Source of the DNA: Rubripirellula sp.
GTDB taxonomy: Bacteria; Planctomycetota; Planctomycetia; Pirellulales; Pirellulaceae
Assembly: GCA_012270065.1 (NCBI GenBank)
Contig: JAAXJB010000088.1
Span: forward strand, 1-64,000
Length of the DNA: 64,000 nucleotides
Direction of reading: 5' to 3'
Below the pieces are notes generated by a model. That model was given only the letters and a program-made list of their open reading frames with translations. It did no database searches and had not been told where the DNA came from. The number at the start of each line of letters is the position of its first letter. Position 1 is the stretch's first letter. The translations under genes and the position numbers were made by a program. Positions 1-64,000 of the stretch are shown in pieces.

Positions 1-36
1 CACTAAGCCCTTTTACACACGGCTTCACAGCGGCGG

Positions 37-1563
37 TCACTCCGCCGTATTTTTGCGCGAGTAACGCACCAGCAGGCGATTCCTACCGCTTGCTTGCCAT
101 TGGCGTAATTGTTCTGACAACTTCTGAACGATTTGCGGATTGTCCTCGGCCAAGTTGTTTTTCTCCGCGGGATCCAGTTTCAGATCGAAAAGTTCGATCC
201 CTGTTCCCCTGTCCCCATCGACCACCAGTTTGTAGTCATCCGTGATGATGGATCGAGGGCCCAGGAAATCTCGCTCCCGGATTTCAGGATGATGGAAGTT
301 TTTGAAATTGCGTGTCAGGATGCCACCCATTTCCTTGACTAACGGGGTGGTGCCTTGTTGAAGTTCTGGTGCGATGTATGGCATTGCAGTCTTGCCACTT
401 TGTTGATCGGATCGGAAAGACCAGAACAGAATTGGTTTGTCACGGTTCTGCTGGTTACCCTCCCAAAACGGCATCAAGTTGATGCCGTCCAGAGGAACGT
501 CTGGCAAGTCTGCGCCGGTCAGTTGGCAGAGAGTAGGCAGGATGTCAGAGGTGACGGAGTTCACACTCAGAGTCCGCGGTTGTTGAATTCGTGCTGGCCA
601 CTCAATGATCCCGGGAACGCGGACGCCGTTTTCGTAAAGTTTGCCTTTGACTCCTCGATATCGCGATTCTCTCAATCCGCTGGGCGGAATACCGTTGTCT
701 CCGCAGTACCACAGCAGAGTATTGTTGCGGATGCCAAGTGTTTTCAGTGAGTTGCGCAACTTTCCGATGGACCGGTCCATGGCCGTGATTTCGGCGTAAC
801 GTTCAATCAGCACTTCTCGCAACGGGCGTCTGACCTGTTTTCCCGTTTTATTGGATGTCAGTCTGACGGTCTGATTGTTGTATTTCTCCGGCAGATCCTG
901 ATACAGCAGCTGGTGTGTTTCGAGTCCGCTGTATGGTTCGTGCGGCGAGCCGTAGGAGATGACGGTGTAGAAAGGAGAGTCCTGTGATGGTCTGGTTTTG
1001 ATGTAGTCGATTGCTTCATCAATGAGAATCTCGGAACTCTCCCCAAAGAACTGTTTTGGCGGCCCGCCGTTACGGGATAGAACTGGATCCATTTCAAAAA
1101 AGTTGTCGTGGGACAGCCATTCATCAAAACCCATTGCGCCGGGGTTGGTGGGAGAGCTTTTCTTGACCGGACCAACATGCCATTTCCCAAAATGTGAAGT
1201 TGCATAGCCAGCTTCGCGTAAAAGATGCGCTACGGTGATTTCTTCGGGCCGAATGGAACAACCGGGAGTGAACGTTCCGTATCGATTGGGGTGCCTGCCA
1301 GTGAGGACATTTCCACGGGTCGGAGAGCACACTGGTTGCGCGTAAAAATTGTCCAGTCGCAGGCCGTTTGTCGCCATTTCATCGAGGAAAGGAGTTTTTA
1401 CGTACGGATGGCCGTTGTAGCCAACTTCTTCCCAGCCGTGATCATCACCCATCAATAGAATGATGTTGGGCCGTCCGGGTTCCTTTGCGTCGGTGGCTGT
1501 CGTGAACGCGAATGCGATGCCAAGCATCATTAACGCAGACAAAGCGATCTGTTTTTGGTTCAT
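37..1563 (-). CDS. Secreted sulfatase (arylsulfatase family)
   Basis: A 508-residue type I sulfatase, expected to hydrolyse sulfate esters, probably of sulfated polysaccharides, outside the cytoplasm. The N-terminus has a hydrophobic signal peptide (residues about 6-25). The metal-binding aspartate pair follows in GDDHG (D40, D41). The motif CSPTR at 79-83 fits the C-x-P-x-R signature in which the cysteine is converted to formylglycine. A lysine/histidine segment (FGKWH) around residue 125 and a DNG motif near residue 290 also fit the family. The ATG at 1563 places the signal peptide correctly. It is complete at both ends and lies beside the left edge of the window. The exact substrate cannot be read from the sequence. 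Confidence 0.93.
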   Translation of the reverse strand: MNQKQIALSALMMLGIAFAFTTATDAKEPGRPNIILLMGDDHGWEEVGYNGHPYVKTPFLDEMATNGLRLDNFYAQPVCSPTRGNVLTGRHPNRYGTFTPGCSIRPEEITVAHLLREAGYATSHFGKWHVGPVKKSSPTNPGAMGFDEWLSHDNFFEMDPVLSRNGGPPKQFFGESSEILIDEAIDYIKTRPSQDSPFYTVISYGSPHEPYSGLETHQLLYQDLPEKYNNQTVRLTSNKTGKQVRRPLREVLIERYAEITAMDRSIGKLRNSLKTLGIRNNTLLWYCGDNGIPPSGLRESRYRGVKGKLYENGVRVPGIIEWPARIQQPRTLSVNSVTSDILPTLCQLTGADLPDVPLDGINLMPFWEGNQQNRDKPILFWSFRSDQQSGKTAMPYIAPELQQGTTPLVKEMGGILTRNFKNFHHPEIRERDFLGPRSIITDDYKLVVDGDRGTGIELFDLKLDPAEKNNLAEDNPQIVQKLSEQLRQWQASGRNRLLVRYSRKNTAE

Positions 1564-2018
1564 GGCACGGGATGTGATTGAGGGGGGAATGCTTGGGTGA
1601 CCGTTGCTGATGTGTTTGTGTTGAAAGTCTGTGCGGAATTCTACCGTACTGAGTCCAAGTGGAACGCCATGTCCAGTTTCCCGCGTAATGTTTCGCGGTT
1701 TTTTTCAGTCGGTGGGAATCACGCCCCACGCCGTGCGGTCGAGCAAATGACTGTCAGAGAGGTTGCTTGGAGAGCATCGACGAATGGCGTAGCGGGTTCT
1801 CAGGTTGTTTCATTGTCAACGCGCAGGCAGATGGCGTTGGTCGACAGAAATGACTTTGGATTCGCCGTGATGATGGAATCGCTACACACTTGTCGTACCC
1901 TGCGTATTCATTGCCACCCGGCGTTAATGAGCGCCAGTGGACTGCCCAGTTTGTAACAATAGCGTGACGCGAAACCCGCGTCACGCGCAATGTAAAATCA
2001 CTCTTCGCAATCCGCGGA
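1564..2018. other. Intergenic spacer
   Basis: The 455 bases between the sulfatase start and the end of the zinc-ribbon gene contain only short overlapping open frames with no recognisable protein features. The right end carries the hairpin described at 1962-1986. The rest would include the sulfatase promoter, but I cannot point to a convincing -35/-10 pair. Confidence 0.5.
1962..1986 (-). terminator. Hairpin, probable terminator of the zinc-ribbon gene
   Basis: A perfect 10-bp stem (GCGTGACGCG at 1962-1971 paired with CGCGTCACGC at 1977-1986) encloses a 5-base loop. It lies 32 bases beyond the stop codon of the minus-strand gene ending at 2019. In the minus direction it is followed by a moderately T-rich TATTGTTAC stretch. 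Position and stem strength fit a transcription terminator, though the T tract is imperfect. Confidence 0.6.
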
Positions 2019-2708
2019 TCAAGTGAAGGCAGCTTTCACATTGGGGTCCATCAGGACAACGATTCCCCAGATGCCGATGGGAAGGCCTAGGCAACAGCAT
2101 GGTGACAGAATGGGAATCATGGAAAGAATGCAGGCGGTCATCGCGAGTCCATAGGACTGCAGCTTCATCATCTTGATGGTTCCGGCAATGATGATTCCGC
2201 CACAAATCAACATGACAAATCCAACAATGATGCCGCCAACACCCGATATCATCATCGCGAATTCATCTTCGGGTGCCATATTGCCAGCGCCGCCAGCCAT
2301 CAATGCTCCACCAAGGAGAAGCCTGAAGAGCAGGTCAAGCACGACTAGCACCATGGAGATGGAGATGATGATCAGCAAAGTGATCGCAGCTGGTTTTACC
2401 TTGGCTGCAGCGGCACCATGACTACCCGCCGGCCGAAAAGAGGTTGCTGCCTGGGGAGCACTTGCATACGGATTTGGAGTCTGAGGAGCTTGGGGTTGGA
2501 ATCCGGTAGCGGGGCTGCTGGGTGCGGGGAAGTCGTCGAACGGATTCTGGTCAGCTGCGGTCTGTGCCGCAGGTGTTGGAGCTGGACTGGGATCAGCAGG
2601 GGCCGCTGGTGCACGTAGCTGTTTTCCACACGGGCACTTCACGACTTTGCCTGCAGCTTCGGGTGGAATATTGAGAACCTTCTGGCAGGATGGACATTTG
2701 ATCTTCAT
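2019..2708 (-). CDS. Zinc-ribbon / Pro-Ala linker / membrane protein
   Basis: A 229-residue protein with a modular layout common in planctomycetes. An N-terminal zinc ribbon has CPSC at residues 5-8 and CPCG at 25-28. A proline/alanine-rich linker follows (about 33-95), then three or four hydrophobic segments, one of them very methionine/glycine rich (about 140-190). I chose the ATG at 2708, which puts the ribbon directly at the N-terminus; an in-frame TTG four codons upstream (2720) is an alternative. The zinc ribbon should face the cytoplasm. No specific function is known to me. Confidence 0.8.
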   Translation of the reverse strand: MKIKCPSCQKVLNIPPEAAGKVVKCPCGKQLRAPAAPADPSPAPTPAAQTAADQNPFDDFPAPSSPATGFQPQAPQTPNPYASAPQAATSFRPAGSHGAAAAKVKPAAITLLIIISISMVLVVLDLLFRLLLGGALMAGGAGNMAPEDEFAMMISGVGGIIVGFVMLICGGIIIAGTIKMMKLQSYGLAMTACILSMIPILSPCCCLGLPIGIWGIVVLMDPNVKAAFT

Positions 2709-3065
2709 GCGGTTGCTCAATTTTTACTGTTTGCTTGAATGATGGCGTAAGCGACAACTCAACAGCCGTCCTGGAGTGCAGCCGTACAATATTTTCTGTC
2801 GTTTGCGGTTTGATCTGTGTGTTGAAAGCCCGTGCAAGGTTGGGTGCATTCGCGGTCGTTGATCAGGAAGATCCGACCGTCATACAGGTAAATCGGGTGT
2901 CCTGTTGGCAGAGGCGAGAGAAAAGTCGCAGAGAAAACCATGTTGCTGTTGGTTAGCCTTTTGACAGTGCATATGCATGTTTTCGGGGTTTTGTCCGTTT
3001 TACCAGTGTTTTTTCCAGGTTCCCGCATGTCCAATTCGGGCAACTATCACGTGTTGCGACCGTTG

Positions 3066-3384
3066 ATGCCGGTTGCCACAACACCCTTGTTGGGGAGATG
3101 CACGGCAGTCGGGCTCATGTTCTTTTCTTTTTTGGTGACGGTCATGGCTGGCTCCGCATTCGCTGCTGATCCAGCTGACGACACCAACGATCGGACAGTT
3201 GTTGAACCACCGCAGGCGTTCTTTGAAGTGGTTGATGAACGTCACCGGGATGCCGCTAGAGCGTTTTACAGGAAGTACCTCGATAACGGAGGCCTGCCCG
3301 TGGTTGCTGCGGTGGAAGTCGCTGATGAAGCGTTGTTGCGAACACATGACATTGTTCAGAACTTGCGTTCTGGACTCAACGTAG
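3066..3384 (+). pseudogene. 3'-truncated remnant of a secreted metallopeptidase-like protein
   Basis: An open frame with a clear signal peptide starting at ATG 3066 (an earlier in-frame ATG lies at 3027). It is followed by about 75 residues resembling the start of a secreted family that I recall with the pattern FY-x-KY ... G-x-P-V-V ... V-x-D-x-AL (here FYRKYLD, GLPVVA, VADEALL). Full-length relatives continue for several hundred residues and carry a HEFAH-type metal motif, which is absent here. The resemblance stops around 3375-3384, exactly where the 3' end of the oppositely oriented dockerin gene begins. The frame then runs 18 antisense codons to a stop at 3437. This looks like a gene cut by a rearrangement. 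Family recognition is from memory. Confidence 0.6.
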
Positions 3385-4083
3385 ACCTGCCCTCAGAAGT
3401 CTCCAGTCGCTCATGTCAAGAACGCCATCATTGTTGATGTCGACAGCCGAATTAGGGATCGGTTCGATGTGGGCAAGTTCAGTGCTGTTGCCGGAAGCGT
3501 AGCCCATGTTTCCGAAGATTTGATGGGAAACAATTATGAACGTCCGGCGATCCAGGCGATTGATAGTCCCATCACGATTGACATCCAGAGCACTCGTGAA
3601 GTTGTGCCACGGGTTGCGAAGTCGTGACCATGCGCTCTCGACAATTGGGATCCAGTACTGAGCCCGTTCCTGGGCGTAACCAAAAAAGCTTGTCGTGTCG
3701 AATCTTGGGTCACCCAGAAATCCGTAGAAGTCCTCGATGGTAATCAAGGCGTCGCCGTTGTAATCCAGAAGCAGGTCGTAGTGCTCTTCACCAGCAGATA
3801 ATCCGAGGTAGACATTGACGTGACCAGCAGCAAGAACATCGGCAGCCTGCAGGCTTTGTCCTGATGTCAGCTCACTGAGAAACTTGCCGAGAACATCAAT
3901 GGAAAGTACTGAGATAATGAAATCGCGGTAGCTCAGATCGTCGCCGTTTGGGCCCTGTAGCAGTTGGGTGTCTTCACCCAGAATCAGCCATGGATCATCT
4001 GCGTAATGCAATGGTGATTGTGCTGACGCTGTTGCGGCAAAGATAAAAACCGCTAGGACGAATCCCCAAAGTGTTCGCAACAT
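3376..4083 (-). CDS. Secreted dockerin-type/EF-hand protein
   Basis: A 235-residue secreted protein with a signal peptide ending near ATASAQ (residues 1-22). Three calcium-binding-loop-like segments are visible: DYNGDALITIED (about 120), DVNRDGTINRLD (about 170) and DINNDGVLDMSD (about 220). They have the spaced D-x-N-x-D-G pattern of dockerin type I or EF-hand repeats. No catalytic domain is present, so it is probably a structural or scaffold-associated protein. It is convergent with, and overlaps by a few bases, the truncated frame on its left. Confidence 0.72.
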   Translation of the reverse strand: MLRTLWGFVLAVFIFAATASAQSPLHYADDPWLILGEDTQLLQGPNGDDLSYRDFIISVLSIDVLGKFLSELTSGQSLQAADVLAAGHVNVYLGLSAGEEHYDLLLDYNGDALITIEDFYGFLGDPRFDTTSFFGYAQERAQYWIPIVESAWSRLRNPWHNFTSALDVNRDGTINRLDRRTFIIVSHQIFGNMGYASGNSTELAHIEPIPNSAVDINNDGVLDMSDWRLLRAGLR

Positions 4084-4350
4084 CGCGTGAATACCTCTCC
4101 TGTGGCTTGTTGCAGGACAGTGGCTTTCTGGTGATCGCCAATCATGTTGTTCAATACGCTGTAAAGCGGATCAGTTTCTTGAACCACCGATCGTATCTAT
4201 CAAAACCCAAAAAGCTATCCGGCTCGTCTGATTTTCTGCATCGATGAGGAAAGATACACAATTAAGGTAAACGGATGTACCGCAGAATGTGCTGGGCGTG
4301 CACTTATTGAAAGTCCGGTGCCGTGTGCGGCTTGCGTTTGGAGGTTTGCT

Positions 4351-4382
4351 GGTGCGTTTGTTTGGTGCGTTTGTTTGGTGCG
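4351..4382. repeat. 13-bp tandem repeat, about 2.5 copies
   Basis: GGTGCGTTTGTTT occurs twice head-to-tail (4351-4363, 4364-4376), followed by GGTGCG. It lies in a non-coding spacer. Confidence 0.85.
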
Positions 4383-4730
4383 GCCGACGCTGCAGACTTT
4401 GTTGCTGATTAGAAGATGACCAAGGCGTGCCGTGACTATGAAGCGACTTTTGGTTCTGGTTGGTTTCAACTCATCGTAGACGCAGTTCCGACATGATTGG
4501 AATTTCAGGTGAAGGAGTGATAATGCCAGATTTTGATTTTCTCATACAACTCGAAAGCTCAAAATCAGTCGGCCGGCTCCAGTGCGTAGGATTGAATTTA
4601 CCCTGCCTTCCGATGCCACCCGTTTTTGCATCCCCGTTCTCCAGTAACCGGCCCTGGTTGTTAGCTTCGACCTGTCACTCGCTGGCGTGGAATTGACCGT
4701 CACATTATCATGGTTTTGGGTATGGATCAT

Positions 4731-4744
4731 TGAATCATGATTCA
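4731..4744. promoter_or_regulatory. 14-bp perfect palindrome upstream of kinase
   Basis: TGAATCATGATTCA is its own reverse complement. It lies 111 bases before the ATG of the Ser/Thr kinase gene, a position and symmetry that would suit a dimeric repressor or activator site. No regulator is identified, and a 14-base palindrome can occur by chance in a window of this size. Confidence 0.3.
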
Positions 4745-4855
4745 TGGAGCGGTGGTACTTCTGTTGACACTTTTCTGTGGGAGCAGGTTTACCAATTGGA
4801 TCGAGCTGACTAATTAAGTTTCGTTTTATTGAATATTCACCGGGATTTTTTCCTG

Positions 4856-6571
4856 ATGTCATCCAAGCCAAATCCTGACGACGAACGGACCCGGCATGTG
4901 ACAGGTGATGCTACCCGTGGTGATCTGATACCGGACTCAACCTTGGGGGCAGATCAGGAGACATTCGAAGCTGAGACGATTCATGTTTCGGCTGACCAGA
5001 AGCATCAGCGGACAGTTCGCACCACGGACGAAACGGTTCCACGCGCGTCTGACCGTGATGGAGACCGTCCTGGTCAGATCGGATCCTATGAGATCGTCTC
5101 TGAGCTCGGCCGTGGTGGCATGGGAGTTGTCTACAAGGCACGTGATATCCGATTGAAGCGTACAGTCGCTCTCAAAGTGATTCTTTCTGGCAGCCATGCG
5201 GACAGTACCGAGCGTAAACGATTTCAAACCGAGGCAGAATCAGTTGCCCGATTAAAACACCAGAATATCGTTCAGGTGTATGAAGTGGGTGAGTGCGACG
5301 GGCACCCGTTTCTGGCAATTGAATACTGCGCTGGTGGCTCACTGGACGATCGTTTGAAAGACAGGAGGCCATCGCCACTGGAGGCCGCTGAACTTGTTGC
5401 ATCGGTTGCTGCGGCCATGGAGCATTCCCATCGTGCTGGCGTCGTCCATCGTGATCTGAAACCGGCAAACGTGCTTTTTGATGCTGACGGGACGCCGAAA
5501 ATTGCCGACTTTGGATTGGCAAAGAAACTGGATGAGGACGAAGGTCATACGCGTACCGGGACCATCATGGGGAGTCTTGGTTACATGGCTCCGGAACAGG
5601 CGCGTGGTCAAAACGCGAAAACGAGCAGTCGAACCGATGTCTATTCGATGGGCGCGATTCTTTACAGTCTGCTGACAGGCAATCCGCCGTTTCAAGGTTC
5701 CAACGCGATTGAAACCTTGAATCTGGTCGTGGGCGGTGATCCGATTCCGATCCGACGTACCAACCCTGCCTGTCCTCAGGATCTCGAAACCATCGCTCTT
5801 AAGTGTCTGAGCAAGTCGCCCGCGGACCGTTATCAATCTTCACAGGCGTTTCATGATGATCTAGTGCGTTTCGTCAATGGCGATCCAATTCATGCACGAC
5901 CGGCGACGACTTATGAGCAGGTGTTTTCCTGGTGCCGACGGAATCCTCTGCCCGCGACGATCGCGGTGGCCAGCGTATTGATGTTGGCGATCCTTTCGGC
6001 AAGTTTTGCATGGATCGCACACCGCAACCAGACAGTGATCCAGACGATCGAGTCTCGTGACATGAGGGTGGAGGAGTTGCGAGGCAAAATTCTTTACCTG
6101 GACGAAGTTCTGACCAATTCGTGCGCGCTGGCCACATTGACCGAGGACCCGAAATGGGCAGAACGTTATCAGAAGTTCGAGCCAGTTTTGACGGCATCGA
6201 TTGATGAAGCGGTGGCACTCGTACCCAAGGCGAAGATGGAATTGGACAAGGTCAGTGATGCCAACGCTCAGTTGATTGAAATGGAAACGCAGGCATTTTC
6301 GTTGGTGGAAGAAGGAAAGTCGTCCGAGGCATGGGATTTACTGAGCGGCGACAGCTATCAGGTCAAGAAGCGTGATTACGAACATGGCTTGGAAGTGTTT
6401 TCCAGAAAGCTGCAGGATTACGCTGATGATACGGTGGAGTCCGCTCGCCGCGAAGCATTCACATTTCTTGTGACAGCGTTCATTTTCGGTGGCGTCGTTC
6501 TGAGTTTCTTTGTGATGGGCCTGTACAGTTTCATCCGGGTTCTCCGACGCAAAGATGTCTCGATCGAGTGA
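4856..6571 (+). CDS. Membrane-anchored Ser/Thr protein kinase (Hanks type)
   Basis: A 571-residue eukaryotic-like kinase. After about 75 polar residues the catalytic domain shows the glycine loop GRGGMG (85-90), the ATP lysine in VALK (K107), the catalytic loop HRDLKPAN (198-205), DFG (218-220) and the GYMAPEQ activation-segment end (242-248). The RD arrangement suggests activation by loop phosphorylation. A first transmembrane helix spans about 366-388. A helical, charged segment of about 145 residues follows, then a second helix at about 534-560 and a short basic tail. The middle segment is thus likely extracytoplasmic and may be a sensor. I chose the ATG at 4856 over an in-frame TTG at 4829. 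Substrates are unknown. Confidence 0.95.
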   Translation: MSSKPNPDDERTRHVTGDATRGDLIPDSTLGADQETFEAETIHVSADQKHQRTVRTTDETVPRASDRDGDRPGQIGSYEIVSELGRGGMGVVYKARDIRLKRTVALKVILSGSHADSTERKRFQTEAESVARLKHQNIVQVYEVGECDGHPFLAIEYCAGGSLDDRLKDRRPSPLEAAELVASVAAAMEHSHRAGVVHRDLKPANVLFDADGTPKIADFGLAKKLDEDEGHTRTGTIMGSLGYMAPEQARGQNAKTSSRTDVYSMGAILYSLLTGNPPFQGSNAIETLNLVVGGDPIPIRRTNPACPQDLETIALKCLSKSPADRYQSSQAFHDDLVRFVNGDPIHARPATTYEQVFSWCRRNPLPATIAVASVLMLAILSASFAWIAHRNQTVIQTIESRDMRVEELRGKILYLDEVLTNSCALATLTEDPKWAERYQKFEPVLTASIDEAVALVPKAKMELDKVSDANAQLIEMETQAFSLVEEGKSSEAWDLLSGDSYQVKKRDYEHGLEVFSRKLQDYADDTVESARREAFTFLVTAFIFGGVVLSFFVMGLYSFIRVLRRKDVSIE

Positions 6572-6663
6572 TAGTTCGTTACTCCGCTGGACGATTTCTA
6601 AATGTCCCAGGGCGTACGGCCACAGCTTCTGGTTTCATTTGGCCCGCGATCCTGCGATGAAGC

Positions 6664-7953
6664 TTAACGTAGGAGTTCGTTCAGAGTTCCATCGCTGCTA
6701 CCGAAGGTATCGGTTTCGACCCCGAGATGTTGCAGCATGGTGACGTACAGATTGCTGAGTGGCCGGTTTTTGTCATGTCGATACGCTAAATGTTGGCCGT
6801 GTCTGAGACTGCCGCCCGCCAGCAGGATTGGTAGGTTTGTATTGGTGTGAGTGTTCGCGTTTCCCATGTTGCTGCCAAAAAGAATCATGGTTCGGTCCAG
6901 CAATCGATCCTCTCCTTCGGTGATTTCAGCGAGCTGGCGGAAGGATTGGTGCAGCAATTGCATCTGGCGGTGATCAGCGTCCATCAACTGCTGCACTTTT
7001 GATTGCGATTGGCCGTGATGACTGAGGTTATGATAGCCGTCGGTTGTTTTCTTGGCTGGCTGGAGCTGGAACGGTGGGGTGGCAAACGCGTCGACCATCA
7101 GTGTGATGATGCGTGTCGAGTCAGTTTCGAACGCGAGGCACGCCATCCGCATCATCAAATCAAATTTTGCAAAAAACTGTTTCTGGTCCCGGATGTCGTC
7201 TGGTGGTAGCTGGTCGGTGGATGGTTTCGGTTGTTTTTCCCACTGACGCGTTATCTCCATGCGTTGTTCGATTTCACGGACGGAATTCAGGTACTGTTCC
7301 AGACGGTGTTGGTCATCCTGGCCAAGTTTGCGTTTCACATGTCGTGTGTCGTCCAGCAGGGTGTCAAGGATACTGTGTTGTTCATCCAGCTTTCTCAGTT
7401 GAGTCGCAACAGCGGATGCATCGCCCTGCACGAACATCCTGCGGAACAGTGATAATGCGTTATCCTCCGCTGGGAGCAGGGCTCCGTCGCGTGTCCAGGA
7501 GAGACTCCGGTTCGCTTTGTCGATGTTCACACCGAGGTTAAGAGTGGAAAATCTCGTTATCGGCGCCAGTTGCTCGGAGGCAAATTGGTCAAGGGAAATG
7601 GAATTACGGAAACCACTTTTGGTTGGACCGCGGGCTGATGTCAGAAAACAGTTTTCGGTGCTGTGGCCGCCCTCGACGTCCGGATGCGAAAGGCCACTGA
7701 TGACTGTGAAATCGTCGCGAAACTCGGCAAGGTCCTTCAGGTAAGGTGACAGTTGATAATTTTGGCCCGTTGCTTTCGGGAAGAACTGGTCGGGCAGCAC
7801 ACCGAGATTGTTCGAGATCAACAACATCCGGCGTGGTGGATTTGCAGACCTTTGCCCAGCATGGAGAGGGTCAAGGCTGGCGAGCAGGGGCAATGACAGG
7901 GCAATCCCTGATCCTCGGAGAAAACGCCGGCGACTTTGTGCTTGACGGTTCAT
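6664..7953 (-). CDS. DUF1552 family protein (Tat-exported)
   Basis: A 429-residue protein of the planctomycete DUF1552 family, function unknown. The N-terminus carries a twin-arginine signal (SRRRFLRG at 7-14 followed by a hydrophobic stretch), predicting export of a folded, possibly cofactor-bearing protein. The body shows typical family features such as GLSHP and GGHSTENCFLTSAR near residue 100 and a late SNMGNANTH segment. Its start codon overlaps the stop of the upstream DUF1592/cytochrome gene by four bases (ATGA), so the two are translationally coupled and probably work together. A paralogous pair lies at 20181-24834. Confidence 0.9.
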   Translation of the reverse strand: MNRQAQSRRRFLRGSGIALSLPLLASLDPLHAGQRSANPPRRMLLISNNLGVLPDQFFPKATGQNYQLSPYLKDLAEFRDDFTVISGLSHPDVEGGHSTENCFLTSARGPTKSGFRNSISLDQFASEQLAPITRFSTLNLGVNIDKANRSLSWTRDGALLPAEDNALSLFRRMFVQGDASAVATQLRKLDEQHSILDTLLDDTRHVKRKLGQDDQHRLEQYLNSVREIEQRMEITRQWEKQPKPSTDQLPPDDIRDQKQFFAKFDLMMRMACLAFETDSTRIITLMVDAFATPPFQLQPAKKTTDGYHNLSHHGQSQSKVQQLMDADHRQMQLLHQSFRQLAEITEGEDRLLDRTMILFGSNMGNANTHTNTNLPILLAGGSLRHGQHLAYRHDKNRPLSNLYVTMLQHLGVETDTFGSSDGTLNELLR

Positions 7954-10571
7954 TGGCTGCTGTCGCCTCCCAGAAACAGGCGGCTTTGTACAAGTGCGTG
8001 GATCAGGTCTCCAACGCGATATCCGTCTTTCGCCGCTGCATCAAGAATTGATTCGATTTGCGGTCTTTCCGAAAAACGGACAGGCGTCCCAGTGGCATAC
8101 ACCGTGAACTGTTGCAACAGATTGCGGGCCAACGGTCGTGGTGTTTTGGATAACGCTGTTTTGAGATCGTGGATGTTACTGAAGGATGTGCCGTTGTCCA
8201 GCATGCCACTTGAGTCGACTGGTGCGGCGACCGTGTAACTGAAGTCGTGTCCAGCCCGATCAATTCCACTGACTTTTTCTCCCTCGGCGGTTGCTCGATA
8301 GTGTGTTTGCCAGTGGCCCAGAATGTCAAAGTTCTCCAACGCCATGCCGATGGGATCAAACTTTGCATGGCAAGTGGCACACGATTCGGATTTTGTGTGG
8401 AGTGCCAACTGCTGACGGATCGTTTTTGCTCCCCGTATGTCGGGTTCGACCGCTGGCACATTTTTGGGTGGCGGTGGTGGTGGCTGTCCGAGGAGTCGAT
8501 CCATGATCCAGGCACCGCGGACGACCGGGGAAGTGGATGTTCCATTGGCAGTTACTTTCATGATCGCTGCTTGGGTCAATAGTCCGCCACGTGGATCGGA
8601 AAGGGGCAGTTTTACTTTCTGCATCGTTGATCCGTTCAAGGGAGCAAGATTGTAGTGGCGACTGAGGCGGTCATTGGCGTAAACAAAATCAGTGTCGACC
8701 AGTGCGGCGGCGGGAAGGTTGTCGCGGATCATCGCTGCAAAAAATGTGCGGGTTTCGCGTTCCATTGATTCGATCAGGTAATCATCAAATCGGTACTCCG
8801 GGTGAAGGCGGATATCTGGTTCATCACGTCGGATATTCCGCATGTCGAGCCAGTAGTCGGTGAAGGTATCGACGAAACGCTCGAATTCGGGACTCTCGAT
8901 CAAGCGGTCGGTTTCAAGACGCAGGCCGTTTCGATCTCGAAGACGACCTGCCGCTGCCAGTCGCAACAGGTTTTCGTCCGGGCGTGTGTTGGTCAGGAAA
9001 TGGGATAGACGTGCTGCGATTGCGTATTGATCGTTTTCTCCCGTGGCTGGGTTGGATGGTTCCTGAAGATACAGAAAGTGGCTCGAACACAAAAACGCCT
9101 TGTATCCCGTCAACATCGCCTGATGAAAAGTGCTCCCCTGTTGGATACGTTCTTGAATGAGTTCATGAAACCGATCAATGGCTTCTTCGGGAACGGGGGC
9201 CCGGGAGGCGAGCTGAATGAAACGTTCAAGTAATCGGCGTGATTCTGTGCCAGTTTGCTTGATGTCGGGAGAAGCATCCAAGTCATCAAACAGCACGGCA
9301 TGGGATGGTGGTGGCCAGGATGCTGGCGGTAACGGACCTTCGATTTCAAGCCATTGAAACGCGACTCCGGGTTGCCCATTCTCAGGGAATGGCGGATAGC
9401 GGTAGGTCGGGGGACCACCATTCACATTACGAGCAAGTGGCACCGGAAGTCCCAGCAGGCTGTACTCGAATGTTTCTTTTGGCTTGAGTCGGATAATGGT
9501 TTCATAAACCAGCTGATCTGGCTGAATATCGATGATGCCACCGGTAGCCCGCACGTCACCGGAGACGTCGGGGCCGGACGGTTTACGCGCGCGAAATGTC
9601 ATGGGAACCGACGCGTTTGCCGCTTTGATTGCTTGGCCTGGGGCTGGCAGTACAGCCCGCGCCGCAACCGGGACCCGATATTGCCCCGGAAGCTTGGCCC
9701 CAACGCCACGTGGGTATCCGAAGTAGGGCCAGTGTGCTGACCGAAAGAGGGCAAGTTCCAGCGTGGGATCATTTTTCAATGGCTCGAGGGCTTCCGCTGC
9801 GACCGCCTGATTGTCCTTGGCAAAGAACATCGCCTCACGTTGCCCAAAGGTGTTGTTGGCAGGAAACAATTGCGTTCCGATGGCGCGGTATCTGGTGACG
9901 GTTGGTGGTTGGTCCTCAACGCTCATCGCCTGATGCAGTGCTGCATCGGCGGCGTTCAGGTAGGCTGCCAGCTGAACACGCGACATGTCCAGAACGCTGG
10001 CCGTCCGATTGATGTGGTTGGATACGCGCTCTTCCGGGAGCATGTCTTGAATATCGAGTGTTGGCAGTTTCAGAATGTCCCGCAGGTTCTGTTCGAATTC
10101 TTCGCGAGTCAATCGGCGTAACGGGCCGCGACCATTTGCAAGGACATCTTTGCGGTCGGCTCGCGTGATTACCTTGGTGATATCGGTGAGCAGTTGTTGA
10201 CGAGCGTGTTTGGGTAAGGTTTCAGCGTCGGGTGGCATCTCACCCGCAGCGATTCGATCGTGGATCAGGATCCATTGATCACGCAGTGCAGGTGTGCTCA
10301 GTTCGATGGAAAGCGCAGAGAGATCCAGTCCACTTTGCGGATCATCGCCCGAGTGGCAGTCGACACACGTTTCCTGAATCAGCTGCTCAGCTGCAGTCGG
10401 CAGCTTCTCGGCAATGCAGGCACCGGTAAGTTGCAATCCCACGTACGAGAACGCACACGTTGAAATGAAAAGCTTCGAGATAGCCCTTAATGACCCATTT
10501 TTACAAGGTTCTTCTTGCCCATAAGTGAGTGGCCAGCTGGTCGAAAGAGTGTCTGTCACGGTATTCATCAT
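7950..10571 (-). CDS. DUF1592/DUF1588 protein with c-type haem motifs
   Basis: An 873-residue exported protein of the planctomycete cytochrome/DUF1587-DUF1592-DUF1588-DUF1585 architecture. A hydrophobic export signal (about 30-52) precedes CVDCH (69-73), a CxxCH haem c motif. A second CxxCH (CATCH) lies about 160 residues from the C-terminus in the typical setting CHAKFDPIGMALENFD. The C-terminal block (GDLIHALVQSRLF) is DUF1585-like. The family is thought to act in the periplasm or outer compartment, perhaps in redox chemistry on polymers, but no activity is established to my knowledge. It is coupled to the DUF1552 gene through a four-base overlap. Confidence 0.92.
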   Translation of the reverse strand: MMNTVTDTLSTSWPLTYGQEEPCKNGSLRAISKLFISTCAFSYVGLQLTGACIAEKLPTAAEQLIQETCVDCHSGDDPQSGLDLSALSIELSTPALRDQWILIHDRIAAGEMPPDAETLPKHARQQLLTDITKVITRADRKDVLANGRGPLRRLTREEFEQNLRDILKLPTLDIQDMLPEERVSNHINRTASVLDMSRVQLAAYLNAADAALHQAMSVEDQPPTVTRYRAIGTQLFPANNTFGQREAMFFAKDNQAVAAEALEPLKNDPTLELALFRSAHWPYFGYPRGVGAKLPGQYRVPVAARAVLPAPGQAIKAANASVPMTFRARKPSGPDVSGDVRATGGIIDIQPDQLVYETIIRLKPKETFEYSLLGLPVPLARNVNGGPPTYRYPPFPENGQPGVAFQWLEIEGPLPPASWPPPSHAVLFDDLDASPDIKQTGTESRRLLERFIQLASRAPVPEEAIDRFHELIQERIQQGSTFHQAMLTGYKAFLCSSHFLYLQEPSNPATGENDQYAIAARLSHFLTNTRPDENLLRLAAAGRLRDRNGLRLETDRLIESPEFERFVDTFTDYWLDMRNIRRDEPDIRLHPEYRFDDYLIESMERETRTFFAAMIRDNLPAAALVDTDFVYANDRLSRHYNLAPLNGSTMQKVKLPLSDPRGGLLTQAAIMKVTANGTSTSPVVRGAWIMDRLLGQPPPPPPKNVPAVEPDIRGAKTIRQQLALHTKSESCATCHAKFDPIGMALENFDILGHWQTHYRATAEGEKVSGIDRAGHDFSYTVAAPVDSSGMLDNGTSFSNIHDLKTALSKTPRPLARNLLQQFTVYATGTPVRFSERPQIESILDAAAKDGYRVGDLIHALVQSRLFLGGDSSQ

Positions 10572-10877
10572 TCAGGCATTATCGCATAACACGGCGGACC
10601 AGTGCGAGTGTGTGTGAAATGACGAATAAGGTCAATCTTTCAAGCAACGCAATTGGCGGCCTGAAAGATTGGCTCATGGTCTCTGTTTCGAGCGATTTGC
10701 AGTTCGGGAAGAGGAATCGGCACGATGTGAGTCTTGCAGTTCCACGGATTCCGTTCGTTTGCGTGGCTGCGTCGTTTTGTAAAACGGTCAGTCAAGCATG
10801 TTTGCATGCGAATCCGATCCCACGGTGTTGGGGTGGTTTCGATTGAGTTGCAACCGATGCTGTAATGAAGTGGTGAC
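10572..10877. other. Intergenic spacer
   Basis: About 306 bases between the selO-like gene and the DUF1592 gene. I see no gene and no strong repeat. It should contain the promoter of the DUF1592-DUF1552 pair and the 3' end signals of selO. Confidence 0.4.
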
Positions 10878-12413
10878 TCATGTTCCACAGAATGTGCGGT
10901 AATTGGCTGTGTATTCAGCGGTAGCCGGTGATGAATACCGGGGGGCATGAGGGGAATCATCGAAGGGTTGCTTGACTGCTGCCAGAAGAGTTTCAAATGG
11001 CTGCAAATTGCCATCGTCAGATGCCGCTGCCAGGGCTTCTTCGACCAAGTGGTTGCGTGGGATGTGAATCGGATTCACACCACGTAATGTGGTTGCAACG
11101 GTTTCCGGATCGGTGTTCCCCAGTTGTTTGCGCCAACGTGCCAGCCAGCTTTCCAAATTCTCGTTTGCGGTATCATCCGATGCAGAGTGATTGGGTGCGG
11201 TGGAAATTGATTGGAGCTTGCATGGGTTACCGGTTGCCGCGTCTGCCAGATAACGCCAGCCAAGTGTGTAGTCGACTTTGCCCTTTGCCAGCCACTGGAA
11301 CCAATCATCAATCAGGGCTCGCTGTTGTTCGCCGACTTGGTCAGTATCTTTGTTTCCAGCCAGTCCCAATTTTTTCAGGGCTCCAAGATACCAGTGGTTT
11401 TGAAAAGTCGGAATGAAGGTATCGAGGACTGCGGTCGCATCGGCAATCGCAGCATCGCTATCTGCTTCGTTGATCAATGGCAGTAATGTTTCGGCAAAAC
11501 GAGCAAGGTTCCACACTGCGATTGAGGGCTGGTTGCCAAAGGCGTATCGACCTCCGTGGTCAATCGAGCTGAAGACGGTTTCGGGATTGTACGCTTCCAT
11601 GAATGCACATGGTCCATAATCGATCGTTTCACCAGCGATTGCCATGTTGTCGGTGTTCATGACGCCATGAATGAATCCGACAAGCATCCACTGTGCGATC
11701 AGTTTGGCCTGTTGATCAGCGACCAATTGCAAAAGTGACAAATAGCAGTTGGGGCTTTCTGATGCGTCGGGGTAGTGGCGTTGGATGACGTAGTCGGCCA
11801 ACTTGCGCACGGATTCAGTCAGTTGCCGGGCTGCAAAGAATTGAAAAGTCCCAACGCGTATATGGCTGGACGCGACGCGAGTCAGGACTGCTCCGGGAAG
11901 TTTCTGTTCTCGCATCACAGGTTCACCCGTTGCGACTGCAGCAAGAGCCCGTGTCGTCGGTATTCCCAAAGAGTGCATGGCTTCGCCAATCAGGTACTCA
12001 CGCAGCACTGGGCCCACAGCAGCTTTGCCGTCCCCGCCTCTTGAAAATGGTGTGATTCCAGATCCCTTGAGTGCAACGTCACGGCGACTACCGTTTTGGT
12101 CGATCAATTCACCGATCAGCAATGCACGCCCGTCCCCAAGTTGAGGTACGAAATTGCCAAACTGGTGGCCCGCGTAAGCTTGCGCGATGGGGTTGGCATC
12201 GAGGGGAAGGGTGTTCCCGGAAAAAAGGTCTTCGATAATTTCGGGCGTAAGTTGCTCGCAATTGATACCAAGTTCATTTGCCAACCCAGTATTGAATTGC
12301 AACAGGCGTGGTTGAGCTACTGCGTGAGGTTCCAGGGCAGCGAAAAAGCCCGGAAGTTGGTCATGGTAAGTGTGCTCAAAGTTCAGAGAAATGGGCAGGC
12401 GGGAATCGGGCAT
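10878..12413 (-). CDS. selO: Protein adenylyltransferase SelO (YdiU/UPF0061)
   Basis: A 511-residue SelO pseudokinase-fold enzyme. In characterised members it transfers AMP from ATP to Ser/Thr/Tyr of target proteins and takes part in the oxidative stress response. Diagnostic stretches include AYAGHQFGNFVPQLGDGRA (about 83-101), KGSGITPFSRGGDGKAA (about 115-131) and the catalytic segment HGVMNTDNM followed by DYGPCAFME (about 248-273). The cysteine in DYGPC and a second cysteine near the C-terminus (FCGT, the final four residues) correspond in position to the redox-regulatory pair known in E. coli SelO. Length fits the family. The ATG at 12413 gives the usual N-terminus. Confidence 0.95.
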   Translation of the reverse strand: MPDSRLPISLNFEHTYHDQLPGFFAALEPHAVAQPRLLQFNTGLANELGINCEQLTPEIIEDLFSGNTLPLDANPIAQAYAGHQFGNFVPQLGDGRALLIGELIDQNGSRRDVALKGSGITPFSRGGDGKAAVGPVLREYLIGEAMHSLGIPTTRALAAVATGEPVMREQKLPGAVLTRVASSHIRVGTFQFFAARQLTESVRKLADYVIQRHYPDASESPNCYLSLLQLVADQQAKLIAQWMLVGFIHGVMNTDNMAIAGETIDYGPCAFMEAYNPETVFSSIDHGGRYAFGNQPSIAVWNLARFAETLLPLINEADSDAAIADATAVLDTFIPTFQNHWYLGALKKLGLAGNKDTDQVGEQQRALIDDWFQWLAKGKVDYTLGWRYLADAATGNPCKLQSISTAPNHSASDDTANENLESWLARWRKQLGNTDPETVATTLRGVNPIHIPRNHLVEEALAAASDDGNLQPFETLLAAVKQPFDDSPHAPRYSSPATAEYTANYRTFCGT

Positions 12414-12771
12414 GGAGGCGATCTTCGTGGGTTTTGAGGCGGGCCGTAAAGGCTTGCAGGCATTTTTGAGGTGATTGATGCGGCAACGATGATGCCTTGC
12501 CGCTTCATTTTTCCAGAATTCACAGTCGCGCAGTAGACGGGTGGTGAAGGAACGATTGAGCGACGGTTGGGTACAGCCATCTCATCGCCACCAAGCAGGG
12601 ACGGAGCATCAGAAAACACGCCGCGAAAAAGGTATTTCTGCCGGGCCGCAGATGATGTGCACATTGGGGGGGGCGTGTCTGGAAAACGGGCGCTGTAGCC
12701 CGTGGGACCGCTCTGGATTGCAGGAGTTTTCACTGATCACGCGTCTCTGATTATCAATCGCAGATGCTGCT
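12414..12771. other. Intergenic spacer with small hairpin
   Basis: A 358-base spacer with no credible gene. A 6-bp stem, ACGGGC (12686-12691) with GCCCGT (12698-12703), encloses a 6-base loop. It may be a weak terminator for the minus-strand gene ending at 12772 or part of a REP-like element. Confidence 0.4.
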
Positions 12772-14442
12772 TCAGGGACTTACCAGACGGGTTAGAAATT
12801 GCTGGATATCAACAGTCAAGTCAAACGACAGGTCGCGGACCTGTCCACGTTTTGCTTCGGAGATCGCTCGTTCCTCGAGCCGCGGGTCTGGTCTGGAAGG
12901 CACTGACACAGTCGGCATGGGTGGGAACTTTGCGATGACCGCTTTCATTTTTTCGGTAAAATCCAGATAGACAGTTTTGAGGGCATTGTCATCCTGGATG
13001 GCTTCCAGATAGTTGTTCTCGAACAGGATCATCTTGTTTTTGCCCTGGTTCACAAAGTTGGCAAGAATTGCGTGTGCTTGAGCAAGTCTTTGCCTTTCGA
13101 GATTGAGTTGATTCAGGCGGAGAGTGCATTCACGATAATCGCGGTATTCTTCGGCTCGGTAGAATGTCGCTAATTCCTCCGCCCGCCGTTTCTCCCGGAT
13201 TTCCTCGTCAGTTGGATCATCACCCAAGTCGACATTCGCCCGCACGCTCCATTCAAAACTCTGGCGTGCGCTGATCTGAAATCGCAAGTCAGCCTCTTCG
13301 AGATAACGTTTCGCATCAGCCGTGATGATGGCCTGCCGATCAAACGCTTCCAGCCCATATTCCCATTGGCGATCGTACTCCTCCATGAACTGTTCGAGTA
13401 TTCGCTTGCATTCAGCGATTTTTTTGTCTTTCGCAAGTGCCTTGATTCGGGCTTCTTCGGCTCGTTTTTTACGCTGTTGCTCTTCAATTTCCAGGCGGCG
13501 CTGTGCGGCCTTGTCCAGAGCATCATCAGGGATCTCACCGTTTTTGATGAGACTGACGACCGTTGTGCTGATCTGAATCTGTTTCAACCGTTTGAGTTCT
13601 TTATCGTTGGCAAGTCCCGAGTTTTCGATGATGGCGGCAGCCTCTCTGAGCCACAATGCTGCCTGCCCCGCATTGCGTAGTTCCGTGGCATCACCTTCGC
13701 CCGGTTTCTTCTTTGCGACCTGGCCCAATTCAGCGAGATACTGATCCATCAATTTGATGGTTCCCGCGATGCTTTCCCGATACCGAAGTGAAAAAATGGT
13801 TGCCGCTTGCCAGGCGGGCCAGAAGTGTTGCGTGTCCTTGGCAATCAGGTATGTGGACCCGTATTTATTTTCCCCATACTCGCCTTCGAGGTAGGTGAGG
13901 ATCAAGCGAATTGCCCAATCCTCCGCCGCGTTCCGGCCGATATCTTTCTTGTAGTTCTGGATCTCTTCGAGATACTGTTCCTTTTCAAAGCTTTCAACCT
14001 CATTCATTGGACCGAGCCCGGAGTATTGCTCAATCAAAGCCTCGAGTTTTTCTTGTTGGTCCAACAGGTTTTTGGTTGCCGTGGTGACAATGGGTTTGTC
14101 ATCAACCACCAGTTTCCGTTGACTTACAACGTGATCAGATATCTTGGCGCGGGTGCTTTTGGAGAGTTGTGACAGCGGAATGGGGCTTGTCTTGATTCCG
14201 TTTGGCAGTTCGATGATGACTTGGGTTTTCAAGTTCAACGATCGGGGCAATTTGGTTGTTTTTCCATCGGAATCAATGAAGGATGAGATTTTTCCTCGCG
14301 CAGTGTACTTGCCATCGGAGGTTGTGAATTCAAGTTCCTCAGCGAAGGTTGGCATGCAGCTGCAAATGAAAAAAAGGGCCGTTGCCATTTTTGATCGAGC
14401 GTTTCCCACCAATGGGGCTGGACTATTCCTGGAATCAAGCAT
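12772..14442 (-). CDS. Secreted SHD1-like, coiled-coil-rich protein
   Basis: A 556-residue protein that I do not recognise functionally. After a signal peptide (about 19-34; the I-C-S-C sequence could also be read as a lipobox) comes a segment resembling the SHD1 (Sla1 homology domain 1) repeats frequent in planctomycetes: TSDGKYTARGKI, followed by a PLSQLSKSTRAKI ending (about 38-108). The rest is highly charged and helical, with long E/K/R/A-rich stretches (about 310-345, 400-460) predicted to be coiled coil. There is no catalytic motif. A structural role in the cell envelope is possible, but this is inference. Confidence 0.7.
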   Translation of the reverse strand: MLDSRNSPAPLVGNARSKMATALFFICSCMPTFAEELEFTTSDGKYTARGKISSFIDSDGKTTKLPRSLNLKTQVIIELPNGIKTSPIPLSQLSKSTRAKISDHVVSQRKLVVDDKPIVTTATKNLLDQQEKLEALIEQYSGLGPMNEVESFEKEQYLEEIQNYKKDIGRNAAEDWAIRLILTYLEGEYGENKYGSTYLIAKDTQHFWPAWQAATIFSLRYRESIAGTIKLMDQYLAELGQVAKKKPGEGDATELRNAGQAALWLREAAAIIENSGLANDKELKRLKQIQISTTVVSLIKNGEIPDDALDKAAQRRLEIEEQQRKKRAEEARIKALAKDKKIAECKRILEQFMEEYDRQWEYGLEAFDRQAIITADAKRYLEEADLRFQISARQSFEWSVRANVDLGDDPTDEEIREKRRAEELATFYRAEEYRDYRECTLRLNQLNLERQRLAQAHAILANFVNQGKNKMILFENNYLEAIQDDNALKTVYLDFTEKMKAVIAKFPPMPTVSVPSRPDPRLEERAISEAKRGQVRDLSFDLTVDIQQFLTRLVSP

Positions 14443-14672
14443 GCGATCTTCGTCCTGAGAAAAAGGATCATCGTGTGTCAGATTAGGTCAGCATTGAGTG
14501 TGGCTGATGACTCATTCAGTGTACCGCGAAATGACGATGATCCGCCACGCTTTTTTGCAATTGGCTGGCTGTCATTTTATTGATCGAAGCGATGCGCCTT
14601 TCTCACCGGCTGCACGATAATCTGGGCGGTTTTCGATCGCTGAGATCAGGGTGAGGAAAGGAGAATTTTCTA

Positions 14673-15317
14673 TTACGCGGCGTCTGGGGGGGAATCAGAC
14701 GGGTCATTACAAGTTTTTTTCGATGTAAAGTACGGCAGTCCTTGGGATTTGCAGCTGAGCAATGCTTCAATTTCAACACTCAGAATCAGAAACACTGCGA
14801 CTTCGATCCAGAAGATCCAGAATTCATTGTCGGCGCGTGGTCCTCCTTCTTTCAGGATTCCTAATCGCAGAAAAATCTCAAATGTTGCCGTGTCTAGCGC
14901 GTTGGCTACGAACCCACCGACGAAACTGGCCATGAGCGTTGGTGAGTGTTTTGTCAGCGATGTGCATCTATGTCGCGGTTTTCTCCAAAGGAATGTAAGC
15001 ATTAAGAAAACCGCGTTTAGCGTAGAGAGTACGGTCAAAGCCTCGCTGGGTGAGTCCGTTATTGGAGCAAATGTTTCGGCGAGTCCGCGGAAAGCCGCAG
15101 TCGTCATCAAAAAACCGATCATGCCAGCAGGAATGTATGCAAGCACGGCAAACCTAGACGGTGGCTGCCGCATCTCCAGATTTCGCAGTTTTGGCGGCGC
15201 CTCATTGGAAGGCTTGCTCGGTGGAACGTAGGCATTCTCTGTTTCAGTTGGTTCGCTCACATCTGACTCGAGGTAACTTTGGATTCTTTGCACATTGCTC
15301 GGTCGCGATTTCGGCAA
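14673..15317 (-). CDS. Hypothetical membrane protein
   Basis: A 214-residue protein with a polar, proline-rich N-terminal half-domain (1-52) followed by about four hydrophobic segments (near 57-78, 88-108, 124-145 and 164-186) and a polar tail. The start is uncertain: the frame opens at a TTG (15317), an in-frame TAA lies ten codons upstream, and the first ATG is residue 49, immediately before the first membrane segment. It is divergent from the symporter operon. I do not recognise the family. Confidence 0.6.
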   Translation of the reverse strand: MPKSRPSNVQRIQSYLESDVSEPTETENAYVPPSKPSNEAPPKLRNLEMRQPPSRFAVLAYIPAGMIGFLMTTAAFRGLAETFAPITDSPSEALTVLSTLNAVFLMLTFLWRKPRHRCTSLTKHSPTLMASFVGGFVANALDTATFEIFLRLGILKEGGPRADNEFWIFWIEVAVFLILSVEIEALLSCKSQGLPYFTSKKTCNDPSDSPPDAA

Positions 15318-15432
15318 TGGTAGCGGACACGGGCGTTGAGGAGTTTAGTTGACAACCGATTTGAGTTAATCTTTGCGTGGCGTGAGCGTCTGGATGGTGG
15401 TTTTTCCACGATTTGCCCGGGACACGCAATTC

Positions 15433-15468
15433 GGCATTATTCAGGGCATTGTTCAGGGCATTGTTCAG
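15433..15468. repeat. 12-bp tandem repeat, three copies
   Basis: GGCATTATTCAG (15433-15444) is followed by two identical GGCATTGTTCAG units (15445-15456, 15457-15468). The repeat lies about 50 bases upstream of the small transporter-subunit gene, in its presumed 5' region. Confidence 0.85.
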
Positions 15469-15518
15469 GCGGACAGTGTCCATTTCCCGGTGGAGTTGTT
15501 GTTTGGAGTTCTGGTTCA

Positions 15519-15722
15519 GTGAAGAATCTGTTCATCTATCTGGTTCTGTTGGTCATCAGTGTTCCCTGGTACTGGATGTTCATTCCCGATGCAAGTTCAA
15601 CGATGATACTGGGCGTGCCCAGTTGGGTCGTTGTGTCGGTCACCGGGTCAGCGTGTGTTTCTGTCCACACTGCTTTGATTCTTCGTCGCCCATGGCCAGG
15701 TGAAGAGGGGGAAGCACGATGA
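15519..15722 (+). CDS. Small membrane subunit preceding symporter (DUF3311-like)
   Basis: A 67-residue protein with two hydrophobic helices (about 4-22 and 31-54), the first ending in the typical VPWYW sequence, and a charged C-terminus. Such small proteins (DUF3311 type) commonly sit directly before sodium:solute symporters. I chose the GTG at 15519, which starts just before the first helix and has GGAG 10 bases upstream. The open frame extends back to 15336, but that part overlaps the 12-bp repeat and looks non-coding. Its stop overlaps the symporter start (ATGA), so the two are coupled. Confidence 0.7.
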   Translation: MKNLFIYLVLLVISVPWYWMFIPDASSTMILGVPSWVVVSVTGSACVSVHTALILRRPWPGEEGEAR

Positions 15723-17209
15723 TTGGGCAGATGGCTCCGCTGAATACGATGGAGATCGGGTTCGTAGGATTTTATCTTGGCGTGCTGCTTTTGATCGGGT
15801 TGGCTGGTTGGCGATCCCGGAAAGCGAACACGCTGCAGGATTTTTATCTTGGTGGTAATTCAACCGGATTATGGGTCCTGCTGTTGACACTTTACGCAAC
15901 CCAGTACAGCGGTAACACGTTGTTTGGGTTCACGGGCAAGACTTATCGAGTCGGCTTTTCATGGAGCGTCAGCATCCAGTTCATGACCGCAATTGTGGTG
16001 GTCTATCTGACATTTGCACCGCGGTTGTTTGCGTTGAGCCGGCAGCATTGCTTCATTACACCCGCGGATTATTTGCAGCATCGATTCAAGACTCCAGCCT
16101 TGAGTCTGACAGCGTCGCTCGTGATGATACTGGCGATTGGTAATTTTCTGTTGGCTCAGATGATGGCGATGGGGAAGGCAGTAGAAGGCCTGTTTGAAGC
16201 TGATCCATGGTGGGCTTATTTCAGTGGCGTTGTGTTTCTTGCCGCGATCATTGTGATTTATGAAACGTTGGGGGGATTTCGTGCAGTCGCTTGGACGGAT
16301 GCGATTCAGGGAAGCATTCTGATGCTGGGGTTTGGGGCGTTGATCATGTTGATCTTTCAGCGTTTCGGGGCCATCGATAAGGCAACTGCACTGCTGGCCA
16401 AATCTGCTCCGAGCACTTTGCAGGCACCCGATGCAGCCGGTGTGCGTGAATGGATCAGCTACCTGTTGATTGTTGGTATAGGGGGCGCACTTTATCCTCA
16501 GGCAGTCCAGCGGATCTATTGTGCCCGCAATGCGAGAACACTGCGTCTCAGTTTGATGATCATGGTTTTTTTGCCGCTGATCACCACCAGTGTTTCTCTG
16601 GTCGCTGGGATCATGGGACGCGCTTACCTGCCTGGCCTGTCGCTGGAGCAGACGGATTCACTGCTGACGATCATGTGTCGCGAGGTTCAGCAGCAGTCAT
16701 TGCTGGGACGTTGGGTGGTTGTCGTTCTGTTTGCTGCGATTCTTGCTGCGATCATGTCCACAGCTGATTCGATCCTGCTTTCCATCTCGTCAATGTTGAC
16801 CAAAGATGTTTACGCCCCGTGGATCCGGCAGGATGCAAGTGAAGCGGATTTGATGAAGGTTGGAAAGATTTGTGCCTGGCTCTTCATCACCGCAGGTGCC
16901 GCGGGGGCGATTTTACTGAGGGGAACGACTCTGGTGACCCTGCTCGATCGAAAGCTGGATCTGCTGATTCAGTTGAGCCCGGCATTCATTTTGGGTTTAT
17001 GGTGGAACCGTCTGCAAGGTAATGCGGTTCTGGCCGGACTCCTGGTTGGAATCACGATTTCGCTCACCCTTGCGTTCATGGGATACGGCAAACTGTATGG
17101 AATTCATGCTGGGATTTATGGATTGACAGGCAATTTAGGTGTCGCTGTGGTGTGGTCATTCTTGGCCACTCCCAGGGAACGGGACGTCAATCAGACTGGT
17201 GTTGATTGA
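15719..17209 (+). CDS. Sodium:solute symporter (SSS family)
   Basis: A 496-residue integral membrane transporter with about 13 hydrophobic helices. The N-terminal region shows LQDFYLGGNSTGLWVL followed by TQYSGNTLFGFTGKTY (about 40-80), the SSS-family core around the sodium site. YETLGGFRAVAWTDAIQG (about 181-198) is the conserved TM5-6 loop, and AAIMSTADSILLSISSM (about 342-358) is the conserved TM8 segment containing sodium-ligand serines. It should couple inward solute transport to sodium; the substrate cannot be deduced. It is translationally coupled to the small upstream protein. Confidence 0.92.
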   Translation: MIGQMAPLNTMEIGFVGFYLGVLLLIGLAGWRSRKANTLQDFYLGGNSTGLWVLLLTLYATQYSGNTLFGFTGKTYRVGFSWSVSIQFMTAIVVVYLTFAPRLFALSRQHCFITPADYLQHRFKTPALSLTASLVMILAIGNFLLAQMMAMGKAVEGLFEADPWWAYFSGVVFLAAIIVIYETLGGFRAVAWTDAIQGSILMLGFGALIMLIFQRFGAIDKATALLAKSAPSTLQAPDAAGVREWISYLLIVGIGGALYPQAVQRIYCARNARTLRLSLMIMVFLPLITTSVSLVAGIMGRAYLPGLSLEQTDSLLTIMCREVQQQSLLGRWVVVVLFAAILAAIMSTADSILLSISSMLTKDVYAPWIRQDASEADLMKVGKICAWLFITAGAAGAILLRGTTLVTLLDRKLDLLIQLSPAFILGLWWNRLQGNAVLAGLLVGITISLTLAFMGYGKLYGIHAGIYGLTGNLGVAVVWSFLATPRERDVNQTGVD

Positions 17210-17235
17210 TGGGGATCCCAGACAAGGAGGACGCT

Positions 17236-17252
17236 TGAGGCTCTGAGCCTCA
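17236..17252 (+). terminator. Hairpin after the symporter gene
   Basis: TGAGGCT (17236-17242) pairs perfectly with AGCCTCA (17246-17252) across a 3-base loop, 26 bases beyond the symporter stop codon. There is no T tract afterwards, so it is only a candidate terminator or mRNA-stabilising hairpin. Confidence 0.4.
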
Positions 17253-17423
17253 GAAAGCTGCCCATAGAAGGTCTTCCACAGCAAGTTGAACAACTCGCAA
17301 GTGTTCAGAAATTGTTACCAGATTTTGCTGGGCAGGGGAGCGGCGGAGATCGCATTGATGAACGGGCCGTTAGAGCCTTGTCTGCATTTCCATTTCCCTG
17401 ATTCCGAAACGCTGGAGTAGTTC

Positions 17424-18374
17424 ATGGTTGTTCGCCTCTTGTTGTCCTGTGTTCTTTTGTCCGTTCTGTCGTTATCGGCCAGTGCCCAGTCGATGCCTGA
17501 TCGCGTCAGGAAATCGTTGGATCAGCTTGTCGGCACCTGGGAAATCACAACGGACATTGACGGTCGGAAAGTGACTGAACGAGTGAAGCTCGAGTGGTTG
17601 AGCGACAAAAATGCCATGGTTTATCAAGGCGAGGGTGAGAATTTTCAAACCGGCCAGAAAGCAAGATTTACCGGGATACTCGGCTGGGATCCGGCGAGGG
17701 AGCTTGTGGAGGAATCGGGGTTTGATAGCAGCGGTGGCACATTCAAGGCAACTCACACGATCTCGGCCAAGAAATGGATTGGCACAATGAAAGCGGCCAC
17801 CAGAATGGATGGCGAGTCCAGCCTGGAAACGGCGACCCGTGAGTTTCTGTTTGACGACAAGGACAATTGGGTCATTGTCTGCAGCGATCGAGTGCTGAAT
17901 GGGGAAAAGAAAGACACACGAAAACTTGTATTTCGTCGACTTGCGGACCGATCCGAAACCGGAGCTGCGGAAAAATGTCCGTGGGAATGGATGCTTGGAG
18001 ACTGGACGGTCGAACGGAGTGACGGAACAAGTGCGAGCGTGACTTGGAAAATACCTGACGTATCAGAGGATCACCTGTTCGGAACATGGAAGGAGTCTGA
18101 TGGCACTGTTTTGCACGAAATCGTAGGGTGGGAAGCTGATCGTGGGCATTTGGTAGCGCATGCTTACGGCACCAATGGTGCGTACTTTTCGGCGAGATTC
18201 CTCGACGTAAAAAAACACCACATGTCGGGGATGTTGCGATCTCGAAATGGCGAGGGGGATACGCAACTTGGAGTTCTTGAGGTGGAACGCGTTTCGGACG
18301 GAGAAGCCAGATCACGCTTCGTTTCATCCGACGGAACGGTCATCACCGAAGAATTGCGAAAGGTGAAGAAATGA
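17424..18374 (+). CDS. Secreted protein with duplicated DUF1579/lipocalin-like domain
   Basis: A 316-residue protein with a signal peptide ending in SASAQ (about 1-22). Two similar halves are visible. Residues about 30-175 begin LVGTWEITTDIDG, and residues about 185-315 begin MLGDWTVERSDG. Each continues with a pattern of short beta strands containing I/L-GW-D/E (ILGWDPARE and IVGWEADRG). This suggests an internal duplication of a lipocalin-like beta-barrel domain. Its ligand is unknown. The ATG at 17424 has CTGGAG eight bases upstream. It converges on the desaturase gene, with a strong hairpin between them. Confidence 0.72.
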   Translation: MVVRLLLSCVLLSVLSLSASAQSMPDRVRKSLDQLVGTWEITTDIDGRKVTERVKLEWLSDKNAMVYQGEGENFQTGQKARFTGILGWDPARELVEESGFDSSGGTFKATHTISAKKWIGTMKAATRMDGESSLETATREFLFDDKDNWVIVCSDRVLNGEKKDTRKLVFRRLADRSETGAAEKCPWEWMLGDWTVERSDGTSASVTWKIPDVSEDHLFGTWKESDGTVLHEIVGWEADRGHLVAHAYGTNGAYFSARFLDVKKHHMSGMLRSRNGEGDTQLGVLEVERVSDGEARSRFVSSDGTVITEELRKVKK

Positions 18375-18443
18375 GTCCAGCTTCGAACGCTTTGAAAGCA
18401 GGTTTGGTGCAATCGGAGCGTTAGGGTGTGGCCCGGGTTACCT

Positions 18444-18495
18444 GACGCCTTTTGAACGTTTTCCGGAACGTTGTCCGGAATCTTTCAAAGGCGTC
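18444..18495. terminator. Large nested hairpin between convergent genes
   Basis: An outer stem, GACGCCTTTTGAA (18444-18456) with TTCAAAGGCGTC (18484-18495), has one bulged T. It encloses an inner stem, TTCCGGA (18461-18467) with TCCGGAA (18474-18480). It lies between the ends of a plus-strand gene (18374) and a minus-strand gene (18585), as expected for a bidirectional terminator. Confidence 0.6.
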
Positions 18496-18584
18496 GTCTT
18501 GTTGGTGTTCCCATTCTGTTGGGGCAGCGATTTGATTGACTGACCCGGAACTTTCAGGATTTCAGGAATTCCCGCGATTGGTCA

Positions 18585-19688
18585 TCATGCACCAGCGGTT
18601 TGATGTTGTGTCCGCTGACGCTGATTTTCAGCTGCCCTTTTCCAGAGAGCGACCAATTCGGCGGTCAGGTTGGTCGCAACGGTTTTCCGGTAGGGGGAGT
18701 CCTCGGGCAGATCTGCCATTAGCCGTCGATGGGCCTCTGGAAGATTGTGGTAGGGAATGCTCGGGAACAGGTGATGAAGAGCATGATATCTCGTGCCGAC
18801 TGGTCCCCAGATTTCCGCTAACCATGCTGGGTCCGGGTAGTTGACCGAATCCAGAAGTTGTTCTTCGAAGGACATCTCGCCACCCTCATTGGACCATCGG
18901 TGTGCGCCCAGCGTACGGATTTCATTCAAGATCAACAAACCAACGCCAACGGAGTATCCGACGAGCCAGAAAGGATCGAGGTATTCACCTCGCATGATGC
19001 CACCGCGGATGAAGAACCAGACGAGCCAGGCGAAACAGAGGAATTCCTGGAAGATCACGATTCGCATCATTTTCGGCGATCCGTCAGGACGCTCGTAAAA
19101 CGGGTCCACGAGCATGGTTGACATGTGACGGTGCGTGAAACGTCGTGCAGGTGGACAGATCCAGCAGATGGGACTGATGATCAGGAACCGGGCGATGGCG
19201 AGGAATGGAATCAAAAGTGCCTGCACGATGAAGCCGACGATCAGCCACGGGCTACGATGACTCAATGGCAGGTATTCGCCATCGTGGTCAGTGCCATAGT
19301 GTTTGCGGCGATGATGATCGACGTGTGGATAATAAAGAAACGAGGGAACGAGAAAAAATATCCCGGCCATGGCATTCCATGCGATGCGGAAACCTCGAAA
19401 ACCCTTCTTGGGCAGATGCACGAGTTCATGAATGAACATCAGAGCACGCATGTAAAGTATCACGGTCAATGCGTAGCTGATCAGCAAGCCAGCGATTGCC
19501 AGCGGTGTCCAGCCATACCAGCGAGGAATGAAAAAAACGAGGTGCAGAGCCGCATGACCCAGGACGATCGACGTGACAAAGTCGACCCAATAGACCCATG
19601 GTTTCGGCTTCGTGAGATCGCCGATCAGTTTACGGGCTTCCGTGAAGGAAAAGTTTGTGCCGTTAGGGTTGCTCGATAATTCACTCAT
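18585..19688 (-). CDS. Fatty acid desaturase family protein
   Basis: A 367-residue membrane-bound di-iron desaturase/hydroxylase. The three histidine boxes are present: HELVH (87-91), HVDHHRRKH (122-130) and HALHH (about 310). They are separated by hydrophobic segments (about 38-58, 65-85, 103-121 and 195-235). Members insert double bonds or hydroxyls into acyl chains or carotenoid-type substrates using oxygen and an electron donor; the actual substrate is unknown. I chose the ATG at 19688; the frame opens earlier at a GTG (19793), but the extra 35 residues look non-coding. Confidence 0.87.
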   Translation of the reverse strand: MSELSSNPNGTNFSFTEARKLIGDLTKPKPWVYWVDFVTSIVLGHAALHLVFFIPRWYGWTPLAIAGLLISYALTVILYMRALMFIHELVHLPKKGFRGFRIAWNAMAGIFFLVPSFLYYPHVDHHRRKHYGTDHDGEYLPLSHRSPWLIVGFIVQALLIPFLAIARFLIISPICWICPPARRFTHRHMSTMLVDPFYERPDGSPKMMRIVIFQEFLCFAWLVWFFIRGGIMRGEYLDPFWLVGYSVGVGLLILNEIRTLGAHRWSNEGGEMSFEEQLLDSVNYPDPAWLAEIWGPVGTRYHALHHLFPSIPYHNLPEAHRRLMADLPEDSPYRKTVATNLTAELVALWKRAAENQRQRTQHQTAGA

Positions 19689-20180
19689 GGCCTGAGACGC
19701 TCTTGCCCAGCAGAGCGTGTGATTATGTATGAAAACGTATTTCCAAACACCGGAATGAGTACGTAATTCCGGGACTATGCAAACGTAGGACACGAATCAC
19801 ACGTATCAAGAAAAAGAAACCGTTCCTGCAAGCAGATCCCGTCACTGAAATGCGAAATCGCTCCGACCCTCAAGGAAGGAGCAATCGCCTCTCGCGGAAT
19901 AACTGGCACGAGTGGTCAAGAAACCCGGCATGAAAAGAGTACTCACGCAGGGGGTTTCTGAAGGGCAAGCGGCGCGAGGATCCGCTGGTTGTTCGCTTGC
20001 GCAGGTGGGCAAGTGCGCGGTTTTGCCGGTGACCTGGCCCACGGGTGAGCAGGCCCACGGGTGAGCAGGCCCACGGGTGAGCTGGCCCATTGGTGAACTG
20101 GCTCACGGGTGAGATGGCACTTCGATACGACGGCACATGGATGAGCCGTTTGGCATGTGGAAGCGATTATGCCATGAATC
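19689..20180. other. Intergenic region containing a 16-bp repeat array
   Basis: The 492-base spacer between the desaturase start and the end of the second DUF1552 gene has no supported gene. Apparent minus-strand frames are produced by the repeat array at 20036-20115. The promoter of the desaturase gene should lie in the left part. Confidence 0.55.
20036..20115. repeat. 16-bp tandem repeat, five copies
   Basis: Five contiguous 16-base units start at 20036, 20052, 20068, 20084 and 20100. The first two are identical (GGCCCACGGGTGAGCA), the third differs only in its last base, and the last two are degenerate. There are no unique spacers, so this is a minisatellite and not a CRISPR array. Confidence 0.92.
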
Positions 20181-21578
20181 TCATGCGATGAATCTCTTGA
20201 TTGGTCCCGTCTGGGGCAAGCGGTTTCGTTGCATGGTCAAATCGAGATCGCCGTAATGTTCGATCGGATTTCCATGGGCATTTAGAAGCGTGGTGTACCA
20301 GTTGCTGAGGGTCATGTGGCCCTTCGTGCCATGAAATGGCAGGCGGATGTATCTGCCAGCGATATCGAGTTTTGTGTTTTTTCCCGACATGATGACCATC
20401 GGTGCTTCGGTGTCCGGGCTGTGATGGCCGGCGCCGGTTTCAGGCATGTAGATGATCGTCGTGTTGTCGAACATTGTGCCATCCCCCTCTGGAATGGCGC
20501 TGAGCTTGGTCACGAGTGTCTTGACCTGTTTCATGTGGTGCGTCTTGATCGCATTTCGCATTTCTGCGGCGCCCGAAATCTGTCCGCCATGGCCAATTTG
20601 GTGAATGCTGGTCTTTTGATTGTTTTCGGGAAGCGATGTGATATCGGTTCCGAGATCATCGATGGTGTAAGTGACGACATTGGTGAGGCCTGACGCCATT
20701 GCGCCGACAATGATATCGGTAAATGCGGCCTGCTTTTGTGGCAAGGTGGCGTCCTCACCACCACCGGCGTGGATCGGGTCGATTTCAGGAAGGTGTTGCT
20801 TTACTTTTTCTCCGAGTGATTCAACTTTGGTGTTGCGGTCACGAATTGCCTGAAGTGATGCGATCTGGTCACTGATTTTAAGTCGTTCATTTCCAGACAG
20901 TCCGGAAAGATTCCTGTTTTCCTGCTCATGCAGGTAGTCAAAGAGGGCAATGTCGGATGCAACTTCTTCGGTATTTGTGACCGATTTGAATAATTCCTGA
21001 TGAGCCGTCATTGGGTCTGCGTAGCAGTAATTGCGTTGCTTGGCTGCGGGGGCAGAGTAGCCAGAAACGATCCCGGTACGGTGGTCACGACCATGGGGCA
21101 CGGCGAGTGACATTTCGACATGTCCGAATGGAGAGGGGAACAGTCGTGCCAATTCGAAATCGATCGTTGCTCGCTTGATGTTGCTGAGAATGTCTCGACC
21201 AGCCTTGTAAGCACCCATGCAACCAGAGTACGAGTAGTGGCCTCCTCCGCTGACCGACATCGAGATGCCATGCAGAATGGTCATGTTGTGTTTGTAATCG
21301 TCCAGCGTTTGAAGCCATTCCGGCAGTTCGTGGCGGTCAAGATCCAGATCAAACGCTTGTTTCTCCTCGTGCTTTTTCAATTCGTCGGAAGAAAATGACG
21401 GAAGACCGAACTGGGTGGTCAGGTTGCCATTGGATTTCCGGATGAAAATGAAGCGGTGCAGGTGGTCAGGCGACGCTTCAGCCGGTGCAGCCAACAGATG
21501 GTTGAATGCAGGCGTCATCGCAAGCCCTGTCGTTCCCAAGGCGGTCGACCTGAGAAGTTCTCGTCGGTTAATCAGCAT
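20181..21578 (-). CDS. DUF1552 family protein, second copy
   Basis: A 465-residue exported protein related to the one at 6664-7953. The N-terminus (NRRELLRS followed by a small-residue hydrophobic stretch) is Tat-like. Family-type segments include LHGISMSVSGGGHYSY (about 101-116), a late IIYMPETGAGHHS motif (about 383) and HNMT-type beta strands. The gene lies four bases after the DUF1592/cytochrome gene, repeating the gene order of the first pair. Function unknown; the pairing suggests a shared role with the large haem protein in the extracytoplasmic space. Confidence 0.87.
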   Translation of the reverse strand: MLINRRELLRSTALGTTGLAMTPAFNHLLAAPAEASPDHLHRFIFIRKSNGNLTTQFGLPSFSSDELKKHEEKQAFDLDLDRHELPEWLQTLDDYKHNMTILHGISMSVSGGGHYSYSGCMGAYKAGRDILSNIKRATIDFELARLFPSPFGHVEMSLAVPHGRDHRTGIVSGYSAPAAKQRNYCYADPMTAHQELFKSVTNTEEVASDIALFDYLHEQENRNLSGLSGNERLKISDQIASLQAIRDRNTKVESLGEKVKQHLPEIDPIHAGGGEDATLPQKQAAFTDIIVGAMASGLTNVVTYTIDDLGTDITSLPENNQKTSIHQIGHGGQISGAAEMRNAIKTHHMKQVKTLVTKLSAIPEGDGTMFDNTTIIYMPETGAGHHSPDTEAPMVIMSGKNTKLDIAGRYIRLPFHGTKGHMTLSNWYTTLLNAHGNPIEHYGDLDLTMQRNRLPQTGPIKRFIA

Positions 21579-21582
21579 CTTG

Positions 21583-24500
21583 TCAGTCCTGGGAGGTGCT
21601 TTTTCGGTAAATGAAAGAGTCTGAGGTGAGGAGTGAAACGATCACTTCGTCGAAGCTACCATTGCTATCGACGTATGCTTTGTCGGCGGCCATCAAAGTT
21701 GCCGAGTCGGAAAGCCTTTCATTGCGACCGAGGAAGTAGCGGAACGCATGTCGGATGATCGATTGGCGAACCTTGGCGGAGGCGGCAAGTCGATCGATCA
21801 GGTCAAAGGCGTCCACCACCGTGCCATCGAGTTTCGCGTCGTCTGTTCCGTCGAGTACACCGCGTGTATCAACAGGCAGAGTTTTGTAGACGGGGAGCGA
21901 TGCGCCGAATTCGTTGGTTTCGCCTCGTTTGGCTTCTTTGATCAGATTGTCTGGATGTTCCAGACTTTCCTCGGTGCGGAATCTGCCAAAGTCATCAAAG
22001 CTTTCGAATGGGAATCCGAGAGGATCCATTTTCTGGTGGCATCGCCAACAATAGGCATCGCCCGTCCGTTTTTCCATCCGCTGACGGAGTGTTCTGTGAT
22101 GATCGGGGGGAATGACCGCGTCCACGGTGATGGGAACATCGGGAATGGTACCGGCCAGCAGTTTTTCCCGGATCCACTTGCCGCGGTGAATTGGGTCCGT
22201 TTCCAGATTTTGCGAGTGAGCGATCAGCCATGCAGGATGTGTTAGCAGCCCTTTCCGGTTGGGAATGGGGGCTGGTTGCTGCGTGGGATAATCCCAGGTT
22301 TTCCAATCGAGGTTCCAGTAGGACGTGACCTGCTCGCCCCGCATCTGCTGTCCGGTTCGGCCGAGGACGTTTCCACCGTGCCAGAAGCCCATTGCCATCT
22401 TCATGTAGGGCATCCCGTTGCTTTGACCATCGCTGAAGTGCGATTCCAACGCCGGCATCATCCTCTTGAGAGTGGTCAGCAACGCCTTGTTATCGCCACC
22501 TCGCGCTTTTCGGAATTCCCAGATCGTCATCAGGAACTCCCGATGGGGAGCGATGTCTTCCGGTTCCCAGGTCTGCCAGTCAAGGTTGCGGAATTTCTGA
22601 TAGACCTTTTTCAGTTGCTTTGCACCGGCGTCCATGGCCTTGTTGTCACCGGAGTGATAGACGAAGAACCGCTCGGTTGTGAGGAGTTGCTCGAAAACGT
22701 TTTCGTCATTTTCAAGAATGTGTTCCACGAGCATGTCGGCTTCATCGATCAATCGGCTGACCGCCTGTTCGTGCCGCCCGGCACCGAAGCGGGAGTCGTC
22801 CTTGAATACCTCCTGAGCTTTCGGGTATCCAAAGAAGTCCCGGAAAAATCGAAGCTTGCGGATGGGCTGATTGGTGACACTGGCATTCAGATTGGCAGCC
22901 TGTACGTTTTCGTCAATGATGCTCCATTGATCGCGGCGATCAAGCAGGCGTCGGACTTCACGTTCATAATCCTGTCGTGTTTCGAGTCGTCCCTGTTCGG
23001 CAGCGCTGATCAACTCTGCGTCCGGACTCGAATCGGTCAATGCATAAGCCAAGGCATAGCTGGCGTCGCGGGCGGGCATCATTCGCCGGCCCTGGTCATC
23101 CATTTTGCCAGTGCCAAATTCCTGGCGATATGCGAACTCGGTGCTGAGAAGCATCGATTCGATCAGCTTGCCAATCGCTTGATGGCGACCGAGTTTCTTC
23201 ATGTGCAGGTTGTATTGCTGCAAATTGAGTTGGAGTTCTGATGATGAGGGTTCGCGTTCAAAAATGTTTTCGTACAGTTCGGAAATCATCCTGGTTGCAA
23301 GGCTGTCTGCGTCATCATCCGTGATCGCAGTTGCCTTTTGGAATTCTTCATTCCAGTCAGCAAGGCATTTTTCGATGATCTGGGCGTGGGTGTCACCCGA
23401 TTCACGATGTTTGCGGATCGATGTAGCGATGATGGCCATCTCAGCATCGCTCAGTGGAGTGTAAGTCTGCGGAGTGAAGTTGCCCTTCTTTACGTGTGCA
23501 AAAAGACGATTCATGTCCCATGTGTCGTAGAACAGTTTCATGGTGGTGATGCGATTTTCAATCCGGTAACTGGTGACTCCTTCGATGTACCAGTCACGTT
23601 CACTTTGCAGAATGATGTTGTCGTAATCGGCCAGGTCGGATTGTCGGTAGGGTGCCCATACGGGGTTGTTTTTGCGGTCAAGTTGCTGTTGCCCGGTCAG
23701 TTCTTCCACTGAATAGGGAGTTTGTTTGTAACGCGCGATTCCCTGCATGATTGCCTGAATATCTTCCCTGTTGAAGCGGTCAAGGAATTCGAGATTTTCG
23801 TGTCGCTTCTGGATGCCATTGGTGGAGTGTTTTGGCGGTCCAGGGTACGGAATCCGGGTGTGTTTTACCTTGGGCAGAAGTTTGTCATTCTGTTTCCCAT
23901 ACAGTTCTTCGAGCAGTTTTGCCATGAAGGAGTAGTTTGTCAGAAAGTTCTCACGCTGCCGGATGATTGCGCGGTGTTCAAGTTCCGGTTTCATGAGGGC
24001 GTACATTGCCGGATAGTGCGCTTTCATCGTTGCTTCGTTGGACATGTGTCCGGCAACCCGCTTGGCATTGCCGACCATGGTGAGCAGGTGCCCAGTGGTC
24101 AGACGTTGGTGCACGGAATAACGCACACCCACGGTCGCTGGCAGAAGATAGGGGTTTGTGATGGTTCTGCGAAACTTGTTTCCCCGTTCGGTCTTGGGAC
24201 TCCAGTGAACGCCGCTGTCACCCAGCACTGCATGCGATGTTCCGTAGATCGTTCTTGTGGGATGATAGTTGAGCAGGCGATTTATTTTTTCGTTGAAGAT
24301 GTATTCACTGATAATCCAGCGGCGATCCTCCGTGAACGCGGGTTCCTGAGAGTGTTGGCCCGAGAATAACTGTTCGTGGCTCACGACGTTACCGTATTCG
24401 AACCGTTGCAGCTTTTCTTCGAGAGCTTTTGCAGCTTTGCCAGTCAGCTGTGTTTGAAGCCAGTTCAGCAGGACTTCCCGCTCAGCACGCGTTGGCTGTT

Positions 24501-24834
24501 CGGTTTCTTCGGGCGGCATCTGTTTCAGTCGAATGACTTCATGTGCCTTTTGGAACAAGTTCTGACGATCGACGGCGTCCAATGAATCAAGATCATTCAG
24601 TTGGATATCGCCTTCGCGCGTATCGTTTCCATGACACGTAACACAGTAGGCACCCAACAGTTGATTTGCTTGAATTTTTTGATCTGTCGCATTGTCTGCA
24701 GCGACGGTGGATTGAAACGCTGTTGTCAGGGTTATTACGGTCAACAAGCACAGAGAGCAGACGGCAAGTTGCCGGGGGCGTTTGGCAACGATACTTGACC
24801 AGATGTTCTCGAGTCTCACTAAAACGGTTCTCAT
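21583..24834 (-). CDS. DUF1592/DUF1588 protein with c-type haem motifs, second copy
   Basis: A 1083-residue exported protein of the same general family as 7950-10571 but about 210 residues longer. A signal segment (about 22-45) precedes CVTCH (about 63-67), a haem c motif in the setting CHGNDTREGDIQL. A C-terminal CWRCH occurs before QKMDPLGFPFESFDDFGRFR, the DUF1588 signature. The last 70 residues (RHAFRYFLGRNERLSDSAT) are DUF1585-like. The extra length lies mainly in the first half. Together with the DUF1552 protein just downstream it forms a second, diverged module. Confidence 0.92.
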   Translation of the reverse strand: MRTVLVRLENIWSSIVAKRPRQLAVCSLCLLTVITLTTAFQSTVAADNATDQKIQANQLLGAYCVTCHGNDTREGDIQLNDLDSLDAVDRQNLFQKAHEVIRLKQMPPEETEQPTRAEREVLLNWLQTQLTGKAAKALEEKLQRFEYGNVVSHEQLFSGQHSQEPAFTEDRRWIISEYIFNEKINRLLNYHPTRTIYGTSHAVLGDSGVHWSPKTERGNKFRRTITNPYLLPATVGVRYSVHQRLTTGHLLTMVGNAKRVAGHMSNEATMKAHYPAMYALMKPELEHRAIIRQRENFLTNYSFMAKLLEELYGKQNDKLLPKVKHTRIPYPGPPKHSTNGIQKRHENLEFLDRFNREDIQAIMQGIARYKQTPYSVEELTGQQQLDRKNNPVWAPYRQSDLADYDNIILQSERDWYIEGVTSYRIENRITTMKLFYDTWDMNRLFAHVKKGNFTPQTYTPLSDAEMAIIATSIRKHRESGDTHAQIIEKCLADWNEEFQKATAITDDDADSLATRMISELYENIFEREPSSSELQLNLQQYNLHMKKLGRHQAIGKLIESMLLSTEFAYRQEFGTGKMDDQGRRMMPARDASYALAYALTDSSPDAELISAAEQGRLETRQDYEREVRRLLDRRDQWSIIDENVQAANLNASVTNQPIRKLRFFRDFFGYPKAQEVFKDDSRFGAGRHEQAVSRLIDEADMLVEHILENDENVFEQLLTTERFFVYHSGDNKAMDAGAKQLKKVYQKFRNLDWQTWEPEDIAPHREFLMTIWEFRKARGGDNKALLTTLKRMMPALESHFSDGQSNGMPYMKMAMGFWHGGNVLGRTGQQMRGEQVTSYWNLDWKTWDYPTQQPAPIPNRKGLLTHPAWLIAHSQNLETDPIHRGKWIREKLLAGTIPDVPITVDAVIPPDHHRTLRQRMEKRTGDAYCWRCHQKMDPLGFPFESFDDFGRFRTEESLEHPDNLIKEAKRGETNEFGASLPVYKTLPVDTRGVLDGTDDAKLDGTVVDAFDLIDRLAASAKVRQSIIRHAFRYFLGRNERLSDSATLMAADKAYVDSNGSFDEVIVSLLTSDSFIYRKSTSQD

Positions 24835-24995
24835 TTATTTTGGCAGGTCACGTTGCGATTGATTTCGAGCGAAGCACTACGCCGAATCTGGTGCGTTGGA
24901 ACAATTGCAGTCAGCGGCGGTTTGGGGGCACGTCAGATTACTGGCGGCCCGCGATTGCGACTCGGAAGTCGCCCGATACGCGACATTTCCCAGCT

Positions 24996-25017
24996 GACGA
25001 TTACCATGATAATCGTC
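24996..25017. promoter_or_regulatory. Inverted repeat, 8-bp arms
   Basis: GACGATTA (24996-25003) and TAATCGTC (25010-25017) are perfect reverse complements separated by six bases. It lies in the divergent spacer and could be an operator or a hairpin in either leader. Confidence 0.4.
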
Positions 25018-25127
25018 CTGCGTCACAGGTGCACCGCCGGACCATGTGAATTCTGCTGTGGTAAGGTCTTTTTGTGCCTGTTGGGGCTTGAGAAACCAGC
25101 AATCAAACGCCAGCTCGCACCCACGTT

Positions 25128-25147
25128 TGTGACAGAGGTTTGTCACA
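25128..25147. promoter_or_regulatory. Inverted repeat TGTGACA-N6-TGTCACA
   Basis: Seven-base perfect arms with six bases between, about 125 bases upstream of the sulfatase ATG. The arm sequence recalls CRP/FNR-family half sites, but the spacing between TGTGA and TCACA is ten bases, not the six of CRP, so assignment to that family is not supported. It is a plausible operator for a dimeric regulator. Confidence 0.4.
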
Positions 25148-25271
25148 CTTCAGAAATCGCCCGGTTTTTATTCTGGTATCCTGACGTCAAAATTTAACAA
25201 TCGAGAGCTTGTTGCATCGACAGCCAGAGTGGTTCGTCGAGCGAAGTCGGCTTTTTTTACGTTGTCTTTTG

Positions 25272-26585
25272 ATGTTTGACCGAGTTTCGTTCCTGACACA
25301 CCAGCTTTTGATAGCAACCGCTGTGTCGGTCTTTCCGTTGTCGTCCTGTTTCGCACAAACGAATATCGTGTTGATCATGGCTGATGACGTTGGCTGTGAT
25401 CCCATTGGTGCTTACGGTGGTGAGCGATGGAAGACGCCACAGATTGACCGCTTGGCAAGCGAAGGCGTGCTGTTCAGGCACTGCTACAGCATGCCTGTTT
25501 GTCATCCCACTCGGCTCTGTTTGATGACTGGGAAATACCCTTTTCGTTTTGATGCAAATTGGGGCTCATTTCCGAAGGCTGAAGAAGAGCATTCATTGGC
25601 GGCCGTTTTAAAGCGTTGCGGATATCGAACGGCGATCGCTGGCAAGTGGCAGTTGTGCCTGCTGAATGATGATCGCATGCAACCGAAACGGATGGGATTT
25701 GATGAGTGGTGCCTGTTTGGCTGGCATGAGGGCGCTCGGTATCACGATCCGTGGATTTATCAGACAGGAAAATTACGCAGCAATACGGCGGGCCGTTATG
25801 GTCCAGAAGAATATGTTGATTTCCTCGGCAAGTTCATGGAGAAATGCAAAAAAGAAGAACAGCCTTTCTTTGCTTATTACTCCATGGCTTTGGCTCACGA
25901 TGTGACCAATGATCTTGCCACACAGGTTCCGTATGTGCCCGGAAAGAATCGGTGGATGAATTACGGTGAGATGATAGAAAGCATGGATGAGATGGTGGGA
26001 CGGGTCGTTAGAAGCATTGATGATCTGGGACTCCGTGAGAACACTGTTATCCTCTTTACCGGAGACAATGGGACTGCAGTTCGTTCAAAATTGCGTCATC
26101 GTCCGAAAAGTGGATATGAGTTCGAAAAGGTTTACTCCATCCGCAACGGGAAGCGGGTCCCCGGTGGAAAAGGTTCCTTGCTGGACATTGGGACCAATGT
26201 GCCCCTGATTGCGAGATGGCCCGGAACAATCGAGCCGGCGTCCCACAACAACGCATTGGTTGATTTCAGTGACTGGTTACCGACTCTGGTTGAAATCGCT
26301 GGGGGGCACGTTGAACGCGAACTCGATGGCAGAAGTTTTGCTGGGCTGTTACTTGATTCCACGTCCGAGCCTTTGCGTCAGTTCGCTTTTTCACAAGGAC
26401 GCAAAGGTGGAGCCTGGGCGCGGACGCAGAAATACAAGCTTTAACATAGCGGACGATTCTTTGACGTCAGCAAGGACCGCTACGAAAAGAATGGTCTTGC
26501 CGATGTCAAAGGTGCAGTTGCCACTTTGCGACGGCGGTTAGAAAAAGAGATGGATGATCTGGGTTTTCCGGCGGTGAAAGATTGA
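25272..26585 (+). pseudogene. Secreted sulfatase interrupted by an in-frame TAA near the C-terminus
   Basis: A sulfatase with signal peptide (about 1-29), metal aspartates in MADDVG (D38, D39) and CHPTR (77-81), the formylglycine motif. The frame stops at TAA 26442-26444 after 390 residues (TQKYKL). The same frame then continues without a gap for 46 codons to TGA at 26583. The continuation reads HSGRFFDVSKDRYEKNGLA and so on, exactly the usual C-terminal segment of sulfatases, in which KYKLY-x-x-GRFFD is common. So a tyrosine codon (TAT or TAC) has most simply become TAA. The catalytic core is intact, so the truncated product may be partly stable. Alternatives are readthrough or a sequencing error. 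Start is ATG 25272; an earlier TTG (25209) is less likely. Confidence 0.85.
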
Positions 26586-26707
26586 CTTCGTCGAGTGTCA
26601 TGTGAGCATTTGACTGGCGTGTCATCTGAACTGGCTGTTTGCCTGTTGCCACTATTTTTCGGCGACCGGCAGAAGAGGCTCGTGTTCCTCGGAAACCCAA
26701 AGGTGGC

Positions 26708-26753
26708 TTGCGGCGAAAACCTCAGGTGATTTGCAGGGAAAACCTCAGGCGAA
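26708..26753. repeat. 23-bp tandem duplication
   Basis: Two adjacent 23-base units, 26708-26730 and 26731-26753, share the core GAAAACCTCAGG and differ at four or five positions. Confidence 0.75.
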
Positions 26754-26930
26754 TTGCGTTGTACACCTTTCCATGCGCGAGAAAACGCCGTGGCAGTGAA
26801 GCTGATGCCGGGCTACCCATTTTGTCCGAAAAATGAGATACTCTGGAACGCTGCCGGGGAGGAAATCTTGTTCCCCGAGTTCTAAGAGCAACCTTGATCG
26901 GTGAGCCGAACAGCAGATGAATCGTATGCT

Positions 26931-26982
26931 GCCTGGCTTGGAGGCATTGCTTGGAAGCATTGCTTGGAAGTATGGCTTGGAT
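26931..26982. repeat. 13-bp tandem repeat, four copies
   Basis: Units start at 26931, 26944, 26957 and 26970. The two central copies are identical (GCATTGCTTGGAA) and the outer copies are degenerate but share the core GCTTGGA. Confidence 0.8.
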
Positions 26983-27301
26983 ATAGGCGAACTGCAGAGA
27001 ATGCTTTGCAAGACGGTGATCGACGTTGACCTGAACGCAGTTTCCGGAGATTACGATCAGCATGGGGGATGCAGCCTGCGTACAGGCAGGTCTTTCCACC
27101 AGGATGCCCGAGCACAAGCAGGTCCTGTCCAAGGTGGTTTCAAAGGGTCTGCGATGGCAGATTCGCGGCATTGTCCTTTAAAACTGGCGAAGCATTGGAC
27201 CGGCGAATGAAGCGATATCCCTCGTTTGATGAACGTCTCTGCTAACCGGTGGCAATACTGCCGGACGAGAAGTTACAATCTCGAAAAATAACTCAACCAC
27301 G

Positions 27302-30106
27302 ATGCGAATTGAAATGACTCTATATTCCGAATATCTCGACGAAATCGAACAGCGTAAAACACAATCGTTGCATCCCAAGCCAATTGATGACGCGGATCTG
27401 GTTCGGGAGTTGATCGAGCAGATAAAGGACTCTTCAAGTTCACATCGCGAGGATGCCCTTCAGTTTTTCATCTACAACACGCTGCCGGGCACGACCAGCG
27501 CTGCGGGGGTCAAAGCGGAATTTTTGAAGGAGATTGTTCTTGGGACGGTACTGGTGCCTGAAATCGGCGTCGCTGCTGCGTTGGAACAGTTGTCTCATAT
27601 GAAGGGAGGTCCTTCGATCAGGGTTTTGATCGACCTGGCATTGGGCGGTGATTCGAAAATTGCCCAGGATGCAGCCGATGTCCTGAAGACGCAGGTGTTT
27701 CTTTATGAAGCAGACACCGAGCGATTGAAGGCTGCCTACGACAGTGGAAATGCGCTTGCGAAAGAGATTCTGGAAAGTTACGCGCAGGCAGAGTTCTTCA
27801 CACAATTGCCAGAAGTTGAGGAGAAGATTGAGGTTGTTACGTACGTAGCCGGGATCGGTGATATCTCTACCGATCTGTTGTCGCCGGGAAGCGAAGCACA
27901 CTCACGTTCAGATCGTGAGTTGCATGGGAAATGTCTGATCGATGAAAATGCCCAGAAAGAACTGGTGGCACTGCAGGCAGAACATCCCGACAAGCGTGTG
28001 ATGCTTGTCGCGGAAAAAGGGACGATGGGCGTCGGTTCATCGCGTATGTCCGGTGTGAACAACGTGGCTCTTTGGATCGGGAAACAGGCGAGTCCTTATG
28101 TTCCTTTCATCAACATCGCTCCGGTAGTGGCCGGAACAAATGGGATTTCCCCCATCTTTCTGACAACCGTGGGTGTCACCGGCGGAATCGGCGTTGATCT
28201 GAAAAACTGGGTGAAGAAGCTTGATGAACAGGGCAATGTGGTTTTGGACGAGGAAGGCGAACCAGTTCTCGAACAGACGTATTCTGTTGACACTGGGACA
28301 GTACTCACCATCAATACCAAAGAGAAGAAGCTTTATGACGGTGACCGGGAACTGATTGATATCTCCAGTTCGTTGACTCCTCAGAAAATGGAGTTCATGC
28401 GTGCGGGTGGGTCTTATGCAATCGTTTTCGGAAAGAAACTGCAGACATTTGCGGCCAGAACGCTCGGGGTTGATGTCCCAGCTGTGTTTGCACCCTCGAA
28501 GGAGGTGTCGCACGAAGGTCAAGGTCTGACAGCGGTCGAAAAGATTTTCAACAAAAACGCTGTTGGCAATACACCGGGCAAAATTCTGCATGCCGGATCG
28601 GATGTCCGTGTGGAAGTCAACATTGTTGGTTCGCAGGACACGACCGGTTTGATGACTTCGCAAGAACTGGAAATGATGGCAGCCACTCTGATCTCACCGA
28701 TCGTTGATGGAGCGTACCAGTCAGGCTGCCACACCGCTTCTGTGTGGGATAAGAAGGCCCAGGAAAACATTCCGCGACTGATGAAGTTCATGAACGATTT
28801 CGGTCTGATCACAGCGCGGGATCCGGAAGGTGTTTATCACGCGATGACTGACGTGATCCACAAAGTTCTGAATGATATCACTGTTGATGATTGGGCAATC
28901 ATCATTGGCGGCGATTCACATACAAGAATGTCCAAGGGAGTTGCATTTGGTGCAGACTCCGGGACCGTCGCGCTGGCTTTGGCGACCGGTGAGGCTTCGA
29001 TGCCCATTCCCGAATCAGTCAAAGTGACATTCACGGGTGAGATGCAGGATCATATTGATTTCCGCGATGTGGTTCATTCCACCCAGGCACAGATGTTGGA
29101 AAAATTTGCCGGAGACAATGTGTTCCAGGGCAGAATCATTGAAGTCCACCTGGGTACTCTGGCTTCTGATCAGGCATTCACCTTCACGGACTGGACCGCG
29201 GAGATGAAGGCGAAAGCATCGATCTGCATTTCACAGGACGACACACTGATTGAGTCTCTTGAAATTGCGAAAAGCCGTATCCAGATCATGATCGAAAAGG
29301 GCATGGACAATGAGAAGCAAGTCCTGCAAGGTCTGGTTGATCGGGCAAATCAGAGGATCGAAGAAATCAGTACTGGTGAAAAACCAGCGCTCGCGCCCGA
29401 TGCAAATGCAAAGTACTTCGCCGAGATGGTTGTTGATTTGAGCCGCATCGATGAGCCAATGATCGCAGATCCCGATGTCAACAATGAAGATGTCTCAAAG
29501 CGTTACACTCACGACACCATCCGTGATCTGACCCATTACGATGGAAAAAAACATGTGGATCTGGGGTTCGTGGGTTCATGCATGGTCCACAAAGGCGACA
29601 TGAAGATCGTTGCACAAATGCTTCGCAATCTGGAAGCTGAACATGGCAACGTTGAATTCAAGGCCCCGCTTGTTGTGGCTGCCCCAACTTACAACATCAT
29701 CGAAGAGCTCAAGGAAGAGGGCGACTGGGATGTCTTGCAAAAGTATTCCGGTTTTGAATTCAGCGATCTGCTTCCCAAGCAGAAGGCTCGCACCAAGTAT
29801 GAAAACATGATGTACCTCGAGCGTCCTGGGTGCAATCTCTGCATGGGAAATCAGGAAAAAGCAGAAAAAGGCGATACGGTTCTCGCGACGTCGACACGTC
29901 TGTTCAAGGGACGCGTTGTGGCGGACTCGGATCGCAAGAAAGGTGAGTCGCTGCTGGCATCAACGCCAGTGGTCGTGCTTGCTGCAGTTTTGGGACGCAC
30001 CCCAACCATCGAAGAATACAAGTCCGCTGTCGTAGGAATCAAACTGACAAAATTTGCACCTCCGACAGATGCCATGCAATCCGGGCCAAAGGTTGTCAGT
30101 CTTTAG
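27302..30106 (+). CDS. acnB: Aconitate hydratase B
   Basis: A 934-residue aconitase B, interconverting citrate and isocitrate in the TCA cycle with a [4Fe-4S] cluster. The N-terminal HEAT-like domain (about 5-165) is followed by the swivelling domain typical of AcnB. Cluster cysteines are seen in GSCMVHKGD (about C759) and in PGCNLCMGN (C844 and C847). The family landmark GGDSHTRMSKGV lies around residue 538. It is about 70 residues longer than the E. coli enzyme, part of the excess being an insertion around 300-360 that begins IGVDLKNWVKKLDEQ. The ATG at 27302 is used; a second ATG at 27314 is possible. The gene stands alone. Confidence 0.96.
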   Translation: MRIEMTLYSEYLDEIEQRKTQSLHPKPIDDADLVRELIEQIKDSSSSHREDALQFFIYNTLPGTTSAAGVKAEFLKEIVLGTVLVPEIGVAAALEQLSHMKGGPSIRVLIDLALGGDSKIAQDAADVLKTQVFLYEADTERLKAAYDSGNALAKEILESYAQAEFFTQLPEVEEKIEVVTYVAGIGDISTDLLSPGSEAHSRSDRELHGKCLIDENAQKELVALQAEHPDKRVMLVAEKGTMGVGSSRMSGVNNVALWIGKQASPYVPFINIAPVVAGTNGISPIFLTTVGVTGGIGVDLKNWVKKLDEQGNVVLDEEGEPVLEQTYSVDTGTVLTINTKEKKLYDGDRELIDISSSLTPQKMEFMRAGGSYAIVFGKKLQTFAARTLGVDVPAVFAPSKEVSHEGQGLTAVEKIFNKNAVGNTPGKILHAGSDVRVEVNIVGSQDTTGLMTSQELEMMAATLISPIVDGAYQSGCHTASVWDKKAQENIPRLMKFMNDFGLITARDPEGVYHAMTDVIHKVLNDITVDDWAIIIGGDSHTRMSKGVAFGADSGTVALALATGEASMPIPESVKVTFTGEMQDHIDFRDVVHSTQAQMLEKFAGDNVFQGRIIEVHLGTLASDQAFTFTDWTAEMKAKASICISQDDTLIESLEIAKSRIQIMIEKGMDNEKQVLQGLVDRANQRIEEISTGEKPALAPDANAKYFAEMVVDLSRIDEPMIADPDVNNEDVSKRYTHDTIRDLTHYDGKKHVDLGFVGSCMVHKGDMKIVAQMLRNLEAEHGNVEFKAPLVVAAPTYNIIEELKEEGDWDVLQKYSGFEFSDLLPKQKARTKYENMMYLERPGCNLCMGNQEKAEKGDTVLATSTRLFKGRVVADSDRKKGESLLASTPVVVLAAVLGRTPTIEEYKSAVVGIKLTKFAPPTDAMQSGPKVVSL

Positions 30107-30124
30107 GCGGCCTGGGTCACTCAT

Positions 30125-30149
30125 TGACTGTGCAACTGGTTTACAGTCA
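30125..30149 (+). terminator. Weak hairpin after acnB
   Basis: TGACTGT (30125-30131) pairs with ACAGTCA (30143-30149) across an 11-base loop, 18 bases past the acnB stop and followed by TCCTTCT. It may be a weak intrinsic terminator. Confidence 0.35.
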
Positions 30150-30295
30150 TCCTTCTAAACATTCCTTAACCTGCGTTGGTTGAGGAGAGATGAGCAAGGA
30201 TGTTCATGGAAACGGTTGTCTGGTCAGGGGGCATGCGTTTTGACCAGCTTTGATCATCCATGAGATGGTCGTTTTGCGATTTGGAGATTAGCAGG

Positions 30296-30799
30296 ATGAA
30301 CTTTCGATTTACTTGTCTTTCCCTTGTGCTGGGCTTTTGTTTCATGGACTCCGGAGCAGTCAGTGGACAGGACGGGAATCAGTCAGAAGATGGCAGATCT
30401 TTGTCAAAGCAGGGAAACGCAGATACGGTCGCAGTGCGTGAGATCAAGAAGGTCAAACCAAAGGAAAATGTGTTTGTTGATGGAACAGCTGTGAAACCGT
30501 TGGTCGTGCATGATCAAGCAAGTGCAAGAAAATATTTCACCAAGGAAGGTGTTGCGGAAATCAAAAAGACTGTTGATCTGAAAAAACAGGTCGTTTTCAT
30601 TTTTGCCTGGCGGGGTTCAGGGCAGGATGAAATGGATTTCTCAGTCATGAAATCGGATCCGCCGCAGGTCGTTTTCGATTATCGCAGGGGAAGGACTCGC
30701 GATCTCAGATCACATACGAAGGTTTATGTTTTACGCGATGATCTGCAGTGGAAAGGAAAGCCAGTACGTCCACAGAATCCAAAGTCAGGGACTGAATAG
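30296..30799 (+). CDS. Hypothetical secreted protein
   Basis: A 167-residue protein with a signal peptide (about 1-24, ending SGAVSGQ). The N-terminal mature part is polar (Q, S, D and K rich). The C-terminal part is a compact alpha/beta region containing VVFIFAWRGSGQDEM and PPQVVFDYRRGRTRD (about 98-135). I chose the ATG at 30296, with GCAGG just before it, because the 12 codons upstream in the open frame would precede the signal peptide. No known family or function is recognised. Confidence 0.65.
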   Translation: MNFRFTCLSLVLGFCFMDSGAVSGQDGNQSEDGRSLSKQGNADTVAVREIKKVKPKENVFVDGTAVKPLVVHDQASARKYFTKEGVAEIKKTVDLKKQVVFIFAWRGSGQDEMDFSVMKSDPPQVVFDYRRGRTRDLRSHTKVYVLRDDLQWKGKPVRPQNPKSGTE

Positions 30800-30940
30800 G
30801 GGCGGATGATTACACTGCTGCTGATGGAACGACTTACTTTTGAGCTGTACCTGATGCACCTTGCCATGGCGTCATTAATTTTTCACACGTAAGTAACGCT
30901 CACATGGCAATGATCGCCGTGGTTTTTAAACCGGCGGCGC

Positions 30941-31129
30941 TCAAAAGAGAAACCAGAACTGGTCACCTGTAAAAGCGAATCCAACGAACCAGACAAACAG
31001 GATTGCGACCGTGGCAAGTGTGGTCGCCAGGATGAAGAGAGAAGCGACTACTGCTGTGGTCATTTGCGCAATCCAGCTCAGAACATTCATCAGGGCTGTT
31101 CGACGCCGTGTTTCGCGGGGTTCAGACAT
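30941..31129 (-). CDS. Small membrane protein
   Basis: A 62-residue open frame with a basic N-terminus (EPRETRRRT) and a long hydrophobic stretch from about 16 to 55, enough for one or two transmembrane helices. AGGAGA lies about 11 bases before the ATG at 31129, better than most starts in this window. No family is recognised. It is isolated between two plus-strand genes. Confidence 0.5.
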   Translation of the reverse strand: MSEPRETRRRTALMNVLSWIAQMTTAVVASLFILATTLATVAILFVWFVGFAFTGDQFWFLF

Positions 31130-31877
31130 GAAGGCAACTGTCTCCTGCTGTAAGTTTCTTTACGAAAAGCAGTCCCAGGCAAATGGCTTTCATTCAAGAA
31201 GAGCCTGCCCTGCGATATTGCTTCGGCGCGAAGTTCGTAAAACGCAAACACTTGGATTTGCGGTGAACGATACCAGACCTGATGTTTGGATGTGGGTTTT
31301 GCTCCCAATTCCGTCCTGCCGCGGATTTCTGGTTCTGAAGTAGCTGCTGAGGACATTCTTCGGGCCGGACGATTAGATTTGGTTAAATTTTTATCAGAAT
31401 GCATGTGCGATGTTTGGGAGAGTTTGTGGGTGCCACCATGCGATCAGCGACGAAGGAATGGGAGTGGTTTCCGATTTGGCTCCTTTGCTGTGAAAGAGAT
31501 GTTTTCGGGAAACGTGTTTTCGGGCGTTCTGTACTCATCCTTGGAGGTTCCCGTCGTTGCAGCGTGAATGATTGTCCTTGATGACCTTGGATTCACGTAT
31601 AAGTATCAGGGATGAGGACTTCTACCGAATACGAGCGTGAGGCTGGACTACTTTGTTTTGCCTTTGAGTTGCGCCGTTTCAGGCTGGGAATTCGCGTGAT
31701 GAGCCCTGTGTGTGACTGTTTCTGTCGTCAGTGCGTCGTTGGTTTGGTAATTCGGGAAGTCGCAACGCGGCGATCAGGTAGCTCAGAAAGAGTACCATGG
31801 TGATGCTTTGATGCTTTGAATTGAATCCCACGTTTTTCCCCAATTTGCATTCACAACCCTTCGGAAAGGAAACGACC
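31130..31877. other. Intergenic region without supported gene
   Basis: About 748 bases. Overlapping short frames on both strands show no signal peptide, membrane segment, domain or internal consistency. A good ribosome binding site occurs only at its right end, for the gene starting at 31878. Confidence 0.45.
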
Positions 31878-32390
31878 ATGCGTCTTACTGGAATATTATT
31901 GATCGGCATGATGATTTCAGCGTGCATTGGGATGTCATTGATGCATCCGAGGCAAGCAAATTCAACGCCGCCTGCTGACGTCCCGCACGCCAATCCTTCA
32001 ATGCAGATAACGCCACTGATTGTGTTGAAACCGGGGGAGTCGAAGGAGATGCTGTTTTCGGTGTGGTGTACAGTTGGGGCGACGCGTGGAGGGGGATTCA
32101 ATCTTGCAGAAATGAAAAACGGCAAGCCTGTGTTTACCAACTCGACTCTGAAAGGGAATCGTAAATTCACCAAAGGTGGTGTGACGATTTCTGTTCCGGA
32201 CTTCACACAAGGTCGGGAGTTTGCATCCGCACCGGAGTTTGCACCTCTGAGGGAGTTGAATTACGATGCCTTTCGAGTTTCCGTGACAGCCGCCGCTGAT
32301 GCTGAGCCCGGCCTAATGGAAATGCATCTCCTCGACTCAACGTGTTCTGGCGATTGTAGAACGAATTTTCGTGTGTTGGTAACGCAATAG
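31878..32390 (+). CDS. Hypothetical secreted beta-rich protein
   Basis: A 170-residue protein with a signal peptide (about 1-27). The body is beta-strand rich: ITPLIVLKPGESKEMLFSVW, then FRVSVTAAADAEPGLMEMHL near the C-terminus. It has four cysteines, two in a terminal CSGDC that could form a disulfide. The layout resembles an Ig-like or Calx-beta-like fold but I cannot assign a family. AAAGGA lies eight bases before the ATG at 31878; the open frame upstream from 31821 is not needed. Function unknown. Confidence 0.65.
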   Translation: MRLTGILLIGMMISACIGMSLMHPRQANSTPPADVPHANPSMQITPLIVLKPGESKEMLFSVWCTVGATRGGGFNLAEMKNGKPVFTNSTLKGNRKFTKGGVTISVPDFTQGREFASAPEFAPLRELNYDAFRVSVTAAADAEPGLMEMHLLDSTCSGDCRTNFRVLVTQ

Positions 32391-32465
32391 GTGAGTTGAA
32401 CGTCGCAGATCGCTTACCGCGATTACGTTGTAGTATCCATTGATCAACCTGCCGGGGGCATTGAC

Positions 32466-33305
32466 ATGTTTTTTCGGTTTCCACGGAGCCAGTGGCGATT
32501 TTTGGGGATTTTTCTGGCCGTTTTGGTTGCGAGTGCTACCGAGTCAGCGAGCGCTGCGAATCTCAAATTTGTGAGTTGGAATGTGCTGTATGGTTTCAAC
32601 CACCATCGTTCGATAAAAGAAGCAAGTCGCTGGCTGCAAGATCAGAATCCCGCGGTTGTTGCATTTCAGGAACTGAATGGTTTTTCGGAGCAGCGGCTTC
32701 GAGAATGCGCAGCAGAGTGGGGGCATTCTCATGCGGTGACTCATAAACAGGGTGGTTTTCCCGTTGGTCTGACTTCAAGTCAGCCCATTGAAGTGATTGA
32801 ACGCGCGTTCAAAGGATTCCACCACGGGTTTCTTCACTGTAAAACTCACGGGATTCATGTTTTCGTTGTTCACTTCTGGCCGGGTAAGTACAGCGAAGTG
32901 AATGAGATATTGGATCGTGCTTCAAAGCTCGTTGATCAAAAGCACAAAGTGTTGATCGCAGGGGATTTCAACGGCTGTTCCAGACGGGATGAGTCTTTTT
33001 TGAAGCAGAACGCTACGCTTCGTGAACGGGACTACACATTTGTTGACCGGGTCGAGGCCAAGGGATTTGTGGACCTCGTTTACAAGCATGATCCGGGGGC
33101 CAAAGTGTCTTGTCCATCGCCGATCACGATACCCCGGTGGTCAAAGGATCTGGCTGAATTGAAAGCGAAGCGTTACCGGATTGATTTTGTGTTTGCAGAT
33201 GGTTCCTTTTCACGCTTTTCGCAGTCTGCGACCATTTCATTGGATGGAATTATCGACAAGGTGTCAGACCATTATCCAGTGATCGTCGAGGTGGCAATTC
33301 CCTGA
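32466..33305 (+). CDS. Secreted endonuclease/exonuclease/phosphatase family protein
   Basis: A 279-residue EEP-superfamily hydrolase with a signal peptide (about 1-30). Motifs in order: FVSWNVLYG (about 34-42, first metal-contact Asn), FQELNG (about 67-72, metal Glu), GDFNGC (about 160-165, catalytic Asp/Asn), RIDFVFADG (about 239-247) and a final VSDHYPV (about 267-273, catalytic Asp-His). All core residues are present, so it should be an active metal-dependent phosphodiesterase or phosphomonoesterase outside the cytoplasm. Nucleic acid, phosphoinositol or another phosphate ester could be the substrate. Confidence 0.88.
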   Translation: MFFRFPRSQWRFLGIFLAVLVASATESASAANLKFVSWNVLYGFNHHRSIKEASRWLQDQNPAVVAFQELNGFSEQRLRECAAEWGHSHAVTHKQGGFPVGLTSSQPIEVIERAFKGFHHGFLHCKTHGIHVFVVHFWPGKYSEVNEILDRASKLVDQKHKVLIAGDFNGCSRRDESFLKQNATLRERDYTFVDRVEAKGFVDLVYKHDPGAKVSCPSPITIPRWSKDLAELKAKRYRIDFVFADGSFSRFSQSATISLDGIIDKVSDHYPVIVEVAIP

Positions 33306-33556
33306 CTCTGTGTTGCCAAGCTGGCTTCAGTCCGCGTTTCTTCGGGTGTTCTTGCCATGGGCAATCACTTTACCGGTTCGGTTGATTGGCTTGACTATCG
33401 TTGGGCGTTTGCCTAGATAGTTGGCGGGTGCATGAGCCTTCTTGTGATTTTTTGAGGTCTGAGAACGCTCGTTGCATGCTATGTTGCTATGATCTGGAAT
33501 GAAGCCCGATTGATATCGTAGGTTTCAGATTTCGCGTTTTCTCTTTGGACCCGAAA

Positions 33557-34516
33557 ATGAATTTGGCGGAGATAGATAGGCAACAGCAGATCCATTTGGT
33601 AGATCAGGTCATCCTGCATCGTCGGCGCAGGGTTTTTTCTCTGCTGCTGCTATTTGTCGCGATCGGCTTTATTGTCTTCGATGTATTTGCGCCTGGGTTG
33701 TGGGATGATACTTCTGTCCCGGCTGGTACGTTGACTCTTGCAGTTGTGACCGCGCAATTGACAATGATCTGTGTGTGGGGTGCGCTGGTCCATGGTTCCT
33801 TCGTGGTCAGGTTTCCATGGTCATTGTTGTTGCTTGTGATTTCGTTTTATGCGTTTGCTTTGGGGGTACGATTATGTACCTGGCAAGTGTCTCAAATTGT
33901 GAGACGACAATTTTTCATAGGTTTCTTCTGGTTAATGGGATTCGTGGTAAGTTTCGTACCCTTGAAGATTATGGCGGTCATTTCCGGTTGGCGCGTTGGA
34001 GTTGTTGACTTGCCTTCTAGTTCCGGAAAAAGCGATTCACAGTACGGGACTCGGCAGATGATGCTGGGGGTCACGTTCCTTGCCGTCACGATGGGGCTGA
34101 TAAGATTGGCATTTGTCTATCAGGATATTAATGTCTGGTCGCTTGCCAGTTCAGTTGTTTATGACTTAGGTGGGGTGGTGCTAGCGCTCTGGGCGTTTTG
34201 CGTGGTGAGTCTATTGATCAATATACCGTGCGTTTGGATAAGTCTGGCACAGCAAAGGCGATACATGTTGTTGAGCCTGACGGGTTGGGTTGTTTATTGT
34301 CTGTTCATGACGGCCTTGGAACTTGTTTGCCTTGCATGGATATCATCGGGGTTTGCTGGTTGGAGAGGAAGTGATGTGGCCTGGTTTTTTATCAGTCACC
34401 AGCTCATGGGCGGACTGATTCTGGTTTGTTGTCTGGTTTTGCGGGGCATGGGATACACCTTGCAGCGTGCTGATCGGTTGTCAATGGATTTGACGCCGGT
34501 ATCAGTTGTTCCTTAG
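33557..34516 (+). CDS. Hypothetical multi-pass membrane protein
   Basis: A 319-residue protein with a short polar N-terminus (1-27, ending in an RRRR cluster) and about eight hydrophobic segments spread over 28-305. A soluble loop at about 150-170 (SSSGKSDSQYGTRQ) splits it into two halves of four helices. I chose the ATG at 33557; an in-frame TTG lies four codons upstream. I do not recognise the family, and the charged residues in the membrane segments give no clear hint of transport or catalysis. Confidence 0.68.
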   Translation: MNLAEIDRQQQIHLVDQVILHRRRRVFSLLLLFVAIGFIVFDVFAPGLWDDTSVPAGTLTLAVVTAQLTMICVWGALVHGSFVVRFPWSLLLLVISFYAFALGVRLCTWQVSQIVRRQFFIGFFWLMGFVVSFVPLKIMAVISGWRVGVVDLPSSSGKSDSQYGTRQMMLGVTFLAVTMGLIRLAFVYQDINVWSLASSVVYDLGGVVLALWAFCVVSLLINIPCVWISLAQQRRYMLLSLTGWVVYCLFMTALELVCLAWISSGFAGWRGSDVAWFFISHQLMGGLILVCCLVLRGMGYTLQRADRLSMDLTPVSVVP

Positions 34517-34795
34517 GCAGAAGCGAAGTCCTTGAGCCTGGTGTCCGGGGGGATCAGGGTTGGCATTGCATCGAACGCATTGCATCTACGGATCGCGTGT
34601 TCGCGACGCTTGGGTGGTACGGTTGTTCCGCTTATCGGATCAGGATTTACCGACCTCGGTTATGTTGCGACGGTCGATCCTGTGAAGACGGGTGAAATCA
34701 GGTGAATTCAGCTCCGCGGGCAGCTGACATTGTCATAGGCGAACAGGCAGTGATTATGATCGGTAGACACCACATCATTGACTTGGAGCTGATTC

Positions 34796-37700
34796 ATGAC
34801 GGTTGCTGTACGCCGATTTCTGGCACTGTTCTGTTTTCCCCTTTTTCTTTCTTTTGCTGCGGATCCTGTCGACGTGGTCGCACAGGACATCACACTCAAA
34901 CGACTTGATCACGACGCGTATGACCTCTGGAATACGCTTACCCGCACAGTCGTGAGCGAAAACGGAAAATGGATCATGTACGTGGTACAGAATGGCGCGA
35001 TTGATGGGGATTCGACCACGCATTTTGTTAACTCAGCGACCGGAGTCAGTTATTCGGTCACGCGTGCAGCAAATGCGGTGTTCAGCCATGACAGTCGGTT
35101 TGCCATTTTTCGGCTGCTGCCAGAGAAGAAAAAGGGCGCGGCCGACAAGGATGAAGAGCAGGCAGTGCCGCCGAAAGTGCAATATCTGGAACTCCCGACA
35201 GGAAAATTAACCACGATCGATGGTGTGCGATCCTTTGGCGTGGCTGAAGAGAACGGCAGATGGTTGGCATGTTTGCTTGAGAACCGTTCCGGGAAACGGG
35301 AGATGGATTCAGTGAAGGCCAGCCTGGAAAAATATGAGGTCACTGGGGAAGGGCTGGAGCAATATCAAAAACCGCTGAAACTGAAGAGTCGTGAAAAACT
35401 GTCGGAGGAGCGTGGAGAGAAAGAGCCAGCCAGAAACGAGCGAAATGGTAGTGGGGCGGCAACAGAGCAGAAAGAAAAGAAACAGCCAGAAACGGCATCC
35501 GCAGACGGCAAGTCGGACAGGAAGAAAAAGCAGACCGGGAATGGTTTATTGCTGGTCGATCTGCTCACCGGTGTTGAACGGCAATTTCCCAACGTCCTGA
35601 GTTTCGAATTCTCCAAAGATGGGAAGTTCATCGCATTCAACACATCGGTGTCAAACGAGGGAAAATCCCAAAACGGGACTACAGAACACGTTTCCGGAAA
35701 AAGCAGCATGGACACTCTCGGTTCGGACGCTGTGCACCTGGTGAAGTTGGAAGGCTCTGGTTTCAAACACACAACGCTGATGACTGGTCCAGGTGAGTAC
35801 CGAGGATTCGCATTTTCGGATGATTCAAAACGGTTTTCGTTTGTGTCGAATCACGACGATTACGAAGCTGAATCTCCCACATGGAATCTGTATTTGGCTG
35901 AAACCGCTGGTGCCAAAGTCAAGCTGGTTGCTGGTGAGGGAAAAGCAGGCGTTCCCAATCAGTGGTGGATCGCCCCTGGTACCAACCCTGAATTCTCTGA
36001 GGATCAAAAACGACTGTATTTTGATACTGCTCCAATACCTTCTGACGTGTTGCTGGAACGCAGTGGTGAGAAAAAGGTCGGCATCGATAAATCGGCAGAC
36101 AAAAAGAAACCCAAACTGGATCTTTGGCATTGGAAGGATCCACAGTTGCAACCACAACAATTACTTCAAGCAGAAATGGAACGTAAACGCCGGTACCGCG
36201 CTGCGTATGTGCTGAAGGGCTCCAGGGTTGTCCAGTTGGCAACGCGGCAAGTACCAACGGTCAATATCGATTACCGTTCGGGTGCGAATATCGCAGTGGC
36301 GAATTCGAATCTTCCCTACCGGAAAACGCTGTCGTGGGATTACCCGGGTTATCAGGATATCTATCTCGTGAATCTTGATACTGGGGCACGCCGGATGGTG
36401 GCTGAGAAAGTGAAGTGGAGTGCTTCCCTGTCCCCGGAAGGAAAATACCTCAGCTGGTTTGATGCAGAAAAGAAACAATGGTTTGCACAGTCGACTCGCC
36501 TTGGTGCAGACAAACCAGTGTTGATCAGCACAGGAATCAGGCATCCTCTTCAGGATGAATTACATGACACGCCTAATCTGGCACGGGCGTATGGTGCAGC
36601 AGGTTGGATTGCAGGTGATACCGGTTTCGTGGTTTACGATCGATATGATTTATGGCGTCTGGATCCATCGGGAAAAATGCCGCCTGTTTGCCTGACCGGC
36701 GGTGTTGGGCGAAAACAGAAGATTCGTTTTCGGTATCTGAAACTGGACTCGAGGCAGCGGGCAATTGACCCATCCAGCACAATGATGCTCAGTGCGTTTC
36801 AAACGAAAACCAAAGCGAGTGGTTTCTATTCAGCGACTCTGGAGGAGAAAAATGCACGCAAAAAGGTGGTTGAGCCGAAAGTACGTCGGTTGTTGATGTT
36901 GGATGAACGTGTGACAGGACTAAAAAAAGCGAAGAAGAGTGATCGGGTCATTTTTACACGTAGCAGTTTCAGGACGTGCGAGGATGTCTGGACCAGCACT
37001 CTTGATTTTCGTGAAATAACTCGGGTCAGTGATATCAATCCTCAACAGGATGAGTATTCGTGGGGGACGGCTGAATTGGTTCATTGGCGTGCCAAGGATG
37101 GACAGAAACTTGACGGGATTCTGCTGAAACCTGATGACTTTGATCCGGCTCGTAAATATCCGATGATGGTTTATTTTTATGAGCGCAATTCTGACAACCT
37201 GCATCGTTATTACACTCCGGCAGCAGGGCGTTCTATCATCTGCCACAGTTTTTATGTCAGTCGTGGTTATGTCGTTTTCATTCCGGACATCCCTTATAAA
37301 ACCGGGGAGCCAGGACCCAGCGCGGTCAACGCCATCGTGCCGGGTGTCGAACACCTGATTCGCAAGGGGTTCATTGATGAACAACGGATCGGGATGCAGG
37401 GACACAGTTGGGGCGGCTATCAGACTGCCTATCTGGTCACTCAGACAGATATGTTCGCCTGTGCAGAATCGGGAGCCCCCGTCAGTAACATGACCAGCGC
37501 ATACGGCGGGATTCGCTGGGGCAGTGGTCTGAGTCGCATGTTTCAGTACGAAAGAACACAGAGTCGAATTGGCGAGGATCTCTGGTCAGCTCGCGATAAG
37601 TATGTCGCCAATTCACCTTTGTTCTTTGCCGATCGAATCAACACGCCGCTGCTGATTCTTCATAATGATGAGGACGGAGCAGTCCCCTGGTACCAGGGGA

Positions 37701-37960
37701 TTGAATTGTTCGTCGCATTGCGGCGACTCGGCAAACCGGCTTGGATGCTCAATTACAACGGTGAGCCCCATTGGGTCATGGATGAGTACAACCGGCGTGA
37801 TTTTGCAAAGCGAATGCAGCAGTTCTTTGACCATTATTTAATGGATGCGCCTGAGCCAGAATGGATGGCAGTTGGAATTCCGGCAGTCAAGAAAGGTCAG
37901 AGCTTTGGACTCGAGCTTTTGGAGCCTGAGACAGTGGATGGTCAGTCGGGGCTGGAATAG
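34796..37960 (+). CDS. S9 family peptidase (prolyl oligopeptidase/DPP-type)
   Basis: A 1054-residue exported serine peptidase. A signal peptide (about 1-29) is followed by a long beta-propeller region (about 35-740) and a C-terminal alpha/beta-hydrolase domain. The nucleophile is in GHSWGG (S871). The catalytic Asp lies in HNDEDGAVPW, and the His in GEPHWVMDE near residue 990. It should cleave peptides, often after proline, outside the cytoplasm. A K/E/R-rich low-complexity segment at about 190-255 interrupts the propeller and is unusual for the family. The gene stands alone between a membrane-protein gene and the GT81 gene. Confidence 0.92.
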   Translation: MTVAVRRFLALFCFPLFLSFAADPVDVVAQDITLKRLDHDAYDLWNTLTRTVVSENGKWIMYVVQNGAIDGDSTTHFVNSATGVSYSVTRAANAVFSHDSRFAIFRLLPEKKKGAADKDEEQAVPPKVQYLELPTGKLTTIDGVRSFGVAEENGRWLACLLENRSGKREMDSVKASLEKYEVTGEGLEQYQKPLKLKSREKLSEERGEKEPARNERNGSGAATEQKEKKQPETASADGKSDRKKKQTGNGLLLVDLLTGVERQFPNVLSFEFSKDGKFIAFNTSVSNEGKSQNGTTEHVSGKSSMDTLGSDAVHLVKLEGSGFKHTTLMTGPGEYRGFAFSDDSKRFSFVSNHDDYEAESPTWNLYLAETAGAKVKLVAGEGKAGVPNQWWIAPGTNPEFSEDQKRLYFDTAPIPSDVLLERSGEKKVGIDKSADKKKPKLDLWHWKDPQLQPQQLLQAEMERKRRYRAAYVLKGSRVVQLATRQVPTVNIDYRSGANIAVANSNLPYRKTLSWDYPGYQDIYLVNLDTGARRMVAEKVKWSASLSPEGKYLSWFDAEKKQWFAQSTRLGADKPVLISTGIRHPLQDELHDTPNLARAYGAAGWIAGDTGFVVYDRYDLWRLDPSGKMPPVCLTGGVGRKQKIRFRYLKLDSRQRAIDPSSTMMLSAFQTKTKASGFYSATLEEKNARKKVVEPKVRRLLMLDERVTGLKKAKKSDRVIFTRSSFRTCEDVWTSTLDFREITRVSDINPQQDEYSWGTAELVHWRAKDGQKLDGILLKPDDFDPARKYPMMVYFYERNSDNLHRYYTPAAGRSIICHSFYVSRGYVVFIPDIPYKTGEPGPSAVNAIVPGVEHLIRKGFIDEQRIGMQGHSWGGYQTAYLVTQTDMFACAESGAPVSNMTSAYGGIRWGSGLSRMFQYERTQSRIGEDLWSARDKYVANSPLFFADRINTPLLILHNDEDGAVPWYQGIELFVALRRLGKPAWMLNYNGEPHWVMDEYNRRDFAKRMQQFFDHYLMDAPEPEWMAVGIPAVKKGQSFGLELLEPETVDGQSGLE

Positions 37961-38346
37961 GAGTACCGCTGCTGTCGTCAATGTCTGTTTCTGGTTGATT
38001 CGTCGAGCAGAAGCAAGGCCGTGCGATGAGCTGTGGCGTCTGGAATCAGCATGCGATTTTGACGCAGGTGAGAATGGTCAAATGCCGCCGCGAGGGCGCA
38101 TGTTTCATCTGTAAGTTCGCTTTTCTGCCGCCTTGGGGCGTTATGGGACTCAAATGCGACATAGTCGCGTCTGCATGCTCACGCATATGACGCTATTGGA
38201 GAGCTTGGGATATCCACCTGCCTGTTTTTCTGTGGCCTCACCGATTTTCCTCGAGAAGCGACACCGTTACTTTGGTGGCAAGGAGATGAGTCCAGCACAC
38301 GTCAATGGCTGTGTTTTCCCTCGCACCCGGGAGCGGTTTCGAGTCC
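37961..38346. other. Intergenic spacer
   Basis: 386 bases with no supported gene. I see no strong hairpin behind the peptidase gene and no repeat; the right part should hold the promoter of the GT81 gene. Confidence 0.4.
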
Positions 38347-39543
38347 ATGCCTGATTTCTTTCAGCACGATCTGGTCACAACGATTCATGATTTGCATACC
38401 GGCAAATTGGAACGTTTGGAGGACATGTTAAGAGAATCCACACGACAGAATCCGGTGGGTCTCGTCCTGCCGGTGACTGCCTCGGACATGCGGGCAGAAC
38501 CATTCTCGCGCATTGTGGACGAGTTGGTTTCTGCAGATTACATCAACACGATCGTCGTCAGTCTCGGTGTTGCCCCGGACAAGCAGGATTACCTCGAAAC
38601 AGTCGAAAAAATAAAACCGTTGGGTGAACGTGCGAAAGTACTTTGGACAGACGGGCCGGAAATACAATCGCTTTACGGTGAATTGATTGACGCGGGAATT
38701 GCCGTTTCAACTCCGGGCAAAGGCAGAAGCGTGTGGACAGCGTTTGGTTACCTGTTGGCTGATCCGCAGATCGAGACCTTTGTGTTGCATGATTGCGATA
38801 TCGTCGATTACGATCGACTGCTCCTGTCGCGGCTTTGTCTACCAATGGTTCATCCGGGGCTGGATTTTGAGTTTTGCAAGGCGTATTACGCGCGGGCAAC
38901 GGATCGCATGCATGGCAGAGTGGTTCGTTTGCTGGTGACACCACTTCTTCGCGCTCTCATGAAAATCTATCCGGATAGTGAGTTTCTCAGGTTTCTGGTG
39001 AGTTTCCGCTATCCGCTGTCCGGCGAATTTTCTTTGACACGGAATCTGGCCCGAACGAACCGCATTCCTTCGGATTGGGGACTTGAGGTGGGGACACTTG
39101 CCGAGGTTTATCGCAACACTTCCTTGAAACGTGTGTGTCAGACGGATTTATGCCGACTCTACGAACACAAGCATCAGGATTTCTCAATCGAAGAGAAGAA
39201 TGCCGGGCTGATGCGGATGGCCACTGACATTCTGACCACCATCTATCGAACTTTGGCCAGCCAGGGTGTTTTACTTAGCGACGCCATTTTTACGTCTTTG
39301 AGAGCATCCTATCTGCGAATGGCGCAAGATTGCATTCGGCAATATGCCGCTGATGCTGTGATCAATGATCTGTCGTTCAATCGGCATGTCGAAGAGATGT
39401 CGATCGATGCGTTCGCTGATTGCATCACCACAGCCGCCGATATATTTCGCGCCGATCCACGTGGTGCAGAAGCGATTCCCAACTGGACCCGCGTTCGCGC
39501 CGCGTTTCCTGACTTCACCCGAAAACTACGAGAAGCAACCTGA
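38347..39543 (+). CDS. Glucosyl-3-phosphoglycerate synthase-like glycosyltransferase (GT81)
   Basis: A 398-residue GT-A fold glycosyltransferase resembling GpgS, which transfers glucose from an NDP-glucose to 3-phosphoglycerate as the first step to glucosylglycerate-type compatible solutes. Seen in the sequence: PGKGRSVW (123-130), the metal-binding DCD (149-151), a YPLSGEFS segment (about 228) corresponding to the PLAGE region of GpgS, and the WGLEVGTL motif (about 252). I chose the ATG at 38347; the frame opens at 38305. The expected phosphatase partner GpgP is not beside it. Planctomycetes such as Rhodopirellula are known to make mannosylglucosylglycerate, which fits. Confidence 0.82.
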   Translation: MPDFFQHDLVTTIHDLHTGKLERLEDMLRESTRQNPVGLVLPVTASDMRAEPFSRIVDELVSADYINTIVVSLGVAPDKQDYLETVEKIKPLGERAKVLWTDGPEIQSLYGELIDAGIAVSTPGKGRSVWTAFGYLLADPQIETFVLHDCDIVDYDRLLLSRLCLPMVHPGLDFEFCKAYYARATDRMHGRVVRLLVTPLLRALMKIYPDSEFLRFLVSFRYPLSGEFSLTRNLARTNRIPSDWGLEVGTLAEVYRNTSLKRVCQTDLCRLYEHKHQDFSIEEKNAGLMRMATDILTTIYRTLASQGVLLSDAIFTSLRASYLRMAQDCIRQYAADAVINDLSFNRHVEEMSIDAFADCITTAADIFRADPRGAEAIPNWTRVRAAFPDFTRKLREAT

Positions 39544-39707
39544 CAGCCCGCGAGAGATGGGTCGTGCGGGTGGTTTGGGTAGCTTGTGCTCACTGACCTT
39601 GGCAGTCTTGGCGAGGGCTTGTTTTGTGAGTGAAGTGACGGACTGAAGTAGGTTCCGGGGGCAGCGAGGTAATCATCCATGGGGCGGTTGAGGGCCAACT
39701 TAATCGT

Positions 39708-40439
39708 TCAGGAGTTGCGTCTCTTTTTTTCTTCGGCAGCACTTGCTTTGAGGTATCGCGGTACGAGGTGCATCGGATCGGCGTGTTTTCCCAAGGCTGC
39801 TGCCCGGATTGCCAAGAGGCCCACTCCGACTGCGTCACAGTTTCGTGTTAACGCTTTGGCATGGCCACTGGCAAGCGGCTTCTGATCGCCAGCAACCTCG
39901 ATTTCTGGGGGTTTTTCCGTCAAAAGAGCTTCCCAGGCTTTCAGGTCGAGGATTCTGGTTGTTGCTGGATGGGGCGTCCAATCGGAATCCAGAGACTCCG
40001 GTGCGGGCAACAGGGATGAACGTAGGAATTCTCCCATGAACACTTGGCCACGATAGGCATCGATGACGGACCAGATCCTGTCGCAGGCGGGGTTGTCATG
40101 GAAGGCGGCTGCTGCGATTGCCGCAAGTGAATCAACAGCGATCAGAGGCAAATCCTTCGCATAACACAGGGTTTTTGCCGTGGTTACACCGATCCGCAGT
40201 CCAGTGAAGGAGCCAGGCCCATCTGCGACCGAGACAAATGCAGGTTGGTGATGGTTGTCCTGACACCAACCGAAGGTGTCTTTGAGCGTTGGGGCAAGTG
40301 TTGCTGCGGAGCGTTGATCCGGATCAAGGTTGATGTGCCGAAGAATGGTTTGACCACGAAAAACGGCCACAGAACCCAATCTTCCTGTGGTTTCGATTGC
40401 AACATGGGCGATATCAAGAAAGTGAGAATCTGCCCTCAA
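39708..40439 (-). CDS. tsaB: tRNA threonylcarbamoyladenosine biosynthesis protein TsaB
   Basis: A 243-residue TsaB, the non-catalytic partner of TsaD in making t6A at position 37 of ANN-decoding tRNAs. It shows an ASKHA-type N-terminus (VAIETTGRLGSVAV, about 13-26) and the family signature DGPGSFTGLRIG (73-84), followed by LPLIAVDSLAAIA. The C-terminal part is less conserved, as usual. The frame opens at TTG 40439, and a stop lies 14 codons upstream with no ATG between, so TTG is the best start. It is divergent from the first metallophosphoesterase. Confidence 0.92.
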   Translation of the reverse strand: MRADSHFLDIAHVAIETTGRLGSVAVFRGQTILRHINLDPDQRSAATLAPTLKDTFGWCQDNHHQPAFVSVADGPGSFTGLRIGVTTAKTLCYAKDLPLIAVDSLAAIAAAAFHDNPACDRIWSVIDAYRGQVFMGEFLRSSLLPAPESLDSDWTPHPATTRILDLKAWEALLTEKPPEIEVAGDQKPLASGHAKALTRNCDAVGVGLLAIRAAALGKHADPMHLVPRYLKASAAEEKKRRNS

Positions 40440-40553
40440 CGTGGACTTGGTGGGATTGCTGTTAATTTTTGATTCCCCTTACAATTAGGGCATTAGCCAA
40501 CTCAGCAAGGCACATCACGGTCGTATGCGGTCCGTTAAATTTAGGAAACATCG

Positions 40554-41312
40554 GTGAAGCGAGCGCTCATAAGCGACATCCACGGTAATTTGGAGGCACT
40601 TGAGGCGGTGCTGGAAGATATCCGGCAGGTCTCGGTGGATGAAATTTACTGCCTCGGGGATATCATTGGCTACGGGCCTAATCCGTGTGAATGTCTTGAT
40701 CTTGTGATCAAAAACTGTAAATCCACGATTTTGGGGAACCACGATCAGGCGGCGTTGTTTGATCCTGATGGTTTCAACCCGATGGCTTTGCAGGCGATCT
40801 ATTGGACTCGGGATCAGTTGGACAATGGCCCCGGTTCGGCCGCCACGGTGAATCAGCGGTGGGACTTTTTGGGCGAATTGCCGCGTCAGCTGGACGAAGG
40901 CATGTTCCGTTTCGTTCATGGATCACCACGCGACCCGACCAACGAATACGTGTTCCCCGAGTACGTGTTTGATCAGCGGAAAATGGAAATTCTGTTTGGC
41001 AAGGTGCAAAACTACTGCTTCATGGGGCATACCCACCTGCCGGGAGTGTTTACCACTCAGTGTGAATTCATTTCTCCTGACGAATGCGATTATTCTTACC
41101 AGTTGGGAAGCGAAAAAGTGCTGGTGAACGTGGGAAGTGTCGGCCAACCGCGGGATGACGACAATCGGTCCTGCTATGCGATCATTGACACGGAGGCCAA
41201 GACGCTGCAATACCGCCGCGTGGAGTACGATATCGATAAAACCGCCAACAAAATCTATGCCATTGCTGATCTTTCCGACGCGTTGGGTGACCGTCTGAAG
41301 CACGGTCGTTAG
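40554..41312 (+). CDS. Metallophosphoesterase, copy 1
   Basis: A 252-residue calcineurin-like phosphoesterase (YfcE/protein-phosphatase branch). Dinuclear metal ligands are visible: D8-x-H10 (SDIHGN), GD at 35-36, GNHD (61-64), a later FVHGSPRDP (about 122) and GHTHLPG (about 161). It ends with a VNVGSVGQPRDDD segment typical of the group. It uses GTG 40554 with AGGAA eight bases upstream. It is followed by a close paralogue at 41618, suggesting a tandem duplication. The substrate (phosphoprotein, nucleotide or other) is unknown. Confidence 0.9.
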   Translation: MKRALISDIHGNLEALEAVLEDIRQVSVDEIYCLGDIIGYGPNPCECLDLVIKNCKSTILGNHDQAALFDPDGFNPMALQAIYWTRDQLDNGPGSAATVNQRWDFLGELPRQLDEGMFRFVHGSPRDPTNEYVFPEYVFDQRKMEILFGKVQNYCFMGHTHLPGVFTTQCEFISPDECDYSYQLGSEKVLVNVGSVGQPRDDDNRSCYAIIDTEAKTLQYRRVEYDIDKTANKIYAIADLSDALGDRLKHGR

Positions 41313-41617
41313 ACTGGGACCGATCGGTGGTGTGGGACTGTACGTTTGCTATGAGTGACCAGATGTGCCGTCCTCCAGCCCAGCACCGTGATCGTGGCGA
41401 GCCGAAGTGAGGGGGGCGGCTTCATCGCATCGCTGTGCTTCAATCGTCTGTGATTCAAAGCCCGTGATTCAAAGCCTGTGATTCAAAAATTGGGGGCCGA
41501 AGATTGTTCAGCCGAATGTACATGTTTGCATCAGGCTCAACAGGTCCATGTATCATGCCGGCAATTGACCACTGCATTCTGTCTCCCCTGTAAATCCTGC
41601 AAACGCCAAAGCTTATC
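41313..41617. other. Spacer between the paralogous phosphoesterases
   Basis: 305 bases with no gene; it contains the 14-bp tandem repeat at 41450-41491 and presumably a promoter for the second phosphoesterase. Confidence 0.45.
41450..41491. repeat. 14-bp tandem repeat, three copies
   Basis: GTGATTCAAAGCCC (41450-41463), GTGATTCAAAGCCT (41464-41477) and a diverged third copy GTGATTCAAAAATT (41478-41491) lie head-to-tail. Confidence 0.85.
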
Positions 41618-42376
41618 GTGACGAAAACTGCCATCGTTAGTGACATTCACGGAAACCTCGCAGCACTCGAAGCGGTGTTGGAGGACATTGCGAAACAGGG
41701 TGTCGATCGCATTGTCTGTCTCGGTGATGTGATCGGATACGGTCCAGCACCTGGCCAGTGCATTGACTCAGTGATGGAGTTCGATTTTTGCATTCTGGGA
41801 AATCATGACAGCAGCGCCTTGTTTGACCCGGAAGGATTCAATGTGGCAGCTGAGCAAGCGATCTTCTGGACGAGAACGCAGATTGAATCCAATCATGACG
41901 GTCCTGAAGTCGGGCGAAAACGCATGCAGTTCATCTGTGACTTGCCGCGGATGGTGGACGAAGGACAAGCGTTATTCGTTCATGGTTCACCGCGGGGGCC
42001 AACAAATGAATATGTGTTTCCCGAGGACACGCAGAACGTGAAGAAAATGGAGAAGTTATTCTCCATGGTGCCGAGAATCTGTTTTCAGGGGCACACCCAC
42101 GTACCGGGCGTATTCACGCAGGATCTGCGTTTCATCCGACCAACCGAAACTGGCAGTGGCTATGAAGTTGGTGACGAACAGGTGCGTTTGATGGTCAATG
42201 TGGGGAGCGTTGGGCAACCGCGTGATGGTGACCCACGTAGTTGTTACGTTGTCTATGACGAAAAAACGATTGAATTCCGCCGGGTTGAATACGACGTGGA
42301 GCGAACTATCAGTGCGATCAATGCCGAACCTGATCTGGACGATTATCTGGGGATGCGTCTCCGTGAAGGAAGATAA
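41618..42376 (+). CDS. Metallophosphoesterase, copy 2
   Basis: A 252-residue paralogue of the preceding phosphoesterase, of identical length and aligned without large gaps. Metal ligands are D9-x-H11, D37, N62, H63 and the later HGSPRGP and GHTHVPG motifs. Start is GTG 41618. Both copies keep the full active site, so both are probably active. The divergence is mainly in the central helix (about 85-115) and near residues 170-185. Confidence 0.9.
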   Translation: MTKTAIVSDIHGNLAALEAVLEDIAKQGVDRIVCLGDVIGYGPAPGQCIDSVMEFDFCILGNHDSSALFDPEGFNVAAEQAIFWTRTQIESNHDGPEVGRKRMQFICDLPRMVDEGQALFVHGSPRGPTNEYVFPEDTQNVKKMEKLFSMVPRICFQGHTHVPGVFTQDLRFIRPTETGSGYEVGDEQVRLMVNVGSVGQPRDGDPRSCYVVYDEKTIEFRRVEYDVERTISAINAEPDLDDYLGMRLREGR

Positions 42377-42588
42377 ACTGCCGGTCGGGTGTGGTTTTTA
42401 TGATCCTGTTGCGGACGTTCGATCGGATTTTTCGAGATCTGGTCCTGTTTCTCCAGCCAGTTTTAACGTGTTGAGGTTCGACACTCGGCTCGTCATGCAG
42501 ATGACCAGGCTTCCCTGCAACGGTGTGGGTTTCGATTGCAGCGGAGATTTTGTTCGGAGTGATGGCAGGACAGCAGCGTTTGGTGCGA

Positions 42589-44001
42589 TCATTCGGTGAT
42601 TGCGTCATAAACCAGTGGCCGTATCGTCATGCTGAGTGTCGGTGAATACGGCACCACCTGTGTCAGCAGAACCACCGTGGTGTCACTGGCTGGTGAAGAC
42701 CAGAAACTGGTCGTTGCCATTCCGTCCCAGCCATACTCTCCCAACAGCGGGACGGAGCCCATTTTCTTCGATCCGACATAGACTGAAACGCCCAGGCCGA
42801 ACGCGACATCGGGCAAAGTGTTGCCGTCAATGCTGATCGGAACGGCGTTCGCAGGAAGTTGGTTTTCTGTCATCTCTTTGACGGAGCTTGCGCTCAAGAG
42901 ACGAGTTCCTTGAAAGGTGCCTCCATTACGAAGCATCTGTGTGAATCTGAGATAGTCCATCAAGGTCGATACCAGGCCATCGCCGCCGGACAACATGGGG
43001 GGCGTGTTCCGGAATTCACTTGTTTCAGGCTCATCAGTGACATGAAGCTGGCCAGTCTGATCGAGTCGGTAGCTCGTTGAAAAACGATCAAGGGATTTGG
43101 CTGGAACATGGAAGCCGGTATCGTGCATGCCCAGAGGTTCAAAGATCCTGTTGCGAAGGCAGGCATCGAGTTTCTGTCCGGAAACGACCTCGATGACCCG
43201 TCCGACGATGTCAGTGGCAATGCTGTAGTGAAACTCGCTACCCGGTTGAAACAGCGTCGGAAGGCTTGAGATTTTAACGCTTAAAGCTGCTGCGTCATCT
43301 TCGTGCGACAGCACGCCAGCGCTCTTGTAAAGTTTGTCAACAGGAGTGTTTCCGAATATGCCATAGGTCATGCCTGCTGTGTGTCGCAGGAGATCGCGGA
43401 TCGTGATCGGACGTTGCAGGGGTTCGCTGATTACTTTGGTGCCCTGCATGCCTTTGAAAACTCTGGTTGTGGCGAATTCAGGCAGGTACTTCGCCAAGGG
43501 GGCGTCCAGTTCCAGTTTTCCTTCATCGACCAGCATCAGTGCCGCAACCGTAGTGATCGGTTTGGTCATGGAGTAAATCCGGAAAATGGTGTCTTTTTCC
43601 ATTGGCTTCCGTTTGGCCATGTCACGGTATCCGACACAGGTTTGCATCACCAGTTGGTTGCCCCGAGCGATTCCGATCACCGCCCCGGGGATTTTCCCGT
43701 CGTTGACGTATCCTTGCAGACTCTTAATCACGCGATCCAGCTTTTGCTTGTCAAAACCGCAATCTTCTGGTCTCGCCTGATTCATACTGACCCGATCCGC
43801 TGAATTTTTTTTGCCATGGTTTGTATCGCGAACCTGCTCTGTATTCGGTGTCGCAACGCAACCCACCGCCACACAGTCCTGATTGGCCGGCAGATTTTCA
43901 GCAACGACGGGTGTGATGGGGATTTGTGCGCACAGCTGGGATTGTCGTATGGAAATCGATAAAAGAAAAATGATCAGCAGTTTGAGGCCGGGCATGGCCA
44001 T
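42589..44001 (-). CDS. Secreted beta-lactamase-fold serine hydrolase
   Basis: A 470-residue protein of the class C beta-lactamase/penicillin-binding-protein-like hydrolase family. A signal peptide (about 1-26) precedes a polar linker (to about 78). The nucleophile motif SMTK is at 144-147 and a Tyr-Ser (HYSIATDIVG, about 257) takes the place of the Y-x-N motif. The domain ends with GWDGMATTSFW. Such proteins include esterases, peptidases and D-amino-acid-directed enzymes; the substrate cannot be told. It is convergent with the second phosphoesterase. The ATG at 44001 is used; a second ATG two codons later is equally possible. Confidence 0.88.
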   Translation of the reverse strand: MAMPGLKLLIIFLLSISIRQSQLCAQIPITPVVAENLPANQDCVAVGCVATPNTEQVRDTNHGKKNSADRVSMNQARPEDCGFDKQKLDRVIKSLQGYVNDGKIPGAVIGIARGNQLVMQTCVGYRDMAKRKPMEKDTIFRIYSMTKPITTVAALMLVDEGKLELDAPLAKYLPEFATTRVFKGMQGTKVISEPLQRPITIRDLLRHTAGMTYGIFGNTPVDKLYKSAGVLSHEDDAAALSVKISSLPTLFQPGSEFHYSIATDIVGRVIEVVSGQKLDACLRNRIFEPLGMHDTGFHVPAKSLDRFSTSYRLDQTGQLHVTDEPETSEFRNTPPMLSGGDGLVSTLMDYLRFTQMLRNGGTFQGTRLLSASSVKEMTENQLPANAVPISIDGNTLPDVAFGLGVSVYVGSKKMGSVPLLGEYGWDGMATTSFWSSPASDTTVVLLTQVVPYSPTLSMTIRPLVYDAITE

Positions 44002-44163
44002 GAGTACCTCGGGTTGTGAGAAAAGGGTGTCGGCGATTGGCGCGGTCTTCCATGCGATTTGCTAGCAGTATTGATTCTCATGATCTGCAAGCTTGCGAAT
44101 CGCTGCATCAAAGTTGGCTGATTGCTCACGCAGTTTCGGTCATCAGCGTTTGAGACGCCTGTT

Positions 44164-44817
44164 TCAGGGCAGGAAATCAAGGGTTGCCTTGCGACAATGG
44201 AATGCTTCGGCATATCTGGAACTGGAGTTGCATTCGCTGCCTCGAAGACGCATCAGCGAGCGAAATAGTTCTGCATCAAACCATGGTTTGTCCAGTTGTG
44301 ATTCGAAGCAATCCAACAGGTTTGTGATCTTCTTGCCGCAATACCGTTTCGAGATCGGCATGTACCAGTTGGGGTTGCCAAGGTCTCCTTCGTATTTGGG
44401 GATTTCGTATTCGAGAATGAGGTGATTGCGGAAAGCACACCAAGTCAATTCGGACATGACACGGTGATCCTGATGGCGATCATTGTGTCGATGCGTGAAG
44501 ATAAGATCAGGTTTTATGTTGTTCGCGATATCAGCAACGCAGGTTTTGATTTGCGACCATTGGTCAGGAAAGAAACTGTCGCGGAAATCAAACGTGGTGA
44601 TGGTTGTTTTCTGTGCACCCGAGACAAATCTCTCGGCACTTGATATTGCTTCCTGCTTGCGTTTGCTGTCGCCTGAAAAGACATACCAGTGGACATGCAG
44701 GTGTGGGTTGGCATCAATCATCTGCAGCAGGCTTCCCCCGCATCCGATTTCGATGTCGTCAGCGTGGGCTCCCAGACAGAGCACGGAATTGACATCCTTC
44801 AGGGTTACACCGTGCAT
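44164..44817 (-). CDS. PIG-L family N-deacetylase
   Basis: A 217-residue PIG-L/LmbE-type zinc deacetylase, a family that removes N-acetyl groups from GlcNAc-linked compounds. The zinc motif AHADDIE (17-23) followed by GCGG and the later HRHNDRHQDHR (about 110-120) are complete. It is the last gene of the minus-strand glycan locus and lies 12 bases after the cytidylyltransferase gene, so it is probably co-transcribed. In this setting it likely deacetylates a sugar nucleotide or lipid-linked intermediate; that is inference. Confidence 0.9.
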   Translation of the reverse strand: MHGVTLKDVNSVLCLGAHADDIEIGCGGSLLQMIDANPHLHVHWYVFSGDSKRKQEAISSAERFVSGAQKTTITTFDFRDSFFPDQWSQIKTCVADIANNIKPDLIFTHRHNDRHQDHRVMSELTWCAFRNHLILEYEIPKYEGDLGNPNWYMPISKRYCGKKITNLLDCFESQLDKPWFDAELFRSLMRLRGSECNSSSRYAEAFHCRKATLDFLP

Positions 44818-44829
44818 TGGCTTCCTCGC

Positions 44830-45669
44830 TCACCTGGGGAGATTGACGTTTTGAAAACCGGAAATGGGTGTTGTGCAGGGCACCATCGGTGCTGCCTTGT
44901 CCCATACTGCCCACGGGGTATCACCACGATCATACATGTCGTCGAGAAGCTGCTTTTCTTTGTATGTGTCCATGCAGCCCCAGAATCCGTGGTGTCTCAT
45001 GGAACGCAGTTTTCTTTCAGCGATGAGACGCTGGAACGGTTCTTCAACCAGTTCTTCGCCGTCTTGCATGTAATCAAATATGGACTTGTTAAAAACGAAG
45101 TACCCACCGTTCATCCATGTGTCAGTCTGTCCAATTTCTTCGACGCCCTCGACGACGCCCGTATTGTCGATGGAGACTTTATGGAAGGTCTGAGAAGGTC
45201 GAACGCTTACAAACGTGGCAGTCGATTCGGATTCCTCGTGGAATTTGACCAGGTCAGGCAAGTGGACGGATGATAGGCCATCGGTGTAATTCGCCAGGAA
45301 AGTTTTCTCGCCCTCAAGGTGTTGCTGTACATTTTTGAGCCGTTGGCCGATGTTGGACGCGACTCCGGTATCCACGAAAGTGATGTTCCAGTCCTGAATG
45401 TCACTATTCAATAACGAAACATCAGTCCCGCCACCACGGAGTACAAAATCATTTGAAAGGCATTCGTTGTAGTTAAGGAAATAGTCCTTCACAACGTTGG
45501 CTTTCCAACCAAGGCAGAGGATGAAATCCTTGTGACCATGGTGCGCGTAATACTTCATCACATGCCAAAGGATTGGCCGATATCCGATTGTGACCATCGG
45601 TTTGGGGATTGATTCCGAGTACTCTCGCAATCGCATGCCATATCCGCCGCAAAACAGGACAACCTTCAT
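44830..45669 (-). CDS. rfbF: Glucose-1-phosphate cytidylyltransferase
   Basis: A 279-residue nucleotidyltransferase forming CDP-glucose from CTP and glucose-1-phosphate. The N-terminus (FCGGYGMRLREYSESIPKPM) carries the activation loop and sugar-phosphate lysine characteristic of RfbF. A later NGGYFVFNKSIFDY and HHGFWGCMDTYKE (about 186-240) are also specific to this enzyme. It is about 20 residues longer than the usual 257, the excess being at the C-terminus. It lies 43 bases after the C-methyltransferase gene. It pairs metabolically with the CDP-glucose 4,6-dehydratase at 50953. Confidence 0.94.
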   Translation of the reverse strand: MKVVLFCGGYGMRLREYSESIPKPMVTIGYRPILWHVMKYYAHHGHKDFILCLGWKANVVKDYFLNYNECLSNDFVLRGGGTDVSLLNSDIQDWNITFVDTGVASNIGQRLKNVQQHLEGEKTFLANYTDGLSSVHLPDLVKFHEESESTATFVSVRPSQTFHKVSIDNTGVVEGVEEIGQTDTWMNGGYFVFNKSIFDYMQDGEELVEEPFQRLIAERKLRSMRHHGFWGCMDTYKEKQLLDDMYDRGDTPWAVWDKAAPMVPCTTPISGFQNVNLPR

Positions 45670-45712
45670 CGATATTCTCTATGTGCTCGAAAGAGGGGAA
45701 ACGCGGAAAGCT

Positions 45713-47071
45713 TTAGATGATTTCGAGTTCAGGGATTGCGACAACAAATTGTCCACCCCATTCGCGAATATGTTTCAACTGTTCAACGATCTCATCACGC
45801 AGGTTCCACGGCATGATCAAAACATAATCCGGTTTGAATTCGTCGATCACTTCAGGTGCATAGACGGGAATACGTGATCCCACCAGAAAGCTGTTCTGTT
45901 TGAACGGGTTTCGATCAACGGTGAAATCCAGCAGGTCTTCCCGGATGCCGCAGTAATTGAGCATCGTGTTTCCTTTGCCGGGTGCGCCGTATCCCACAAC
46001 GCGTTTTCCTTCGCGGCGTGCCCGGATAAGAAATTCAACGAGGTTCCATTTGGTCTCTTTCACTCGTTCGGCAAACGCGTGGAAAGTTTCCAGTTTGGTC
46101 AGACCTCGGTCGATTTCCAGTTTCCTTATGTCATGCACCGCCTGGGTGACCGGCTTTGCATCGTCATCATCGTGCGACACGTAGATTCTCAAAGATCCGC
46201 CGTGGGTCGGAATTTCTTCAACGTCGAAGATTCTCATCCCATGATGGGCGAATACCTGTTCAAGTGTGAACAGCGAGTGGTAGCAGTAATGTTCCTGATA
46301 GATTGTGTCGAGGTGGTTTTGCTCGATGATGTTCAGCAGATGGGGGTACTCGACGTTGACGATGCCGCCCTTTGCGAGAATCTGCTTCATGCCACCCACA
46401 AAGTCATTCAAATCCGGTACATGGGCCAGGCAGTTGTTGGCGATCAGCAGGTCCGCAGATTTTCCTTCCGACGCGATGCGTTTTGCCGTTTCCACACCGA
46501 AGAAATTGACATCGACGGGGATTCCCTTGTCGATCGCTACCTGAGCGACGTTGGCAGCTGGTTCGATCCCCAGGCACGGAATGCTTTTGCGGACAAAGTT
46601 CTGGAGCAGGTATCCGTCGTTGCTGGCAACCTCCACAACATGCGACGTTTCGTCAAGATTCAAACGCTCGGTTATCATGTCCACATAGGCAGCAGCATGA
46701 GCGAGCCAGGAATCAGAATAGGATGAGAAGTACGCATAGTGGCTGAATATTTCTTCGCCTGCAACGTGTTCATGTACTTGGACAAGCCAGCACTTTTCGC
46801 AGACGTACGCTCGAAGCGGATAGAAAATCTCGTGCTTGTTCAAGTCGTCACGTTCAACCTGGCTCTGGCAAAGCGGCGACATGCCGAGGTCGACAACAAC
46901 GTGTTCAAGCGGTTCGCCGCAAAAACGGCACCCACGTTGATCGGTGCTCATTTCAGCTGAGGTTTTCAATTGAGTTGCTGTTTCCATTGAATCACTCCCA
47001 GATGGCTGGCTAAGGTTAACGATGGGATTTGTGGGGCTTTGTTGTGTGTCTGTTTCGTTGAGATTCGTCAT
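45713..47071 (-). CDS. Zinc-binding SAM-dependent sugar C-methyltransferase
   Basis: A 452-residue protein with the three-part layout of NovU/TylC3-type deoxysugar C-methyltransferases. A zinc-binding domain has C48, C51, C91 and C94. The SAM domain has VVEVASNDGYLL (about 145-156) and the catalytic-type EHYCYHS motif (about 270). A C-terminal domain with GYGAPGKGNTML (about 375) completes it. Family members methylate C-3 or C-5 of 4-keto-6-deoxy sugars, which fits a CDP-4-keto-6-deoxyglucose intermediate made by neighbouring RfbF/RfbG. A four-base ATGA overlap joins it to the dioxygenase gene. Confidence 0.9.
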   Translation of the reverse strand: MTNLNETDTQQSPTNPIVNLSQPSGSDSMETATQLKTSAEMSTDQRGCRFCGEPLEHVVVDLGMSPLCQSQVERDDLNKHEIFYPLRAYVCEKCWLVQVHEHVAGEEIFSHYAYFSSYSDSWLAHAAAYVDMITERLNLDETSHVVEVASNDGYLLQNFVRKSIPCLGIEPAANVAQVAIDKGIPVDVNFFGVETAKRIASEGKSADLLIANNCLAHVPDLNDFVGGMKQILAKGGIVNVEYPHLLNIIEQNHLDTIYQEHYCYHSLFTLEQVFAHHGMRIFDVEEIPTHGGSLRIYVSHDDDDAKPVTQAVHDIRKLEIDRGLTKLETFHAFAERVKETKWNLVEFLIRARREGKRVVGYGAPGKGNTMLNYCGIREDLLDFTVDRNPFKQNSFLVGSRIPVYAPEVIDEFKPDYVLIMPWNLRDEIVEQLKHIREWGGQFVVAIPELEII

Positions 47072-48012
47072 GATTCGACCTTTTGCAACTCGGCTTTCAC
47101 GAGATGATCGGGGGTTGGGTATTTTGCAATCGACGGCAGCATCTCGTGTCTTTTGATTTCATCGTCGGAAAAATGTTCAAGATCGGTACCGCGCAGGTAA
47201 TCCATCATCGTTGTTCCCATGCATTCACTGTCAACGTTGGGGGCCCCTCTGTCGCAGGATGTATCGCGTGCATCAACCGTGCGGAAATCAATGCTGAATC
47301 GAGTGAGGCCGGATGTGTTGGGAACGGTTGAGTGCATTTGTGCTGCGGCAAAGACGATGACGCCACCAGGTTTCGTCACGATGCGGGTCTGTGGCTCAAG
47401 TTGCATTGGCTCAATTGCAGCAGACTGCACCCGTGTGTGCTTTCCAATCTGTTTTTCAGCTGCTTTGCGTCCACCCAGATTCCAGTTTTGGTAATTGAAC
47501 AGGGCGGAGGTGTTTTTAACGGGACGGTCCCAGTAGTTTGGATGAAATGCCATCGCATTTTCGGGTGCGATTGGGTAGACGGGCAGCCACCAATTCAGCT
47601 GACACATTGGCGTTGAATACCAAGTGTCGCGGTGAGGTTTGAACGCATACGCGAGGCCGCTGCTGAGGTAGTCACCTGAGCAGGCGGTTCGCAAACGCGG
47701 TACGTCGAAATAGGTGTTTTCCAGATCGCAGCCAAGTTCCCCGAGCAGCTCAGGAATCAGACGTTTGCATTCTGGATGATGAATGAACTTCGGTTTCAGT
47801 GTTTTGAGAATTTCGACATATTCTTCCACGGGAAGATGATGTTGGGCTTCTGGCGGGGTGTGGGGATGGAATGCTTCCTCACACATTTGTTGTGCGAGAT
47901 CGCAAAGTGCCAGTCCGCTTGCGGTGGGCGAAAAGACGTACAGTTGACCCGCATAGAGATTGGATCGGCGTACAGATTCACCGTCGGATGAATCGAAAAA
48001 TACTGTGTTCAT
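47068..48012 (-). CDS. Fe(II)/2-oxoglutarate dioxygenase-like protein
   Basis: A 314-residue protein showing the pattern of phytanoyl-CoA-dioxygenase-type enzymes. HRDTW (H127, D129) is followed about 100 residues later by a distal histidine (AQMHSTVPN, H227) and the 2OG-binding arginine (SGLTRFSID, R238). A hydroxylation or desaturation of a sugar or small-molecule intermediate is plausible. The frame opens at GTG 48078; I prefer the ATG at 48012 because the 22 extra residues are unremarkable, but the choice is uncertain. It is translationally coupled to the methyltransferase downstream. Confidence 0.72.
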   Translation of the reverse strand: MNTVFFDSSDGESVRRSNLYAGQLYVFSPTASGLALCDLAQQMCEEAFHPHTPPEAQHHLPVEEYVEILKTLKPKFIHHPECKRLIPELLGELGCDLENTYFDVPRLRTACSGDYLSSGLAYAFKPHRDTWYSTPMCQLNWWLPVYPIAPENAMAFHPNYWDRPVKNTSALFNYQNWNLGGRKAAEKQIGKHTRVQSAAIEPMQLEPQTRIVTKPGGVIVFAAAQMHSTVPNTSGLTRFSIDFRTVDARDTSCDRGAPNVDSECMGTTMMDYLRGTDLEHFSDDEIKRHEMLPSIAKYPTPDHLVKAELQKVES

Positions 48013-48277
48013 GGAGCGGGCCGTATTGCAGTCTGAACGCCGAGGCAGAGAGGGTGCAAACTCATTCGATTGATTCACTGTAATTGCGATGTGGTGATCG
48101 CAAAGTCAGCTGATTGTGATGGAAAGAAGTCACTCGACTTGCCGTACCAAAGGTTGGGATTGAGCCGGTTACGCTGGTTTTTCAATCATGTTCATCTGGA
48201 TCTGCGTCCAGGTGGGGCAGCGAGGTGAACTCAGGATCCGCTCATCAAATCACTGCAATGGAAATGCGGGAAGCGGT

Positions 48278-49579
48278 TCATGAGGTGGATTCAGTCAACA
48301 ATCCATGCTCGCATAACACACTCATGCCATGCTTCAGCGTTTCGATTGACAATCCGGAACGGATGGCAATACTCGGCAGGTCGGTTTTTCCGTCGGCCTG
48401 ATTGAGAATCCACATGACAGCGGACTGGAATTCCTCCGCATGTCCACTTTCTCCATATGCCTTGTAGAGCCCGTAGTCACCGAGTCGTGGCTCGCCTTTT
48501 GGCCGAAGATTGAGGGGGATGATGTTGGTTTCGATCTGATTGATGATTTCCAACAAGGCAGTGTACGAGTTTTGCAGGTGTTGGGGTTGGATGAAATCAA
48601 GGTTGTCAGCGGAGGTATGGTACTCGTTAAATTCACCAGGTGGCGTTCGCATGAAACAGCCGACAGGCAGATTGAATGCGGGTGAACAGAACTGACGTTC
48701 GTCGTATCCGGTTGGCGTGAAATTTCGCGTCGTACCGCCGTGGGAAGACACCACGTTTTCTGCAATGCGATCGATCGGTGAATCTGATCGTCGTGATCGC
48801 TTGTACGTCAGATTACCAGCGTCTCCCAGAAGACTGAGCACCAAACCGTAGTCAATGTTTCCAAGTGTCTGCTCATTTTGGGCAAGCCAGGTTACTGCGC
48901 CGATCGTTGCCGGCGCGAAGACGATCCGGTACGTGTGTTTCAGATTCCTTGTTTGCAGAACTCGGGCAATTTCTGTTGCGACAACCATGCCAGAAAGATT
49001 GTCGTTTGCAAGTGAAGGGTGGCAGCAGTGTGTGTAAAGAAGCACAGTGCGTGGTGATTTACCTTGGATGTCACATTCGGCGTAGGACAACGATCCATCA
49101 CGTGTGTTGCTGTCAATCACAACGTGATAGGTGCGTTCATCATTGGCAATGGATTGTTTCTGGCGTTCGCTGAGGCAGAAACCCCATGTGTCACGAAAAT
49201 AACCGGTGCGATATGGAATTCGGTCCTCGAATTCAGGAATTGTCCACAGGCGGGGAATCAATTCCTGCCATGACATTTTTTCATCGACTGGTTGGCTGTA
49301 ATTGATGACGTGCAGCGTGTTGTCAGCGATGTCGATGAGACGTTCGCCGGTTGCAGCATCCGCAATGAAGGCATCGTTGATGTTCCATTCCAGCGGAACC
49401 TGCCAATCGAGCACTGGTGTGCCCGTTGGAATCTCGAATACGGTGAGAGGGATTTCTTTGCTTAGTTCTTGAAATGTGTCGCGTACCCCTTGTCCTGTGA
49501 TGGACCGGTGCATTGGGAAAAGCCGGGCAGCCAGTTCATGCATCCTGGCGCCGATGCTGTTATCGCTGGTGTTCATCAT
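48278..49579 (-). CDS. DUF4910/DUF2172 aminopeptidase-like protein
   Basis: A 433-residue protein found in many polysaccharide clusters. It has a DUF2172-like N-terminal part (FPMHRSITGQGVRDT, 21-35), an M28-like zinc domain with THCCHPS...ANDNLSG (H184, H187, D193) and a C-terminal winged-helix segment (about 385-430). The metal residues suggest hydrolase activity on an amide, such as removal of an acyl or aminoacyl group, but no substrate is established to my knowledge. It overlaps the aminotransferase gene by four bases (ATGA). Confidence 0.88.
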   Translation of the reverse strand: MMNTSDNSIGARMHELAARLFPMHRSITGQGVRDTFQELSKEIPLTVFEIPTGTPVLDWQVPLEWNINDAFIADAATGERLIDIADNTLHVINYSQPVDEKMSWQELIPRLWTIPEFEDRIPYRTGYFRDTWGFCLSERQKQSIANDERTYHVVIDSNTRDGSLSYAECDIQGKSPRTVLLYTHCCHPSLANDNLSGMVVATEIARVLQTRNLKHTYRIVFAPATIGAVTWLAQNEQTLGNIDYGLVLSLLGDAGNLTYKRSRRSDSPIDRIAENVVSSHGGTTRNFTPTGYDERQFCSPAFNLPVGCFMRTPPGEFNEYHTSADNLDFIQPQHLQNSYTALLEIINQIETNIIPLNLRPKGEPRLGDYGLYKAYGESGHAEEFQSAVMWILNQADGKTDLPSIAIRSGLSIETLKHGMSVLCEHGLLTESTS

Positions 49580-50928
49580 TGCTTCACGTCTGCAAAATCG
49601 GGCAGGATCCGGTATGCCAGTTCGTTGTAATCGCGATAGACGGTCTGCGATTCACGTCCGACCAGAAATTCCTGGTACCCTAACGTGAGGGCTTGGCGAT
49701 AAACATCCAACGCCTCGTTGAACGCCTCAATGGTGTGATCAACATCGGAGTCGGAGTGCGAATAACTGATGACCAGTGATGGGCCCAGAACACCGCGTTT
49801 GATGAGTTCCTGCATCAGCAGGCAACGAAAACCCTGAGATGGTTTACCCTCTGGATCTTTTGTACCAAATACGAGGTTGCAGGGTTTTCCTATGACAGAT
49901 ACATAGTCATCAACGCCATTTGCCCGGATGACTTCATGAAGTCCTTTTTTGAGCTTTGAACCCTGTTGTTCAAGGACTTCGATGACAGGATTGTTCTGGT
50001 AATATCTCATGGTTGCGATGCCCGCGGCCATTGCATGCGTTTCAGCACCGTGGGTGGTTGATAATGCAAATACCCGTTTGCGGTCATGATAAATTCCGCT
50101 CGCCTCGAGGAGTTCGCGTTTTCCGGCCAATGCCGAAAGCGAAAATCCATTTGCCAATGCTTTCCCGAATGTTGACATGTCTGGAACGATGTCATAGGTC
50201 TGCTGCGCACCTCCGTTAGCCCACCTGAAGCCGGTGATCATTTCATCGAGAATGAAGATTGCTCCGTGTTGGCGACACAGCTCCTGGACACGATGAAGGA
50301 AGTGATCCTCAGGGTCTTCATATTTTGCCGGTTCAAGTATTACGCAGGCAATTTGATCTGGATACGTCTTGAACAGGGCTTTGACACTATCGAGATCGTT
50401 GTACTTGAAGGTCAGTGACAGATCCTGGACGGATTGAGGGATTCCGCCATTGATGGCAGTGGTGCCAATGAACCAGTCATGAATGGAGAAGAAAGGATGA
50501 TCCTGGCACAGGGCAATCCGATCACGTCCTGTTGCAGCGCGTGAGAGTTTAAGTGCCGCGGTGGTTGCGGTGGAGCCGTCTTTTGCAAATTTGCACATCT
50601 CGGCGCCCTGAATCATCCCCAGGAATTCTTCGGCGCATTGATACTCGATCAGCGCGGGGCGTGTGAAGTTGACCCCGCGCTGCATTTCTTCCGCCGCGGC
50701 GTCGACGATGGGTTGAAAAGCGTGTCCCAGTGATACCGCGCGGCAGCCCATTCCATATTCAATGAATTCGTTTCCGTCGACGTCCCATACGTGGCATCCG
50801 AGACCACGCACGATGAAACCTGGTGCAAGATATGGAAATTGGTCATCACCCTTGGCGTAGGTGTGACACCCTCCGGGCAGGATGCGATGCATCTTGCTTT
50901 GCAGTTCTCTCGATTTCGTGAAGTCCAT
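49576..50928 (-). CDS. Class III PLP aminotransferase (glutamate-1-semialdehyde aminomutase-like)
   Basis: A 450-residue fold-type I PLP enzyme. It shows LDEMITGFRW (228-237, the PLP-nitrogen Asp) and the PLP lysine in TFGKALANG (K256), plus a GSTATTAALKLSRAATGR segment (118-135) that binds the cofactor phosphate. The closest named family is glutamate-1-semialdehyde 2,1-aminomutase, but its place in a sugar locus suggests an amino-transfer on a keto-sugar or small side chain instead of haem synthesis. It sits 24 bases after the CDP-glucose dehydratase gene and overlaps the DUF4910 gene. Confidence 0.9.
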   Translation of the reverse strand: MDFTKSRELQSKMHRILPGGCHTYAKGDDQFPYLAPGFIVRGLGCHVWDVDGNEFIEYGMGCRAVSLGHAFQPIVDAAAEEMQRGVNFTRPALIEYQCAEEFLGMIQGAEMCKFAKDGSTATTAALKLSRAATGRDRIALCQDHPFFSIHDWFIGTTAINGGIPQSVQDLSLTFKYNDLDSVKALFKTYPDQIACVILEPAKYEDPEDHFLHRVQELCRQHGAIFILDEMITGFRWANGGAQQTYDIVPDMSTFGKALANGFSLSALAGKRELLEASGIYHDRKRVFALSTTHGAETHAMAAGIATMRYYQNNPVIEVLEQQGSKLKKGLHEVIRANGVDDYVSVIGKPCNLVFGTKDPEGKPSQGFRCLLMQELIKRGVLGPSLVISYSHSDSDVDHTIEAFNEALDVYRQALTLGYQEFLVGRESQTVYRDYNELAYRILPDFADVKQ

Positions 50929-50952
50929 CGTTTTTACCTGTTCTTTAACTGC

Positions 50953-52083
50953 TCAAACGGGAGTCGCGACGGTTGTCTGGTCGTTTTTACCAGCATTCAA
51001 GGCGTATTCATAATCACGGATCTGTGACAGGCTGACGTCACGGATGTCACCCGGTGCTTCCAGAAATGCCTGATACCAATCAACCGTTTTGGCGATGCTC
51101 TGATAGGTTGACCAGCAGGGCCGCCAGTTCAGTTTCCAAATCGCTTTGTCGATGCATAGCCGCAGAATATTGGCTTCGGGCAACTGATTGGGGTCAGAAG
51201 CATCGATGAATTCTCCGCTTCCCCAGCATTTGATGAAGTGCTGGACAACTTCCTGAACTGGCAGTTCGTTTCCGGGCATCGGACCGATGTTCCAGCCAGA
51301 ACATGCATCAGGGTCGTTTGAGTCAAGAAGTTTCGCCGCCAGAGTGAGATATCCACTCAAGCACTGCAGAACATGCTGCCACGGTCTGAGAGCCTGAGGG
51401 CTGCGGATTTCGATTGCTTTTTCCGTTGCCAGCGCCTTGAATGCATCGACGATCAGAGCGTGTCTCGTCCAGTCACCCCCACCGATGACGTTTCCTGCCC
51501 GGGCGCTTGCCAATCGGACGCCGTGGTTCTCAATCTGGTCAATTGGAAAAAATGAGTGGCGGTAACTGCGTATGGCGATTTCTGCTGCTCCTTTGCTTCC
51601 ACCATAGGGGTCATGTTCTCCCAGTGCGTCCTCCTCCCGATAACCCCAAACCTGCTCCACATTTTCGTAGCACTTGTCACTGGTGACCATCAAAGCCGCA
51701 CAGGGTTTACGCATGGCTCGAATGGCGTCGAGCACTCCGATGGTACCCATGACATTCACATCAAAGGTTTCACGGGGAATTTCATACCCGGTGCGGACGA
51801 CGGTTTGAGCGGCGAGATGCATGACGAGATCGGGGTTGGCTTCCTGCATCGCTGCGTTCAACGTTTCTTCGTCCCGGATGTCGGCAACATGGTGACGCTG
51901 GATCACCGACTCGATACCGGCAACAGTAAAGTGGTTTGTTTCGGTCGGCGGATCCAACGAATAGCCAGTGACTTCTGCACCGAGTGAATGCAGCCAGAGT
52001 GCAAGCCATGAACCTTTGAAACCCGTGTGTCCGGTCAGAAAGACACGTTTTCCTTCAAAGGCTCTTGTGTTGGCGAAATCCAT
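50953..52083 (-). CDS. rfbG: CDP-glucose 4,6-dehydratase
   Basis: A 376-residue short-chain dehydrogenase converting CDP-glucose to CDP-4-keto-6-deoxyglucose. The NAD motif is GHTGFKGSW (18-26). TSDKCYEN (134-141) and the catalytic Y160-x3-K164 (PYGGSKGAAE) are the RfbG signatures. RfbF at 44830 supplies the substrate; a typical RfbH/DdhC 3-dehydrase is not present in the window, so the product is probably diverted to methylation, amination or oxidation by the genes between them. Start ATG 52083. Confidence 0.94.
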   Translation of the reverse strand: MDFANTRAFEGKRVFLTGHTGFKGSWLALWLHSLGAEVTGYSLDPPTETNHFTVAGIESVIQRHHVADIRDEETLNAAMQEANPDLVMHLAAQTVVRTGYEIPRETFDVNVMGTIGVLDAIRAMRKPCAALMVTSDKCYENVEQVWGYREEDALGEHDPYGGSKGAAEIAIRSYRHSFFPIDQIENHGVRLASARAGNVIGGGDWTRHALIVDAFKALATEKAIEIRSPQALRPWQHVLQCLSGYLTLAAKLLDSNDPDACSGWNIGPMPGNELPVQEVVQHFIKCWGSGEFIDASDPNQLPEANILRLCIDKAIWKLNWRPCWSTYQSIAKTVDWYQAFLEAPGDIRDVSLSQIRDYEYALNAGKNDQTTVATPV

Positions 52084-52372
52084 GGCGTTCTCAGTTCTTG
52101 CGTCTTCGAGTCGAAATCGTTGAGGGCTTGTAGAAGTGACAGGATCCGTAAAATCCGATCTTCGGGTCTGGTGTTCAATGGAATCAGGGGTTTGTTAAAG
52201 GAGGCCGGAGTAATCAGTGCCAATCGGTAATCACTGGCAATCAGTAATCCCTGGCCTCACCGGACTCATTGCGTAACCATCCAAATGAAGTATAGGTCAC
52301 GATCTTTCTGCGGTATCAGACCATCTGTGGTGTTGGGCGGATCGCAATGGCGGACGTTGGGCAGTTTTGTTC

Positions 52373-53734
52373 TCATGGATTGGCGACTGGAAGGATCTGG
52401 TCGATATACAGGTCGTGGTTATCACCCCTGCGTCTTATCAGGGTTGATTTTGCGTCACTCACCAGAATTTCAGGTGGGGTTGCGTGACTGAGGAAATGGT
52501 GAGGGCTGGATGTTCGCCCATAAGCACCGGATTGGAATACACAAAAAATGTCTCCTTCAGACGCGGGCGGCAGCAAGGCAGCACGAGCGAGGGTATCCAA
52601 AGGGGTACAAAGAGGACCAACGACTTCGGAAAGGATGGGGTTGGGGTGGTTCATCCGGGTTGCGATTGCCACGGGAAAATTCCGCTTGATTGTCTGGCCC
52701 AGATTTCCTGAAGCAGCCAGATGGTGGTGCATGCCACCATCGATGACCACAAATACCTTGCCCCGCGAATGCTTGACTCGCGTCACCCGTGACAGATAGA
52801 GTCCAGCTTCGTTGACAAGAAATCTTCCCGGCTCAATGATAGCCCGGCACTGGCGCAGTAAATCATCGTGTTTGATTTCATGGTGGATCTGTTGCAGGGC
52901 TGTGCTTACTTTGCCAAGATCAAGAACCCGCTCTTTGGGAAAATATGGTGTGCCCCATCCGCCACCCATGTCAATTGAGCGAAGTGGTGTTTGCAGGTTG
53001 GATGCAACCTGTCGCGCCAAGGCCAGGGCTCGTCGGTATTGCTGCAGCAGGACGTCAGTGTCGAGAATCTGTGTTCCCATGAACAGGTGGACGCCCACCA
53101 CGTTGAGATGTGGCAGCTTGCTGATTGCTGAGAGTGATTCGTCGAGGGACTCTTCATCGATTCCGAATGGTGATGGGCGTCCTCCCATCCGCATTGCTCC
53201 TCCCGCAGCATCGGTCGGATTGATCCGCAACGAGATGTCGAGTTGCTTTGATCGCGACTCACAGATCCGACTCAAGGTTATTGCTTCGTCGATTGACTCG
53301 ACATGCAATTCTCCGATCCCGGCATCGACCGCTGCGACCAGGTCTTTTTCGGTTTTTCCGGGACCGGCAAAGATAATGTGACCCGCAGCACAACCCGCCT
53401 TCAAGGCCTGGAATAGTTCACCTTCTGATGCAACTTCCAGCCCAAGGTTCTGGTCCAGCATGATCTTGAGCAGGCTGGCGTTTGGATTCGCCTTGATGGA
53501 GTAATACAGATCAAAATCTGGAGGCAGAATGGACTGAACGCTTTGGACTGTTTTGCGAATTACATCCTCGTTGTACACATAGAGTGGTGATCCGTATTCT
53601 GCCACAAGCTGCGAGACGGGGATTCCCGCAACATTCAATTCGCCATCTACGATTTGAAAATGAGAGTTTGCAAGTCGAGCGACATGATCAAACGCTTCAG
53701 ACTTTCCTGATGTTGATTTATTGTTTGCTGTCAT
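52373..53734 (-). CDS. PLP-dependent decarboxylase, exosortase-A-associated type
   Basis: A 453-residue fold-type III (alanine racemase fold) decarboxylase related to diaminopimelate decarboxylase. The PLP lysine is in YYSIKANPN (K81). GVHLFMGTQ lies in the barrel (about 217), and GPLCTPLD (373-380, active-site Cys C376) and SGAYGRTSSPHHFLSH (402-417) match the variant that accompanies exosortase-A systems. Its start overlaps the acyl-CoA ligase stop (ATGA), which supports ATG 53734 over the GTG at 53743. With the adjacent ligase and acyl carrier protein it probably decarboxylates a carrier-bound or free amino acid, as BtrK does in butirosin synthesis; the substrate is inferred. Confidence 0.87.
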   Translation of the reverse strand: MTANNKSTSGKSEAFDHVARLANSHFQIVDGELNVAGIPVSQLVAEYGSPLYVYNEDVIRKTVQSVQSILPPDFDLYYSIKANPNASLLKIMLDQNLGLEVASEGELFQALKAGCAAGHIIFAGPGKTEKDLVAAVDAGIGELHVESIDEAITLSRICESRSKQLDISLRINPTDAAGGAMRMGGRPSPFGIDEESLDESLSAISKLPHLNVVGVHLFMGTQILDTDVLLQQYRRALALARQVASNLQTPLRSIDMGGGWGTPYFPKERVLDLGKVSTALQQIHHEIKHDDLLRQCRAIIEPGRFLVNEAGLYLSRVTRVKHSRGKVFVVIDGGMHHHLAASGNLGQTIKRNFPVAIATRMNHPNPILSEVVGPLCTPLDTLARAALLPPASEGDIFCVFQSGAYGRTSSPHHFLSHATPPEILVSDAKSTLIRRRGDNHDLYIDQILPVANP

Positions 53735-55350
53735 GATTCGCACTCCGCGCTCGTGGGAGTGGATTGTGCAAAATGCTCTCTCAATGCCGGGTAGTCGACT
53801 TTTCCGCTCGATGTCGAGGGAAGGTCGGTGACGATTTCTACGCGTTTGGGAATCATGTGGCGCGGTAGCATGCCTGCGCAGTGGGTGATCACATCCTCCG
53901 GATCAGTGCCTGCTCCCTCGGCTGCTATGACAAAAGCAACGAGGTGCTGGCCGAGAACGTCATCAGGGACGCCAATGACTGCTGACTGGGTGATGTTTTC
54001 CATCTTGGTGATCACGTCCTCAACTTCAGTCGGACTGATACGGAATCCTGAGGACTTGATTTGGTTGTCACGGCGACCAACGAAGTAGAGGTACCCTTCG
54101 TTGTCTCTGCGTACCAGATCACCGGAATAGCAAACCCGATCTGATTGGCTTCCGCCGGAGTTGGGAAAAGGGTGAGGGCGTAGAACTTTGTCGGTCAATT
54201 CAGGATGTCCCCAGTACCCGAGTGAGACAGTTGGACCATGGTGAACAAGCTCACCAACTTCATCGGGTGCGCATTCCTGACCATGATCGTTGACCACGAA
54301 GATTTTTGTGTTAGGGATCGGTTTGCCCATGCTTGTCGGGCGTTGGTCAAGTTGATCTGGCGGTAGATAGGTTGAACGAAAGGCCTCGGTGAGGCCATAC
54401 ATCAGAAACACCTCGGTTTTCGGCAATTGCTGTCTCAAGTCCCTGAGAACATTTTGCGGCATCGCCCCGCCGGTGTTGGTGATGTACCGAAGAGAAGGCA
54501 GAGGTTGTTTACCGAGACCGGAGCTGGGTCGCGACAGGAGATTCCACAGTGATGGAACACCAGCTAAACCGGTGATCGCATCATCTGCCAGTGAACGAAC
54601 GATTTCACGTCCAAAGCGGAAAGAGATCATTCGCGTTGTTGCACCCCGAAGGATTGCGGTGGTCAACTGGTTGAGCCCCGCATCGAAGCTCAGCGGTAAA
54701 GCTGCGAGGATTCTTTCATTTTTGTCAATCTTCAGATAATCAGCGACGATTTCGGCCCCGGCAACCAGATTGTCATGGCTTAGCATCACGCCTTTTGGCG
54801 CGCCAGTCGAGCCGGACGTGTAGAGAATCGCAGCGAGGTCCTTGCCTATATTTTCCGACTCACGGAATGATCCTACGCTCGCGGTGATCAGGTCGGCTAT
54901 CCGATGTGTTTCGGTTTTTGGTAGCGTGGGGATTTGGTCAGCCTGGCTGGATCCGTCGTCATGGATCAGGCAGTGCCGAAGGTTTTCCAGTGGGATATGT
55001 GATTCTTCAAGAGCAGTGAGTCTTTCGTGATCACTGATGAAGGCGATCGCCCCGCAATCCCGGAGAATGTGGGCAACCTGGTTTGGGTACAGCCCATGGT
55101 GGATTGGAACAAAAACCGCGTCGGCGCACGCGATCCCCATGAGACTCAGTGGAAGATTGATGCCAGGTGGTAATTGCACACCGATGCGGTCTCCGCGAGA
55201 AATACCTAGTTGACGGAGGCACTCGCCGATAGCCTTGGATGTCTGCGAAGCATCGCCATAGAGAACCTTCTGGTCCTTTTCTGTAAATGCTTCGTGATGC
55301 GGTCTGTTGCATGCGCTGTCATGCAACATGTGTTGAACGAGAAAACGCAT
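53731..55350 (-). CDS. AMP-forming acyl-CoA/ACP ligase, exosortase-A-associated type
   Basis: A 539-residue ANL-superfamily adenylating enzyme. The P-loop is YTSGSTGAPKG (177-187). A MYGLTEAF core motif (about 318), YSGDLVRRD (about 407) and the C-terminal lysine of SSGKVDYPAL (about 517) are all present, so both half-reactions should work. It would activate a carboxylic or amino acid as an adenylate and load it on the adjacent acyl carrier protein. Start ATG 55350 is seven bases from the ACP stop. The family resembles the ligase of exosortase-A clusters, though no exosortase is in the window. Confidence 0.88.
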   Translation of the reverse strand: MRFLVQHMLHDSACNRPHHEAFTEKDQKVLYGDASQTSKAIGECLRQLGISRGDRIGVQLPPGINLPLSLMGIACADAVFVPIHHGLYPNQVAHILRDCGAIAFISDHERLTALEESHIPLENLRHCLIHDDGSSQADQIPTLPKTETHRIADLITASVGSFRESENIGKDLAAILYTSGSTGAPKGVMLSHDNLVAGAEIVADYLKIDKNERILAALPLSFDAGLNQLTTAILRGATTRMISFRFGREIVRSLADDAITGLAGVPSLWNLLSRPSSGLGKQPLPSLRYITNTGGAMPQNVLRDLRQQLPKTEVFLMYGLTEAFRSTYLPPDQLDQRPTSMGKPIPNTKIFVVNDHGQECAPDEVGELVHHGPTVSLGYWGHPELTDKVLRPHPFPNSGGSQSDRVCYSGDLVRRDNEGYLYFVGRRDNQIKSSGFRISPTEVEDVITKMENITQSAVIGVPDDVLGQHLVAFVIAAEGAGTDPEDVITHCAGMLPRHMIPKRVEIVTDLPSTSSGKVDYPALREHFAQSTPTSAECES

Positions 55351-55356
55351 GATCAA

Positions 55357-55629
55357 TCACTTTTGGATGTTATTCCCACCCTGTTTTTCGGCTACATAAT
55401 CGGCAATCGTTTGAATTGAGTCGAAGTGATCAGCCACCATCTCATCGTCGAGTACCTCGAGTCCAAATTCCTGCTCAAGAAAGTCAACCACTTCCAGGGT
55501 CCCCATTGAATCGATGATTCCAGTTTCCAGCAGAGATTCGGTGTTGGCGATGGAACGATCTTTTGCAACGGGAAAAGCCGTGTAGACCCATTGCTGGATG
55601 ATGTTCAGGTTCGTGTTGTTGTCAGTCAT
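55357..55629 (-). CDS. Acyl carrier protein
   Basis: A 90-residue acidic helical protein with the phosphopantetheine-attachment serine in IIDSMGTLE (S41), about 90 residues being normal for a carrier protein. It stands immediately before the adenylating ligase and the PLP decarboxylase, so it is likely their dedicated carrier. I chose the ATG at 55629, preceded by AAGGAAT; an earlier GTG at 55659 would overlap the methyltransferase gene. Confidence 0.9.
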   Translation of the reverse strand: MTDNNTNLNIIQQWVYTAFPVAKDRSIANTESLLETGIIDSMGTLEVVDFLEQEFGLEVLDDEMVADHFDSIQTIADYVAEKQGGNNIQK

Positions 55630-55639
55630 CTTAATTCCT

Positions 55640-56815
55640 TCATGCGACCACGAGTTCACAGTCGATTTGCATTGATTTCAATGTGTTTTGTATTTCGTTT
55701 CGATAGAGTGCGTTGGTGACCACAACAACATCGGGTTTGCTCGCAGTAAGAGAATTCGGCGCAACGATCGGATGCGATACGATTGGCAGGTAATGGTTCT
55801 GACGATTTGGGTTGATGTCGATGACTTGCTCGATAACATCTGAGTTTGGCACCGATGAGAGAAAGCTAAGTCCTTTGCCACCAGAACCCCAGCAAACAAC
55901 ACGTCTACGATCACGGCGGCACTGTTCCAGTTTGGCCTTCCACCATGTGACACGGTTCGAGAATGCATCAGCAAAACTGTGCACGTCGTTGATGAAATTA
56001 TCTGGTAATTCGCATTCAATGCTGGCACTTGCTGTAGATGGCACAGCTTCGACGAAAATATATTGATCTCCCTCGTAGCAGGTTCCTGAACTGGTAATTT
56101 CGAAACCAGCGAGTCGGAAGATGTTCCTCAGCGATTCAGGACTGAAGTAGTTGCATTGCTCGTAATGCACACTCCATACCTCCTGTTGAGAGATTGCGCG
56201 GTAACCGTTGAATACTTCGAAATAGATCCGCACGTCTCGTGTCCCAATCGAGTGACGCAGACTTTTCAGGAAATCAAGTGGATTTGGAATGTCTTCAAAT
56301 ACGGAGAGACTGCAGATAAAGTCACCGATCATATTCTCGTAACGATTGCTGTAGAAATCCGGAATCAACTCCATGGTTCCTGAGCCACAACGCTCACGGG
56401 TATTTTGGCGTATGGTGGGATCGATTCCCACGCCGTGGTTTCCACCGTTGGTGCAGATCATCCGCAGAAAATCAGCGGAACCACATCCAATTTCCAGGAT
56501 TCTTTTCCCATTCAAAGAATGGTCGGCGATCAACCTGTCGCATAACGATTCGATGTAGTTGCAAAAGGTTGGTGTATGCAGCAATGAAACTTCGTATCCC
56601 GGTTCAAACCCGATGATGGCAGGATCGTACTCTCTGTTTTCAATCAATCCGCAATGTTCGCAGGCAACCAGATCGATGGTTCCGGGAACCGAGTTTCGAG
56701 CATCACTCGGTGTCGCAGCCAATCTTCCGAGGGCCACTGGTGCTGATTGATTGAGGAAGATCGGATGAGATGTGTCTTTTCCGCATCCGCTGCATGCGGG
56801 TCGAGTTCGGTTCAT
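55640..56815 (-). CDS. Zinc-binding SAM-dependent methyltransferase
   Basis: A 391-residue protein with an N-terminal zinc-type domain (C8-x2-C11 and C52-x2-C55), a SAM domain with ILEIGCGSADFL (106-117) and a C-terminal domain with VVCWGSGGKGLSFLS (about 300-315), which parallels the NovU-type layout of 45713-47071. It is shorter and diverged, so its methyl acceptor may differ. The ATG at 56815 overlaps the stop of the upstream membrane-protein gene (ATGA), which fixes the start; the ACP gene follows after 10 bases. Confidence 0.84.
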   Translation of the reverse strand: MNRTRPACSGCGKDTSHPIFLNQSAPVALGRLAATPSDARNSVPGTIDLVACEHCGLIENREYDPAIIGFEPGYEVSLLHTPTFCNYIESLCDRLIADHSLNGKRILEIGCGSADFLRMICTNGGNHGVGIDPTIRQNTRERCGSGTMELIPDFYSNRYENMIGDFICSLSVFEDIPNPLDFLKSLRHSIGTRDVRIYFEVFNGYRAISQQEVWSVHYEQCNYFSPESLRNIFRLAGFEITSSGTCYEGDQYIFVEAVPSTASASIECELPDNFINDVHSFADAFSNRVTWWKAKLEQCRRDRRRVVCWGSGGKGLSFLSSVPNSDVIEQVIDINPNRQNHYLPIVSHPIVAPNSLTASKPDVVVVTNALYRNEIQNTLKSMQIDCELVVA

Positions 56816-57708
56816 GAATTTCGTCCCCCCATGGCATCGGAAGGTACTTGCACCCATATGCTGATGTTCTGGAGGTTGATGAAGTCCAGGAGGCTGCATA
56901 GGAACAATGCCATGCCTGCCATTTCCATCATTTCTTCGATGGCTTGGCTGATGATGTGGGCAGTTGAACTGACCGCCTCCAATTCATTCGCGGAGGAACT
57001 GAATATGAGGCCTGCGATCAATTCCATGCCAATATCACCTGCCAGAAATATGAAAGCGGATGATACAAAGAGTAGCTGTGTTCTCCGGTGTAGATCGAGA
57101 AGCAGGCGAGTGCACATTGAGCCTGCAATCAGCGCAAAAATCGAGCCGGGAATGACCCAGGAAAAATAGAGTGACGTTCCCATGCCCAATTTGTTCATGG
57201 CAGCCGTTCCCATTTCGTGAAACATGACGGTTTCGTCAATTGCGAGCAGGGAAAGAATGAAAGACAGGAATATCCAGGAAATGCGACGTCGGCTTTGATC
57301 GGCCGTGTCATAAATGGCAAGGAATCCCGCAGCCGCGGCTGCCAACAGCATGACGATTGAAGAATAGAATGCTGGGATGCTCGGTTCGTGGCCCAAGTCA
57401 AAGCGTTTCAGCACATCAGCAATTTCATGTTCTGGATGCGGTGCGACGTTGTAAATGGAGTAGTTCGCAAGTGCTCCGAAAAATATCACGCCGATGATGA
57501 TGCATGCAAAGAATCGTCCGGTTTTCCGAACGTTGATATGGACGCGTGAGATGTTTTCTCTCGCGGACTGTTCAATTGCATTCTTTGGGTTTTCGATTTG
57601 CGGTGACAGAACATCGGCATGGTGTTTCGGATTGGTACCGTTTGGGTCGATGTCGTGATTTTGCTGGACGCCGTGTTTGAGCGTTTCTTTCTGGTCATCT
57701 GACATCAT
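56812..57708 (-). CDS. Multi-pass membrane protein with conserved acidic motifs
   Basis: A 298-residue protein with a polar N-terminus (1-62) and seven or so hydrophobic segments (from about 66 to 285). Acidic and histidine residues occur inside or next to membrane helices: IDETVMFHE (about 155-163), DIGMELIAG (about 220) and EEMMEMAG (about 258). Such placement often marks a metal site or proton path, but I recognise no named family. Its stop codon overlaps the methyltransferase start, so it is a genuine member of the glycan operon. Confidence 0.72.
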   Translation of the reverse strand: MMSDDQKETLKHGVQQNHDIDPNGTNPKHHADVLSPQIENPKNAIEQSARENISRVHINVRKTGRFFACIIIGVIFFGALANYSIYNVAPHPEHEIADVLKRFDLGHEPSIPAFYSSIVMLLAAAAAGFLAIYDTADQSRRRISWIFLSFILSLLAIDETVMFHEMGTAAMNKLGMGTSLYFSWVIPGSIFALIAGSMCTRLLLDLHRRTQLLFVSSAFIFLAGDIGMELIAGLIFSSSANELEAVSSTAHIISQAIEEMMEMAGMALFLCSLLDFINLQNISIWVQVPSDAMGGRNS

Positions 57709-57982
57709 GCCCCTCGCAGTTCAGGGCTGGTTGCCGGCTTGCCGTGAAGAGCGTTGCGATTGGCGGATAATGGAAGCACTGGGCGTGGCGTGGCGGGGTG
57801 AGTTTCCGCTTTTGCCAGACCACAGGGAGTGTGTGATCGAGACTCCTCCACCACAGGTACCTTCCCATCAGCAAGTTTATGATCCTGCTGAGTTACTGCG
57901 GTGGTCGTTCCAGGAGTCTCGATTTTTTTTATCCGGGTGAACATCGTTCAATCAAATGATCAGGGCGGGGCGGGATCTCTCG

Positions 57983-59017
57983 CTAAGCGTTTGACGACGC
58001 GGGTACGCTCTTTTCTTCTCTTTTGCGATATTCAGATTCGATCCATTGATAGGTTTTTTTCATGCCATCTTTAAGTCGCGTGCTTGGGGCCCCCCCTAAA
58101 CGTTCGAGGATCATCGTGTTGTCGCTGTTGCGCCCGTTCACACCTTTTGGCGCATCAAGGTTGTAAGTCCGATCGAGTTTGATGTTTCCGATTTCTTCAA
58201 CGATATCAACAAGGCCATTGATGGTTACCAGTTCGCTGGAGCCAAGGTTGATGGGTTCGTCGAGATTGCTATTCATGATGAGATTGATTCCATGCAGACA
58301 ATCGTCGATGTAGGTGAAGCTTCGTGTTTGCTCACCGTCGCCCCAGATTTCAATGTTGTGTTGTCCAGTATCATTGGCTGCAATGACCTTTCTGCACATC
58401 GCTGCTGGTGCCTTCTCTCGACCACCGTCCCAGGTTCCGTAGGGGCCATAGACGTTGTGAAACCTCGCAACCCGGGTTTTCAATCCATAGTCTTCGCGGA
58501 AGTGCCGGCACATGCGTTCTGAGAACAGCTTTTCCCATCCGTACCCGTCTTCAGGCATGGCCGGGTACGCATCAGCCTCTTTTAGTGGAATGACATCGGG
58601 GTTGATCTGTTTGTCTGCGTTGTAGACGCATGCACTGCTTGCATAGAAGAATCGATCTACCTTGGCGTCCCGAGACTCCATCAGCAAATGCGTGTTGATA
58701 AGAACCGAGAGCATGCAGAGTGCTTTGTTGTTTTCGATGAACCCCATTCCACCCATGTCACAGGCGAGGTTGTACACATCTGCAACGTCTTCGCATGCCG
58801 CTTTGCAGTTTTCAGCCAGGGTGAGGTCGGCGACTACATTTTCGGCCTCGGTAGATGTTTGATACCACTGCCCCATTGGTTTGATATCTACGCAACGGAC
58901 ATGTTTATGTCCTTGTTCCATCAAGCGTGTGACAAGGTGCCCACCAATGAACCCTCCTCCACCGGCTACGAGGACGGGACGGCCAAAATCTACTTTTCCG
59001 TTGCTCATGGTGGACAT
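57983..59017 (-). CDS. GDP-mannose 3,5-epimerase-like NAD-dependent epimerase
   Basis: A 344-residue extended SDR. The NAD motif is GGGGFIGG (19-26). ACDMGGMGFIENN (85-97), SSACVY (127-132) and the catalytic YGWEK (Y159, K163) follow, then RFHNVYGPYGTWDGGREKA (about 186-204). These are hallmarks of GDP-mannose 3,5-epimerase, including the active-site cysteine C130. The expected product is GDP-L-galactose or GDP-L-gulose. Other NDP-sugar epimerases are less likely because of the MGGMGF segment. It stands between two spacers of about 270 and 420 bases. Confidence 0.87.
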   Translation of the reverse strand: MSTMSNGKVDFGRPVLVAGGGGFIGGHLVTRLMEQGHKHVRCVDIKPMGQWYQTSTEAENVVADLTLAENCKAACEDVADVYNLACDMGGMGFIENNKALCMLSVLINTHLLMESRDAKVDRFFYASSACVYNADKQINPDVIPLKEADAYPAMPEDGYGWEKLFSERMCRHFREDYGLKTRVARFHNVYGPYGTWDGGREKAPAAMCRKVIAANDTGQHNIEIWGDGEQTRSFTYIDDCLHGINLIMNSNLDEPINLGSSELVTINGLVDIVEEIGNIKLDRTYNLDAPKGVNGRNSDNTMILERLGGAPSTRLKDGMKKTYQWIESEYRKREEKSVPASSNA

Positions 59018-59436
59018 CTCTCGGTGGCAGTACAGGTGAACTAAGGCCCATGATGCTAGGAGAGAATTTTGTTGGAATCATGAAGCAATGATTTCACATT
59101 GAAAACTGAACTTCCAATTCGAGATTTCCGTTTATCCATTTGGTTGGATTGTAGGGATTATGCTGCTTGCAATTCTGGTGTACCGGAAAAGCGAATGATT
59201 CTGGGCTTGGCTGGCGAAGTGCGACAGATGCTGGTGAACATTCGCCCATCGCTCAAGAGACCGGTTTGGTGACGATCCAACGGACCATGGCGGAAGCCTC
59301 GCATGGGTGGGGATAAGCCTGATACGAAGGCTTTTGAGGCGGAGAGGGCGGGACAGAAGATCGTTCACTCAGGTGTCAGGATCTCACAGTTTCTTTGGTG
59401 TCAGTAGTGATAGAGATGCTGTATTTTCTTCGACTA
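59018..59436. other. Spacer within the glycan locus
   Basis: 419 bases without a supported gene. A 6-bp stem, AAGCCT (59315-59320) with AGGCTT (59328-59333), lies 104 bases past the stop codon at 59437 and may attenuate transcription from upstream. A promoter for the epimerase may be here. Confidence 0.4.
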
Positions 59437-60228
59437 TCAGGTTGCAAACGGCTTCCGGATCAGGCTCCGGCCCAGGCGGTAAAGGTAAATGGAATTCGTA
59501 ACCAGATAACGTTGCCAAAGCCGGCGTGGTTCGCAGATCAGACGGAAGAGCCATTCGAGGCCACTTTTCTGCATCCATGAGGGTGCCATTGGCTTTACGC
59601 CAGCATGAAAATCAAATGCCGCTCCAACAAGCAGTTGAACACAATTGATCCGATCACGATTGGCAGCCGCGAAAAAGTCCTGTTTCGGACAGCCTAAACC
59701 AATCATGACTATCCCCGCACCACTCTGGTTGATGCGATCACAAGCCTGTTGGTTTTCTTCGTCAGACAACGGTCGAAATGGTGGAGCTTCGGAGCCTGCG
59801 ATCTGAAGCTCCGGGATTTTCTGAAGCAGATTCGCTTGAAGCAGTGATAGAATTTCCGGCGTACCACCGTACAAATAGATCGCAATGCCCTCTGCTGCAG
59901 CGGCATGACAGATTCGGAGGGTCAATTCAGGTCCATAGACACGCTCTTTCATCGCGGTTCCGTGCAGAAGATTCATACCCCAGCGGACAGGTTGACCATC
60001 GGGTGTGATCATCGAAAATTGATTCACTTGTGAGCGTAACTCATCGTCGCAACTTGCAGTTACAATGGCATGTACCGCGTGACAGGCCACGATGCCAGGT
60101 CGAGAGAGTTTGGCTGCCTTGATCATGCATTCGATTGCATGGTCATAGTTGACATTGCTTACCTGAACGCCGATCAGGTCATATTTGTCTGGCCAGACGA
60201 GCTGCGGTTTTTCGAGGGAGTCAGACAT
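59437..60228 (-). CDS. WecB/TagA/CpsF family glycosyltransferase
   Basis: A 263-residue GT26 enzyme. The family transfers N-acetyl-mannosamine(-uronate) or glucose to a polyprenyl-linked acceptor. Typical segments: TPDGQPVRWGMNLLHG (about 84), IYLYGGTPEILSLLQ (about 116), GIVMIGLGCPKQDFF (about 173) with the conserved G-x-P-K-Q, and VGAAFDFHAGVKPMAPSWM (about 200) followed by LEWLFRL. The reaction on the cytoplasmic membrane face fits assembly of a repeat unit. It overlaps the GT4 gene by eight bases. Confidence 0.92.
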   Translation of the reverse strand: MSDSLEKPQLVWPDKYDLIGVQVSNVNYDHAIECMIKAAKLSRPGIVACHAVHAIVTASCDDELRSQVNQFSMITPDGQPVRWGMNLLHGTAMKERVYGPELTLRICHAAAAEGIAIYLYGGTPEILSLLQANLLQKIPELQIAGSEAPPFRPLSDEENQQACDRINQSGAGIVMIGLGCPKQDFFAAANRDRINCVQLLVGAAFDFHAGVKPMAPSWMQKSGLEWLFRLICEPRRLWQRYLVTNSIYLYRLGRSLIRKPFAT

Positions 60229-61426
60229 GAATCTCTTCCACCTTGTGGGCTGCGGTTTTGATAGCCTCGCGGTAAATCTTCATGAGAAGTTCCAGGTTCC
60301 TCCGTGGTGCGTATTTGCTTTCGTAAGCTGTCCGTGCAGATGCTCTGATTTTTGAATAGAGGTGTTCGTCATTATTGAGCCGTGACACTTGCTGCTGTAG
60401 CTCACCTGCATTCCCGGGCGCAAAATGAAGCCCGTGAATCTCGTGTTCAACAATCTCGGACATGGATCCAGTGTTTGATGCAATGACGGGGGTCCCGCTT
60501 GCGAATGCCTCGATCATTGATCGACCAAAGGGCTCGGGCCACAGCGAGGGAAACACAAGAAGTCGAGCCTTGGCGATTTCCATCAGGGCCTCGCTGTGCC
60601 TGAGTTGACCAAGGTAGGAGATTCGTGGATTGCTCCGCGCGGCTTCTCGCACCACTTTTTCCATTGGGCCTTGACCCATGATGCGTAGTTGGACATCAGA
60701 AATGGGATTTGATGATGAGGGTGTCCATGCATCTAGAAGCGTGCGTATTCCTTTTTCTTCGGTCAGACGTCCCACAAAGATAGCGTGTGTACCTTTATCG
60801 TGATGGTTGCCAGGATCGGGACGTACGAAATTTGGTTTCACCGTCATTTTGGAAGATGGTATCCCGGCTTTTTCGAATTCCATTCGGGCGGTGCTGCTTA
60901 ATGCAATGAACCGGTCGACCAGGTGAAATGACTTTTTTACAGATTTCTGAATGGCGATTGCTGCGGCTGCAACGGCTGTTGCTTTTCGGTTTGAGCGGTA
61001 GCACTTGTGGATGACGCTTGGAATGGCAAGTTTGCGGTTCACACACTGATGGCAGGAATTTCCGTTTCTGTACAGTGTCGCGCTGGGACACATGTATCGG
61101 TAGTTGTGTAGGGTCTGTACGATTGGGATGTGAGAGTTTTTGGCTGCGTGGTAAGCACTGGTGGATATCAGCGGAAAAGTATTGTGAAAGTGGATGACTT
61201 CGGGTCTGACGTTTTTGATTAACCGTTTCAGGTCTGCTACGGTTTCCCGGTTCCAGACGGTAGCTTTTACCAGTTCTATGTTCGACATTGCTTCTATGTC
61301 GCGATTATCTCTCAGGTAATGATGCACATCATGACCGTTTTGCTTCAGCAGCCAGCTCTCGTCATGGAATACCTGATCTTCACCACCGGGAAAGCGGTAG
61401 AAATTATGACACTGAAGAATTCTCAT
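60221..61426 (-). CDS. GT4 family glycosyltransferase
   Basis: A 401-residue GT-B glycosyltransferase. Seen: an N-terminal acceptor domain with FPGGEDQVF (about 11-19) and VIHFHNTFP (about 80), a four-cysteine zinc-like patch (about 113-130), VGRLTEEKGIRTLLDAW (about 217) and the donor-site E-x7-E motif EPFGRSMIEAFASGTPVIA (about 300). It retains all residues for catalysis with a sugar nucleotide. I chose the ATG at 61426; the frame opens at a TTG (61465), which would overlap nothing useful. It lies 39 bases after the fusion gene. Confidence 0.9.
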   Translation of the reverse strand: MRILQCHNFYRFPGGEDQVFHDESWLLKQNGHDVHHYLRDNRDIEAMSNIELVKATVWNRETVADLKRLIKNVRPEVIHFHNTFPLISTSAYHAAKNSHIPIVQTLHNYRYMCPSATLYRNGNSCHQCVNRKLAIPSVIHKCYRSNRKATAVAAAAIAIQKSVKKSFHLVDRFIALSSTARMEFEKAGIPSSKMTVKPNFVRPDPGNHHDKGTHAIFVGRLTEEKGIRTLLDAWTPSSSNPISDVQLRIMGQGPMEKVVREAARSNPRISYLGQLRHSEALMEIAKARLLVFPSLWPEPFGRSMIEAFASGTPVIASNTGSMSEIVEHEIHGLHFAPGNAGELQQQVSRLNNDEHLYSKIRASARTAYESKYAPRRNLELLMKIYREAIKTAAHKVEEIHV

Positions 61427-61465
61427 TTGGCGTTCTCCAGCTTGATATTCAGGCAGCGACAGCAA

Positions 61466-64000
61466 TCAGTCTGCATTTTTCCAGTTCCATGATTTGAATC
61501 GAGCACGGAACACCAGAACGAGAAAGATCGTTTCACAAGCGGTTCCCACGATCAGTGCAATTGCGGCTCCAAGGATTCCGAATACCCAGATCAGGGGTAT
61601 TGCACATGTAAGCGTGACCACTGTGCCGACGATGGTTGCATGCAGTGATCCACGTGGGTATTCCAGAGCTATCAGGCCATGATGTGAGCCTATCGCCGGA
61701 ATTCCAAATAACATTCGCATCGCCAGAATGACCACAACAAGCGTGTAATTCTGGTAATCCGGATTGTTGTAAATGAGTTGAAGCAGTTCCGAAGAGAAGA
61801 GCATCGCTCCGAAGGCAAAGGAACCCACAAATATGCTAAGCAGCGTGGTGGTCTTCCAGAACAGTAACGATGTTTCGCTTCGGTTGCCGGATGAGACAGT
61901 TTCAGCAAATTGGGGCGACAGATAGTTCCCAATTCCCGCAAGAAAGGGACCTGCCAGGGCTGCGATGGAAGCACAAGCGGCGAAGATGCCTGTTGCAGAG
62001 GGAGCGATCATCAGCGTCAACAGCCACGGCATGCCATAAAGTTGCACAAAACAGACAAGTTGATCGATGAGAAGCCAACGGCCCAACTTCCAGTCGTTCT
62101 TGATGGATTCGCGGAGTGTGCCGTATGGGAACTGGAAAGAGTTTCGATGTGTCACCATCCAGCCGCAGACCATTAGTAACTGTGAAATCCCGATGATGAG
62201 AAGTGCAAGCGAGGTAGTCAGTTCACCCATGCTTGCCAACGCGACGAGGGACGCAAGTTGGATCAATGAGACGCCACTGTCGAATGTAACAGCGCTGGAC
62301 ATGTTCAATCCCGCCATGTCGAACCGGCGTGAAAATTCACAAAGAATCGCACAGGGCACGGTGATGACAAGAACCCAAACGATGGATCGGATTTTTGGAT
62401 CGAGTTCGGTGCTACTGAATCCAATTGCGATGAATGTCAGAGCAGTCAGAAGTACGCTTGAGTAAAGAAGAGTGGTGAGCAGTGATGCCCCGGCGTAGGA
62501 CCTGGGATTCATTCGCTCCGTGACTCGGGAGCGTAATACTGTGTATGGTGTAGATATGAGCGACTGCTGTACACCGCGGGAGAAAATGACGACGCTGATT
62601 GCAAGTGAAAACAAACCAAGCCCCTCGGACCCACATGCTCGTTCAACGATCACGATGGTCACAAAACTTGTGCCGCTGACAATCAATTGATCCAGCATAG
62701 CCATTGCCGAGCGTAGCTTTTTTTTGTTGACCCAAGAGGGTATTCGCTGTGCTGTGATCCATCCGCGTGATTTGTTTTCAGGCGATCTTTGATTTCGTGT
62801 TGGAACCTGGCTTGACGTTCCTGGGAGTAATGCCCGAGGGCCAAGACGGATTCCCTGTCCGACTCCCAATCCAAGCATTGTGTAGAACACAACCGATTCG
62901 GATCTTACCGGGCCCATGAAGGAAGCCGAAAACAGGCTCCAACCTGCAAACCATACCATCACCAGAAACAGTAGCCAAAACAGGTTTTTCGATGTCTGAT
63001 CAGCATTCTGGAGTTTTGTGAAGCGAAATAGCAGACTCGCGATAGCAATCGAAAAAAGAATCAACCCAATGAGCCCCGTGCCACTCAATACCTGAAGGTA
63101 AATGTTATGCGCGGTATGGTTGGCAAGCATTTCCCATACTTCCATTTCGCCAGCAGCACTGGTTAAAAAATAGCCGTGACCAGTGAACGGTGATTTGAGG
63201 TATTCATTCCAGACTTTGGTCCACATTTCCTCGCGACCGGACAAGGCCTTCAATTGCATGAGAGATTGGCCACGCATCATGTAGGACACGCCGATATTGC
63301 TATCTTTGGTCAAGGAGTGGAAACCGGGATCTGCGATCAGTTGAAACAGGATTGTTGCCGCACCTGCCAATCCAAGCCACGCACGACGAATGTTGTCACC
63401 GGTGAGAAACAGGCAAAGAGGGATGGTGACGAGAGTCATGCCCCATGCTGATCGGCTACTGGCCAGCACCAGGACAGTTCCATGAATACAGACTGATGCC
63501 AACAGCATCTGTTTTGACCATTTGTATTTCTGCAGGAATGTGCAAGCGACAGCGATCAGCAGCCCAAGTGATGCATTGGCAGATGCGGCTGTGGGGTGCA
63601 CCAATCCGTCCGCGCCGGCAATCAACATGCGTCGGTCGAGTCCGGATAGGCCGGGGAAAACAACATGAATGATCAGCAACAGGACGCTGAGGAGCAGGAG
63701 TGCGTAGCAAAGGTTCTTCAGTACGATTTCGATACCGCCCTGTCTTGTTGCGATGAGGGCAACAAGGCACGAAATGATCAATAGGCTGGTTACACCTCCT
63801 GACTGACCAAGGGAGATGGACATGCGAGCGCTCCATGTGACGCTCAGAATTGCCCATCCAAGAAATAGGAAATAGGGAAAAAACGCTCTCAGGATCGCAA
63901 AGAGTGCCGGTTCTTCACGAACCAGACGTTGCGTCGTCAGAGTCTGTGCTTGCAGCCACTGCTGAATCAGGATCAAACTACCAAAGACAAGAACCGTTAA
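61466..64000 (-). CDS. O-antigen polymerase/ligase fused to a Wzx-type flippase, 5' end beyond the window
   Basis: One uninterrupted minus-strand frame of at least 844 codons. The N-terminal part is an O-antigen ligase/polymerase: many helices and the Wzy_C signature SGREEMW...FTGHGYF (about 245-270 counted from TTG 63976) with HNIYLQVLSGTGLIGLILF. A polar linker (about 385-418) leads into a second unit (about 419-830) with the helices and length of a MATE/Wzx polysaccharide flippase (VERACGSEGLGLFSLAISV). Neither half has a broken motif. No stop precedes the TTG and the frame stays open to base 64000 (reading LTVLVFGS), so the true start probably lies outside the window. Such a fusion would join export and polymerisation in one polypeptide. 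Confidence 0.87.
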   Translation of the reverse strand, partial: LTVLVFGSLILIQQWLQAQTLTTQRLVREEPALFAILRAFFPYFLFLGWAILSVTWSARMSISLGQSGGVTSLLIISCLVALIATRQGGIEIVLKNLCYALLLLSVLLLIIHVVFPGLSGLDRRMLIAGADGLVHPTAASANASLGLLIAVACTFLQKYKWSKQMLLASVCIHGTVLVLASSRSAWGMTLVTIPLCLFLTGDNIRRAWLGLAGAATILFQLIADPGFHSLTKDSNIGVSYMMRGQSLMQLKALSGREEMWTKVWNEYLKSPFTGHGYFLTSAAGEMEVWEMLANHTAHNIYLQVLSGTGLIGLILFSIAIASLLFRFTKLQNADQTSKNLFWLLFLVMVWFAGWSLFSASFMGPVRSESVVFYTMLGLGVGQGIRLGPRALLPGTSSQVPTRNQRSPENKSRGWITAQRIPSWVNKKKLRSAMAMLDQLIVSGTSFVTIVIVERACGSEGLGLFSLAISVVIFSRGVQQSLISTPYTVLRSRVTERMNPRSYAGASLLTTLLYSSVLLTALTFIAIGFSSTELDPKIRSIVWVLVITVPCAILCEFSRRFDMAGLNMSSAVTFDSGVSLIQLASLVALASMGELTTSLALLIIGISQLLMVCGWMVTHRNSFQFPYGTLRESIKNDWKLGRWLLIDQLVCFVQLYGMPWLLTLMIAPSATGIFAACASIAALAGPFLAGIGNYLSPQFAETVSSGNRSETSLLFWKTTTLLSIFVGSFAFGAMLFSSELLQLIYNNPDYQNYTLVVVILAMRMLFGIPAIGSHHGLIALEYPRGSLHATIVGTVVTLTCAIPLIWVFGILGAAIALIVGTACETIFLVLVFRARFKSWNWKNAD

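Follow-up and report, generated by a model that had tools for sequence, protein, structure and literature searches.

The locus studied here raises the question of what a carrier protein, an adenylating ligase and a PLP decarboxylase do inside a glycan locus of Rubripirellula sp., and whether they belong, as the names of their best-matching families imply, to an exosortase system. The window (the whole stretch of 64,000 nucleotides that was analysed) lies on contig C91. An initial annotation of it reported three adjoining genes; these were confirmed at 52373-55629 as a tightly packed set on the minus strand, and their domains were identified.

55357..55629, minus strand: stand-alone carrier protein (ACP), 90 aa from ATG; PF00550, predicted phosphopantetheine site Ser41
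53731..55356, minus strand: ANL-family amino-acid:ACP ligase; assigned by TIGR03098 and the VinN pocket match; likely start ATG 55350
52373..53743, minus strand: PLP decarboxylase of the BtrK type; assigned by TIGR03099, the BtrK match and a tree; likely start ATG 53734

The ligase ATG lies 6 bases beyond the stop of the ACP gene, and the stop codon of the ligase gene overlaps the ATG of the decarboxylase. The ACP has the carrier motif GIIDS, ending in Ser41 (PF00550 at 21.2 bits, cut-off 20.8), and its best PDB match is a peptidyl carrier protein (2my5). Ser41 is kept in all 46 aligned ACP rows, which comprise the window and 45 trio ACPs directly upstream of a ligase, a tally that overlooks the known ACPs of L061, L092 and L126. 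The ligase contains PF00501 and PF13193 and the decarboxylase PF02784 and PF00278. The trio is not a chance arrangement, because the same gene set recurs across many phyla, including Planctomycetota, Acidobacteriota, Nitrospirota, Pseudomonadota, Actinomycetota, Chloroflexota and Myxococcota. By a script tally, the ligase and decarboxylase genes lie next to each other in 70 of 80 loci. These 80 are the best of 205 confirmed trio loci and are not independent, many being from Agrobacterium and Rhizobium.

The best NCBIfam matches are TIGR03098 for the ligase (564.0 bits) and TIGR03099 for the decarboxylase (424.7 bits), both typed as hypothetical equivalogs and named 'exosortase A system-associated'. 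The match to the exosortase-A set claimed in the initial annotation therefore holds for the best-scoring families, but both scores miss the cut-offs (592.35 and 478.45), which some trio relatives do pass (TIGR03098 by the L048 and L078 ligases, TIGR03099 by the G078 decarboxylase). It was also correct that the window contains no exosortase: the genome has a single PF09721 match, on contig C79, next to PrsT-like, EpsI-like and tyrosine-kinase genes. If the trio were an exosortase-A accessory, it would serve PEP-CTERM sorting, for example by making an amine-bearing group for the exosortase pathway. The family label, the C79 exosortase with its neighbours, and exosortase matches in 34 of the 80 trio genomes (one of them weak and partial) and in G005, G025 and G049 are in line with this. 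However, the genome search for an exosortase and PEP-CTERM proteins, a check named in the initial annotation, returned one exosortase scoring 138.7 with the XrtA model (cut-off 208) and one sub-threshold PEP-CTERM match (16 bits vs 20.7). No exosortase was seen in 46 of the 80 trio genomes, among them isolates of Agrobacterium and Methylobacterium; MAG genomes are incomplete, and absences in them are soft. In only 5 of the 34 genomes with a match did the exosortase and the trio share a contig and lie no more than 50 kb apart, many contigs being short. The 46 genomes, the sub-threshold XrtA and PEP-CTERM scores and the separate contig rule out the trio as an obligate exosortase accessory; an exosortase is not required for it, the supposed need for that system is unsupported, and an accessory role is improbable. 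The TIGR03098/TIGR03099 label denotes a neighbourhood, not a function. In the open-licence literature nothing was found on these two families or on an exosortase with a decarboxylase and an ACP/ligase set, the passages retrieved on exosortase with decarboxylase and ligase were not about this set, and the terms decarboxylase, ligase and acyl carrier do not occur in Haft 2006. Synthases of N-acyl amino acids have been reported in the vicinity of PEP-CTERM genes, with a chemistry different from that of the trio.

Ligase residues 200-350 have VinN as their best PDB match (3wv4/3wvn, E 6e-14), followed by CmiS6 (4e-10). The pocket residues D225, A226, T295, F326 and R327 align with D230, F231, S299, K330 and R331 of VinN with no gap in the loop (numbering by our own count; VinN identities from passages of PMC11253843). 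In this alignment the ligase has an Asp at the amino-group position and an Arg in a shortened loop, as in the VinN type, and the loop is one residue shorter than in an amino-acid-type ligase on contig C63. By analogy with VinN, Asp225 would hold the amino group of the substrate and Arg327 its alpha-carboxylate. Both residues are present in 66 of 66 trio ligases, a count that includes one genome twice (L060 is G049, which is also doubled among the 81 decarboxylase rows) and overlooks the ligases of L080 and L083. Phe231, Ser299 and Lys330 of VinN are replaced by A226, T295 and F326, and therefore the substrate may not be aspartate. Tyr and Ser occupy the Phe231 and Ser299 positions in the 29 'type Y' ligases, and the L121 ligase bears VinN's own TECKR string.

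The two enzymes could also be housekeeping proteins, namely a fatty acyl-CoA/ACP ligase and a second LysA. The family names are generic, FadD-type models reach 323 bits on the ligase (below the cut-off of 476; best 25 of 107 families), and CoA synthetases lead the whole-model Foldseek search, in which VinN is not among the first 50 matches and substrate classes are not separated. Asp alone is not decisive, and it is shared at the D225 column by L008, another ANL protein of this genome. Arg327, however, is invariant in the trio and absent from the three other ANL proteins of the genome that were aligned (L003, L005 and L008, with L004 and L007 left out), two of which also lack the Asp. The initial annotation had considered that the ligase might activate only fatty acids; VinN as the best pocket match speaks against this, and with the invariance of D225 and R327 it rules out fatty-acid activation as a likely role.

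For the other half of the housekeeping reading, sequence comparison places the decarboxylase with BtrK and not with LysA-type enzymes. BtrK is its closest solved structure (298 bits, vs 196 for the best diaminopimelate decarboxylase). In a tree built from 41 loci, picked for spread among the 78 whose decarboxylase was usable, LysA-type rows separate from the trio decarboxylases with support of 100/99, the nine 'lysA' rows being the relatives' best lower-scoring matches, picked by motif and not separately annotated. BtrK itself sits on a long branch, and its exact placement is weak (93/84). The RP and CES/CET substrate motifs of LysA are absent, and LAAS and CTP are found instead, close to AAS and CTP of BtrK. 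The lysA model scores 286 bits on the decarboxylase, below its cut-off of 297.9. The L048 decarboxylase does pass that cut-off, which favours a second LysA, but a separate, lower-scoring decarboxylase of LysA size is encoded on contig C11. The BtrK match and the LysA split speak against an enzyme that acts only on free diaminopimelate, an outcome also raised in the initial annotation, and with the missing motifs they rule out lysine biosynthesis as a likely role. A housekeeping function for the pair is thus very hard to credit.

It is also conceivable that the two steps are not sequential, with the ligase activating an ordinary amino acid at its alpha-carboxyl and the decarboxylase using a different, free substrate. 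Asp at this position is common to alpha-amino-acid A-domains (GrsA D235), and A226 corresponds to GrsA A236 (passages of PMC11253843). The shortened loop, the Arg at the VinN R331 position, the BtrK side of the decarboxylase and the adjacency of the genes all argue against this, and the chance that it is right is small. The idea of carrier-bound amino acid decarboxylation, proposed in the initial annotation, is instead supported by the closeness to BtrK, the 100/99 split from LysA and the VinN pocket match.

A candidate for the step after decarboxylation is c3, a tandem-GNAT protein whose gene lies beside the trio on the same strand in 34 of the 80 loci (after the decarboxylase in 9, before the trio in 25). 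This association is new in this analysis. Apart from weak GNAT matches (PF00583 in 6 of 20 members), the c3 proteins fall in no named family of Pfam or NCBIfam, and a c3 profile search of the PDB gave no meaningful match. An AF2 model of the L048 member (pLDDT 88) matched tandem-GNAT structures in Foldseek with a best E of 1.3e-9, and a GNAT fold is predicted from it. Two looser GNAT-like groups, whose profiles cross-detect, occur near the trio in other loci.

In this genome c3 is not beside the trio; it lies on contig C63 beside another ligase/ACP set, which could be its partner instead. Among 60 relatives an intact c3 was found only in G000 and G005, both of which have an intact trio in the glycan locus. 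In G020, a sister species that shares the glycan locus, the trio is reduced to remnants and c3 is broken while most other glycan genes are kept; this joint decay was seen in one well-covered genome, with no correction for kinship. The C63 ligase/ACP/luciferase-like cassette is intact in G020 although c3 and the trio are broken, which excludes it as sole owner of c3. A search of genomes sampled across Planctomycetota, which covered c3 only and scored the best 6 candidates per listed genome, found c3 in 3 of 392, all three with the trio as well, that of the window included. No c3 was seen in 43 of the 80 trio genomes, and therefore other transferases must serve there.

The surroundings of the trio form a glycan locus, and its features are as follows.

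56812..57708, minus strand: TM298, uncharacterised and, by reading, apparently multi-membrane; no Pfam or NCBIfam match
55640..56899, minus strand: SAM C-methyltransferase-like protein, directly before the ACP gene; PF13489 and PF08484
52084..52372, no strand: gene-free gap; in L049 a tandem GNAT sits between the decarboxylase and the CDP-glucose dehydratase
50953..52083, minus strand: CDP-glucose 4,6-dehydratase, which begins a CDP-sugar module after the trio; TIGR02622 at 438 bits, cut-off 278
44164..50928, minus strand: rest of the CDP-sugar module, with class-III aminotransferase, DUF4910/HTH_47, 2OG-oxygenase-like (weak), C-methyltransferase, nucleotidyl transferase PF00483 (RfbF by reading) and PIG-L deacetylase

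The CDP-sugar module is syntenic in G020, and in G005 as far as its contig reaches. The C-methyltransferase-like gene is kept beside the trio in G005, and in G499 it lies beside the GNAT and TM298. TM298, which is next to the trio, GNAT and methyltransferase in G499 and is shortened mid-protein in G020, where the trio is broken, is a possible further member of the module.

Whether the glycan is the target can be questioned, as the omega-aminoacyl group might end up on a lipid, peptide or small secreted molecule, with the glycan locus a mere neighbour. GNATs accept many acceptors. The glycan genes of the window are unmatched around the rhizobial cassettes, save for the class-III aminotransferase (22% in L113), and one neighbour there is a queuosine-synthesis gene. 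G049 has an intact trio without c3 outside a glycan locus, among UvrC-like, M56-peptidase and aldo/keto-reductase genes. On the other hand, most of the CDP-sugar module described above lies next to the trio in G000, G005, L048, L049 and L061; in L049 the decarboxylase gene is followed on the same strand by those of the GNAT and the CDP-glucose dehydratase, and G499 has a cluster of the trio, GNAT, TM298 and methyltransferase together with a flippase-like match. A target other than the glycan is rather unlikely on this evidence, though it deserves some weight.

The families, pocket alignment, motifs, gene order and GNAT-trio partnership are established as far as sequence can do so, and the substrate, product and acceptor that follow are what we infer. 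The trio is probably a carrier-protein pathway for an omega-aminoacyl group, with GNAT transfer most likely to a glycan sugar. The ANL ligase would adenylate an amino-dicarboxylic acid, such as aspartate, 3-methylaspartate or glutamate, at its side-chain carboxyl (beta or gamma) and load it onto the phosphopantetheine of ACP Ser41. The BtrK/VinO-like PLP enzyme would then strip the alpha-carboxyl while the substrate is on the carrier, and the resulting thioester, of the beta-alanyl, 3-aminoisobutyryl or 4-aminobutyryl type, would carry a free amine. The tandem-GNAT acyltransferase (on C63 here) would pass the acyl group to its acceptor, most likely a sugar of the locus glycan. The outcome would be an amine side chain on a surface glycan, for which the joint decay with the GNAT and the gene context give indirect support.

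Two NCBI families labelled by neighbourhood would thereby gain a concrete and testable chemistry, in which an amino-dicarboxylate is loaded and then decarboxylated on the carrier. A scheme familiar from the starter units and side chains of antibiotics would extend to a probable surface polymer; a partner transferase family is added, and the set is separated from the exosortase. A broader proposal is possible, although the odds are somewhat against it: that surface glycans receive omega-aminoacyl (beta-alanyl/GABA-type) amines from an undescribed, horizontally spread system of ACP, amino-dicarboxylate:ACP ligase, on-carrier decarboxylase and dedicated tandem GNAT, joined in planctomycetes by TM298, and that the 'exosortase A-associated' ligase and decarboxylase families in truth serve this function. 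If an omega-amino group is placed on the glycan, surface charge and attachment would change, which would matter for biofilm life, and a glycan amine may bear on the anchoring of sorted proteins. That sorted proteins are attached to this amine as the nucleophile in lineages with an exosortase is a speculation with little probability.

Several known systems resemble the proposed pathway in part. The TIGR03098 and TIGR03099 set is the best-scoring family for both window enzymes, but they lie below both cut-offs and there is no exosortase at the locus. DltA and DltC, a stand-alone ANL ligase and a carrier protein, load D-alanine for teichoic acids, with transfer via DltB and DltD; this is likewise amino acid loading for a surface polymer, but no decarboxylase takes part, and a PDB search with the ligase scores DltA chains at only about 114 bits. 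The predicted c3 fold is that of Eis-like tandem GNAT acetyltransferases, whereas identity is 8-14% with query TM-scores of 0.34-0.59 (50 listed matches), and the c3 donor is presumed to be an acyl-ACP. In butirosin side-chain synthesis by BtrI/BtrJ/BtrK, glutamyl-BtrI is converted to GABA-BtrI (passages of PMC7857480). The parallel drawn to it in the initial annotation stands for the carrier-bound chemistry and for the decarboxylase, which is closest to BtrK in the PDB, but the butirosin target is an aminoglycoside. BtrJ is an ATP-grasp ligase and the window ligase (PF00501/PF13193) is of the ANL type instead, and because of this VinN/VinL/VinO, from the vicenistatin starter unit of Streptomyces halstedii, are the closer precedent. 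The differences from vicenistatin are that no PKS is seen here, that the proposed transferase is a tandem GNAT and not VinK, that the setting is a surface glycan locus, and that the pocket carries F231 to A, S299 to T and K330 to F changes. The likeness extends to the ANL ligase, the stand-alone ACP and the PLP decarboxylase, to the pocket Asp, Arg and loop length, and, in vicenistatin, the thioester forms before decarboxylation (passages of PMC11284099), as is proposed for the trio.

The initial annotation placed three adjoining genes, for a carrier protein (ACP), an adenylating ligase and a PLP decarboxylase, inside a glycan locus. This trio was confirmed at 52373-55629 on the minus strand, tightly packed; it is listed here with TM298, a gene that lies ahead of it.

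55357-55629, minus strand: stand-alone carrier protein, 90 aa
53731-55356, minus strand: ANL-family ligase
52373-53743, minus strand: PLP decarboxylase of the ornithine/DAP/arginine decarboxylase class
56812-57708: TM298, uncharacterised, apparently multi-membrane, with no family match

The order from 5' to 3' on the minus strand is ACP, ligase and decarboxylase, with 6 bases between the ACP stop and the ligase ATG and an overlap of the ligase stop with the decarboxylase ATG. The glycan setting was also borne out. Ahead of the trio are a C-methyltransferase-like gene, TM298, a sugar epimerase/dehydratase, a WecG-type transferase, a group-1 glycosyltransferase and a Wzy_C protein, and behind it are a CDP-glucose 4,6-dehydratase and then a CDP-sugar module. 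The Wzy_C protein is a single long protein (61466-63976) with the domain in its first half, and its frame continues beyond the window in the longer record L041; we read its second half as flippase-like, and in the relative G020 the two halves are parted by two stop codons. The CDP-sugar module includes a DUF4910/DUF2172 protein with an HTH_47 tail (48278-49579), which was matched in 7 of 60 relatives, with more than 60% identity only in the window's genome (G000), G005 and G020.

The trio had been matched to the exosortase-A-associated set, and this holds at the level of the top NCBIfam families but not at their curated cut-offs. The ligase scored 564.0 bits against TIGR03098 (cut-off 592.35) and the decarboxylase 424.7 bits against TIGR03099 (cut-off 478.45), both of which are typed as hypothetical equivalogs and carry the name 'exosortase A system-associated'. 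Related ligases fall on either side of the TIGR03098 cut-off (L048 606.8 and L078 630.4 above; L087 577.7 and L121 472.8 below), and a decarboxylase above the TIGR03099 cut-off was found in 1 of the 37 genomes searched. The L048 decarboxylase also scores above the lysA cut-off (309.6 versus 297.9), and therefore automatic annotation can misname such genes.

As the initial annotation had noted, no exosortase lies at the locus; the genome search it proposed returned a single PF09721 protein, on contig C79. This protein scored 137.9 with the general exosortase model (cut-off 105.55) and 138.7 with the XrtA model, below the cut-off of 208, and the genes around it match models for PrsT, EpsI and tyrosine kinases, for the most part with scores under the cut-offs. 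The parallel search for PEP-CTERM proteins gave one match of 16 bits, below the 20.7 cut-off; this lone protein is also on C79, about 30 kb from the exosortase locus. At least one exosortase is present in each of the relatives G005, G025 and G049. Among the 80 genomes behind the trio loci an exosortase was found in 34 (28/50 and 6/30; one match, in G113, is weak and partial) and is absent from 46. In five of the 34 (G076, G085, G086, G127 and G133) the exosortase and the decarboxylase share a contig and are no more than 50 kb apart, and in Nitrospira moscoviensis (G090) 1.3 Mb of the chromosome separates them; the remaining 28 have the two on separate contigs, many of which are short. Since no exosortase was found in 46 of 80 genomes and it is seldom seen near the trio, the trio does not require one.

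The ligase pocket points to an amino acid substrate. A PDB search restricted to ligase residues 200-350 placed two VinN entries on top (E 6e-14 and 7e-14), with CmiS6 next (4e-10) and then 4-chlorobenzoyl-CoA ligases, HitB and IdnL1 (about 1e-6 to 4e-5); entries were assigned to VinN, CmiS6, HitB and IdnL1 from a table in the available text of PMC11253843. The specificity loop aligns without gaps to VinN, with D225, A226, T295, F326 and R327 on VinN D230, F231, S299, K330 and R331 (VinN numbering by our count, chain position minus 16). The same text describes VinN D230 as holding the amino group of the substrate, F231 and S299 as pocket marks, the loop as one residue shorter and carrying K330 and R331, and the substrates as 3-methylaspartate and aspartate (PMC11253843). 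When 66 trio ligases were compared (those of the window, G005 and G049, and 63 from the 80 loci in which the ligase covered 400 or more query residues), D225 and R327 were present in 66/66 and F326 in 65/66. The pocket type DANATNTMFRSK, which includes the window, accounts for 29 rows, and another 29 rows, mainly Alphaproteobacteria, have the type DYNATNSMFRSK, with an aromatic residue and Ser at the positions of VinN's Phe and Ser. Judged by these residues the window's type would be roomier than DYNATNSMFRSK, which makes glutamate a candidate substrate besides aspartate. VinN's TECKR string is present in L121. Against the VinN-like reading, another ANL protein of G000 (L008) has Asp in the D225 column as well, but it lacks the Arg.

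The closest solved structure to the window decarboxylase is BtrK (298 bits), followed by a diaminopimelate decarboxylase (196 bits). BtrK catalyses the conversion of glutamyl-BtrI to 4-aminobutyryl-BtrI, according to the available text of PMC7857480. A 55-row tree was built from the window, G005, G049, BtrK, one solved diaminopimelate decarboxylase, nine LysA-type sequences from relatives and 41 loci out of the 78 whose decarboxylase was usable. In it the 10 LysA-type rows separated from the 45 others with support of 100/99; BtrK has a long branch, and its placement is weak (93/84). The LysA-type motifs RP and CES/CET give way to LAAS and CTP in the window and to AAS and CTP in BtrK, and T380 and P381 are each conserved in 79 of 81 trio decarboxylases. 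A second, lower-scoring full-length relative in G000 (C11:227082-228248, 141.5 bits) is presumably its lysA. The trio of L058, recorded as Rhizobiaceae, sits within the Pirellulaceae clade of this tree, which suggests a recent transfer or a mis-binned contig, and the same-family genome G025 has a second, more distant ACP/decarboxylase/ligase set (L046) with broken decarboxylase and ligase frames. A housekeeping reading would make the ligase a fatty acyl-CoA/ACP ligase and the decarboxylase a second LysA. A whole-model Foldseek search of the ligase leans that way, with CoA ligases on top and VinN not among the first 50 matches; the pocket and the tree lean to decarboxylation of a carrier-bound amino acid, and we regard the housekeeping reading as very improbable.

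The decarboxylase alignment was used in a scan that confirmed 205 loci, and the 80 best of these were retained. By our script the ligase is immediately ahead of the decarboxylase in 70 of these 80, a tally that is too low as L080 and L083, two of the ten 'no ligase' loci, do have one. The ACP is immediately ahead of the ligase in 45 and farther upstream in 8 more; 27 gave no ACP match, 9 of them at a contig edge, and this tally likewise misses an ACP in at least three (L061, L092 and L126).

Clustering of trio neighbours revealed a recurring protein of about 300 aa, named c3. In a profile search, 34 of these best 80 loci had it close to the trio and on the trio's strand. It starts 1.3-1.7 kb after the decarboxylase start in nine (L048, L049, L050, L056, L058, L059, L071, L107 and L109). 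In the other 25, which are mainly from rhizobia and further Alphaproteobacteria and include two Actinomycetes MAGs, it starts 2.5-3.0 kb ahead of the decarboxylase start. The occurrence of both positions in mixed lineages suggests that c3 and the trio are functionally tied. Anywhere in the genome, c3 was found in 37 of 80 (30 loci and 7/50 other genomes), a count that omits two weak generic matches and includes one copy with an internal stop (L066's genome). Pfam gave weak GNAT matches alone (PF00583 in 6 of 20 members), NCBIfam gave no match for the G000 copy, and an AF2 model of the L048 protein (pLDDT 88.4) matches tandem GNAT proteins of the Eis type. No c3 adjoins the window's trio; the G000 copy is on contig C63, in a second glycan-type stretch beside another ligase/ACP set. 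There, 5115-10131 of L043 (minus strand) encodes a formyltransferase, a GNAT protein (PF13527), an ACP, an amino-acid-type ANL ligase and a luciferase-like monooxygenase, by its gene content a putative second aminoacyl-carrier cassette of G000 that is conserved in G005 and G020.

Among 60 relatives, intact c3 was found in G000 and G005 only, with broken copies in G008 and G020 and, in G051, a weak generic match, and high-scoring TIGR03099 decarboxylases were found only in G000, G005 and G049, with a broken one in G025; G049 has the trio and no c3. G020 (99% complete) has the window's glycan locus split over two contigs, the CDP-sugar module on C236 and the Wzy, glycosyltransferase, WecG, epimerase, TM298, methyltransferase and CDP-glucose dehydratase genes on C260. 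Its methyltransferase-dehydratase interval is 1177 bases, versus 3557 in the window and 3484 in G005, and holds collinear remnants of the ACP (E 1.2e-4) and the ligase (4.8e-6 against the window, 6.8e-8 against G005); the decarboxylase remnant is the weakest (0.035 by tblastn, with a 51-residue match below 1e-4 by blastp). The reversed or shuffled interval gave no match at E 0.05. In G020 c3 is broken, yet the adjoining ligase/ACP/luciferase-like/GNAT/formyltransferase cassette is in full-length frames. A broken trio and a broken c3, with the other glycan genes kept, point to joint decay. TM298, which has lost its middle segment in G020, perhaps decayed along with them. G008 (77% complete) is consistent, with stops in c3 and no decarboxylase match. 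In a sample of the phylum, with six candidates scored per listed genome, c3 was found in 3 of 392 genomes (G000, G453 and G499), raw counts that ignore kinship, and in G453 and G499 an ACP-ligase-decarboxylase trio lies no more than about 3 kb from it. TM298, which in G499 adjoins the trio, c3 and the methyltransferase, may be part of the module.

In the proposed mechanism the ligase would use ATP to load an amino-dicarboxylic acid, via its side-chain carboxyl, onto Ser41 of the ACP, the decarboxylase would take off the alpha-carboxyl and c3 would transfer the omega-aminoacyl group to an acceptor. Gene context makes a sugar of the window's glycan the most likely acceptor, because in G000, G005, L048, L049 and L061 the trio has most of the same CDP-sugar module beside it. 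The CDP-glucose dehydratase itself was observed in G000, G005 and L049, and in L049 c3 is between the decarboxylase and this gene on one strand. The window's glycan genes had no match around the rhizobial cassettes, one 22% aminotransferase match (L113) aside, and the G049 trio neighbours are UvrC-like, M56-peptidase and aldo/keto-reductase genes. Because these contexts differ from the window's, acceptors may differ. The mechanism first put forward thus finds partial support: decarboxylation of a carrier-bound amino acid is retained and made more specific by the VinN-like pocket and the BtrK-side decarboxylase, and this chemistry is probably placed in surface-glycan decoration. The c3 transferase partner is new here, and an exosortase is not needed.

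BtrJ of the butirosin system is an ATP-grasp ligase. In Kibdelosporangium (L124, 8679-11245) the gene immediately ahead of a BtrK-like decarboxylase encodes an ATP-grasp protein (PF18604), and in an Anammoxibacter MAG (L125) such a decarboxylase has a related gene upstream; both are possible butirosin-like pairs. For vicenistatin, the available text of PMC11284099 describes VinN loading 3-methylaspartate on VinL and VinO decarboxylating the thioester, which according to its authors must form before decarboxylation. The parallel first drawn with BtrI/BtrJ/BtrK stands for the decarboxylase, which is nearest to BtrK among solved structures, but VinN/VinL/VinO is the closer system because it shares both the three-part logic and the ligase superfamily with the trio.
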